A stretch of 39,861 nt of DNA from Longimicrobiales bacterium (GTDB lineage: Bacteria > Gemmatimonadota > Gemmatimonadetes > Longimicrobiales > Gaopeijiaceae). Positions within the stretch are counted from its first letter, which is position 1. Each line of letters starts with the position of its first letter. The stretch lies in contig JANQDZ010000099.1 of NCBI GenBank assembly GCA_028278645.1, forward strand, positions 1 through 39,861. Direction: 5' to 3'. Below the pieces are notes generated by a model. That model saw nothing but the letters and a program-made list of their open reading frames with translations, ran no database searches and was not told the DNA's origin. Below, piece after piece: positions 1-39,861 of this stretch. The position numbers and the translations under genes were made by a program.

Positions 1-1
1 A

Positions 2-466
2 CGGATGCGCACGGTGAGGCCTCAGCTCCGGCGTGCGCTGGAGGCCCGAGACCGGGGCTGCCGGTTCCCGGGTTGTGGGGCCCGGTTCACGGAGGCCCAC
101 CATGTGGTGCACTGGCAGGACGGAGGTGAGACGACACTGGACAATTGCCTGTTGCTCTGTCGTCGGCATCATCGGGTGGTTCATGAGGGCAGGGTCATGG
201 TGTGTCTGGACGTGAACCACCAGGCGGTGTTTTTCACCCCGAAGGGCAAGGCTTTGGCCGGAGCCCCGCCCAGGCAGTTAACGCCGTTGCCACCGGCACT
301 GACGGAACCCAAAACGTCAGGGGGATGGGAGTCCGGGGAGCAAGGGGCTTACGCCTTCGAGGCGCCACCGGTCACGGAAGGGGGCGGGATACCAACCTAC
401 AACCACGACCGGGACATCCCGTGGGAAGACGAGGCCCGGGCCTGGGAGGCGGTGGATCCGGCGTAG
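2..466 (+). CDS. HNH endonuclease domain protein, C-terminal part (5' end outside window)
   Basis: The frame is open to the left edge, so this is the tail of a longer gene. The visible part has the compact HNH nuclease module: a CRFPGC zinc knuckle near residue 20 of the visible frame, then the EAHHVVHW core, a DGG turn, DNCLLLCRRHH and a final H. In the usual DUF222-HNH proteins this module is C-terminal, preceded by a long helical DUF222 region that would lie upstream of the window. After the nuclease there is an acidic, proline-rich tail without recognisable domain. The metal-binding and catalytic histidines look intact. Family members are often multicopy and their biological role is mostly unknown (phage-, intein- or mobile-element-related in some cases). 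The ATG at 5 is probably internal, not the real start. Confidence 0.85.
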   Translation, partial: RMRTVRPQLRRALEARDRGCRFPGCGARFTEAHHVVHWQDGGETTLDNCLLLCRRHHRVVHEGRVMVCLDVNHQAVFFTPKGKALAGAPPRQLTPLPPALTEPKTSGGWESGEQGAYAFEAPPVTEGGGIPTYNHDRDIPWEDEARAWEAVDPA

Positions 467-764
467 GGCTGGCTCCGGCCCCCGGCGCCGGTGCCTGCGC
501 AGGGTTCTGGCCTCAGCCCGGCGCCGGTGCCTGGGCCGGGTTCGGTCGCCCCGGGGGCCGGCCTGGCCCGGGCCGTCCACCCACAGCAGCCTCCCCCGAG
601 TCTGCTCCCCGCGGGGAGCAACGGGCAGACAGAAGAGGAAGGGACACTCACCGTCCGAACCCGGGGCCGATTCCTCTTCCGAATCCACGTCGGAAACACA
701 TTGCTCCTGGATGGGCGAAGGCTTAGTCTTCCCGTTTCTTGTCCCCGAGGTGGGGGTGGGACCC
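467..764 (+). other. GC-rich non-coding gap with a short direct repeat
   Basis: No convincing gene. The 17-bp word CCCGGCGCCGGTGCCTG occurs twice, at 481-497 and 517-533, 36 bp apart, in a very GC-rich stretch. Open frames crossing it have proline/glycine/arginine-biased composition and look like chance. The promoter of the biotin ligase gene should lie here, but I cannot point to a good -35/-10 pair. Confidence 0.5.
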
Positions 765-1697
765 ATGGCCGTATACACCGATGACCCACAGTTCGCCACG
801 GCTTTCCTATCCTCGGAGATCGCCGCGGGTTTTGTTCCCGCAGGACCCAGGGATCCCGCCCTACGCCCTGTCCTCGACGCTGTATTTCAAAACGGACCGG
901 TCTTCGTCTCCAACGAGCGGACCCCGGAACCGATCCCCACCCTCCTCATCACCGAATACTCCCCTCGGTCCCAGTACGATTTCCTGATCGAAATGGCACG
1001 GGGCAGAAATGGGCTCCCCGATGGGATATTCTGTCTTGCTGGCGCCGGGGAAAAATTCCACGGATTTAAGGGGCGACACTGGGAAGCGCTCCAGGGGAAT
1101 CTCCATCTGGCGGTTCATTTTGCGCCCGGAAGAGAGGTCGAGAGATTCGGGGTGGCGTTCACGATCCTGGCAGCCCTTTCTGTGGCGGAGTCTTTGAACC
1201 AAATTGCAGGGCTTGAGAATCGGGCCCGAATCAAATGGGTCAACGACATTCTCGTGGAGGAGAAAAAGGTGGGCGGAGTCCTGGCCTACACCCAGAGCCA
1301 GGGGACAGCCGTCACCTCGGCCGTCTTGGGGATCGGAGTGAACGTGGAGGCCACCCCGGAGGTGGTGCCGACTCCTTTTGTCCCAGCGGTGGGAGCGGTA
1401 CGTGACTTGCTCTCGGGGACCCCTCAAGGACTTCGGCAGGCGGTCTTATGGGAGCTGCTGAAGACGCTGGGGGAGACCTACAGGGTGCTACTGGAGGAGG
1501 GGGTGGACCCGCTCCTCCGCCGATATCGGGAGCACTCGATGGTTCTGGGCAGACGGGTCACGATTTGTACCGAGGACTCGGACGAGCAAATGGAGGTCCT
1601 CGCGGAGGGCCGGGTGGCCGGCATCGGCGAGAACCTCGAGCTGCTCCTGGAAGGCCGTGACAAGCCTGTGACCGGAGGTCGATTGGTTTTGGAATAG
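765..1697 (+). CDS. birA: biotin--protein ligase (no DNA-binding domain)
   Basis: Predicted to make biotinyl-AMP and attach biotin to the target lysine of carrier domains. About 310 aa with the BPL/LplA catalytic fold: the adenylate loop is represented by HGFKGRHWEALQGNL (residues about 99-113), followed by KWVNDILV...KKVGGVL (157-173), the lysine-containing biotin-binding core, and GIGVNV (189-194). A C-terminal SH3-like domain follows (GRRVTICTED...GRVAGIGENLELLL). There is no N-terminal winged helix, so it should be a monofunctional ligase and not a biotin-operon repressor. I chose ATG 765, behind a G-rich GAGGTGGGGGTGGG run; an in-frame ATG at 711 is possible but has no ribosome site. It stands just upstream of oadGAB, whose alpha subunit ends in a biotin carrier domain, so that subunit is its most likely substrate. 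Confidence 0.88.
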   Translation: MAVYTDDPQFATAFLSSEIAAGFVPAGPRDPALRPVLDAVFQNGPVFVSNERTPEPIPTLLITEYSPRSQYDFLIEMARGRNGLPDGIFCLAGAGEKFHGFKGRHWEALQGNLHLAVHFAPGREVERFGVAFTILAALSVAESLNQIAGLENRARIKWVNDILVEEKKVGGVLAYTQSQGTAVTSAVLGIGVNVEATPEVVPTPFVPAVGAVRDLLSGTPQGLRQAVLWELLKTLGETYRVLLEEGVDPLLRRYREHSMVLGRRVTICTEDSDEQMEVLAEGRVAGIGENLELLLEGRDKPVTGGRLVLE

Positions 1698-1809
1698 CGC
1701 GACGTGAGCCAGTGAAGGCGGCTTGGCTCCGACAGGCGCAAGGGATGTTGGATGAAAACCTGAAAGGCGGATCTCTCCCAGGATTCGCCGTCGGAAACGG
1801 AGAAAAAGA

Positions 1810-2022
1810 ATGAACCCACCAGACCTACTGGTTGTTTGTCTTTCCGCTTTTGTTGCGGTGTTTTTCCTGCTGGGCTTTTTGGCCGTGGTGATGCGACTGC
1901 TCATCGCGGTTTTCCCCGAGAAGCTGGCCGGCATCGATTCCGCAACCATCGCCGCGGTAACTGCAGCGGCAGCCTACGTCTTTCCAGGAACAAAAGTCAC
2001 TAAAGTCGAGGAGATAAAATGA
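1810..2022 (+). CDS. oadG: oxaloacetate decarboxylase gamma subunit (OadG-like)
   Basis: A 70-aa protein with one strongly hydrophobic segment at residues about 5-33 and a short polar tail rich in lysine and glutamate, the normal shape of the small gamma subunit. In characterised pumps this subunit anchors the alpha subunit to the beta subunit and helps assemble the complex at the inner membrane. A good ribosome site (GGAGAAAAAGA) precedes ATG 1810. The stop overlaps the start of the next gene (ATGA at 2019-2022), giving translational coupling to oadA. The C-terminal zinc-binding residues described for some enterobacterial OadG are not evident. The call leans on position and shape because small hydrophobic proteins diverge quickly. 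Confidence 0.8.
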   Translation: MNPPDLLVVCLSAFVAVFFLLGFLAVVMRLLIAVFPEKLAGIDSATIAAVTAAAAYVFPGTKVTKVEEIK

Positions 2023-3875
2023 TCTTCGCAGAGAATCCAAAAAAGATACGGGTGATGTTCACCCCCTTCCGTGACGGGCTGCAGAGCAGTTTCGGCGGCA
2101 AGGTTCGCCTGAACGACTTCCTCCCGGCCATGGAGCTTGCTGCCCAGTCCGGGATCCAGCACTTCGAGTTCGGGGGCGGCGCTCGCTTCCAGGCGCCCCT
2201 CTTCTACCTCGGTGAGAACCCCTTCGAGTGCATGCGGAAGATCCGGAACGTCGTGGGCCCCGATGCGGATCTTCAGATCCTCACCCGCTCGGTGTCCGGC
2301 GTGACGCTCACGACCCAGTCTCCGGAAGGTCTGGCCCTTCAAGGGAAGATGATGGCCGCCGCCGAGACCACGTGGGACCGGAACTTCGACTACATGAACG
2401 ACGTCCGGAACCTGCTGAACACCGGTAAGCCCATCGTCGAGGCCGGGATGCACCATCAGTGCGTCATCGCTCTCATGGGCCTTCCGTTCGAGAGTGACAC
2501 GGTCCACACATCCGATTTCTATTTCAACATCGGAAAGCAGATTCTCGCATTCCACGAATCGGGCGAATGCCGCGTCGACTCCCTCTGTCTGAAGGACGCA
2601 TCCGGCACCACCGATCCCATGACCATCTACAAGACGGCCGTGGAGCTGAAGAAGATCATGCCGCCGGAGATGCCCCTCTGGATGCACACCCACGACACGG
2701 CTTCCACCGCGGTTTCCTGCTACCAGGCAGCCATCCACGGTGGGTGCGACGGCGTGGACGTATCGGTTCGGCCCATGGCCAGCGGCACCGTGCAGCCCGA
2801 CGCCCGTTCCCTGGCTCACGCCCTGAAGGGGACCGGCTATACGCTGGACATGGACGTGTCCGCCATGGGTGAGATCGAGTCCCTTCTTACTGAAGGCATG
2901 AAGGAGTACGACTTCAACCCCACCACGACCTCCGCCGACGCCCGGGTGCTGGGATTCCCCATGCCCGGCGGCGCCATCGGACCCAACGTCCACATGATGG
3001 TGAAGGCCGGTATCCTGGATAAATACTCCGACGTCCTGGCCGAATTTCCAGTGGTGGTGGAAGCCGGTGGCGCGTGGACCAGCGTGACGCCGGGAAGCCA
3101 GCAGTACTGGCTCCAGGCATTTAATAACGTCATGTACGGCCGGTGGGAGAACATCCAGGCAGGGTACGGAAAGGCCGTCCTCGGATACTTCGGGAAAACC
3201 CCCCTCTCTCCGGATCCGGATGTGGTCAAGAAGGCTTCCGACCAGCTCGAGCTGGAGCCCTTCGACGGTGATCCTCTCGCGGCTGCCCCGAATAACATCG
3301 AGGCCGCGCAGCAGATCCTCAGGGACCACAACCTGGAGGTCAACGACGAGAACACCTTCCTGGTCCTGTCCTGCATCGTGCCGGGCGGGAAGATCGAGAC
3401 CAACCAGGGCCTGAACTTCCTCCTCGGGAAGCCCAAGATCGACATCCCGCTGAAGAAGAAGGAAGAGCCGAAGGCTGAAGTGGCGGTCGCCGCCCCGGCA
3501 GCCGGAGCCGCGCCGGCCATCACCGGTCCGGTCACCACCTCCGTGAAGGTCCAGGAAGGCGCCCAGACCCGCACCTTCTCCGTCACTGTCGAGCCCGTGG
3601 GCGGAGCCGAGGCTCCGGCCCCGGCAGCAGAGGCCGCACCGGCCGCCGCAGCGAGCGGAACGCAGGTGTTCTCGACCTTCGCCGGTTCCGTCGAGGTCGT
3701 CGACATCCTGGTGAAGGAGGGGGACAAGGTGAACGAGGGCGACGTGGTTGCCGCCATCGAAGCCATGAAGGCAAAACACGACATCAAGGCGCCCTGCGGC
3801 GGGACCGTGAGCGGCGTTCACGTATCCATCGGAGACGAAATCGACAGTAGCAACGCCATCGTCTCCATCGCCTGA
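2019..3875 (+). CDS. oadA: oxaloacetate decarboxylase alpha subunit: carboxyltransferase plus biotin carrier domain
   Basis: 618 aa. Residues about 10-300 are a pyruvate-carboxylase-type carboxyltransferase barrel; 300-460 the conserved carboxylase region; then an alanine/proline linker (about 480-550) and a C-terminal biotinyl domain with biotin lysine K584 in EAMKAKHD. Candidate metal ligands are D19 (FRDGLQS), K192 (CLKDASG) and H223/H225 (MHTHD). The subunit transfers the carboxyl group of oxaloacetate to biotin, which OadB decarboxylates while exporting Na+. The first motif reads RDGLQS instead of the common RDAHQS, and the biotin site is EAMKA instead of EAMKM, so this is a divergent branch. 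No biotin carboxylase gene is adjacent, which favours a decarboxylase over an ATP-driven carboxylase. It is coupled to oadG by a 4-base overlap and followed 12 bp later by oadB. Confidence 0.9.
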   Translation: MIFAENPKKIRVMFTPFRDGLQSSFGGKVRLNDFLPAMELAAQSGIQHFEFGGGARFQAPLFYLGENPFECMRKIRNVVGPDADLQILTRSVSGVTLTTQSPEGLALQGKMMAAAETTWDRNFDYMNDVRNLLNTGKPIVEAGMHHQCVIALMGLPFESDTVHTSDFYFNIGKQILAFHESGECRVDSLCLKDASGTTDPMTIYKTAVELKKIMPPEMPLWMHTHDTASTAVSCYQAAIHGGCDGVDVSVRPMASGTVQPDARSLAHALKGTGYTLDMDVSAMGEIESLLTEGMKEYDFNPTTTSADARVLGFPMPGGAIGPNVHMMVKAGILDKYSDVLAEFPVVVEAGGAWTSVTPGSQQYWLQAFNNVMYGRWENIQAGYGKAVLGYFGKTPLSPDPDVVKKASDQLELEPFDGDPLAAAPNNIEAAQQILRDHNLEVNDENTFLVLSCIVPGGKIETNQGLNFLLGKPKIDIPLKKKEEPKAEVAVAAPAAGAAPAITGPVTTSVKVQEGAQTRTFSVTVEPVGGAEAPAPAAEAAPAAAASGTQVFSTFAGSVEVVDILVKEGDKVNEGDVVAAIEAMKAKHDIKAPCGGTVSGVHVSIGDEIDSSNAIVSIA

Positions 3876-3887
3876 GGCGCCCGTTAA

Positions 3888-5018
3888 ATGGATATCTTCA
3901 TCCAGCTGGCACGAGACTCGGGGATAGCCAATCTAGGACTTGGCAATCTCCTGATGTTCGTGGTGGCCGGGATCCTCATCTACCTGGCTATCGCGAAGGA
4001 ATACGAACCTCTACTCCTGATTCCCATCGGGTTCGGCGCCGTACTGGCCAACCTTCCCTTGGCGGAGATGTCGTCAGAAGGGACGTCCCTCATCGGGAAG
4101 ATCTACCTGGAGGGAATCGAGAACACTGAACTCCTTCCGCCCCTGATCTTCCTGGGCGTGGGGGTCCTGACGGACTTCCGACCCCTCCTTGGGCGTCCCC
4201 TGACGTTCCTGTTGGGGGCGGCGGCTCAGCTCGGCATCTTCGTGGCCGCTTTAGGCGCCTTCTACCTCCTGGGATTTAACGCCCAGGAGGCGGCGTCCAT
4301 CGGCATCATCGGGGGTGCCGACGGGCCAACCTCCATCTTCCTGACGGCCAAACTGGCTCCGCACCTTCTGGGTCCCGTGGCTGTGGCTGCGTACAGCTAC
4401 ATGGCTTTGGTGCCCATCATCCAGCCGCCGATTCTGCGGATGATGACGACGAAGGCCGAGCGGGCCATCGACATGCCGCAGGCCATTCCGGTGTCCCAGA
4501 GGGCAGCGATTTTGTTCCCCCTCGTGACGGGGATCCTGGCATCACTGGCCGTGCCCTCCAGCGCACCACTCCTCGGTATGCTGATGTTCGGCAACCTGCT
4601 GAGAGAAAGTGGCGTGACGGAGCGGCTCAAGAAGACCGCCGGCGGGCCCATGCTCGACATCGTGACCATCCTTTTGGGCCTCGTTGTCGGTGCGACCATG
4701 TCGGCTGAGGCCTTCCTGACCACGCGGACGCTGGGGATCCTGGTGCTTGGCGCCTTCGCGTTCTCCTTCAGCACGGCTGGCGGAATCCTGTTCGCGAAGA
4801 TCATCAACCTCTTCCTCTCGAAAGAGAAGAAGATCAACCCTTGCATCGGGGCGGCCGGAGTCTCCGCCGTACCGATGTCGGCTCGTGTCGTTCAGCAGTT
4901 CGTGTCCGACGAGACAAACGGGAAGGTGAATCCGCTGATGCCGGCCATGGGACCCAACGTGGCTGGAGTCATCGGCTCTGCCGTTGCCGCAGGCGTGTTC
5001 TTGGCCTTGGTGGGGTAG
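3888..5018 (+). CDS. oadB: Na+-pumping oxaloacetate decarboxylase beta subunit
   Basis: 376-aa polytopic membrane protein with the full set of family signatures: GIIGGADGPTSIFLTAKLAP (about 139-158, containing D145, which matches the Na+/proton-handling aspartate of characterised OadB), AYSYMALVPIIQPPI (168-182) and NPCIGAAGVSAVPMSARV near 320. It decarboxylates carboxybiotin on the alpha subunit and couples this to Na+ export, so oxaloacetate breakdown helps build a sodium motive force. The start at 3888 has TGAGGCG just upstream; this overlaps the oadA stop. It is the last gene of oadGAB, with a terminator 46 bp downstream. The related methylmalonyl-CoA or glutaconyl-CoA decarboxylases use a similar subunit; the alpha-subunit type favours oxaloacetate. 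Confidence 0.93.
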   Translation: MDIFIQLARDSGIANLGLGNLLMFVVAGILIYLAIAKEYEPLLLIPIGFGAVLANLPLAEMSSEGTSLIGKIYLEGIENTELLPPLIFLGVGVLTDFRPLLGRPLTFLLGAAAQLGIFVAALGAFYLLGFNAQEAASIGIIGGADGPTSIFLTAKLAPHLLGPVAVAAYSYMALVPIIQPPILRMMTTKAERAIDMPQAIPVSQRAAILFPLVTGILASLAVPSSAPLLGMLMFGNLLRESGVTERLKKTAGGPMLDIVTILLGLVVGATMSAEAFLTTRTLGILVLGAFAFSFSTAGGILFAKIINLFLSKEKKINPCIGAAGVSAVPMSARVVQQFVSDETNGKVNPLMPAMGPNVAGVIGSAVAAGVFLALVG

Positions 5019-5063
5019 GACGCGAAAACGCGGCCTGACGGACCGGCCGTTCAGATAGGATGA

Positions 5064-5094
5064 CCCCTGGGGTGCTAGGCGCCCCGGGGGTTTT
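5064..5094 (+). terminator. rho-independent terminator of the oad operon
   Basis: CCCCTGGGG (5064-5072) can pair with CCCCGGGGG (5082-5090) around a 9-base loop, allowing one T-G pair, and is followed directly by TTTTC. It sits 46 bp after the oadB stop. Confidence 0.85.
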
Positions 5095-5153
5095 CATTTC
5101 CCTTCGCAGTGGGCTCTTGGGGTAGACGCGGCTTGGCCTTTTTCGGCCTCCAC

Positions 5154-5933
5154 CTAGCCCCGGAAAAGGGACTCCCCTTCAGCCAGGGCAGAAAGTGGAA
5201 CCGCTTCCACATCCTCCGAGATCGGAAACCGCTTGATACCGGGGTAGATCACCGCCACCCTGGTCAACCCTAGGTCCTCTCTCGCGATGCGGATGGAACG
5301 CGTGAGTCGAGGGGTGTCTGTTCGCTTACATTCGACACCCAACAGCTGGGTGCCCCGACGGATCACGAGGTCAATCTCGGCGCCCTGGTGTGTGGCCCAG
5401 AAATACACCTCATCATGGGGAGCCGACCTCAGTACCTCCTCTATGACAAGACCTTCCCATGAAGCGCCCGCCTTGGGATGGGTCAGAAGACTCTTCATGG
5501 ACTCAATTGCCAGAAGTTGGTGAAGGAGCCCCGAGTCCCGAACATAGACCTTGGGCGATTTCACCTGGCGTTTTCGCAGGTTTGCATGATACGGCTGGAG
5601 TTGCCGAATCATGAATGCGTCGGAGAGGATATCGAGATACCGGCGAGCCGTCGACTCGCTGGCACCCAGCGCTCTGGCAGCCTCAGCGGCATTCCAGGTC
5701 TGTCCATGGTAGTGGGCGAGAATGGTCCAGAAACGTCGAAGCGCTGCGGCCGGAACGCGGACACCCCACTGAGGAAGGTCTCGCTCCAAAAGAGTCTGGA
5801 TGAAGTTCTTCCGCCATGCCAGACAATCCGACGTCTGCCGCATCAGGTCCCCGGAAGCGCTCCCCAGAATCAGGAAACGGGCGGGCCCCCCTTCTCGGTC
5901 CACAAGGACCCGGAGCACAGGATACAGGTCCGG
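5154..5933 (-). pseudogene. decayed DUF4143-type AAA ATPase (N-terminal truncation and internal deletion)
   Basis: The remnant begins, reading on the minus strand, with PDLYPVLRVLVDREGGPARFLILGSAS, which matches the segment just after the Walker B motif in this family; an in-frame stop lies immediately before it, and the P-loop half is absent. A second lesion is internal: GSASGDLMRQTSD joins directly to CLAWRKNFIQTLLERDLPQ, whereas intact relatives have roughly 50-70 residues between these blocks. The rest is well kept: a helix-turn-helix region (WNAAEAARALGASESTARRYLDIL split over about 75-100), KSPKVYVRDSGLLH, and a nuclease-like tail EIDLVIRRG...GVECKR. Without the nucleotide-binding part it cannot work as an ATPase. 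It lies downstream of an intact paralogue on the same strand. A minor alternative is a retained DNA-binding/nuclease fragment translated from ATG at 5918. Confidence 0.75.
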
Positions 5934-5937
5934 TTAC

Positions 5938-5972
5938 CATGAAAAACCGTATAGCCAAGATGGTTTTTCATG
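5938..5972. repeat. perfect 11-bp inverted repeat with 13-bp spacer
   Basis: CATGAAAAACC (5938-5948) is repeated as its exact reverse complement GGTTTTTCATG (5962-5972). It lies at the broken 5' end of the decayed ATPase gene and about 60 bp beyond the stop of the intact ATPase. On RNA it would form an A/T-rich hairpin. It could be a terminator-like structure, a leftover of a small inserted palindrome, or a regulator site. Confidence 0.7.
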
Positions 5973-6034
5973 TTTTCTTGTCCCAGAAGAACCGCCAGAA
6001 CTATAAGGTGAGACGTCGAAGGCCTGACCCCTCT

Positions 6035-7261
6035 TCAGACCACCCGCCCCCAGGGGGCAGCGAGGATCCCCGGGGCAAGCCACTCCACTTTATCTCCATC
6101 GTGGAGAAGGAGGCACCCGACGACCCCGTCCCCGTACTCCTCCTGAAACGTCTTGAGATGGCGAATGTCATGGGTACGAGGGCGGCGAGTGACCTTCACC
6201 TCCACGGCCAGCAGTCGACCACGCCACTCCACAACGAAGTCCACCTCCTCGCCGGCTGCGGTTCGCCAATAGAAGACTTCCGGGCGATCCAGAACCTGGC
6301 TTTCTCGCCATGCCAGGAGATCAGAAAAGACCAGATTCTCCAGATCCTGCCCTCCGGGTTCCCTGGATCCCGACAGTCGAAGGGCCAGGCCCGTGTCGGC
6401 CCAGTAGGCTTTCGGCGTCTTGATCAGCCGCTTTGTCCGGTTCACGGAGAAGGCCGGAAGGCGCACCAGTTGATAGGAGGTCTCAAGGAGATTCAGCCAC
6501 CGTCGGACGGTGGGTTGGGAAAGCTGAACGTCTCGCCCCAACTCGGTCTGGTTGATCAGTTGGCCCAATCGGTGACAGGAGGCTCCCATCAGGCGACGGA
6601 AGTCCACAAGGCTCTCGATAACCGAGAGGTCCTTGAGGTCTCGCTCCAGGTATGTCCGGATGTACCCGTCGAACCAGATCGCGCGATCCTCCGGATCGGC
6701 GAATTCCAGGGCGGGAACCGGGAAACCGCCTTGACGAGCCAACTCCCTCCAATCAACCGGCTGGGACTCGAGCTCGTCCAGCACCGCCGGCCAGCTCTCC
6801 AGGTCGTCGTCGAAAAAGGCGGACCACCGGCCGGCCACCCCAAGCCCCAGTCGCTCCCGGCGGGTCATGGGCCAAAGGGTGAGGTAGCTTGCTCTCCCCG
6901 CAAGGGATTCGGAGACCGATTTCATCAGGAGCAGGTTTGCGGATCCAGTCAGGATGAACCGGCCAGGGACCCGATTCCGGTCCACGGATCGCTTCACTGC
7001 AAGGAGGAGTTCCGGCTTTCTTTGAACCTCGTCCAAGACCATGGCTCCGGACCGCTCCACCAGGTCGTCCGGGTAGCGCTCGGCCTGGGCCAGCACATCG
7101 AGATCGTCGAGGGTGAAATAGTCACGCTCCCCCTCGAGAAGATCCCGAACCAGGGTGCTCTTTCCCGTCTGGCGAGCCCCTGTGATCACCACCACCGGCA
7201 TGGTTCTGGCGAGACGATGAACCGAATCGGTGAGAAACCGGGGATACAATTGGCCTTTCAT
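6035..7261 (-). CDS. DUF4143-family AAA ATPase
   Basis: 408 aa when started at the ATG at 7261 (an upstream in-frame ATG at 7279 would add six residues encoded by a palindrome). Walker A is GARQTGKS (28-35), Walker B AMVLDEVQ (73-80), and a sensor-like ILTGSANLLL follows. The middle part has a winged-helix region (QTELGRDVQLSQPTVRRWLNLL) and the C-terminal DUF4143 domain carries KTPKAYWADTGLAL and a nuclease-like core EVDFVVEWRG...AVEVKVT. Members are widespread, often multicopy and horizontally mobile; their cellular job is not known, and some have been discussed in defence or toxin-like settings. All motifs look intact, unlike the decayed copy downstream. The prepilin gene is upstream on the same strand, with 112 bp between them holding the palindrome. 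Confidence 0.88.
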   Translation of the reverse strand: MKGQLYPRFLTDSVHRLARTMPVVVITGARQTGKSTLVRDLLEGERDYFTLDDLDVLAQAERYPDDLVERSGAMVLDEVQRKPELLLAVKRSVDRNRVPGRFILTGSANLLLMKSVSESLAGRASYLTLWPMTRRERLGLGVAGRWSAFFDDDLESWPAVLDELESQPVDWRELARQGGFPVPALEFADPEDRAIWFDGYIRTYLERDLKDLSVIESLVDFRRLMGASCHRLGQLINQTELGRDVQLSQPTVRRWLNLLETSYQLVRLPAFSVNRTKRLIKTPKAYWADTGLALRLSGSREPGGQDLENLVFSDLLAWRESQVLDRPEVFYWRTAAGEEVDFVVEWRGRLLAVEVKVTRRPRTHDIRHLKTFQEEYGDGVVGCLLLHDGDKVEWLAPGILAAPWGRVV

Positions 7262-7264
7262 GAT

Positions 7265-7283
7265 ATGAATGATAATCATTCAT
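7265..7283. promoter_or_regulatory. 19-bp perfect palindrome at the start of the ATPase gene
   Basis: ATGAATGAT, central A, ATCATTCAT: nine-base arms around one base, directly before the start codon at 7261. The core TGATAATCATT also matches the middle of the classical Fur box; 13 of 19 positions agree when aligned by hand. Its place fits an operator for autoregulation. It overlaps an alternative upstream start codon (7279), so if that start is used the palindrome is coding. Confidence 0.55.
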
Positions 7284-7373
7284 GTGTTGAATGACCAGGA
7301 TTTCCCGTTTCCTTCTCCAGCGGCCCAATCGAGCCTCGGAGCCGGCCCGGCGGGGGGGATCTACAGCAGCCGT

Positions 7374-7829
7374 TTACCTGGCTATGGAAGACCGGTCTTT
7401 CACCTTGATTTCCAACTCATCGTCGGTCCACCCGCTACCCTCCAGCTTTTTCTCCACCCTCTTTCCCAGATCGGTCTCGGCCATATAAACGGTGATGGAA
7501 CCCTGGGCCGTTCCTGTCGAGGACCATCGGCCGACCCAGTTGTCGTAGTCCAGCGTATAGGCTTCGGTCGCAAACGAAAACCCTTCGGGAAGGTACGGCC
7601 GGAGAGTGGTGGGGATCCTTCCTCGATACGCATCGGCAGGCCACCTACCTTTGTCGGCCGAGTGCGCGTGGACCGCCATTCGGACGATGTGGAGGTCGGC
7701 TACCACCGCCGTGGCATGCGTTGCATCGACGGCCGTTTTGAATGTGGACGTACCCATCCCCGCCAGGATCCCTGCAATCAGGATCCCGATCAGGAGCTCG
7801 ACAAGCGTATGTCCGCTTCGGTGGACCAT
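7374..7829 (-). CDS. prepilin-like protein (type II secretion or type IV pilus pseudopilin)
   Basis: 151 aa with a class III signal: MVHRSG, the cleavage glycine G6, then HTLVELLIGILIAGILAGMG with the conserved glutamate at position +5. After the hydrophobic helix comes a globular part with no motif I recognise (DYDNWVGRWSSTG...). Residue +1 is histidine, where phenylalanine is more usual. The length fits a minor pseudopilin of the GspG/GspH class. GGGGGAG stands just ahead of ATG 7829. No secretion or pilus assembly genes are nearby, so it looks like an orphan whose machinery is encoded elsewhere. Confidence 0.75.
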   Translation of the reverse strand: MVHRSGHTLVELLIGILIAGILAGMGTSTFKTAVDATHATAVVADLHIVRMAVHAHSADKGRWPADAYRGRIPTTLRPYLPEGFSFATEAYTLDYDNWVGRWSSTGTAQGSITVYMAETDLGKRVEKKLEGSGWTDDELEIKVKDRSSIAR

Positions 7830-8247
7830 GGTACTCCCCCGCGCACCACTTGCCAGCCGCGACCGAAGATTGGAGGGCTCGGGCGGGCCCGGCCTTTGGA
7901 GACCGGAAACCCCCCGTTGGGTTTTCTCCCGCCGTCGCCCTTTGGAATTGTCGCGGGATGAAGGAGCGGGACGTCACCAGATGTCCGCGGGTCCAGTCTC
8001 GTGCAGCGGGCGTGCCTCAAGCGCTCCGTTGGCGTAGGCCCTTGTCCGGCAATGCCTTAGGTCGCCCGTAGCTCTGAGGCCAAATCGAGGAATCTGTGCA
8101 GAAGGTGAACAGTCCCAGCACCTGGAAGAACGTCAGCCTTGATTCCCGGGGCACCCACCCCCAGTGTTCAAAAAGTAGACGGTGTCCAAGGGCTGGACAG
8201 ATCTCTCCCCCCAATGATCTTCGGACCCTGCCGGCGGAGGAAAACCG
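7830..8247. other. divergent intergenic region, prepilin / sigma-54 activator
   Basis: No gene found. It must hold the promoters of both divergent genes. The clearest signal is the bipartite motif at 8169-8200 close to the activator start, including the inverted repeat TGTCC (8183-8187) with GGACA (8195-8199). The activator has a strong ribosome site, GGAGG, 7 bases before ATG 8248. Confidence 0.5.
8169..8200 (+). promoter_or_regulatory. bipartite operator-like motif, copy 1
   Basis: CAAAAAGT, 16 bases, CTGGACAG. The same two blocks recur with identical spacing at 9632-9663, and inside the spacer AC, TGT and one A are also shared. This copy ends 47 bp before the start codon of the sigma-54 activator gene, suggesting autoregulation. 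Confidence 0.55.
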
Positions 8248-9594
8248 ATGAACGGAACCGTGGTTTTTATCGAGGATGATCAAGAGATCAGGCGGCCGTT
8301 GACTACGTTGCTCCAGCGATCGGGCTTGGAAGTCTATCCGACAGCTACGGGGCAGGAAGGGATCACCGCTTTCGAGGACCTCAGCCCGGACGCTGTTCTC
8401 TTGGACCTCAACCTTCCGGACATCTCAGGGTTCGAAGTCCTGGAACAGATCACCCACCGGGGCGGAACCGTGATCATGCTCACCGGCCAAGGGGATGTGG
8501 AGACGGCGGTCCGCGCCATCCAGTTGGGCGCGGAGAACTTTCTCACCAAGCCCGTGGACACGACTCACCTCGTGGCCGTTCTGGCTCGAGCCATCGAAAA
8601 GTCTCGCCTACGCCGGGAGACCGCTCGCCTCCGGACCAGCGAGATGGCGGGTCCGGACCTGGAAGCCCTGGGGACTTCCCCGCAAGCCCAACAAATCCAG
8701 GAACAGATCCGTCTGTTGGCCGAGAACGATCGGTCCGTGGTCCTCCTGACCGGCGAGTCGGGAACCGGGAAGGGACACGTAGCCCGCTTGATCCATGAAC
8801 TTTCGCCTCGAAACCGGTCGCCTTTTGTCCAGGTGAACTGTGCGGGTTTGTCTTCCCCTCTCCTCGAGAGTGAGCTGTTTGGACACGAGAAGGGAGCGTT
8901 TACGGACGCCAAGGAGCGGAAACTCGGTCTCTTCGAATCGGCTCAAGCCGGAACCGTTTTCCTCGACGAGGTCGGTGAGCTCTCGCCCCAACTCCAACCG
9001 AAGCTTCTTCACGTCCTCGAGGAGCGCACGTTTCGGCGGGTCGGCGGTACCAAGGAGATTCCGGTGGAGGCGCGTGTCCTGGCTGCGTCCAATCGGAACC
9101 TAGGGGAGGACGTTGAAAACGGGCGATTCAGGGAAGACCTTTTCTACCGCCTCAGCGTGTTCCCCCTGGCACTACCGCCGCTGAGGGAACGATCCCGGGA
9201 CGATCTCCTGGTCCTTCTGAGGACGCTCCTAACGGGCCTCTCCCCGAGGACGGGCCATGGATCCAAGAAGATCGATCCCGAAGTCACCGACCGGCTTCTG
9301 AACTACCCCTGGCCCGGAAACGTTCGGGAGATGAGGAATGTGCTGGAGAGAGCGTTGATCCTTTCGGCCAGGAGCGAAACGGTGACCCTGGAGCACATCC
9401 CCGGAGACTTCAAGGAACAGAAATCACCTAGAACCGACATGAACCTCAGAGGCCGATCCATGCGGGACGTGGAACGGCAGCACATTGCTCAGACGCTCAG
9501 GGCCCAACAGGGCAACCGGAGCCGCACGGCCAAAATCCTCGGTGTGTCCAGGACCACCCTCATCAAAAAGATCAAGGAATTTGATCTGGAGTAA
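8248..9594 (+). CDS. sigma-54-dependent response regulator (NtrC/AtoC type)
   Basis: 448 aa in three domains. A receiver (about 4-115) with phospho-acceptor D53 (AVLLDLNLPD), then T/K positions (MLTGQ, FLTKP). An AAA+ activator domain (about 142-370) with Walker A GESGTGKG (169-176), Walker B TVFLDE (236-241), and arginine-finger/sensor motifs (FREDLFYRLSVFPL, YPWPGNVREM). A FIS-type HTH at the end (SRTAKILGVSRTTLIKKIKEF). The sigma-54 contact loop reads GAFTDA (216-221), not the textbook GAFTGA. It should bind enhancer DNA and, when phosphorylated, open sigma-54 promoters. A candidate promoter of that type lies downstream at 9792. The neighbouring polysaccharide locus and c-di-GMP gene suggest a role in envelope or biofilm control, but this is inference. 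No complete sensor kinase is adjacent. Confidence 0.93.
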   Translation: MNGTVVFIEDDQEIRRPLTTLLQRSGLEVYPTATGQEGITAFEDLSPDAVLLDLNLPDISGFEVLEQITHRGGTVIMLTGQGDVETAVRAIQLGAENFLTKPVDTTHLVAVLARAIEKSRLRRETARLRTSEMAGPDLEALGTSPQAQQIQEQIRLLAENDRSVVLLTGESGTGKGHVARLIHELSPRNRSPFVQVNCAGLSSPLLESELFGHEKGAFTDAKERKLGLFESAQAGTVFLDEVGELSPQLQPKLLHVLEERTFRRVGGTKEIPVEARVLAASNRNLGEDVENGRFREDLFYRLSVFPLALPPLRERSRDDLLVLLRTLLTGLSPRTGHGSKKIDPEVTDRLLNYPWPGNVREMRNVLERALILSARSETVTLEHIPGDFKEQKSPRTDMNLRGRSMRDVERQHIAQTLRAQQGNRSRTAKILGVSRTTLIKKIKEFDLE

Positions 9595-9631
9595 GGCACC
9601 GAGCCATGGGGTACTTTGGTGTCGCCCCGTC

Positions 9632-9663
9632 CAAAAAGTGCACACTGTAAACAATCTGGACAG
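9632..9663 (+). promoter_or_regulatory. bipartite operator-like motif, copy 2
   Basis: CAAAAAGT, 16 bases, CTGGACAG, with exactly the spacing of the copy at 8169-8200. It is about 130 bp upstream of the candidate sigma-54 promoter, a sensible place for an activator's enhancer site. Confidence 0.55.
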
Positions 9664-9791
9664 GTCGCCAAGGTCCCTGGCCACAGGGTTTTCACCTTCA
9701 TAGTCCAGATTCTGAACACTTTCCGAAGGTCATCCGGTTTTCGCCAAGACCTTAAATCATTGTCTCATAACAGTTTGCTGTGTTCAGGAGG

Positions 9792-9808
9792 TTGGCATAC
9801 CGTCTGCT
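9792..9808 (+). promoter_or_regulatory. candidate sigma-54 (-24/-12) promoter
   Basis: TTGGCATACCGTCTGCT: the invariant GG (9794-9795) and GC (9806-9807) are 12 bases apart start to start, and TTGGCA matches the -24 element. The -12 half (CTGC) is weaker than TTGC. Transcription would begin near 9819, some 85 bases before the receiver gene. Confidence 0.5.
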
Positions 9809-9902
9809 CCAGGTCGGGTGCGCCCAAAAATCCTGTGTGGTTGATAAGGGGCCTTCCTGCCAGAGGCGAGTTGGGCCCCCTCCCCTCAAGAATAAAGGCA
9901 GT

Positions 9903-10292
9903 ATGGATAACGAGATGATGGCCAGGATCCTGGTGATCGACGACGACCCCGCCGTGAGGCGCACCCTCGCTCGCGGATGCGCGAGGGCCGGGCACGACGT
10001 CGTGGAGGCGGCCGACGGGAAAGCAGCCAAAAGCGAGTTGGATACCGAGCTCCCCGACCTTGTGATTACCGATATCTACATGCCAAACATGGACGGCATC
10101 GAAATCATCAACCTCCTCCGAAAGAGGAAGACTGGAACCAAAGTCCTGGCGATTTCAGGAGGAGGGTTGGCGCGGTCCGGGAACGAGGTCCTCACGGATG
10201 CAGTGCTTCTCGGAGCCCATCGCATACTCCACAAACCGTTCACGCTCGACGAGCTCAACTCCGCGTTGGATGCGCTTCTGAGCGACGCATGA
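9903..10292 (+). CDS. single-domain response regulator (CheY-like)
   Basis: 129 aa, one receiver domain and nothing else. Acidic pocket DDD near 13-15, phospho-acceptor D57 (LVITDIYMPNMDG), serine of the switch in AISGGG, and the conserved lysine in HKPF. Start ATG 9903 follows AAAGGCAG; the longer open frame upstream is not receiver-like. Such proteins signal by protein-protein contact or serve as phosphate sinks. It is the first gene after the candidate sigma-54 promoter and probably the head of a three-gene operon with the HD-GYP protein and the ATPase-domain protein. Confidence 0.9.
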   Translation: MDNEMMARILVIDDDPAVRRTLARGCARAGHDVVEAADGKAAKSELDTELPDLVITDIYMPNMDGIEIINLLRKRKTGTKVLAISGGGLARSGNEVLTDAVLLGAHRILHKPFTLDELNSALDALLSDA

Positions 10293-10332
10293 CCACCTGC
10301 AGCGCTGTATGCGGACCCTGACCGAGGCACCC

Positions 10333-11574
10333 ATGTCCGTATCCTCCCTGAACCAACCGCAGTCCGTCCGAAATGGTCATTCCTACATCCGACACCGGGG
10401 GCCATCACCCCCGGTGTCCGGCCCCACCGCCTCTCCAACGCCCCCGGTGGCACCCTTCGGCATCGATCGTCCAGGCAGGGTCCTGGTGGTGGACGACGAA
10501 CGGGGGATCCGGGAGATGATGCGCCGGACCATGACGATGTTGGGCCACGGGGTCGAGCTGGCCGCCGACGGGATCGAAGCCCTGGCGAAGCTCCCATTGG
10601 ACATCGATCTAGTGATGTTGGACGCCGAGATGCCGAACATGGACGGTTTTGAGGTGGCAAGACGGATCAGGAAAATTCCGGAATACGCCGACCTGCCCAT
10701 CATCATGATCACGGGCCGGAACACCAAGGAGGACAGGGTCAGGGCGGCGGAAGTCGGGATCAACGACTTTGTTCAAAAGCCCTTCGATACCGAGGAACTC
10801 AGGCTCCGCTCCGCCTCGCTGTTGAAGCTGAAGCGGGCCACCGACGAGCTGAAAAGCCACGGCACCGAGCTGGAGAACCTGGTTCGGCGCAGGACCATGG
10901 CCCTTCGAGAGGCCCTCGACGAAGGCGTCGCCGCGAGACGGGCCACTCACGAGGCCCACCTGGACACCATCAAGCGACTGGTGAGGGCAGCGGAGTACAA
11001 AGACGAGGACACCGGGGGACACATCGAGCGCATCGGGATGTTCAGCGAGGTTTTGGCCGACGGTTTGGGCATGGGCCCGAGGGAGACAGAGATCATTCGT
11101 CATGCGGCACCCATGCATGACGTGGGGAAGATCGGGATTCCCGACCGGGTCCTATTGAAGAGGGGCCCTCTGGACGACGATGAGTGGGCCGTGATGCGAT
11201 CCCATACCGTGATCGGGTCCGAGATCCTCCGGGGATCCCCTTCGGAGATCCTCAAAACCGGCGCCGTCATCGCCCTTTCCCATCATGAGAAGTGGAACGG
11301 CACGGGATACCCTCTGGGGCTGGCCGGAGAAGCCATTCCCCTGGAGGGCCGGATCTGCGCCGTGGCTGATGTGTTCGACGCTCTGACCAGCCACCGGCGT
11401 TACCGACCGAAAGGGGCGCTGCCAAACGAAGATGTCTACGAGATGATGGAGGCCGACCGAGGAGAGTACTTCGATCCCGAGATCCTGGACGTCTTCCTCG
11501 CTCGACGTAGGGAGATCGAGAGGATCCAGGAGGCCTATAGAGACGAACCGTCCCGGACCAAAAAATATGGATAA
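10333..11574 (+). CDS. REC-HD-GYP response regulator, probable c-di-GMP phosphodiesterase
   Basis: 413 aa. A proline-rich N-terminal tail (about 25-45), a receiver (48-165) with acceptor D97 (LVMLDAEMPNMDG) and K149, a helical linker (165-210), then an HD-GYP domain with HDVGKIG (H262 D263), HHEKWNGTGYP (317-327) and AVADVFDAL. The domain hydrolyses cyclic di-GMP in characterised members; here the family's ExWDGxGYP has N for D, a variant I cannot assess. I chose ATG 10333 because GAGG lies 5 bases before it; an ATG at 10309 lacks a site. The gene ends by overlapping the next start by 8 bases. Lower c-di-GMP usually reduces polysaccharide output, so it may tune the neighbouring locus. Confidence 0.92.
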   Translation: MSVSSLNQPQSVRNGHSYIRHRGPSPPVSGPTASPTPPVAPFGIDRPGRVLVVDDERGIREMMRRTMTMLGHGVELAADGIEALAKLPLDIDLVMLDAEMPNMDGFEVARRIRKIPEYADLPIIMITGRNTKEDRVRAAEVGINDFVQKPFDTEELRLRSASLLKLKRATDELKSHGTELENLVRRRTMALREALDEGVAARRATHEAHLDTIKRLVRAAEYKDEDTGGHIERIGMFSEVLADGLGMGPRETEIIRHAAPMHDVGKIGIPDRVLLKRGPLDDDEWAVMRSHTVIGSEILRGSPSEILKTGAVIALSHHEKWNGTGYPLGLAGEAIPLEGRICAVADVFDALTSHRRYRPKGALPNEDVYEMMEADRGEYFDPEILDVFLARRREIERIQEAYRDEPSRTKKYG

Positions 11575-12184
11575 CCAATCGCCGCCCCCCAGCGATTCTC
11601 CGTGGCACATCTACGTCAAGCCGTCCGAGACTCAGCCACGATGGCGCTGGATTCCACCCAGCGCCCGACCCGTGCGTCGAGGGGATCCCCGGGTGGATTT
11701 CCGGCTCCGGACCGCCATGGGAAGGCTGAACTATCTCCTGGCGGAGCAAGCTCGGAAGAAGGAGATCGCCTATGCCTGCCGGATCGACCCCGACGTTCCC
11801 GATCGGTTGAAAGGAGACTGGATACGCCTGCGGCAGGTCCTGATCAATCTGATCGGGAACGCCGTCCAGTTCACATCGTACGGCCAGGTAGGCGTCGGAG
11901 TGTCTCTGGCCGACCGAACCAAAACCCGTGCGACCCTATGCTTCACCATCTCGGATACCGGCCGGGGCATCCCCAACGATCGGCTCGAGGCGATCTTCGA
12001 GGTATTCGAACAGAACGAGGTAGCCCGGTACCGCTACCTGGACCTCTTCGGCCGCGGGCTGCCCCTGACCGCCCGACTGGCCGATACCCTGGACGGCCAC
12101 CTCTTCACCCAGAGCAGAGAGGGTGAAGGAACCGCCGTCCACTTCACGGTCGATCTGGAGTTGAGCTCACGGAAAGGTCGTTGA
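11567..12184 (+). CDS. histidine-kinase-like ATPase domain protein without a phospho-acceptor domain
   Basis: 205 aa. The C-terminal two thirds is a GHKL ATPase: N box RLRQVLINLIGNAVQFT (about 87-103), G1 DTGRGIP, an F-box-like IFEVFEQ, a G2-like GRGLPLTARLADTLDG, and a final GEGTAVHFTVDL. The sequence just before it (LNYLLAEQARKKEIAYACRIDPDVP) matches the entry to the ATPase domain of hybrid kinases, but the dimerisation/phospho-acceptor helix pair with its H-box is missing, replaced by about 45 proline-rich residues. The gene overlaps the HD-GYP gene by 8 bases, so the two are co-translated. It could be half of a split kinase, an anti-sigma-like or phosphatase-type regulator, or a domain left after rearrangement. 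The stop is only 4 bases from the convergent phosphatase gene. Confidence 0.82.
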   Translation: MDNQSPPPSDSPWHIYVKPSETQPRWRWIPPSARPVRRGDPRVDFRLRTAMGRLNYLLAEQARKKEIAYACRIDPDVPDRLKGDWIRLRQVLINLIGNAVQFTSYGQVGVGVSLADRTKTRATLCFTISDTGRGIPNDRLEAIFEVFEQNEVARYRYLDLFGRGLPLTARLADTLDGHLFTQSREGEGTAVHFTVDLELSSRKGR

Positions 12185-12188
12185 CCAA

Positions 12189-13085
12189 TCAGAAAGACAC
12201 GTGGAGGGTGGGGGCCATCCTCCCGTAGAAGGGGGTGATGCCGAAAGACCACGACCGGGAGTAGGGCCTGGCGCGGTCCTCCGTGCCTCGGCCCTCCGCG
12301 TGGTAGTTCTCGTAGACCACCTTCCCGATGAGGGTGCCCAGTGCGGCACCCACCACCATGTCCGACACCCAGTGACGATGCCCGTCGGCCTCGTAGACCA
12401 GCGGGAACATGCAGAGCGTATACGGAATCCACGCGTTGTCGAAGTGGAGCTGCATGGTCTTGGCTATGGTGAAGTAGAGGGCGAAGTGCCAAGAAGGGAA
12501 GGCGGTACCATCCGGGTCGGATCGGAAGTACGGCCGATGCCAATTGAAGAAGTCCCACGGGTCCCGGGTGAAGGGCCCCTCCAGCGCACCGCCCTCCAGT
12601 GGTTGGTTGGGTCGGTTCCTAGCGAAGAGAGTCTTCAGGAATAGATGGGAGACCACGTAGGACTCGAGGATGGCTTTGGTGGTGAGGATACCCGCTTCCT
12701 GGAGCTTCACGTTCCCGGTGAGGGCACCCACAGCATACATACCACCCACGGCGGTGTAGGCGTAGCCGTCCAATCCGCCCCACCACGAGGAATTGGGATA
12801 CAGGTCGGGAATCTGGAGCTGGTCTTTCAGGTCCCGACCAATGGGTTCGAGATGATCCTGATACCATCGCGTGGTGGGCTTGTCGGTCAGGAGCATGCCC
12901 AGCAGAGCCGCAGATCTTAGTAGAGTTGTGCGGCGGTTCTCGAATGGACGAGTCAGAACCGCTCGAAGGTCGCTTCCCGGAGTATCCCAAACAGCCCTCC
13001 TCAGGACTTCTGCGCGGCTCTGGGCGTCTATGCGCGACGGGCCCAGCAACGCAATAAGGAGCGTCAGAACGTAGGTTTTTCGCAT
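12189..13085 (-). CDS. exported PAP2-superfamily phosphatase
   Basis: 298 aa from ATG 13085, chosen because GGAG lies 6 bases ahead and the protein then begins with a signal peptide (MRKTYVLTLLIALLGPSRIDAQ). The PAP2 core is recognisable: KTLFARNRP (motif C1, K-x6-RP), FPSWHF (C2, normally PSGH) and GHRHWVSDMVVG (C3). Relative to the usual SR-x5-H-x3-D, the arginine position seems to be glutamate, so activity is not certain. Family members remove phosphate from lipids such as undecaprenyl pyrophosphate or phosphatidic acid at the periplasmic face. The gene stands just before the polysaccharide locus, in the opposite direction, so recycling of the lipid carrier is an attractive but unproven role. 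Confidence 0.8.
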   Translation of the reverse strand: MRKTYVLTLLIALLGPSRIDAQSRAEVLRRAVWDTPGSDLRAVLTRPFENRRTTLLRSAALLGMLLTDKPTTRWYQDHLEPIGRDLKDQLQIPDLYPNSSWWGGLDGYAYTAVGGMYAVGALTGNVKLQEAGILTTKAILESYVVSHLFLKTLFARNRPNQPLEGGALEGPFTRDPWDFFNWHRPYFRSDPDGTAFPSWHFALYFTIAKTMQLHFDNAWIPYTLCMFPLVYEADGHRHWVSDMVVGAALGTLIGKVVYENYHAEGRGTEDRARPYSRSWSFGITPFYGRMAPTLHVSF

Positions 13086-13619
13086 CGGTCTCCGAAATAA
13101 CGCCACTCAATGCCCGGTCCGGCGCACTTTTTCCGTTGGGCCCAACTGCTTGATCCGGGTGTCCGGATCTGGCGAATCATGCTCTAAAACATGGCTTTTC
13201 GGCAAGGATCCCCCGTTTGACGCCTCTTTGACGCTGCACCTTTACCGTTTCTCCTCAATGTGGAAACTCTTGCGAGTCTCCTTTGAAATGCCAGGTTTGG
13301 TTTCAAGTCGGTGAAGCCCATCCCCCCCGGGCTTCAGAGACCCGGGTGCTCCGGTCGTTATAGCTGTTCTCCGGGACCGGTTCGCCCAACCTGAGCCCAA
13401 CTCCCAGCCGCGGAGAGCTTGGTGCGAACCATAGCCAAAATAGCGCCTAACCTAAGTGTTTTTCCTGTAGGTTCTTCGCCTACACAGGAGCTTCCCATGC
13501 CCTACGGCGGTAGGCCCGCATTTCGGATAACCCAACGCCCCGGTGCGGAGGATATTGCCGTAAGGTCCGCACCCCGGACTGTACAGACACTCGAGGCACC
13601 CGGACGTGGGGAGGAGTAG
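13086..13619 (+). other. 534-bp structured leader between the phosphatase gene and wza
   Basis: No gene. Perfect stems include 13312-13336, CCGGTC/GACCGG (13351-13356 with 13375-13380) and TGTAGG/CCTACA (13466-13471 with 13479-13484). GGCGGTAG at 13506-13513 matches the first eight bases of the enterobacterial ops element. The wza ribosome site GGGGAGGAG lies at the end. Promoters for both divergent genes should be here. A structured leader in front of a polysaccharide operon that encodes its own NusG paralogue is suggestive of antitermination. Confidence 0.5.
13312..13336 (+). other. hairpin in the wza leader
   Basis: TGAAGCCC (13312-13319) pairs perfectly with GGGCTTCA (13329-13336) around a 9-base C-rich loop. 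No T-run follows, so it is not a standard terminator. Confidence 0.5.
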
Positions 13620-14270
13620 ATGACCAGAGGCTCCGTCAGGATTCTTCGTTCCGTCGTCCTGGGCGTGCTGATGGGCTCCATGGCGTGCGCGGGGGCTCCG
13701 CCGCCGAGCGTCACACCCCTCCCTCCCGGACCTATCGGGCTGCAACCTGGGGACGCTGTGGCGGTGAGGATATGGCAGGAGCCGGATCTTTCGGGTGAAT
13801 TCATGGTGGCTCAGGATGGGCGGATCGTGTTTCCGTTGCTAGGGGCTAGAGAGGTCCTGGGCGTGTCCCCGGAAGAGGTCCGATCTCGGCTGATCACCGA
13901 ATTCGGAAAATACCTCGTAAACCCTTCGATCGACGTCACCGTGCTACGGCGAATTGCTATCCTGGGCGAGGTGCGAAGTCCCGGTCTCCATCCAGTCGAT
14001 CCAACGATGTCCCTCACGGATGCTCTTGCCCAGGCCGGCGGTCTGTCCCCCACTGCCGACAAGAACGACATACGGTTGGTAAGGGGCGGCAACGTGCTGA
14101 TCCAGAGCATGGCTGAGAACCAGGTGATCGGGTCCACAGTCATAAGGTCTGGAGACCAGATCGTGGTCGGCGAGCAGGGCTGGGCGAGGCGAAACGCCAT
14201 GTTCATCACGGCTGGTTTGGGAGCTGCGACGTCCATCCTCGTAGCCTTCATCCTGGTTGGCGGCCGTTGA
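13620..14270 (+). CDS. wza: polysaccharide export protein (Wza/OPX type)
   Basis: 216 aa. A signal region with a possible lipobox ending at C23 (MGSMAC, imperfect), then the Poly_export domain (GLQPGDAVAVRIWQEPDLSGEFMVAQDGRIVFPLLG, split over about 40-75; PEEVRSRL; NPSIDVTVLR), an SLBB-type beta-grasp (ILGEVRSPGLHPVDPTMSLTDALAQAGGLSPTA) and a hydrophobic C-terminal segment (about 190-213) that may cross the outer membrane. It forms the periplasmic/outer-membrane conduit for capsular or exopolysaccharide. GGAGG is 6 bases before ATG 13620. It heads the operon, with the Wzc-like partner 25 bp downstream. It is shorter than E. coli Wza, as is common outside enterobacteria. Confidence 0.9.
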   Translation: MTRGSVRILRSVVLGVLMGSMACAGAPPPSVTPLPPGPIGLQPGDAVAVRIWQEPDLSGEFMVAQDGRIVFPLLGAREVLGVSPEEVRSRLITEFGKYLVNPSIDVTVLRRIAILGEVRSPGLHPVDPTMSLTDALAQAGGLSPTADKNDIRLVRGGNVLIQSMAENQVIGSTVIRSGDQIVVGEQGWARRNAMFITAGLGAATSILVAFILVGGR

Positions 14271-14295
14271 GCAGACCAAGAAATGGGGTGGTCAC

Positions 14296-16722
14296 GTGAG
14301 CGATAATCTGCCAGACCGGCATCGTCCGCACCAACAAATCCAGTTCTACGCCGATACCGAACCTGGGGTCGCTGGGCCCCGCCTGGGCACGAGGAATTAT
14401 TCTGACACCCCGCCGCCGGACGAGATCGGCCTTGAGGACCTTGGGCACGTGATCAGAAGACAGTGGTGGGTAATCCTATCCGTAATGGTGGCAGTCGTGG
14501 CGTCAGCCGCCGCCTACACCTGGCTTCAAACCCCTGTTTGGATGGCATCTTCCCTAATCCGTGTGGAAGAAGAAAGTATGGGGGCCGCGGCAGCTTTCTT
14601 CCCGGAAATGGCTGGGGAAAGCGAGCTCGAGACTGAGATGGTGGTGGCTGAAACCCGGCCAGTTCTGGGGGAGGTGGTGGAAGACCTCTCACTGAATTTC
14701 CGCATGGTTAAACCGGAGGGAGTGCCGAGGGCTTTCATCTTTTCCGACATCGAACTCCAGCCGGATTCTCCTGAGGCAGAGTACGATATCACGCGCCTTG
14801 GACCGAACCGCTATAGGATCGAAGAGGTCTTCCACGGGATCCCACAACCAGCCCGGGAGTTCCGTGCCGGAGAGACGGTCAACCTCCGCGGCGGCTGGTT
14901 CGTACTTGCGTCGGACAGCGTCATTCAAGCCTCGGGGGCAGCTACCCCGCCCGAGCAGATACGAGTCCACACTTTGGACTTCGACCACGCTGTGGAAGAT
15001 CTCCAGGGAACTCTGACCGTAAACCGCCCTGACCGGATGGCCAGCGTTTTCCGACTTTCCTACGAAGGGACGGACCGCTGGTTGGTGAGACACTTGGTTG
15101 ATCGGGCAGCCCAGGCGTTCATTGAGACGCGGCAAGAGGAGAAAAAGACCGAGGCCAGGAGTACAGTCGCCGAACTTCAGGTTCAAGTGTTTGAAACCCA
15201 AGCCGAGCTCGAAGCAGCGGAGGATGAGCTTGAGGCATTTCGGCAGGAACACCAGGTGGTGGCTCTTGCCGCAGAGGCGGATGAGGAAGTAAGGCGGCGA
15301 GCTCAAATGAGGACGGAGCTGACAGCGCTAGAGGCTGAGCGGGATGCCCTTCAACGGATCCTCACCGACGTGCGTAACTCTGGCGACCAGGCACCCGACT
15401 ATACCCGTTTGGGCGGGACAATCACATTTATCAATAACCCGATGTTCCAAACCCAGATGGAAAGGCTCACCGAAGCTGAAGCAAGGAGGTCAGAAGCCAG
15501 GGCCCGGTGGAAGCCAACTTACCCCGCGATGATCGCGATCGAGGAAGAAATAGCGGGGATCAGAACCCGAATGGGAGAATTGGGCAACGATTACCTCCAA
15601 TCATTGATGAGCCGAATCGCCGTCATGCAAGCCGAACTGACGCGTTACGGAAGCGACCTTGAAGAGATCCCAGCACGGGAGCTCCAGAATGCGCGACTAC
15701 AAAGAAGGGTGACAGAACTCACCACAATCTACGCAACCCTCCAGCATAGCCTTATGGAAGCGGAGATCGTGGCAGCGGTGGAGGACCCGAGCGTTCGTGT
15801 GGTCGAACCGGCAGTGCTCCCCCGGTACCCTATCAAACCGCGAAAGAGATTAAATATGGCTCTAGCCGTGGTCATGGGCATGATGCTGGGGCTGGGCTCC
15901 GCTTTTCTCAGAGAAGCCCTGGATAAAACCGTTCGGTCAGGTGACGACATTGGCCAGATGCTGGGACTTTCGGTCCTCTCCAGAGTCCCTCGCTTGCCGG
16001 CTTCCTCAAAACGGTCGCCCAGGTCGAAGTCACTCGTCGCCTTGAACGATGGAACCTCGGTCACCGCAGAGGCCTACCGGACACTTCGATCCTCCATCTT
16101 TTTTTCCGACCCGGAGGGGAATGGGAAGAAGGAGCTGGTGGTGACCAGCCCCGGCGCACGAGACGGCAAATCGGTCACTTCCTGCAACCTCGCAATAACC
16201 TTCGCCCAACAGGGCCTCAAGACCCTATTGGTGGACGCTGACCTTAGACGGAGCACCCTCCACCTTACCTTCGAATTGGATCAGGCCCCGGGGCTCTCCG
16301 AGTACCTTACCGGCGAAATCCCTGCGAACGGAATCTTCCAATCAACCAAGGTCCCGAACCTAGTGGTAGTGCCGGCCGGCCAAACGCCTGCCAATCCAGC
16401 TGAGCTTCTCGGCAATCCGAAGATGGACCTCCTTCTGGCCATGGCCCGTGATCACTTTGACGCGATCGTTCTTGATTCACCTCCGGTGCTGGCTGTGACC
16501 GATGCTACGGTGTTGGCCAATAAGGTGAGTGGTGTAGTCCTAGTAGTGCGTTCCGACCAAACCCATAAGAAGGCGGCCGAGGACGCCTTGGATCAGCTCA
16601 GGCTGCTAAGGGCACGGGTTTTAGGGGTGGTAGTGAACGCTACTGACGGTGGTGGGCGCTACGGATACCGCTACTCCTACTATCACAAGTACTACGGGAA
16701 GGGGAGGAAGGGTTCCCGATGA
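14296..16722 (+). CDS. wzc: Wzc-like chain-length regulator and bacterial tyrosine kinase
   Basis: About 808 aa from GTG 14296, preceded by GGGGTGG; the open frame runs back to TTG 14257 but that part overlaps wza. A Wzz domain begins at about 40, with a first membrane helix (WWVILSVMVAVVASAAAY, about 57-74), a long periplasmic coiled-coil region, and a second helix near 520-545. The cytoplasmic BY-kinase follows: Walker A SPGARDGKS (618-626), Walker A' LLVDADLR (644-651), Walker B IVLDSPP (724-730). The tail is tyrosine-rich (RYGYRYSYYHKYY), the cluster that is autophosphorylated in the family. It controls chain length and export together with Wza. Kinase and polymerase-control halves are fused, as in Gram-negative systems. 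Confidence 0.93.
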   Translation: MSDNLPDRHRPHQQIQFYADTEPGVAGPRLGTRNYSDTPPPDEIGLEDLGHVIRRQWWVILSVMVAVVASAAAYTWLQTPVWMASSLIRVEEESMGAAAAFFPEMAGESELETEMVVAETRPVLGEVVEDLSLNFRMVKPEGVPRAFIFSDIELQPDSPEAEYDITRLGPNRYRIEEVFHGIPQPAREFRAGETVNLRGGWFVLASDSVIQASGAATPPEQIRVHTLDFDHAVEDLQGTLTVNRPDRMASVFRLSYEGTDRWLVRHLVDRAAQAFIETRQEEKKTEARSTVAELQVQVFETQAELEAAEDELEAFRQEHQVVALAAEADEEVRRRAQMRTELTALEAERDALQRILTDVRNSGDQAPDYTRLGGTITFINNPMFQTQMERLTEAEARRSEARARWKPTYPAMIAIEEEIAGIRTRMGELGNDYLQSLMSRIAVMQAELTRYGSDLEEIPARELQNARLQRRVTELTTIYATLQHSLMEAEIVAAVEDPSVRVVEPAVLPRYPIKPRKRLNMALAVVMGMMLGLGSAFLREALDKTVRSGDDIGQMLGLSVLSRVPRLPASSKRSPRSKSLVALNDGTSVTAEAYRTLRSSIFFSDPEGNGKKELVVTSPGARDGKSVTSCNLAITFAQQGLKTLLVDADLRRSTLHLTFELDQAPGLSEYLTGEIPANGIFQSTKVPNLVVVPAGQTPANPAELLGNPKMDLLLAMARDHFDAIVLDSPPVLAVTDATVLANKVSGVVLVVRSDQTHKKAAEDALDQLRLLRARVLGVVVNATDGGGRYGYRYSYYHKYYGKGRKGSR

Positions 16723-16940
16723 GCGGCAGGTCACTGGCCCTTTCGGGGGCCACACATCAATTCACTCTGTCCGGGCGGTTTCTGGCCCGGGAAGAGCAGC
16801 GCAGCACGGACGTCATCGTCTTCGGGGAGGGATTATTCCCGGTCAAGCCAGACAATAGGCTCGGTAAAAGGAGTCGCATGAACACCCCCCGACGAGATAG
16901 GAGGCTCTTGCGGGAGCTTCATGCTTTAGCGAAGGGCTAG
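16719..16940 (+). CDS. small hypothetical protein coupled to wzc
   Basis: 73 aa, no family recognised. The reasons to keep it are positional: its ATG overlaps the wzc stop (ATGA, 16719-16722), a strong ribosome site (GGGGAGGAAGG) lies just upstream, and its stop is 1 base before the next start, so it exactly fills the gap. It has no membrane segment; the C-terminal third is basic (KRSRMNTPRRDRRLLRELHALAKG split at about 50-73). It may be a small regulator or simply an open frame that maintains coupling. Confidence 0.45.
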   Translation: MSGRSLALSGATHQFTLSGRFLAREEQRSTDVIVFGEGLFPVKPDNRLGKRSRMNTPRRDRRLLRELHALAKG

Positions 16941-16941
16941 A

Positions 16942-17511
16942 ATGATTAACTCCCCACGGATGCCTGCACCGGAGAAGTCTGTGTTTGTTCATCCCGGTTC
17001 TCAGGCCCCCGTCTGGTACGCCTGCCGTACCCGAGCTAGGGCGGAGAAGCAGGTAGACCGGCTCTTGAGGCGGGTAGGGATCGAGACGTTCACTCCCCTT
17101 GTACACCGGGAACGAGAGTGGGTGGACAGGAAGAAGCGAGTGAGCTTCCCTATGTTTCCGGGCTATACCTTTGCCAGGTTCTCCGGTGCTGAATACCTGG
17201 ATGTCCTCAGGACTCCCGGAGTGGTCCACGTTGTGGGCGCGGCTGGGAGGCTCACACCGCTCAGGTTCGAAGAAATAGAATCGGTTCGGCGCTTGGAAGC
17301 GGGGCTCCAGGAGACGGGCCAGATCCCAAAACCGGTGGATTTTTTGGTACCTGGCATCCCAATCGAGGTGGACAGAGGCCCGTTCAGGGGTATGCGCGGA
17401 ATCCTACTGGAAAGTCGAGGTTCGGCTAGGGTGGCCATTCGGTTGGGGGCGGTCCGAGCTGCAGTAAGCGTGGTACTTGAGCGGAGTAACATCAGGCGCT
17501 TCGCCGTTTAG
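16942..17511 (+). CDS. NusG-paralogue transcription antiterminator (RfaH/UpxY/LoaP type)
   Basis: 189 aa. The NusG N-terminal domain is at about 22-115 (WYACRTRARAEKQVDRLLRRVGIETFTPLV, split; FPMFPGYTFARF; TPGVVHVVGAAGRLTPL) and a KOW domain at about 130-189 (VPGIPIEVDRGPFRGMRGILLE). It differs from housekeeping NusG in its short linker and in standing inside a polysaccharide operon, the setting of RfaH, UpxY and LoaP, which bind RNA polymerase at a leader signal and help it read through long operons. Probable targets are the leader before wza and the long gaps downstream. An internal ATG at 16963 is an alternative start. It is the last gene before a 434-bp gap. Confidence 0.88.
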   Translation: MINSPRMPAPEKSVFVHPGSQAPVWYACRTRARAEKQVDRLLRRVGIETFTPLVHREREWVDRKKRVSFPMFPGYTFARFSGAEYLDVLRTPGVVHVVGAAGRLTPLRFEEIESVRRLEAGLQETGQIPKPVDFLVPGIPIEVDRGPFRGMRGILLESRGSARVAIRLGAVRAAVSVVLERSNIRRFAV

Positions 17512-17945
17512 AGCCACCGGATCCTAATAACCCGCGGGTCGCGGGCCATCCGGCGATTGAAGAAAGCCATGGAAGTTCCGGCTTTGTCAGTAAGGCCCTG
17601 TAACTGACGGGGCGGAGCTTTGCCACCTTTGGAACAATTGAGCCGGCTTCTTTTCGGTTCGGAGCCAGCAGTGGCCGGCCAAAAGTCAGACGAGGTTGTC
17701 GGCCTCGACCCAAAGAGGAGAGGCAGCACCGATGGCCCTCATGGCATGCCCCGGAGCTTTCACGCCGAGTGCTCTTCATTTCCGAGACTAAAAGGAGCTC
17801 GGCCTCCTTCTTGCCGACCGTCAACGGTTCCTGGTCAAGCGAAGGGGCAAATGGACGTCCCTGAGCAGATCCCCAGGAACAAATCTTGGTTCTGCTTTCT
17901 TCCCAGGGCCATCCTAGTTGAAGATCGTTTTCTGAGGGGGAACAG
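17512..17945 (+). other. 434-bp gap after the antiterminator gene
   Basis: No gene recognised in any frame. CCCGCG/CGCGGG around GGT (17531-17545) forms a tight perfect hairpin 19 bp after the NusG-paralogue stop, without a T-run. The end of the gap has GAGGGGG before ATG 17946. Confidence 0.4.
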
Positions 17946-19964
17946 ATGGTAGTTCCAAGAAACAAGGTTCTTAAGCGGTTGACCCAACAAGGGATCGACA
18001 TTGCGATAGCCTCCCTTGTTTGGTGCTTTTCCTATGCCCTTCGTTTCGACGGCATCCCAGGAGAACCGCACTACTCCACAATGTTACTCCTACTTCCAAT
18101 GGTGGTCGTAGGGAAGCTCGGCCTGAACCTCAGTTTTGGGCTCTACCGAAACCTCTGGCACTATACCAGCCTCCGAGAGAGCATCCAGATCACTCTTTCT
18201 GCGTTCAGCGCGGCAATGATCCTGGGTCTGTTTCGTACCGTGGGTGTCATCGGTGTACCCTACGGCGTAGTCATAATTGACGGCGCCTTTTATGTGCTCG
18301 GTATCGTGGGGATAAGGGTGGTAAGGCGTATCCAAGTGCGACGGCAAAAATACTACCGAAGTCTAGGCGGCCCAAGGCATTCGAAGGAAGACGGAGCCGA
18401 AGAGATAACCAGGGTATTGATCGTCGGTGCTGGGGATACCGGGTATAACATGATTCGTGAGCTCAAAGGCTCAGGGGGTTTGGGATGGGAATTGGTGGGG
18501 TTGGTCGATGATGACCCATCTAAGCATGGGACCTGGCTTCACGGGTATCCGATCCTCGGAAGTACAAATCAGATCGAATCAATTGTTCGAGCGGCACCCA
18601 TCGATCAGGTACTTATCCCTATGTCCGTAGCTGATCCAGCTTTTGTTCGGGATCTTGCACGGAGGGTAAGGGGGGCTGGCGCCAAGGTGAGCCTGCTCTC
18701 TGGCATGAGGGGGCTCTTTGACGGATTTGGTGGACATGGCGGCTCATCGACTGACCTTACGGTCCGGGACCTCGAGAACGTCCATGAGGTTCAAGCGACC
18801 CTCCTGACGTCTATGAGGGAGAACGGAGGGGATAGAGGTCCGGTGCTCGTTACGGGAGGCGCCGGCTATATTGGGTCGCATCTAGTAAGGAGGCTCCTGG
18901 AAAACCGGCACCGCGTCCGAGTTCTCGACAATTTCATGTACGGACGTCATGGGCTGGATGACGTGCTTTCCCACCCACACCTTGAAATAGCTGAGGGAGA
19001 CATCTGTAACGTTCGGGATGTAGTGGCCACGGTCAAGGACGTGGAAACGGTCGTCGCGCTGGCAGCTATCGTTGGGGATCCTGCCTGTGGCATTGATGCA
19101 GAGGCGACCCTTAACCTCAACTACGAAAGCACTAAGATCTTGTTGGAGGCCTGCAAGTTTTATGGTGTGGGACGAATCGTTTTTGCTTCCAGCTGTAGCG
19201 TCTATGGCGCCCAAGATGATGACCTTCTAAACGAAAACTCTCCTCTTAATCCTGTGTCCCTATACGCTCACACCCGGATTTTGTCAGAGGACATCCTTTT
19301 CGATCGTTCCCGAGATTGGGGGTGCGTCGAGCCTGTCGTTCTGCGACTGGCAACGGTTTTTGGACTTTCTCCAAGGATGAGATTCGACCTTGTGGTCAAC
19401 ACGATGACAGCCCGGGCCGTCGTGGACGGCTCCTTTCAGATTTACGGCGGTGATCAATGGCGCCCTTTCGTGCATTGCCACGATGCCGCAAAGGCATTCT
19501 ACCTGGCGGCCTTTGCACCCTCAGCTGTGGTGGATAGGCAGATTTTCAATGTCGGTTCGGACAGGATGAACTATCAGATCTCGGAAATTGGCCAGCTCGT
19601 GGCGACCGAGGTGCCTGGCACCATCGTGGAGTCCAGAGGAGAAGTGGAGGACCGGCGTAGCTACAGAGTTTCATTTGGCAAAATCAACGACTATCTGGGC
19701 TTCCAACCCACCTACGGTCTTCGCGGAGGAATCAGAGAGATTGTAACCGCCTTAGAAGAGGACCCGCACCTCCGAGGGTACGATCACCCCGCTTTTTCCA
19801 ACGTCCAAAGCCTTCGAAGCCAGTTCTCCCAGGCTCCTGGCGGAGTTAGAACGGTTGGTCCAGGAGTTATCATCATGGACCCTCAAGACGGGCAGGCTGA
19901 CATTTCTTTAACTGAGCCCGGACAGCGCGTCAGAGACCTGTCAGTGGGTGGTTCAACGGGCTAG
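17946..19964 (+). CDS. membrane-anchored fusion: WbpM/CapD-type N-terminus joined to an SDR nucleotide-sugar epimerase
   Basis: 672 aa. Residues about 12-120 hold four hydrophobic helices and 145-290 a Rossmann-like domain (RVLIVGAGDTGYNMIREL; LVGLVDDDPSKHGTWLHG; VLIPM), as in the N-terminal half of WbpM/CapD proteins. There the catalytic half is normally a 4,6-dehydratase (Polysacc_synt_2). Here, after RENGGDRG, an extended-SDR domain of the GalE/RmlB class follows (VTGGAGYIGSHLVRRLL near 300; ALAAIVGDPAC; ASSCSVYGA; GGDQWRPFVH; NVGSDRMNYQI). The catalytic YxxxK reads Y440-A-H-T-R444, with arginine for lysine. A 60-residue tail has no known motif. It probably converts a nucleotide sugar, at the membrane, for this polysaccharide. 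The substrate cannot be read from the sequence. Start ATG 17946 has GAGGGGG 6 bases ahead. Confidence 0.82.
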   Translation: MVVPRNKVLKRLTQQGIDIAIASLVWCFSYALRFDGIPGEPHYSTMLLLLPMVVVGKLGLNLSFGLYRNLWHYTSLRESIQITLSAFSAAMILGLFRTVGVIGVPYGVVIIDGAFYVLGIVGIRVVRRIQVRRQKYYRSLGGPRHSKEDGAEEITRVLIVGAGDTGYNMIRELKGSGGLGWELVGLVDDDPSKHGTWLHGYPILGSTNQIESIVRAAPIDQVLIPMSVADPAFVRDLARRVRGAGAKVSLLSGMRGLFDGFGGHGGSSTDLTVRDLENVHEVQATLLTSMRENGGDRGPVLVTGGAGYIGSHLVRRLLENRHRVRVLDNFMYGRHGLDDVLSHPHLEIAEGDICNVRDVVATVKDVETVVALAAIVGDPACGIDAEATLNLNYESTKILLEACKFYGVGRIVFASSCSVYGAQDDDLLNENSPLNPVSLYAHTRILSEDILFDRSRDWGCVEPVVLRLATVFGLSPRMRFDLVVNTMTARAVVDGSFQIYGGDQWRPFVHCHDAAKAFYLAAFAPSAVVDRQIFNVGSDRMNYQISEIGQLVATEVPGTIVESRGEVEDRRSYRVSFGKINDYLGFQPTYGLRGGIREIVTALEEDPHLRGYDHPAFSNVQSLRSQFSQAPGGVRTVGPGVIIMDPQDGQADISLTEPGQRVRDLSVGGSTG

Positions 19965-20421
19965 CAATGGCCTCCCGATTTGAGCGATAACGCCCGAGAG
20001 AGACTCGCAGAGGATCAAGCGAAATCAGACTAAGAGGAGGAATCCTTCGTGGCCTCAACGAATGCCCCCTGACCCATTTCTGGAACGGACGAGAGCCGGG
20101 AAAAAAAGCGCCCCCGCTAGCTGATCCTTACGGATCTCTCCAGATCCGACCGAATAACGGCTTGGGAAGCGGGAAACCAACGCCAGGCCATGCGTTCTTT
20201 GATCGGTAGCCGCATCGACATCCGTATTCGACGGAGAGTCGTTGCAGGCGTCGTGAGTTCTCCCAGAGGCGCCGTTCCCGGCCACAAAAAAAACACCGGC
20301 TGGTTCAGTTGGAACGACTGGTGGTGAGAGGCGAAGAGACTGGAAACTGTTCGGAGTTTCCTGGCCACGGTTGGATCCGCGCGGTTCTCGGAGAGAGAGG
20401 CGGAGAGGGTTCCCGGAGCAA
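19965..20421 (+). other. 457-bp gap before the phosphoglycosyltransferase gene
   Basis: No gene recognised. A perfect 7-bp stem CGGATCT/AGATCCG with a 4-base loop lies at 20131-20148, no T-run. AGGAGG at 20035-20040 precedes a GTG that opens only a 7-codon frame. GGAG just before 20422 serves the next gene. Confidence 0.4.
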
Positions 20422-21015
20422 ATGAAGCGTTTATTAGACCTCTTTTTGATCGCATTGTCGTGTCCGGCCTGGGTCCTGTTAATGCTCATCATCGGGGTGT
20501 CGGTGCGCCTAAGTCTTGGCAGTCCGGTCTTCTTCACTCAGGAACGCACCGGCCTGAACGGCCGGCCCTTCAAGCTCCTGAAGTTCCGGACGATGACAGA
20601 CGCCTCTGACGCCCAGGGTAACCCCCTCCCTGATTCCGACCGTCTGACCGCCCTTGGCCGCGCAATTCGGACCACCAGCTTGGATGAGCTTCCCGGACTA
20701 TTGAACGTGCTAAAGGGAGAGATGAGTCTCGTCGGCCCCCGGCCCTTGCTTGTTGAGTACCTCCCTCTTTACTCACGTGAGCAAGCCCGACGCCACGTCG
20801 TACGCCCGGGGCTCACCGGTTGGGCTCAGGTAAACGGACGAAACGCGAGCACTTGGGAGGAGAGGTTTACACATGATGTCTGGTATGTGGACAACCGTTC
20901 GATCAGCCTCGACCTGCGAATCCTCTTGAAAACGTTCCTTTTTGTCATAAAGCGAACAGGGATCTCCGCGGAAGGTAGCGCTACAATGCCGAAGTTTCAT
21001 GGAAGAGGATCATAA
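20422..21015 (+). CDS. initiating sugar-phosphate transferase (monotopic phosphoglycosyltransferase, PglC/WcaJ-core type)
   Basis: 197 aa, the bare catalytic core of the bacterial sugar transferase family. One N-terminal membrane segment (LLDLFLIALSCPAWVLLMLIIG, about 4-25), then GSPVFFTQERTGLNGRPFKLLKFRTM with the basic/aromatic core, RTTSLDELPGLLNVLKGEMSLVGPRP containing the catalytic DE pair, and RPGLTGWAQVNGRN. It moves a sugar phosphate from a UDP-sugar onto undecaprenyl phosphate, starting the repeat unit on the cytoplasmic face. No four-helix N-terminal domain is present, so it is PglC-sized. ATG 20422 has GGAG 4 bases ahead; an upstream in-frame ATG at 20371 would add 17 arginine-rich residues that do not look conserved. 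Confidence 0.92.
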   Translation: MKRLLDLFLIALSCPAWVLLMLIIGVSVRLSLGSPVFFTQERTGLNGRPFKLLKFRTMTDASDAQGNPLPDSDRLTALGRAIRTTSLDELPGLLNVLKGEMSLVGPRPLLVEYLPLYSREQARRHVVRPGLTGWAQVNGRNASTWEERFTHDVWYVDNRSISLDLRILLKTFLFVIKRTGISAEGSATMPKFHGRGS

Positions 21016-21874
21016 GGGACCCTTCAATTCTAGGTCCAGGCGGCCGCAGGGGGTTTCAGCACTCCGGGTACATCTCTTTGAATCAGAATCTGGTCGAGTT
21101 CGACGGCGAGGAGAGGGGATTCCGCGACTCCTCAAATGCACCTACTCTCTCAGCCCGGGAACAGACCATGGGGCCGCGCAGAGAGACCGAAGGCAAGGTC
21201 CCACCCACACCGAGACGCTAATAAGTGGTTGCCCAAACCGGAGGCATGCGGTAGGGGGAGGCGATGGTCAGGGTCCTTCAGAACAGTATTCACCGTGCCA
21301 GCTGTACGGCACGGACACTTCAGAGACATCCCTCCCACGGAAAACCCAATTATCCGAATGACCGCCGCTGAGTTCCGAGCGTCGGATCCTTCTCAACCTA
21401 TAAGGCAGGTAGGTCAGTGCTGCCAAACACCGGGCGAAAGGCCGAAGAAGTCTGGAAACCGCCGTTCTCCGGGCATCTGCCTGTCCGTCAGGTTGGAGCA
21501 AGCCTTCCCAAAACCCAGCGACAGCGACGGAATCATCCTCAGGGAACCGGCAACCTTGTTGACCGACCCGGGCAGGGAAAACCGATGTCCGCTACGAAGC
21601 CCCATCCTCTCAGCGGGCGTTGAACACCCCTCTGACCACGAGCCGCCACACAGGAAGGCTGTGACTCCGAACACCGCTCTAACGGAACCTCCTCACGATG
21701 CCCGAACAAACTCCCCAGGGGGGTTCGGCCTAAGTTCGGCAGCGTCCGTCCGAAAGGGCGTTGGCAGTTGGGGCCGAGGCTCAGGGGGAGTCCTAGACGG
21801 GCCTACCTTGTCTGACGGCCCCAAAAATAAGGACCCGGGACTCCGTCGAGAAGACACTTCCCCGCTGCAGGCTT
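21016..21874 (+). other. 859-bp non-coding gap
   Basis: Open frames exist (one spans about 770 bp) but their translations are low-complexity in proline, arginine and serine and resemble no family. Two good hairpins are visible: CCGTGCC/GGCACGG (21293-21299 with 21308-21314) and a compound stem CCGAAC/GTTCGG enclosing CCCC/GGGG (21702-21728). The next gene has only a weak ribosome site. Either a long untranslated region or an unrecognisable dead gene. Confidence 0.4.
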
Positions 21875-23050
21875 ATGAAAAATCCCCGGTTTCCCCCCTG
21901 GCCTAGCTTTTCCGCGGAAGAAGCCGAGGCGGTTTACCGCGTGGTAAAATCAAACCACGTTAACTACTGGACCGGCACGGAATGTCGCGCGTTTGAGGAC
22001 GAGTTTGCTGAGTGGGTTGGCGTCTCAAACGCAGTCGCCCTGACCAACGGTACGGTAGCTCTAGAGTCAGCCCTCAAGGCGGTTGGTGTCGGACCTGGCC
22101 ACGAGGTGGTGGTGACTCCGCGGTCTTTTATCGCCTCCGTATCCTGCGTGGTCTCGGTCGGCGCGGTGCCGACATTCGCCGATCTGGACCGGGAGACTCA
22201 AAACCTCAGCGCCGAGACCATCGCCCGAGCACTTTCGGCTCGCACTCGCGCCGTTCTTCCCGTTCATCTCGCGGGTTTGCCGTGTGATATGGATCCCATT
22301 CTAGATTTGGCCCACGGCCATAACTTGGCCGTGATTGAGGATTGCGCCCAAGCGCACGGCGCGCGCTACAAAGGAAAGAGCGTCGGAGGGATTGGGGATG
22401 TAGGCGCCTGGTCTTTCTGTCAGGACAAAATCATTACAACGGGAGGGGAGGGGGGCATGATCACCACCAACGACTATGGCATCTGGTCGAACGCGTGGTC
22501 ACTGAAGGACCACGGAAAGAACTGGGAGGCGGTTTTTGAGCGGGATCACCCTCCTGGATACCGGTGGCTCCACGAGAGCTTTGGCACTAACGCTCGGATG
22601 CTGGAGGTGCAAGCTACGATCGGACGCATTCAGCTGAAGAAGATGTCGGACTGGACCGAAGCGCGGCGGGGCAACGCCGACCGAATCTGGATCACAGCAC
22701 GGAATCTGGATGGCCTCCGTGCACCGCAGATTCCGGACTGGGCCGAACATGCGGCTTATAAGGCTTATGTTTTCGTGGAGCCGGAGGCCCTTAAGTCGGG
22801 CTGGTGTCGCGACCGGATAATGGCGGAGATAAACTCACTCGGCGTACCCTGCCTTTCCGGCTCCTGTTCGGAACTTTATCTTGAAAAGGCCTTCGACGGT
22901 ACGGGTTGGAGACCGAGGGAACGCCTGCCGGTGGCAAGAGAATTGGGTGAGACCAGCCTCATGTTCCTCGTTCACCCCTCTCTGAAGTCCCGCCATATTG
23001 ACCAAACTTGTGATACCTTGACCAAGGTAACCCGCGCCGCTGTGAGATGA
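21875..23050 (+). CDS. DegT/DnrJ/EryC1/StrS-type PLP aminotransferase
   Basis: 391 aa. PLP lysine K185 in SFCQDKIITTGGEGG, cofactor aspartate in VIEDCAQAHGA (D156), phosphate-binding LTNGTVALESAL (57-68), and substrate-side motifs HLAGLPCDMDPI and NARMLEVQATIGRIQL. These enzymes add an amino group to a keto nucleotide sugar, using glutamate, to make amino sugars for surface glycans. The natural partner would be a 4,6-dehydratase, which is not present in this window in its usual form, so the keto sugar may come from a gene elsewhere. Start ATG 21875 has only AGG 4 bases upstream. Confidence 0.9.
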   Translation: MKNPRFPPWPSFSAEEAEAVYRVVKSNHVNYWTGTECRAFEDEFAEWVGVSNAVALTNGTVALESALKAVGVGPGHEVVVTPRSFIASVSCVVSVGAVPTFADLDRETQNLSAETIARALSARTRAVLPVHLAGLPCDMDPILDLAHGHNLAVIEDCAQAHGARYKGKSVGGIGDVGAWSFCQDKIITTGGEGGMITTNDYGIWSNAWSLKDHGKNWEAVFERDHPPGYRWLHESFGTNARMLEVQATIGRIQLKKMSDWTEARRGNADRIWITARNLDGLRAPQIPDWAEHAAYKAYVFVEPEALKSGWCRDRIMAEINSLGVPCLSGSCSELYLEKAFDGTGWRPRERLPVARELGETSLMFLVHPSLKSRHIDQTCDTLTKVTRAAVR

Positions 23051-23056
23051 GCCATT

Positions 23057-24487
23057 GTGGTGTTTATTCCTTGTGCGCTCAGGGAACATGGTAGGCTGGT
23101 CGGAAGAGAACCCGATTGGGATGAGGAACTTCAACAGAGAATGATGAACACCCGGATTGGCCGGTCACCGCCCCAGGGAGCCGTACCAACTATGGTCCAG
23201 GTGCTCCTACTCGGCTACATGGTAGTAAGCATTTGGGAGGTTGTGCCAGGTTTTGAGCGAATCGGAATCACCGGCTTTACGGCACAGAACGTCCTACTTG
23301 TGATGGTGGTCGGGAGTTTTCTTGCACTCCTCGCGGTTCAGCCTCGGAATTTGGCCCGAACTCGTTTGGATACCGCGTGGCTGGTGTTCGTCTCAGCCGG
23401 GTTGTTCTCGATCTGTTGGGGTTTTGCCAGAGGAGTGCCGGTCACGGGGGAACTGTGGAGGGTGCGATGGCTTCTCTCCATGCCGGCAGTGTTCTATCTT
23501 GCGGTCGCCCTACGCCCGGGTACCCAGTGGGTGACAACTTCTACACTAATGGTCGTGCTGATCTCTGTGGGGTTCGCAGCAAATGGCTTTCTCACCTTCG
23601 CTGGGTCCCCAGGTGTGATCGTCAGCGCGCGGCCCGAGTTTACAGGTTTGTCCGGGGTTGAATTCGGCGCTTGGACAACCCTTACGACTCTGGGACAAGC
23701 CCTCATTTTCGCATACGGCCTCTCGTCTGCCCACTCGCCGCTGGTTAAGGTTGGGCTGTTTCTCATGGTGGCGCTCCTGGGCATTCCGTTACTCCTCACC
23801 TTCGTCCTGAGTCGATATGTGGCGATGATTACAGTGATGGCAATGGTGGTCCTGCTCCACTGGACGGTGCCCATGGGTGACCGAAGCCGCATCCGTCGAT
23901 TCAACGACATCCTGCTGGCTGGCGCTGTAGCCGCGGTTTCACTCTTTTTCGTTCTTGCAGTCTACGGAGTGATCCTGGACAACCTCCTGTTCAGTTTTGG
24001 TCTGCAGAGTTTTGCCAGCCCCTCCACCGGTATCAACATCCGGCTCCACGCACTTTGGCCACGGGCAATCGAGATGTTCTCGGAGAATCCGCTCGTCGGA
24101 ATGGGAGCCGGAAGTTCCTGGCACTGGCCGGGTCCTCTCCATGGCCACGGGCCCCACAACATCTATCTTCAGGCGCTCGCGGAAGGCGGCGTCATCGGCC
24201 TATTAGTACACCTCTTCTTCATACAACAAGTCCTGGCGTTCCTTTGGTCAGGGTGCAGGGCTACAAAGCTGAGCAATTCTTCTTTTCCTAAGATTACGGC
24301 CATTCTGAGCCGTGCCTTGTTGGCCACGTTCATTGGAGTCCTCGTAGAGGCGTGCTTCCTTGATCACGTCTGGGTGTCTACTTGGTGGCCCTACTTCTTG
24401 GGACTAACTGGAGCCCTGGCGGTAACCAGCATCGGCGCTCGAGAGGGCAGGCGCCAGGTTGGCCGAGTGCTGGGACTAAAGGCCTGA
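23057..24487 (+). CDS. wzy: O-antigen ligase / polysaccharide polymerase-like membrane protein (Wzy type)
   Basis: Up to 476 aa, with about ten or more hydrophobic helices and a large loop near the C-terminal third. The loop has the PF04932-type signature PLVGMGAGSSWHWPGPLHGHGPHNIYLQALAEGGVIG (split over about 350-386), with the conserved H-N-x-Y-L-Q-x-L-x-E-x-G pattern. Inside a locus with wzx, wza, wzc and glycosyltransferases it most likely polymerises repeat units in the periplasm; a ligase role cannot be excluded. GTG 23057 follows GAGATGAG; an ATG at 23141 is an alternative start that would drop 28 polar residues. It starts 6 bases after the aminotransferase stop. Confidence 0.85.
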   Translation: MVFIPCALREHGRLVGREPDWDEELQQRMMNTRIGRSPPQGAVPTMVQVLLLGYMVVSIWEVVPGFERIGITGFTAQNVLLVMVVGSFLALLAVQPRNLARTRLDTAWLVFVSAGLFSICWGFARGVPVTGELWRVRWLLSMPAVFYLAVALRPGTQWVTTSTLMVVLISVGFAANGFLTFAGSPGVIVSARPEFTGLSGVEFGAWTTLTTLGQALIFAYGLSSAHSPLVKVGLFLMVALLGIPLLLTFVLSRYVAMITVMAMVVLLHWTVPMGDRSRIRRFNDILLAGAVAAVSLFFVLAVYGVILDNLLFSFGLQSFASPSTGINIRLHALWPRAIEMFSENPLVGMGAGSSWHWPGPLHGHGPHNIYLQALAEGGVIGLLVHLFFIQQVLAFLWSGCRATKLSNSSFPKITAILSRALLATFIGVLVEACFLDHVWVSTWWPYFLGLTGALAVTSIGAREGRRQVGRVLGLKA

Positions 24488-24854
24488 GGTCATGCTCGCG
24501 GCAGGATGACGGCCGCACCAATCGCAGCTAGGAATCTGCTCCTGGCATTGTTCGTTCGGGGTTCAATGGGCCCTGGTAAAAGTCCAGGCGGCAGGAGCGC
24601 GAAGGGGGTCCCCCTCGAAAGCGAGGCGCGTTCTGCTCCCGGGGGACTCTCCGTTAACCCTGCCAGTATTACCGAACCCGGGCCCTATCCGTTTCCCACA
24701 ACTTCCCTGGCTCCCTCGACCGGTTACCCGCTTGCAGGTTCGAACAGCGTAGGTTCCATCCCACTGTACCTCTTTCGTGTTAGGCGGGAAGGTTGTTGAA
24801 CCGAATTGAAAGCCAGATCGTCATGATTTGGAACGTCAGGGAGAAGAGAGCACA
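24488..24854 (+). other. 367-bp gap before the first glycosyltransferase
   Basis: No gene recognised. The odd palindrome GGGGG-T-CCCCC (24604-24614) runs into a hairpin CCTCG-AAAG-CGAGG (24613-24626). A GGGAGAAGAGAG ribosome site precedes ATG 24855. Confidence 0.4.
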
Positions 24855-25985
24855 ATGATCCAGTCCACCACTCGACGAGCTTCCGTAGTGCTGACTACTG
24901 GCTCGTTAAAGCGCGGTGGCGGCCAACGCCAACTTGTACATCTCGCACGTTTGTTAGACCGCGATCGGTACCGCCTCACTCTTTGGTTGAACTCCAATGA
25001 GGGTCCATATTTGGCCCATATCCCGTCAGATGTCCGGATCCTCTCGCCCCCGCGGGCACCTCGCTCTCTTTTGGGCAGGGCCGTTGCATTCCGTAAGTTT
25101 CTACGCCAGGAGAACCCGGATTTTGTAATTAGCACACTTGTGGGCATGAACTTGGCCGCCCTGGTTGCGAACAGCACGATTCCGCGAGCCCGCCGCCCGG
25201 CTTTGATCGTTGACGTCATGAACAACCCCGCTTCATACCGCCGAACTCACGTGCTCCTCATGCGTCACCTTTATCCCAGGGCGGACAAGGTACGGGTCGT
25301 ATGCGAGGCCCTTGCCCCTACGATAGAAGCGTCGCTTGGCTTGGCACCTGAGCATCTTTTGGTGATTCCGAATGCCGTCGACATCACACATGTTCAGCGG
25401 CAAGGCCAGATCCCGCTGGAGCACCCCTGGCTCAAAGACCATACGGCCCACAGCATATCGGTTTGTGTTGCCAGACTAGTTCCCCAAAAGGGGCATTCCA
25501 CCTTACTCGCAGCCTTCCGCATTGTGCTGGATCACCTACCCTCCTCTCGGCTCTGGATCGTGGGTGATGGCCCGCTTGAGGCAAGTCTGCGGAATCTGGC
25601 AGAGGACCTCGGGATCGCCCATGCGGTCGAGTTCCTAGGATTTCAAGCCGACCCCTTCAGGTACGTAGCACAATCGAAGATCTTCGCGTTGGCATCACAT
25701 TGGGAAGGTCTGGCAAGCGTCCTTGCTGAGGCGATGGCCCTCGGGGTCCCCGTCGTGGCTACCCGGGCACCGTTTGGAACTGATGAGATCGTCCAGCATG
25801 AGATGACGGGACTGCTTTCAGCCGTCGGCGACGAGCATGCCTTAGCAAAGCAGTGGATCATGTTACTTTCCAACGAAGGCCTCCGTGATACGATGGCCCG
25901 AAGATCTCTCGATAGGGTCTCAAAGCACTTCAGCGCGGAGGCGGCCGTAGGCCGATTCGAGCGACTCCTGGAAACACTCGGGTAG
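24855..25985 (+). CDS. family 4 glycosyltransferase
   Basis: 376 aa, GT-B fold. The N-terminal half has the acceptor-side glycine-rich loop (SLKRGGGQRQLVHLA), the C-terminal half the donor site: CVARLVPQKGHSTLLAAF, WIVGDGPLEASL, VEFLGFQADPF and the E-x7-E motif in SHWEGLASVLAEAMALGVPVVA. It adds one sugar, from a nucleotide donor, to the lipid-linked repeat unit in the cytoplasm; the sugar cannot be inferred. ATG 24855 is preferred to 24828 because a strong GGGAGAAGAGAG site lies just before it. The next gene begins 13 bases after the stop. Confidence 0.9.
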   Translation: MIQSTTRRASVVLTTGSLKRGGGQRQLVHLARLLDRDRYRLTLWLNSNEGPYLAHIPSDVRILSPPRAPRSLLGRAVAFRKFLRQENPDFVISTLVGMNLAALVANSTIPRARRPALIVDVMNNPASYRRTHVLLMRHLYPRADKVRVVCEALAPTIEASLGLAPEHLLVIPNAVDITHVQRQGQIPLEHPWLKDHTAHSISVCVARLVPQKGHSTLLAAFRIVLDHLPSSRLWIVGDGPLEASLRNLAEDLGIAHAVEFLGFQADPFRYVAQSKIFALASHWEGLASVLAEAMALGVPVVATRAPFGTDEIVQHEMTGLLSAVGDEHALAKQWIMLLSNEGLRDTMARRSLDRVSKHFSAEAAVGRFERLLETLG

Positions 25986-25998
25986 GGAAGCCGAAACC

Positions 25999-27162
25999 TT
26001 GGCTTCCGCTCCTATAAGGGTGTGCATGCTGATCCCCTCCTTTCGTCCGCTGTTGGGGGGTGCGGAGCGTCAACTCGAAGGGTTGCTCTCGCCGCTAACG
26101 CGCCTTGGAGTGAACCCCTTCGTTCTGACGCGGCGCGTTCCCGGCACTGCTCCGCGGGCCACCGTGAAAGGCGTGCCGGTCATCCGGACCTGGGCTGGGA
26201 CCAGTTCTGTCTGCTTCCTAGCATCTTCTTTTGCTTACCTCGTTCGGCATTCAACCGAATGGGACCTCATCCACGTCCACACCTTAGACTCTCCTTCGCT
26301 GAGCGGGGTTGCAGCTGGTCACCTCTTGGGAAAACCGATCATCGCGAAGGTGACACGGAGCGGATCCACCGCGGTGCTCCATAGACTTCAGAGCAGTTTA
26401 GCCGGCAGAGTTCGCCTGAGATACCTGCGTTCCAATATCCAGCGGTTTGTGGCCATCAGTCCAGCGATCGAGAAGGAACTCCTAGCGTGTGGGGTGGCCC
26501 AACACCAGGTAGCGGAGATCCCAAATGGGGTGGATACCGATCGGTACGTTCCCTTGGCGAGATCAAGGCGTGCCGGGCTCCGAAAGGAACTCGGCTTAAG
26601 AGATGTACCCACTGCCTTGTATTCCGGGCGGCTCATCCCGCGGAAACGTTTGGATTCGCTAATCAGCATATGGCCAGCGATACGGCGATCCGTGCCGGGA
26701 GCCGCACTAGTCATCGCTGGTGAAGGCCCCGAAAGGGGCGCTTTGGAGGCACATGTACAGGACCTCGATCTCATACCTCACGTCAGGATCCTCGGCGAAC
26801 TCGGAACCGACCAAGTACGCGAAATGCTACAGGCCGCCGATTGTTTCGTTCTACCATCTACCTCCGAAGGGCTATCAAACGCCCTCCTAGAGGCAATGTC
26901 GGCTGGGCTCGCTCCTGTGGTATCCTCAATCCCGTCTCATCGTGCGGTAGTGAACTCTGGCCATAACGGTCTGGTTTTTGAGGGACCCGTAAGTCTAACC
27001 AAGCAAGTGGTCCGGTGCCTCTCCGAACCGCAGTTTGCCCGTGATCTCGGGACCCGGGCGCGCGCTACGATCGTCGAACGATTCTCTATCTCAGATGTCG
27101 CTCTCCAACTCGCATCGCTTTATCGGTCTCTGCTCAGCCCACGGGAAGAGAGCGTCTACTAA
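25999..27162 (+). CDS. family 4 glycosyltransferase
   Basis: 387 aa from a TTG start at 25999, with AGGGAAG upstream; GTG 26020 or ATG 26026 are possible but would trim the first beta strand (RVCMLIPSFRPLLGGAERQL). GT-B fold with HVHTLDSPSLSG, VAISPAIEKEL, the donor-site strand ALYSGRLIPRKRLDSLI, VIAGEGPERGAL and the E-x7-E motif in STSEGLSNALLEAMSAGLAPVVSS. A second sugar-adding enzyme of the repeat unit, in a tight run with its neighbours: its TAA shares one base with the next ATG (27162). Confidence 0.9.
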   Translation: MASAPIRVCMLIPSFRPLLGGAERQLEGLLSPLTRLGVNPFVLTRRVPGTAPRATVKGVPVIRTWAGTSSVCFLASSFAYLVRHSTEWDLIHVHTLDSPSLSGVAAGHLLGKPIIAKVTRSGSTAVLHRLQSSLAGRVRLRYLRSNIQRFVAISPAIEKELLACGVAQHQVAEIPNGVDTDRYVPLARSRRAGLRKELGLRDVPTALYSGRLIPRKRLDSLISIWPAIRRSVPGAALVIAGEGPERGALEAHVQDLDLIPHVRILGELGTDQVREMLQAADCFVLPSTSEGLSNALLEAMSAGLAPVVSSIPSHRAVVNSGHNGLVFEGPVSLTKQVVRCLSEPQFARDLGTRARATIVERFSISDVALQLASLYRSLLSPREESVY

Positions 27163-27890
27163 TGAGTCAGTTCATACGGAAGTACCGAGAAACCGGGGAC
27201 CGCAATCATTTAAAAGCCCACTACGAATCAGAAGGTTACCTGCAGATCTATAGGAAGCCGAAGCCTAAGTGGATTGCGAAGTTCCAGATCCTCTCAGACC
27301 TGATCGACCTCCAGCCTGGCCAGCGGCTGCTTGACGTCGGTTGTGCAACGCAAATGTTCCGCCCCTACGCAGAAAGAAGAGGGGGCACATATGAAGGCGT
27401 CGACATCGCCGCGGGCTTCTCTCCCGATTACGTTGCGGACGCCCAATCCCTCGAGGGTGTCCCCAAAGACCACTATGACTGGGTAGTGCTTTCCGATGTC
27501 CTCGAGCACCTCCCAGATCCGGCAGCGGCCTTTCGCGCTGCTGCCCGCGTAAGCCGAGAACTCCTGGCGGTCGTGCCAAACCTCTACCGCCTCGAATCAA
27601 TCCCGTATCTCCCACGCCGTCCCGACGACAGGCATCTCGTCCGCATGAGCCCATGGCGCTGGCTGAGTCTCTGCCAAGCATCCGGTTGGCGTATCAGCCA
27701 CGTTCGGGGGTTCTTCTATGTCCCGAGCATCGCCTTCTACCCCCTGTTTCCCCTAAGGGTGGCGGACCGGCTACTTAGAAACCCTCTATCTCTTGCTGTA
27801 AGCCGCGTGATCGACCGGCGTTGGGCAGACAGGGGTTTTCTCAAGTATCTCGGCCAGGAATTGATCTTTACCGCTCAGAGGCTCTCGTAG
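27162..27890 (+). CDS. class I SAM-dependent methyltransferase
   Basis: 242 aa. Motif I LLDVGCATQMFRPYA (about 49-63), motif II YEGVDIA, and the acidic/aromatic segment YDWVVLSDVLEHLPDP typical of UbiE/Methyltransf_11/23 types, followed by ELLAVVPNLYRLES. The C-terminal third is basic and hydrophobic (FLKYLGQELIF) and may touch the membrane. In this setting it probably O-methylates a sugar or the phosphonate group of the glycan, but the acceptor is a guess. Co-translated with the preceding glycosyltransferase and followed 1 base later by the sulfatase-fold gene. Confidence 0.85.
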   Translation: MSQFIRKYRETGDRNHLKAHYESEGYLQIYRKPKPKWIAKFQILSDLIDLQPGQRLLDVGCATQMFRPYAERRGGTYEGVDIAAGFSPDYVADAQSLEGVPKDHYDWVVLSDVLEHLPDPAAAFRAAARVSRELLAVVPNLYRLESIPYLPRRPDDRHLVRMSPWRWLSLCQASGWRISHVRGFFYVPSIAFYPLFPLRVADRLLRNPLSLAVSRVIDRRWADRGFLKYLGQELIFTAQRLS

Positions 27891-27891
27891 C

Positions 27892-29598
27892 ATGGACAAC
27901 CAGGGGGTCCGCGGCCTCAACTTGATCTGGGTGGTGATTGATTCCGTCCGGAACTACCACACAGACGCCGACGACCGCGGGAAACTACCTGTCATGGACG
28001 CGCTGGCCAGCACCGGGGTCGAGTTCACCAACGTTGTGACTTCAGCGCCCAGCACAATCATGTCAGTCAGTTCAATGATGACCAGTTGGCCGGCGTACTA
28101 CATCAGCCGAAACTATGAGGATTTCAAATACGACAACGCTCTCTTCACCTCCCTCGCCGATATCCTCAGGTACCACGGCTATAGCAATGAGGCAGTTATC
28201 TTTTTCAGAGAAGGACGCGAGAAGTTAAACCCTCTCTTCCAGTCTATCGCTCGGCCATATTGGCCACCCGATCTACGGCATGGAAAAAAGAACTGGACCA
28301 ATGAGGACGTCAGCCGTGTTTTGTATCGGTTTCTCGACGCCGAACCGATGGAACCCTTCTTTCTCTACCTCCACTACAACTGCCGATGGGATCCTCAAAC
28401 CTCATCCACCGTGGAGGCGGCACTCGAGAGAATGGAAGCGGCTGGGCTTCTCAACCGAAGTGTCCTTGTCGTGTGTTCTGACCACGGGTATCCCGACCCT
28501 TCGCGCGGGTTTACCCCGGAAGGCCTCAAGCGTCAGCGGCTAACCCACGACCTGATCCTAACGGATGACAACATCCTCGTGCCCCTATACTTCCAGTTCC
28601 CCGGCTGCCCAGTCGTTACCATCGACCGACCAGTGAGTACGCTGGACATCGCTCCAACAGCCCTAGATCTCCTTGGGGTTCCACCCTCCGCGTCTGATGG
28701 GATCCGGGCGAACCTTAGAGGCTCATCACTGACTCCTCTCCTTCGACCTTCCACGTCCTCCAAGCATTCCGACGCCAAGGTACGAGTAGACGCTCGGCTC
28801 CTGGGCCAAGACAGGCGTGCCACGGCGATCCGTGGGCGCCGCTTCAAGTACGTTGTCCACCATGATCGTATGGGCCCCGACCGAGAGGAACTCTACGACC
28901 TGGAGGAGGATCCACACGAACAGTTGAGTCTGGCCCCGAGTAGTCGCCCGGGCATCCAGAAGAAGCTGGTTGAACTCCGGTCTGAGTTCGAACGAACCGA
29001 ACGAGAAGCTGTCGAGTTCCAATTCAGGTACCTCCTCGAAAAGCTGCGGAGACAGCTTACGGGCGGATCCCTCGACGCCCAGCCCAGCCAAATCCGGTCC
29101 CTTCTCATCTTCGGAGCGTGTCAGCCCGGCTTCCTCGCACCCCTTGCAAGAGTGACTGAGTCTGTCTTCTCCGCTGCCACGGTCGACGTTTTAGTCGAGA
29201 GCGAACTCCCGAATGAAGGATCCATCGCCAGCCAGCGGTGTCGGGTCTTGGACAACCGAAAGAAACGGTTCGATCCCCGTACATTCCCTCGTGCCTACAG
29301 CGATTTGATACCGGGCGTTTACGATATCGTGCTAGTGCCCCTCAGCAACGCTCATGCTCGTGGCTACTCTCACATTCTCAGGATCGCGCGCCGCTTAAAG
29401 GCACGAAAGTTACTCCTCCTCGATTACAATATGCGGCTCTACTATCGTCGGCAGCGCCCATGGTTCTTCCCCTTTCGGGTATTCTGGTCGAAGCGCTCGG
29501 TTTACCATGCGGAGCCCTCGCTTCTCGTCAGCGACGGTTTCATGCTGATAAAGCAGTTGGGCCGCCGCATACCAACCTACTTCCGCACCGGAGAATAG
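27892..29598 (+). CDS. cytoplasmic sulfatase/alkaline-phosphatase-superfamily protein with an unknown C-terminal domain
   Basis: 568 aa. Residues 10-350 follow the sulfatase layout: LIWVVIDSVRNYH (D17), a nucleophile region TSAPST with S51 in the place of the usual Cys/Ser and threonine for the arginine of CxPSR, PFFLYLHY, VVCSDHGYP (D197 H198), VSTLDIAPTALDLLGV and ELYDLEEDPHEQ. No signal peptide or membrane helix is seen, so it should act in the cytoplasm, unlike most sulfatases. A linker of charged residues (about 350-385) leads to a roughly 170-residue C-terminal domain with alternating hydrophobic strands (SLLIFGACQPGFLAPLARV; YDIVLVPLSNAHARGYSHILRIA), Rossmann-like, which I cannot name. 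It could be a hydrolase or a phospho/phosphono-group transferase acting on the glycan intermediate. It sits between the methyltransferase and, after a long gap, the phosphonate genes. Confidence 0.75.
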   Translation: MDNQGVRGLNLIWVVIDSVRNYHTDADDRGKLPVMDALASTGVEFTNVVTSAPSTIMSVSSMMTSWPAYYISRNYEDFKYDNALFTSLADILRYHGYSNEAVIFFREGREKLNPLFQSIARPYWPPDLRHGKKNWTNEDVSRVLYRFLDAEPMEPFFLYLHYNCRWDPQTSSTVEAALERMEAAGLLNRSVLVVCSDHGYPDPSRGFTPEGLKRQRLTHDLILTDDNILVPLYFQFPGCPVVTIDRPVSTLDIAPTALDLLGVPPSASDGIRANLRGSSLTPLLRPSTSSKHSDAKVRVDARLLGQDRRATAIRGRRFKYVVHHDRMGPDREELYDLEEDPHEQLSLAPSSRPGIQKKLVELRSEFERTEREAVEFQFRYLLEKLRRQLTGGSLDAQPSQIRSLLIFGACQPGFLAPLARVTESVFSAATVDVLVESELPNEGSIASQRCRVLDNRKKRFDPRTFPRAYSDLIPGVYDIVLVPLSNAHARGYSHILRIARRLKARKLLLLDYNMRLYYRRQRPWFFPFRVFWSKRSVYHAEPSLLVSDGFMLIKQLGRRIPTYFRTGE

Positions 29599-30435
29599 CG
29601 TCAGGTGTCACTCAGTTCAGGATGTTTGAATTCCACTCTTCCTAGCCTCACCAGAACACCCCGTCATCGAAAATTGGGTTACCTGTTAGCGGCGGCCCAA
29701 AATTGCATAATAGTTGGAGTGAACCCCTGAAGGTGGACAGGAGCGGCCTGGAAGATTGACCACTGTTGTTCATGCTGCGTGATCCCGCTCGAGGCCGAGG
29801 GAGTCGCAGTCAGGTACGGCAAAGCGGTGACGGATTTCGGAAACCAGACCTGGGTTTTCACCACGGAACACACGAGGTTTTGATCTCCGAAGTGGCTTAA
29901 TCGTTCCGAGAAAGAGCTTCGACTTCGAGAAACACCGTGCAACCTGGCTGTGGTTCGCACCAGAAGGGTGAACCTTCTGGTCAGGGTAGCGCGTTACGGA
30001 CCCGTTTCCAGCGGCCGGATGGTCAACAGCTGGACGAGCACGAGAAGGCCGCGCGTCGATCTATGGGAAAGGCTTCCCGCATTCAGAATAAAAAGACACG
30101 GGCTCAAGAAGAGTCGAGGCGTTCACCGCACTGGATCCTCCCTTTGGCCCGTTCCACTTCCAAGGCGCGGCCAGGACTCGAACGTCTGTGTAGTCGGTGT
30201 TCAATGGAACGCTCGGAAGCGGGACCCAAATGATAAGAAGGGTCTCGAACGGGGTTTGGTGCGCGGGTTTGGACGGTCCTTATGCAGATTTGATCCGCTT
30301 TGACCTACCGATCAGGGGTAGAAGGGACTAACCGGGCAGCGGTAGCCGTAGATGACCGCGGTTCTTGAAGAGGCTAAGGCGAGGACCCTCGGAAGACCTA
30401 GGTCCCTAACGGCCACCCTCCATTGGGAGATCACA
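29599..30435 (+). other. 837-bp non-coding gap before the phosphonate genes
   Basis: No recognisable gene. An 8-bp stem with one G-T pair, CGGGACCC/GGGTCTCG around a 12-base A-rich loop, lies at 30220-30247. GCGGTAGC at 30339-30346 resembles the core of an ops element. Several reading frames of about 100 codons overlap at 29940-30300 with no family resemblance. The promoter of the phosphonate genes is probably here; a CATAAT at 29706 is the only -10-like word I noted. Confidence 0.4.
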
Positions 30436-31731
30436 ATGAACAAAACCGTTTATGTAGCCATGAGCGCGGACCTTCTCCACCCGGGGCACTTGAACATTAT
30501 CGCCGAGGCGAGAGAGCTGGGAGAAGTGGTAGTTGGTCTCTTGACGGATGAGGCAATTGCCAGCTACAAGCGGTTGCCATACCTGACATATGAGCAGCGA
30601 AAGGTGGTGATTGAGAACATTGTTGGCGTGTCTCGGGTGATCCCCCAGGAGACTTTAGACTATGTGCCGAACCTGCAGGCGCTGAGGCCCGACTATGTGG
30701 TGCATGGGGATGACTGGAAGACCGGAGTCCAGCGCGAGACGCGAGCCCGAGTTCTTGCGGCCTTGAGAGAATGGGACGGTCAGTTAGTTGAGCCAGAATA
30801 TACGTCAGGGCTCTCATCCACCCGCCTTAACCAGGCGGTTCAGGAGGTGGGGACGACCCCGCAAATCAGACTTAGGCGCTTGAGACGACTACTCGCGGTC
30901 CGACCCTTGGTGCGCTTGATCGAGGCTCACAGCGGGTTGAGCGGCTTGATCGCGGAGAATCTATCGGTCGAACAGGATGGAGTCCCCAAGACATTTGATG
31001 GTGTCTGGGGGAGTAGTCTGACGGACTCCACAGCAAGAGGAAAACCGGATATCGAGTGCGTCGACCTGACATCCCGCCTTCACACACTCAACGACATCCT
31101 AGAGGTGACGACTAAACCGATCATCTACGACGGGGACACGGGGGGTATTCCTGAGCACTTCGTTTTCATGGTGAGAACGCTCGAACGGTTAGGCGTGTCG
31201 GCGGTGATCGTCGAGGACAAAGTGGGGCTGAAGAGGAATTCTCTTTTTGGCACAGACGTAGAACAGAGCCAGGACTCGATCCAGGGATTTTCCCGGAAGT
31301 TATCAATGGGCAAACAGGCCCAGGTAACGGATGATTTTATGATCATTGCACGGATTGAGAGTCTCATCCTGAAAAAGGGGGTAGAGGACGCTCTGGAACG
31401 CGCCAGGGGGTATATTGACGCGGGCGCTGATGGGGTAATGATCCATAGCAAGGAGCCAAACCCAAAGGAGATTCTCGACTTCTGTGACCGATACGGGGGG
31501 CTGGAAGGGAGGGTACCTCTAGTAGCAGTTCCGTCTTCGTACTCACAGGTACGTGAAAAAGAACTGAAGGACGCCGGCGTTCGCATCGTGATTTACGCGA
31601 ACCATCTGCTTCGAGCGGCATATCCGGCGATGATGAGGGTTGCTGAGTTGATCCTGCGCCACGGGAGAGCTCGAGAGGCAGATGATTTATGTCTTTCAGT
31701 CAAGGAGATCATCCGCCTGATCCCAGCTTAG
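30436..31731 (+). CDS. pepM: phosphonate synthesis fusion: cytidylyltransferase plus phosphoenolpyruvate mutase
   Basis: 431 aa, two domains. Residues 1-135 are a nucleotidyltransferase of the CTP:phosphate type ([17 protein letters not shown] with HPGH at 15-18; SSTRL closing motif). Residues about 175-431 are PEP mutase, with [17 protein letters not shown] and the diagnostic EDK-x5-NS motif (E260 D261 K262 ... N268 S269) that separates the mutase from isocitrate lyase relatives. PEP mutase turns phosphoenolpyruvate into phosphonopyruvate, the first C-P bond step. In Fom1, of similar architecture, the first domain attaches CMP to 2-hydroxyethylphosphonate. ATG 30436 has GGGAGA 5 bases ahead; an open frame to 30352 lacks a site. 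The next two genes complete the hydroxyethylphosphonate route. Confidence 0.95.
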
Positions 31732-31757
31732 GCGGGGACCTAAAGTGGGAGTCACAA

Positions 31758-32885
31758 ATGATTGAGTGCCGAGCGTTCTACGATATTCTACTCGACAGGG
31801 GAGTTGAGTTTTTCGCCGGAGTGCCGGACTCGCTCTTGCGCGATTTCTGTTGGTATGTGAATAGACACACACCTTCTGAGCGACACGTGATAGCTGCAAA
31901 CGAAGGAGGAGCGATCGCGTTAGCGTGCGGCTATGGTCTGGCTACCGGCACAATTCCGGTGGTTTACCTTCAGAACGCGGGTCAGGGAAACACAGTAAAT
32001 CCGCTCCTGTCGCTGGCGAACCCTGAGGTTTATGGGATCCCCCTGCTGATGCTGATTGGGTGGCGGGGCGAGCCGGGGAGGTCTGATGAGCCACAACATA
32101 TTCGACAAGGACAAGTCACACTTGGTCTGTTAGAACTGATGGGCATCCCATACAAATTGTTGCCGCTAGAACAAGGGGAGGCTACGGAGTGCTTGGACGA
32201 GCTGATCGAGATCGGCATCGAAAGGGAAACGCCCTTTGCACTAGTGGTCCGAAAAGGAACCTTCGGCAGGTATGCAAACGAGTCCGGTGCGATCGGACCG
32301 GGCAGCGTTACGCGAGAGGAGGCTATTCGAGCCGTCTCGGACTGCCTGAGCAAGCGAGACATTGTCGTTGCTACCACTGGGAAGGCGGGTCGGGAGCTGT
32401 ATGAGTACCGGGAGGACAAAGGGGGTGATCACACCCGTGACTTGTTATGTGTTGGATCCATGGGCCATGCCTCCCAGATCGCCACCGGTATAGCGATAGG
32501 TAGGCCAGACAGGCAAGTGATTTGTCTCGACGGCGACGGTGCCGCCCTGATGCATCTGGGAAGCCTCCCGATCATCGGCGCATCGGGCCTGGAGAACCTG
32601 ACGCACGTCGTGTTGAACAATGGCACACACGATTCGGTGGGGGGACATCCAACCGGCGCCACGCGCGTGTCATACACCGGAGTGGCCGAAGCCTGTGGTT
32701 ATGCTTGGACGGGTGTCGAGGAATCTGAGGACGGAATCCGTAAGGCAATTCAGGCGCTGCGGTCTAGGCCGGGGCCCGGTCTGCTGGAGATTCCACTGAG
32801 CACAGGCGCCCGAGCCGAACTCGGCCGTCCGAAACAGACGCTGCGAAAGTTAGGTAGATCGTTTAAAAGCACCCTCCGGCGGTAA
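31758..32885 (+). CDS. ppd: phosphonopyruvate decarboxylase
   Basis: 375 aa, thiamine-diphosphate enzyme. The activating glutamate is E49 in AANEGGAIALACGYG; the Mg/ThDP motif begins at LDGDGAALMHLGSL (about 257) and ends at VVLNN. FAGVPDSLL near 19-27 and YLQNAGQGNTVNPLLSL are typical of the phosphonopyruvate/sulfopyruvate decarboxylase group. It makes phosphonoacetaldehyde and CO2, the irreversible step that pulls the unfavourable mutase reaction. The adjacent PEP mutase decides for phosphonopyruvate over sulfopyruvate. ATG 31758 follows GTGGGAG; the upstream frame from 31689 overlaps the mutase gene. The stop shares a base with the next start (TAATG). Confidence 0.94.
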   Translation: MIECRAFYDILLDRGVEFFAGVPDSLLRDFCWYVNRHTPSERHVIAANEGGAIALACGYGLATGTIPVVYLQNAGQGNTVNPLLSLANPEVYGIPLLMLIGWRGEPGRSDEPQHIRQGQVTLGLLELMGIPYKLLPLEQGEATECLDELIEIGIERETPFALVVRKGTFGRYANESGAIGPGSVTREEAIRAVSDCLSKRDIVVATTGKAGRELYEYREDKGGDHTRDLLCVGSMGHASQIATGIAIGRPDRQVICLDGDGAALMHLGSLPIIGASGLENLTHVVLNNGTHDSVGGHPTGATRVSYTGVAEACGYAWTGVEESEDGIRKAIQALRSRPGPGLLEIPLSTGARAELGRPKQTLRKLGRSFKSTLRR

Positions 32886-34021
32886 TGCAACTTGAGATAG
32901 TCGGTCCAGGAACTCTTGAGCGGATTAGTAATGTAATCTCCGCTATCGCTCCTCGCCGGGCGGTTCTGGTGACTGGACGCAAGTCCTATCAAGCGTCCGG
33001 TGCCGAGGCGCCGGTGGAAAAGGCTCTCGGCGATGTTGAGGTTGAACGACACGTACGGTCCTCCCGCCTTCTGACCCCCGAGGAGGTCCGGCGCGGCGCG
33101 AGCCGATTCGAGGCCTTCGGGCCCGACCTTGTCGTTGCAGTGGGCGGCGGCGGCGTGCTTGACCTAGCGAAACTGGTCCGCTTCTTCGCGTCAAATCCGG
33201 TCGGTGTGAAATCGCCGCTTTCTAGTACGCAGTCCACGGTCCGGCGCCCACCTCCTCTGGTTGCGATCCCTACCACAGCGGGATCTGGGGCCGAGGCGAC
33301 GCACTTCGCGGTACTCTACGAAGGCGTTGTGAAGCGGTCGATCGCACACGAGTGGATGCTTCCGGATGTAGCCATTGTGGACGCCCAGCTAACAACGTCT
33401 CTCGGGGAACATGATGCTGCCTCGGCCGCGGCGGATGCATTGAGCCAGGCGATTGAATCCTACTGGTGCATTCACTCAACGGCCGCATCCCGGGAGTCCG
33501 CGCAGCGAGCGATGGAACTCGCTCTCGTCCACCTACCTCGTGCGATCACGGAAAGAGACCTAGAGAGCCGAGCGGGTCTGGCTGAAGCCGCACATCTAGC
33601 TGGAAAAGCGATAAACCTCACCAGAACGACTGCGCCGCACGCGATCTCGTATCCGCTGACTGCTCGCTACGGAGTCGCACACGGTCACGCGGTTTGCCTG
33701 ACACTCGGGTCCGTGCTGGAGGCTAACGCCGAAGTGACGGCGGACGATGTTCAAGACCCCCGGGGAGTAGTGCATGTACAGTCAGTCATCCAGGATATCG
33801 TCAGACTGCTAGGTGCGTTAGATCCGGCGGGAGCGCGATTGCGGATTCAGGACCTCATGCAGCAGATGGGGTTGGCTACTCGCCTGCGTGAGGTTGGCGT
33901 AACCAGCTCGGCAGATATCGAATTCGTCGTGTCCCACGGTCTCACAGAAGAAAGGGCCGGCAACAATCCCAGGCGACTCACGGAGGACCAGGTGCGTAAG
34001 ATTCTCATTGGGATCTGGTGA
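32885..34021 (+). CDS. iron-type alcohol dehydrogenase, probable phosphonoacetaldehyde reductase
   Basis: 378 aa. NAD(P)-binding VAVGGGGVLDLAK (84-96) and IPTTAGSGAEAT (128-139) are standard for group III dehydrogenases. Metal ligands in the usual D, H, H, H pattern are D184, H252 and H266, but the second position (DALTHA in relatives) is Q188 (DALSQA). Placed directly after the decarboxylase, with overlapping stop and start, it most likely reduces phosphonoacetaldehyde to 2-hydroxyethylphosphonate, the role of FomC and PhpC. This replaces the aminotransferase that would lead to 2-aminoethylphosphonate. No symbol is given because the exact subgroup needs a tree. Confidence 0.88.
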   Translation: MQLEIVGPGTLERISNVISAIAPRRAVLVTGRKSYQASGAEAPVEKALGDVEVERHVRSSRLLTPEEVRRGASRFEAFGPDLVVAVGGGGVLDLAKLVRFFASNPVGVKSPLSSTQSTVRRPPPLVAIPTTAGSGAEATHFAVLYEGVVKRSIAHEWMLPDVAIVDAQLTTSLGEHDAASAAADALSQAIESYWCIHSTAASRESAQRAMELALVHLPRAITERDLESRAGLAEAAHLAGKAINLTRTTAPHAISYPLTARYGVAHGHAVCLTLGSVLEANAEVTADDVQDPRGVVHVQSVIQDIVRLLGALDPAGARLRIQDLMQQMGLATRLREVGVTSSADIEFVVSHGLTEERAGNNPRRLTEDQVRKILIGIW

Positions 34022-34088
34022 GAGGAGCGCGAAATCATGATTGTATTCAACGGTAGGTGGGAGATTGCCGTTTAGGCATCAAAACCCG

Positions 34089-35255
34089 ATGAAGGGTCGC
34101 ATAGTTTTTGTAACCGCATCGGCGCGGGCACAGTGGTTGTTCCTAGACGGGCAAAACCGATTCATGGCGGAGCGGGGTTACGAGCTTCATGCGGTCGCAT
34201 CTTCCGGGCCTTATCTGGATCGCATAGCTGAGAGAGACGGTGTTGTACCCCATGCCGTGGAGATCGCGAGGGCGGTAGCACCCTTCCGTGACGTCATTTC
34301 GCTAGGTCAGCTGTACTGTCTGTTCCTTAGGATTCGGCCGGACATCGTCCACCTGAGCACCCCCAAAGCCGCGTTTCTCGGAGCAATCGCCGCGACACTT
34401 GCACGGGTCCCGGTGCGACTATTCCTGGTGCGCGGGCTCGTTAGCGCGAGCGCGCAGGGTGTGCGGAGAGCCATTTATAAATGGAGTGAGAGGCTCACGG
34501 CCCGGTTGTGTCACCGGTGCGTTTGTGTTAGCCGGTCCTTGTTGACGTACGCCCGGGACGAAGGAATCCTGGCGAACGATAGTGGAATAGTGATTGCGAA
34601 CGGAATGTCGAACGGCATCAAGCTTGCACGTTTTGCGATCGGGGAGGCCGGCCACGAGACGGTTGGCGGTGCGGCCGTCGCAGGCAAAATCGCTGGCACC
34701 ACGGCAGTCCTGGGATATGTTGGGCGGCTCACTCCGGAGAAGGGAATCGCGGATCTGGCCCGCGCCTGGGCTGTCTTGCGGGAGGAAGTGCCTGATCTCA
34801 AACTGCTCCTTGTCGGTACGTGGGAGAGAGAGCATCCCGTGGAGGATCGAATCCGCGCGGCGCTCTGTGAGGACCCAAGGGTGGTCATTACCGGGGATGT
34901 GGAGGACCCGGCTCCGTATTACAGGATGATGTCGGTGCTCGTTCTCCCGTCGTATCGGGAAGGGTTTCCCAATGCCCCTATGGAGGCAGCAGCGTCGGGT
35001 ATACCGGTGATCGCTTCGAGGGTGGTCGGGAACGTCGATGCCGTCCTCGATGGCGTAACCGGGAAACTGGTGCCCGTTGGTGACCCGGAAGAATTGAGTC
35101 GTGCTATTTTGCGGTACATCTGTGATCCTGATTTGCGAGCCCGCCATGGGCAGGCGGGGTTTGCCCGCGTGGCAAGGGACTTCCAGCAGGAACGCATCTG
35201 GGAGGGCTTCGAGCGGGTGTACGGCAAGCTACTTGAGGCTCGGGCGCAGCTATGA
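34089..35255 (+). CDS. family 4 glycosyltransferase
   Basis: 388 aa, GT-B fold. The N-terminal part (FVTASARAQWLFLDGQNRFMAERGYELHAVAS, split) and DIVHLSTPKAAFLGAIAATLARVPVRLFLVRG match the subgroup that includes capsular and PglA-like transferases acting on undecaprenyl-linked sugars. Donor-site motifs: GYVGRLTPEKGIADLARAW, LLLVGTWERE, and E-x7-E in SYREGFPNAPMEAAASGIPVIAS. It may add the second sugar after the initiating transferase. ATG 34089 is preferred over an upstream TTG, although its ribosome site is weak. It starts 67 bases after the dehydrogenase and is the last plus-strand gene of the locus. Confidence 0.88.
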   Translation: MKGRIVFVTASARAQWLFLDGQNRFMAERGYELHAVASSGPYLDRIAERDGVVPHAVEIARAVAPFRDVISLGQLYCLFLRIRPDIVHLSTPKAAFLGAIAATLARVPVRLFLVRGLVSASAQGVRRAIYKWSERLTARLCHRCVCVSRSLLTYARDEGILANDSGIVIANGMSNGIKLARFAIGEAGHETVGGAAVAGKIAGTTAVLGYVGRLTPEKGIADLARAWAVLREEVPDLKLLLVGTWEREHPVEDRIRAALCEDPRVVITGDVEDPAPYYRMMSVLVLPSYREGFPNAPMEAAASGIPVIASRVVGNVDAVLDGVTGKLVPVGDPEELSRAILRYICDPDLRARHGQAGFARVARDFQQERIWEGFERVYGKLLEARAQL

Positions 35256-36354
35256 AGAGTAAGATCGGTCACTGATCGAAGGCTCCATCCTCGTGCGGAC
35301 CGGTTCTACCGGCCGGGAAGCAGGCAAGCTGATGGAAGAATGCTCCTGCCGGTGGCGCCATGCCTTCTTTGGGATTGCACCGAGATACACCTTGGGTCTC
35401 CCAAGGATCTCGACGTTTGGGCGGTGCACGGAGGCAGACCTATACGGTCCGGAGCGGCGGGTTGTTAAGCGTTTTCTTGATATTGGAGGTGCCGGATGCG
35501 GCAGGCACCTCCGGATGCCTCTGGACTTTGGTTCACGCACTCTCTTCTTCCTTTCATCAACCGGTCGTGCCCCATCCATAGCACGAACACAAGCGCTGGG
35601 TAATTAGCCTCCGCCCCAGCCTGGCCCCTACCTTCCTCATCCAATCTCTAGTTGTGACCATCTTCTTGGGGGTCTTCTGACCCGACTAAACGTGGGATCC
35701 ACCCCCCGGTCCCGTGGCGAGCCCCAACCCACATTAAGAACCGGATCCGGTCGGTTGTCTGATCAGATGGATGAGGGAGGTTCAGACCGGGTGAAACGAT
35801 CGGTCGGGTTTTCCATGACTCCTGCACTCAACTGTGGCGGCCCATCTCTACCCCCGGTTCGCTCCCACGATGGATCTCCCCGCACTGAAAAGCCCGCCTC
35901 CTAACCGCCGCCTCCGCCACTCGGAACTCGGGAGGTTCCTTTCTCCCTCCGTCTGAGTCCGATCATCCGGAGTGAGAACGGACACCGCCTAAAAAAAAGT
36001 GGGTCTCTCTGGCTTCCAGACTTGGCCGTAAACAACTCCCCATCTCCTTTCCGAAAGAATGGCAGGGCCGATCGGTAACCCCGCGGGGCAGTCGACCTCA
36101 TCTAACAAAGACTCTCTCATAACTCTTTGCACTCTCAACTCCCAGGAATGGCCAATACGTAGCGCGGGGTGCTTTTCTTCCGTGTCCCAACTGAGGCCGG
36201 CCGGGATCTAGCCCCAGTTCGGCCTTGGCTCGGTAGGGCACATCAGGCCCCCTAAGGACCCTCCCTTTTCTTTCCCGAGAATCCAGAAAGCCGTGGAGGA
36301 CACCGCAATCGAATGGGTCCGTCGGAATTAAATCACAACTAATAAACGAACCGG
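35256..36354. other. 1.1-kb non-coding gap between convergent gene groups
   Basis: No gene recognised on either strand; frames of 60-100 codons look random. It holds a 9-bp perfect hairpin at 35485-35512, an A8 run near 35992 and an AT-rich end at about 36330-36350. Plus-strand genes end to its left and minus-strand genes end to its right, so it should contain terminators. Confidence 0.4.
35485..35512. terminator. strong hairpin, possible terminator of the plus-strand genes
   Basis: GGAGGTGCC (35485-35493) pairs perfectly with GGCACCTCC (35504-35512), 10-base loop. It lies 230 bp after the last glycosyltransferase. No T-run follows, so intrinsic termination is doubtful; it may protect the 3' end. 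Confidence 0.4.
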
Positions 36355-37179
36355 TCAATCAGGCTCCTGCTTTTTTCGCGTACGGGCGTTATCGAGGGCC
36401 AGGTAGATACGTTGCGGATTTGCTGGAAGAAAGGGGAGAAGGGTGCGAGCGAGAAAAGGCAGGTCCTGAGACGCTGGTAGGGACCGGTTCCGGTACTTCT
36501 CAGGACTACGGGTGTCAATGAGCGGCCGGTCGACAAACCTACATAATCGGTCGAATTCTCCACCGCCATGGGTTGGATCGGTCATCAAACTCTGATAGTT
36601 GATGACGATGCTCGGTGCCTTCGAACAGCGGATGACACTCAAAATATTCTGGTTGTACCGCGTCCAAGCGTGGAGAACCCGATAAAGCCTGAAAACGTGA
36701 AATTGATCCCAACCTGTGCATCGATACCGCTTGAGGAGTTCGGTTATCGGCCGGAATACGATGATGAGGCGGTGCGGCGGTAGTTCAGGCTGGATAATGG
36801 GGTAGGTCAGGCACAGCCGCGGATCCTTGAGGCCCCAATCCCCCCACCGTTGATCACAATCGTCCACGATCTGGAGCAGGGCGCGGCGGTGACAATCGTC
36901 CAGAGCGAAAGGCAACCGCCATGCGATGGAAGAACTGTGATAGAGGCCTTCAGCATAAGCGGTGGTGCCGCGTTTAAGCGACTGAAAAACGGGTGGGAAC
37001 ATTCTCCCCCGGAGAAGGCTGTGGTTGAGAGCGACGATCGACGGTCTTTCATAGAGGATCCCCTGATCATAATCCCTTGTAACGTCCACGTCCTCATCCA
37101 TATTAATCCCAGAGGCGTGCAGCATCTGGGATATCAGCGTGGTTCCCGACTTATGCATGCCAAGGACAATATAGATCAT
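36355..37179 (-). CDS. PAPS-dependent sulfotransferase-like protein
   Basis: 274 aa from ATG 37179. It opens with MIYIVLGMHKSGTTLISQML, the 5'-phosphosulfate loop (GMHKSGTT, 7-14) of PAPS sulfotransferases, directly after the first strand, which is why I reject the longer frame to 37419. Farther on are DWGLKDPRLCLTYP and HRLIIVFRP, the region that binds the 3'-phosphate (R/S positions), and APSIVINYQSLMTDP. It should move sulfate from PAPS to a hydroxyl on the glycan or another acceptor. No clear ribosome site is seen. It is on the opposite strand from most of the locus, downstream of wzx. Confidence 0.82.
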   Translation of the reverse strand: MIYIVLGMHKSGTTLISQMLHASGINMDEDVDVTRDYDQGILYERPSIVALNHSLLRGRMFPPVFQSLKRGTTAYAEGLYHSSSIAWRLPFALDDCHRRALLQIVDDCDQRWGDWGLKDPRLCLTYPIIQPELPPHRLIIVFRPITELLKRYRCTGWDQFHVFRLYRVLHAWTRYNQNILSVIRCSKAPSIVINYQSLMTDPTHGGGEFDRLCRFVDRPLIDTRSPEKYRNRSLPASQDLPFLARTLLPFLPANPQRIYLALDNARTRKKQEPD

Positions 37180-37845
37180 CGTTATGAGGCGCGGATTTCG
37201 ACGACTGGAACCGGCTGAGTCCGAGGCAGGAGGGCCTTCAAGTCCAAGGCAAGGAGCCAACCTTTCGGTACGAATCGACGGCTGCGGCGTAGGGCCCGCC
37301 GGGATCGTCTGGGATGAGTGGACTTCGTTTTTACTTTTCCCATTGGAGCGCTGATTTTGTGATGATGGGGTGAGCCTGATGGCCCTTATGGTCCGAAATG
37401 GTATCGGCGAAATTGACATATCCGACAGGTTCGTGCCAGTGCTCTAGGGGCGTTGGGGTGACGACGAGTGTGGCCATCCGGTGCCTGCCGTGCGCGACAG
37501 CCTCCAGGAATCGCAGCGTTCGATCCGATTCCACGGAGGCGCTCTGAACTGCCCCCAACCATGGTACAACCTCGAGGATCAGTCCAACGGTTCGTGCGGT
37601 TGCCCCTACTCGGGAGGCTCAATCTGGAGCCTTCTGCGGTTGCCCTGGATCAACAGGCAGATGGGAGCGCCGTTTTCTGGCGGATCGAGAGTTCACCAAC
37701 CGGTTTGACGGCCGGGCCTTGAGACGGGTACTCGTCGTACGAGCAAAAATGGGCTGAGGCTTCACTCCCTTCGGCAGAACTCGGACCAAGCATTCTCCTC
37801 GTCTCGGCGCGGGGAGAAACGAGGACCCACGGATCTCTTTAAGGG
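37180..37845 (-). other. 666-bp gap between wzx and the sulfotransferase gene
   Basis: No gene recognised. The frame running upstream of the sulfotransferase start (to 37419) is serine/proline-rich and unlikely to be translated. TCCTCGT/ACGAGGA (37796-37802 with 37819-37825) forms a 7-bp stem 21 bp beyond the wzx stop. A promoter for the sulfotransferase may be here. Confidence 0.4.
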
Positions 37846-39243
37846 CTAGCGCGCCTTTTCCAAGGCGCCGGTTACCCACCGCGAAACCATATGCCGGTTT
37901 ACGAGCTGATACATCAGCAGCGTACGGGCGACGATCGAGATCGTATAAGCCCAGGCGGCGCCTAGCACACCCATTGATGGTATCAGAGTGAATGCCAGAC
38001 CACCCCAGAGGATGACGCTGAACAGGTTCACGTAGTTGGAGTAAATGGGCTTGTCCATAGCTATCGCAGTGGGGTGTAGCCAGAGCTGGGAAAGATTGAA
38101 GGCCAGTCCCCAGACCATGATTCTGCTCAAGGGTGCTGAGTCCACGAACTCAGACCCGCCGATCACCGCGATCCCGACTGGGGCCACCATGAAGATGAGA
38201 ACGGCGGCCGGAAAAAAACAAAGAGCGCACAGGATAGTAATTTCACGAATGGACCTGCGGTACTCAATCAGAGTGAGCGCTCTGCTCCAGAGCCGAACTA
38301 ACTCAGGATAGAGGGCCTGATAGAGGGGATTGCTCAGTTTCAACAGGAGCCGTACAAGTACTTTGGCCAGCCTATACTGACCCACCAGCGCCGGGTTCCC
38401 CAACACGCCCAGAACCAGGTCGTCGAGTTTGCTCTGCATACCCTTCAGCCAGTTGAGGAGGCTAGTGTGGAGGAGAAGTCGGGAGATGTCCTTTTTGTCT
38501 GATCTCAGGGGACTGATGTCGAATGCCTTGACCAGATCACGCCCCAGCCGAGATCGAACCGTCCGAACCATGAAGATTAAGCGTAGGGAGCCTCCGAACA
38601 GGTTTCCCGCTGTGTAGGCGATGATTACCCCCTGCAGTCCGGAATCCCACCGGGCCACGAAGGTAATCAGTGCGAGCCGCACCGCCGCCCCGATTACGTC
38701 CAGGGTGGCGAGCGTCTTGAATTCAGCGAAAACACGGAGGGTAGCATTGCTTGGACCGGCTAGGCTCATGGCCACCAGGCTGACCGAGTACATCACAACC
38801 AATTCGGAGTAGGCACGATCCTCAAGCAGGCTTGTTGCGATCGACGGAGCCAGGAAGACAACCAGGAAAAAAGCCAGGATTCCCAGGGTGAGGCTGAGGA
38901 ACATTGAGAAACCTACGGTCGACCAGGCCTTCCCGAAGTCGCTCACGGCCAAACTCTCCGTGAGGTACCTGGTCGTGAATTCCCAGATCCGCAAACTGAG
39001 TAACAGGTTAACGAATCCGACAGCTGATAGGATTAAGCCCAGCCGACCGTATCCAGAGTCACCCAGATAGTGGGCCAGGATCCCAGTTTGGAGTAGCCCG
39101 AAGATGAAGACCAAACTGTTTCCGGCCAGTAGGTAACTGGCTCCCCTGACGACCGAAATGATACTCTGACTGGCGAAGAAGGTCCCGATCAGGGCCCGTA
39201 TTCTTTGCCATCCCTTCGAATCACGGACACTCACGTTTGTCAC
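37846..39243 (-). CDS. wzx: polysaccharide flippase (Wzx, MOP superfamily)
   Basis: 465 aa with about 12-14 hydrophobic helices spread over the whole length. Typical features are the first helix pair ending in LAHYLGDSGYGRLGL (about 55-70), a positively charged central loop (VRSRLGRDLVKAFDISPLRSDKKDISR, split, about 230-255), GNPALVGQYRLAKVL and a second repeat of six helices. It moves undecaprenyl-linked repeat units across the inner membrane for polymerisation by Wzy. Start ATG 39243 is the first possible; no strong ribosome site is seen. Its place in the opposite direction, at the far end of the locus, suggests an own promoter in the region 39244-39723. Confidence 0.9.
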   Translation of the reverse strand: MTNVSVRDSKGWQRIRALIGTFFASQSIISVVRGASYLLAGNSLVFIFGLLQTGILAHYLGDSGYGRLGLILSAVGFVNLLLSLRIWEFTTRYLTESLAVSDFGKAWSTVGFSMFLSLTLGILAFFLVVFLAPSIATSLLEDRAYSELVVMYSVSLVAMSLAGPSNATLRVFAEFKTLATLDVIGAAVRLALITFVARWDSGLQGVIIAYTAGNLFGGSLRLIFMVRTVRSRLGRDLVKAFDISPLRSDKKDISRLLLHTSLLNWLKGMQSKLDDLVLGVLGNPALVGQYRLAKVLVRLLLKLSNPLYQALYPELVRLWSRALTLIEYRRSIREITILCALCFFPAAVLIFMVAPVGIAVIGGSEFVDSAPLSRIMVWGLAFNLSQLWLHPTAIAMDKPIYSNYVNLFSVILWGGLAFTLIPSMGVLGAAWAYTISIVARTLLMYQLVNRHMVSRWVTGALEKAR

Positions 39244-39723
39244 TCCGGCGGGTACAGCGGCAGTCTTTCCAAAACGCCCATTAAGAATAGGACTTTTCTA
39301 GGCCGCACGGGATGTTGCTTCCGGGCCATACATCCGGGGGCCACCGATCAATGGTCGACGGCACAGGCCTTTTCGCATCTTGGGATGCGACGGAGAGGGG
39401 CCGGGTTAGGTACGGTCCCCGGCGGACTGCGATCAACTCCACCTGCGATACCCTGTACGGCTCGGGTTAGGCCTCTATCGAGGGAGCTATTCCTCTCCTC
39501 CCTTTGATCCCTTTAGGTGAGCCAGGATTGAGCGATTTCTCCGATTGCGGGAGAGGTCCTTCAGGATTCCGACTCCCCGTCCTCAGGCGGAAGCGTCAAG
39601 TGTGCAATTTTCGAAGGCCACTAACACTCAAGACTCGGTAGGATCTCCCGGACCTCCGGGAAGTCCTCAAGGCCCTCTCTCTGGATGGAGTTGCCCCCGT
39701 TTGGTGGACGGGTTCGGGTTTGA
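39244..39723. other. 480-bp gap right of wzx
   Basis: No gene recognised. CCCGG/CCGGG repeats near 39645-39660 can form a short stem. The region leads into the tandem repeats and probably includes the wzx promoter. Confidence 0.4.
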
Positions 39724-39840
39724 GTGGGCTTCCCCCGGTATCGTGGACAGCTAGGAGCCGTTGTGGGCTTCCCCCGGTATCGTGGACAGCTAGGAGCCGT
39801 TGTGGGCTTCCCCCGGTATCGTGGACAGCTAGGAGCCGTT
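39724..39840. repeat. three perfect tandem copies of a 39-bp unit
   Basis: Units at 39724-39762, 39763-39801 and 39802-39840 are identical base for base. Each begins GTGGGCTTCCCCCGG and ends CTAGGAGCCGTT. The flanks do not continue the repeat. In one frame the unit contains a stop, so it is not an in-frame coding repeat there. GAAGCC follows the last unit, complementary to GGCTTC at each unit start. The reverse complement (CTGTCCACGATACCGGGGG) looks like an insertion-sequence end to me, but I cannot confirm this. Confidence 0.95.
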
Positions 39841-39861
39841 GCGTGAAGCCTCCTCGAAGGC

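Follow-up and report, generated by a model that had tools for sequence, protein, structure and literature searches.

A sulfatase-fold protein without a formylglycine site as a candidate cytosolic phosphorus-group transferase in a Longimicrobiales polysaccharide locus

The window analysed here, a 39,861-nucleotide stretch of a Longimicrobiales contig, contains an exopolysaccharide locus in which profile matches identify export and chain-length proteins, a sugar transferase, a Wzy-like ligase and a Wzx-like flippase. Surrounded by these genes, a forward-strand open reading frame (27892..29598; ATG at 27892, stop at 29598) encodes a 568-amino-acid protein with a sulfatase fold, identified by matches to PF00884 and SGSH_C and by fold search, which we consider a candidate phosphorus-group transferase. 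Two GT4-type glycosyltransferase genes precede it, the nearer at 25999..27162 (+; Glycos_transf_1), followed by a class I S-adenosylmethionine (SAM) methyltransferase gene (27162..27890, +; Methyltransf_23) that ends 2 bases ahead of the start of the sulfatase-like gene. Between the Wzy-like and GT4 genes is a 97-amino-acid open reading frame without a Pfam match (24506-24799). On the minus strand, a sulfotransferase-family gene (36355-37419; Sulfotransfer_3, 28.9 bits) has a PAPS-type GMHKSGTT motif, and sulfation of the polysaccharide by its product is possible.

Downstream, also on the forward strand, are the genes that the preliminary description had named as the source of an activated phosphonate donor, and profiles matched all three. 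These are a cytidylyltransferase–PEP mutase fusion (pepM, 30436..31731; TIGR02320, 388 bits, cut-off 320; CTP_transf_like), a phosphonopyruvate decarboxylase (Ppd, 31689..32885; TIGR03297, 434 bits, cut-off 312) and an Fe-type alcohol dehydrogenase (32885..34021; Fe-ADH), the best NCBIfam match of which, Phn_Fe-ADH, falls under its cut-off. The reading frame of the fusion is listed from 30352, and the likely start at 30436 was chosen by inspection. The dehydrogenase is likely to be a phosphonoacetaldehyde reductase with hydroxyethylphosphonate as its product in this genome. The fused cytidylyltransferase domain of Fom1 is reported to produce CMP-hydroxyethylphosphonate (PMC6697681) and, by likeness, that of the window protein would make the same compound. 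Next in line is a further GT4-type glycosyltransferase gene (34041..35255, +; Glyco_trans_1_4, 119.6 bits). Between the end of the sulfatase-like gene and the probable start of pepM are 837 bases (29599-30435) that hold no convincing gene and in which no promoter- or terminator-like site was found. Because of this gap, we rejected a tight operon of the two genes and treat them as neighbours that are not tightly linked.

We searched 84,980 species, each represented by a single genome, using two conserved peptides as seeds, and found at least three full-length relatives of the sulfatase-like protein, a lower bound because of the seeding. The first (genome G030, from the same GTDB family as the window genome) is also 568 amino acids in length, is 39% identical to the window protein in pairwise alignment and lies within a polysaccharide cluster. 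The others come from a Proteobacteria metagenome-assembled genome (MAG; L022) and a Desulfosudis MAG (L021), the latter again in a polysaccharide cluster. The Desulfosudis homologue has a sulfotransferase-like gene with a GMPRSGTT motif (L110:1017-2165) at a distance of about 10 kb. Beyond G030, the 121 genomes searched from the window's family gave no further member, and none was found in 90 genomes of the L022 class or in viral contigs; the plasmids searched yielded ordinary sulfatases or nothing. Two other candidates were rejected, one being an ordinary sulfatase with the Cys motif (L023) and the other scoring only 18.8 bits (L024).

The catalytic domain (about residues 1-380; 27892..29031, +) scores 62 bits against PF00884 (cut-off 25) and 33.7 bits against PF16347 (SGSH_C), and choline-sulfatase profiles also match the protein. 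Residues 7-377 of an AlphaFold model of the whole protein (pTM 0.66, mean pLDDT 65) align with solved sulfatases at Z of about 27 (7stv: Z 27.7, 326 residues, rmsd 3.4) and, at Z 23.8, with LtaP, a lipoteichoic acid synthase, in keeping with the alkaline-phosphatase-superfamily (AP-superfamily) domain recognized in the preliminary description. That account had placed an unusual nucleophile region at the residues SAPST, which proves to be four residues out of register. Alignment with Cys-type PF00884 proteins encoded elsewhere in the genome sets Thr55 (codon 28054..28056, +), the residue with which SAPST ends, opposite the formylglycine-forming Cys of the CxPxR motif. The motif here reads T-I-M-S-V, and S-I-L-A-A in the Desulfosudis homologue, in which Ser replaces Thr55. 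Across the family, Val, Leu or Ala occupies the Arg position of CxPxR, and D17 is followed by Ser or Gly in all four members, where sulfatases have the second Asp of their metal motif. Five residues, D17, T/S55, D197, H198 and H219, are retained in four of four members, the catalytic domains of which are only about 29-41% identical.

Replacement of the Cys by Thr55 or Ser, together with loss of the CxPxR Arg and of the second metal Asp, argues strongly, at the level of sequence, that the protein is not a formylglycine sulfatase, and pure sulfatase activity is unlikely because the CxPxR motif is lost. With Thr in place of Cys, the formylglycine nucleophile of phosphonate monoester hydrolase is absent too. 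A protein that scores as a ‘sulfatase’ in such a cluster does not warrant annotation as one. The location of the protein points the same way. Its highest 19-residue Kyte–Doolittle mean is 1.31, and hydropathy gave no sign of a signal peptide, membrane helix or N-terminal hydrophobic segment in it or in its three homologues, as expected from the earlier reading that it lacks an export signal. Some evidence does favour a sulfatase or an enzyme of sulfate-group remodelling tied to the nearby PAPS sulfotransferase, namely the PF00884 and choline-sulfatase profile matches and the sulfotransferase-like genes near the window member and, by motif, on the contig of the Desulfosudis homologue. We consider this improbable, however, given the missing formylglycine site, the Cys retained by the genome's other PF00884 proteins in the alignment and the lack of an export signal; furthermore, no sulfotransferase motif was detected in the vicinity of the G030 and L022 members.

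The set D17, T55, D197 and H198 instead resembles the pattern of LtaS/EptA-type phosphotransferases, in which the D/T/D/H active site combines a Thr nucleophile with Asp/Glu and Asp-His metal ligands. The remainder of the protein, about residues 390-568 (29059..29598, +), is a fast-evolving domain that matches no Pfam family and has a Rossmann-like beta/alpha alternation in the AlphaFold model. Relative to the window protein, its identity to the homologues is 19-26%, compared with 34-41% for the catalytic domain. When modelled alone with three sequences, the domain again showed strand/helix alternation of the Rossmann type, at low confidence (mean pLDDT 63). A fold search with this low-confidence model returned generic Rossmann matches (methyltransferases and dehydrogenases), the best being the methyltransferase MmcR (Z 10.8 over 121 residues), and the glycine-rich SAM motif is not conserved among the homologues. 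We found no relatives of the domain in 59 related genomes, and only marginal sequence matches in the PDB. Homology to PF04464 was rejected after comparison with PF04464 proteins, including that of L038, revealed no similarity. Because the matches are generic and the model is of low confidence, we assign no function to this domain. The preliminary description, which saw here a Rossmann-like domain of about 170 residues that it could not place, is thus upheld; the structure prediction and fold search that it had proposed favour the fold, at low confidence, but not a specific function.

The clearest context for the family comes from the Proteobacteria homologue, which lies in an overlapping series of four genes that encode a kinase (6103-8535), a C26 amidase (8525-9190), an NTP transferase (9088-9948) and, at the end, the sulfatase-like protein (9917-11605). 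The kinase scores 701 bits against PRK05849 (cut-off 501); for the amidase, the best match, under its cut-off, is gamma-glutamyl-CDP-amidate hydrolase. A PEP-synthase-like kinase, a C26 amidase and a cytidylyltransferase in series form the arrangement of the Campylobacter jejuni phosphoramidate pathway. The L022 genome yielded no PEP mutase match above cut-off. This operon also bears on the reading of the protein as a hydrolase, similar to a phosphodiesterase or pyrophosphatase, that removes head groups or breaks down surplus activated donor. Members of the AP superfamily with a Thr nucleophile include nucleotide pyrophosphatases and phosphodiesterases, and there is a weak match to PF01663. 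At 21.1 bits, however, that match is under its cut-off, a free enzyme that hydrolysed the donor would work to no purpose, and no transferase would be left in the L022 operon, which makes a hydrolase quite unlikely, although less so than a sulfate-related role.

The other contexts are looser. Genome G030 carries a PEP mutase–cytidylyltransferase fusion that is 60% identical to that of the window, on another contig than the sulfatase-like gene, and no Ppd was found in 38.5 kb around it. In both G030 and the window, the sulfatase-like gene is surrounded by glycosyltransferase and methyltransferase genes. Conserved synteny with the methyltransferase was nevertheless rejected, as the two upstream methyltransferases have no similarity detectable at E 1e-4. 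The Desulfosudis genome has neither a PEP mutase nor a glutamine kinase above cut-off, no cytidylyl-activation gene was detected in about 61 kb around its homologue, and it carries a PF04464 gene elsewhere. These observations suit a cytosolic AP-superfamily transferase that handles some other phosphate-linked group in polysaccharide assembly, so that the phosphonate and phosphoramidate company would be partly coincidence; the Desulfosudis cluster without a recognized activation pathway, the glycosyltransferase and methyltransferase neighbours in the window and G030 and the separate contig of the G030 pepM all speak for it. The overlap of the L022 gene with a phosphoramidate triad and the missing transferase of the window genome speak against it, and we regard it as unlikely, albeit the strongest of the alternatives.

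The preliminary description had named close homologues occurring mostly without phosphonate genes as evidence against its proposal, and this half applies. Of the three homologues, one has a PEP mutase elsewhere in its genome, on a separate contig; another shares its operon with a phosphoramidate pathway, in a genome with no PEP mutase above cut-off; and the third has neither. Of 395 genomes surveyed across the phylum, 11 gave a PEP mutase match (E ≤ 1e-70) and 2 a member of the sulfatase-like family; both of the latter are also PEP mutase-positive (Fisher's exact p 0.0007, window included). Because the window was chosen for that very pairing, we repeated the calculation without it; the single remaining member is PEP mutase-positive (1/1, p about 0.025). 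These statistics are weak, and the L022 operon and the comparison of transferase slots weigh more. In three of the four cases, the common factor is a cytidylyl-activated phosphorus group and not a C–P bond.

We therefore turn to which transferase fills the slot in comparable clusters. All three clusters with pepM, ppd and Fe-ADH genes, of the hydroxyethylphosphonate type (L038, L039 and L065), have a PF04464 gene beside the pathway, and all four of the aminoethylphosphonate (AEP) type (L041, L042, L043 and L045) have a CDP-alcohol phosphotransferase; neither was present within the stretch fetched for pepM loci L037, L040 and L044. One of these operons, encoding PEP mutase, decarboxylase, phosphonoacetaldehyde reductase and a CDP-glycerol-phosphotransferase-like protein inside a polysaccharide cluster, is from a Segatella copri plasmid record (L065:8287-13761). 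Near another, in a related genome, is a second, unrelated PF00884 protein (29 bits; L039:7481-9115) with a hydrophobic-looking N terminus. Phosphoramidate triads on plasmids are accompanied by PF04464 in Vibrio (L052) and, weakly, in L051, and by a CDP-alcohol phosphotransferase in Agrobacterium (L054); the triads with PF04464-like transferases occur in Pseudohalocynthiibacter (L051 8323-12829) and Vibrio alfacsensis (L052 8443-14018). Triads of the glutamine-kinase type with adenylyl-sulfate-kinase-like genes were also seen outside the genus Campylobacter, on plasmids of Azospirillum and a Deltaproteobacterium (L049, L050, L053 and L056). The adenylyl-sulfate-kinase-like and sulfotransferase-like genes near the Azospirillum triads (L050 and L053) fit a 3'-phosphorylated donor.

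No PF04464, CDP-alcohol phosphotransferase or LicD gene lies beside the phosphonate pathway of the window. Profile searches found neither PF04464 nor LicD (PF04991) in the 4.9 Mb assembly of the window genome, which agrees with the earlier remark that a LicD-like transferase is missing; LicD had no match in the three homologue genomes, and both families are absent from genomes G030 and G424 too. Because the usual phosphotransferases are absent beside the window pathway, and PF04464 and LicD from the entire genome, the sulfatase-like gene is the remaining candidate for the transfer step in the window, as it is in L022. The transfer might alternatively be carried out by the GT4 gene at 34041-35255 or by a distant CDP-alcohol phosphotransferase, leaving the sulfatase-like protein an accessory or structural role. 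That GT4 gene directly follows the dehydrogenase, exactly where L038, L039 and L065 hold their PF04464 gene, but it scores as a normal glycosyltransferase, and the sulfatase-like family has kept its active-site residues. We consider this the least probable reading, ranking it below a sulfate-related role, a phosphodiesterase-like hydrolase, a transferase of another phosphate group and, first, a transferase of cytidylyl-activated groups.

We hypothesize, at about an even chance, that the sulfatase-like protein is a cytosolic AP-superfamily transferase that moves a cytidylyl-activated phosphorus head group onto a hydroxyl group of a surface polysaccharide under assembly. The analysis itself gave the fold, the residues of the active site, the sequence features of a cytosolic protein and the neighbouring genes; substrate, direction and transfer itself are drawn from genomic context. 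The donor would be CMP-2-hydroxyethylphosphonate in the window and cytidine diphosphoramidate in L022. A metal bound by D17, D197 and H198 would activate Thr55, which would attack the donor phosphorus with release of CMP, and the head group would then pass from Thr55 to a sugar hydroxyl of a lipid-linked oligosaccharide, with the C-terminal domain possibly binding nucleotide or acceptor. Several observations count against this explanation. The sulfatase-like gene adjoins a methyltransferase gene and a GT4 gene and is 837 bases from pepM; the G030 pepM is on another contig and has no Ppd around it; the Desulfosudis MAG shows no activation gene in about 61 kb around its homologue and has a PF04464 gene elsewhere; and the family numbers only four members, a lower bound from a peptide-seeded scan. 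The best-supported role is that of a phosphorus-group transferase, not a phosphonate-specific one. Of the phosphono-group transferase in the preliminary description, the kind of enzyme is supported by the active site, the L022 operon and the vacant slot; a donor restricted to phosphonates is not, as L022 has a phosphoramidate pathway and no PEP mutase.

It is tempting, if somewhat short of an even bet, to see a new class of cytosolic AP-superfamily transferases that place CMP-activated phosphono, phosphoramidyl or similar groups on surface polysaccharides and that have, in evolution, taken over from PF04464, CDP-alcohol phosphotransferase and LicD enzymes in two or more pathways of different chemistry. 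Confirmation would add a kind of transferase that is new to this setting. The attachment of activated phosphonates and phosphoramidates to bacterial glycans is largely unsettled, and a small soluble family that accompanies both kinds of donor would offer a directly testable transferase. Rice et al. describe the tailoring steps after the mutase as ‘enigmatic’ (PMC6697681). We found no literature linking phosphonate or pepM with a sulfatase, and sulfatases go unmentioned in the phosphonate and phosphoramidate transfer papers searched for that word.

Among known systems, the C. jejuni phosphoramidate capsule modification (Cj1415–Cj1418, Cj1421/Cj1422) has the same kinase, amidase and cytidylyltransferase types as the L022 operon, which differs in showing no 3'-kinase gene. 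In C. jejuni, glutamine is phosphorylated on nitrogen, CDP-linked (diphosphoramidate) intermediates follow and the donor is of the 3'-phospho-CDP type (PMC6429109), with Cj1421/Cj1422 as the transferases (PMC3907429). LicD phosphotransferases are alike in the proposed role, the transfer of a CDP- or CMP-activated group to a glycan, but the sulfatase-like protein has no PF04991 match. CDP-glycerol glycerophosphotransferases (PF04464, TagF-like) fill the same slot in hydroxyethylphosphonate and phosphoramidate clusters; the sulfatase-like protein belongs to another Pfam family, has no PF04464 match and has a dissimilar C-terminal domain. With S1 family sulfatases (PF00884, for example, choline sulfatase, S1_16) it shares the fold, the D..D-H core and an SGSH_C subdomain with the LYDL-DP-E motif, but it has Thr or Ser for Cys, has lost the CxPxR Arg and second metal Asp, is cytosolic, has a shortened region at residues 168-190 and carries the extra C-terminal domain. 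The LtaS/EptA/OpgB phosphotransferases share the superfamily fold (LtaP, Z 23.8) and the acid/Thr/Asp-His pattern. These enzymes are membrane-anchored and extracytoplasmic and use lipid donors, whereas the sulfatase-like protein has no membrane segment and sits among nucleotide-activation genes. To our knowledge, AP-superfamily transferases are known only as membrane enzymes with lipid donors, and we know of none with nucleotide-activated donors; if our hypothesis is true, the superfamily gains non-membrane transferases with non-lipid donors.
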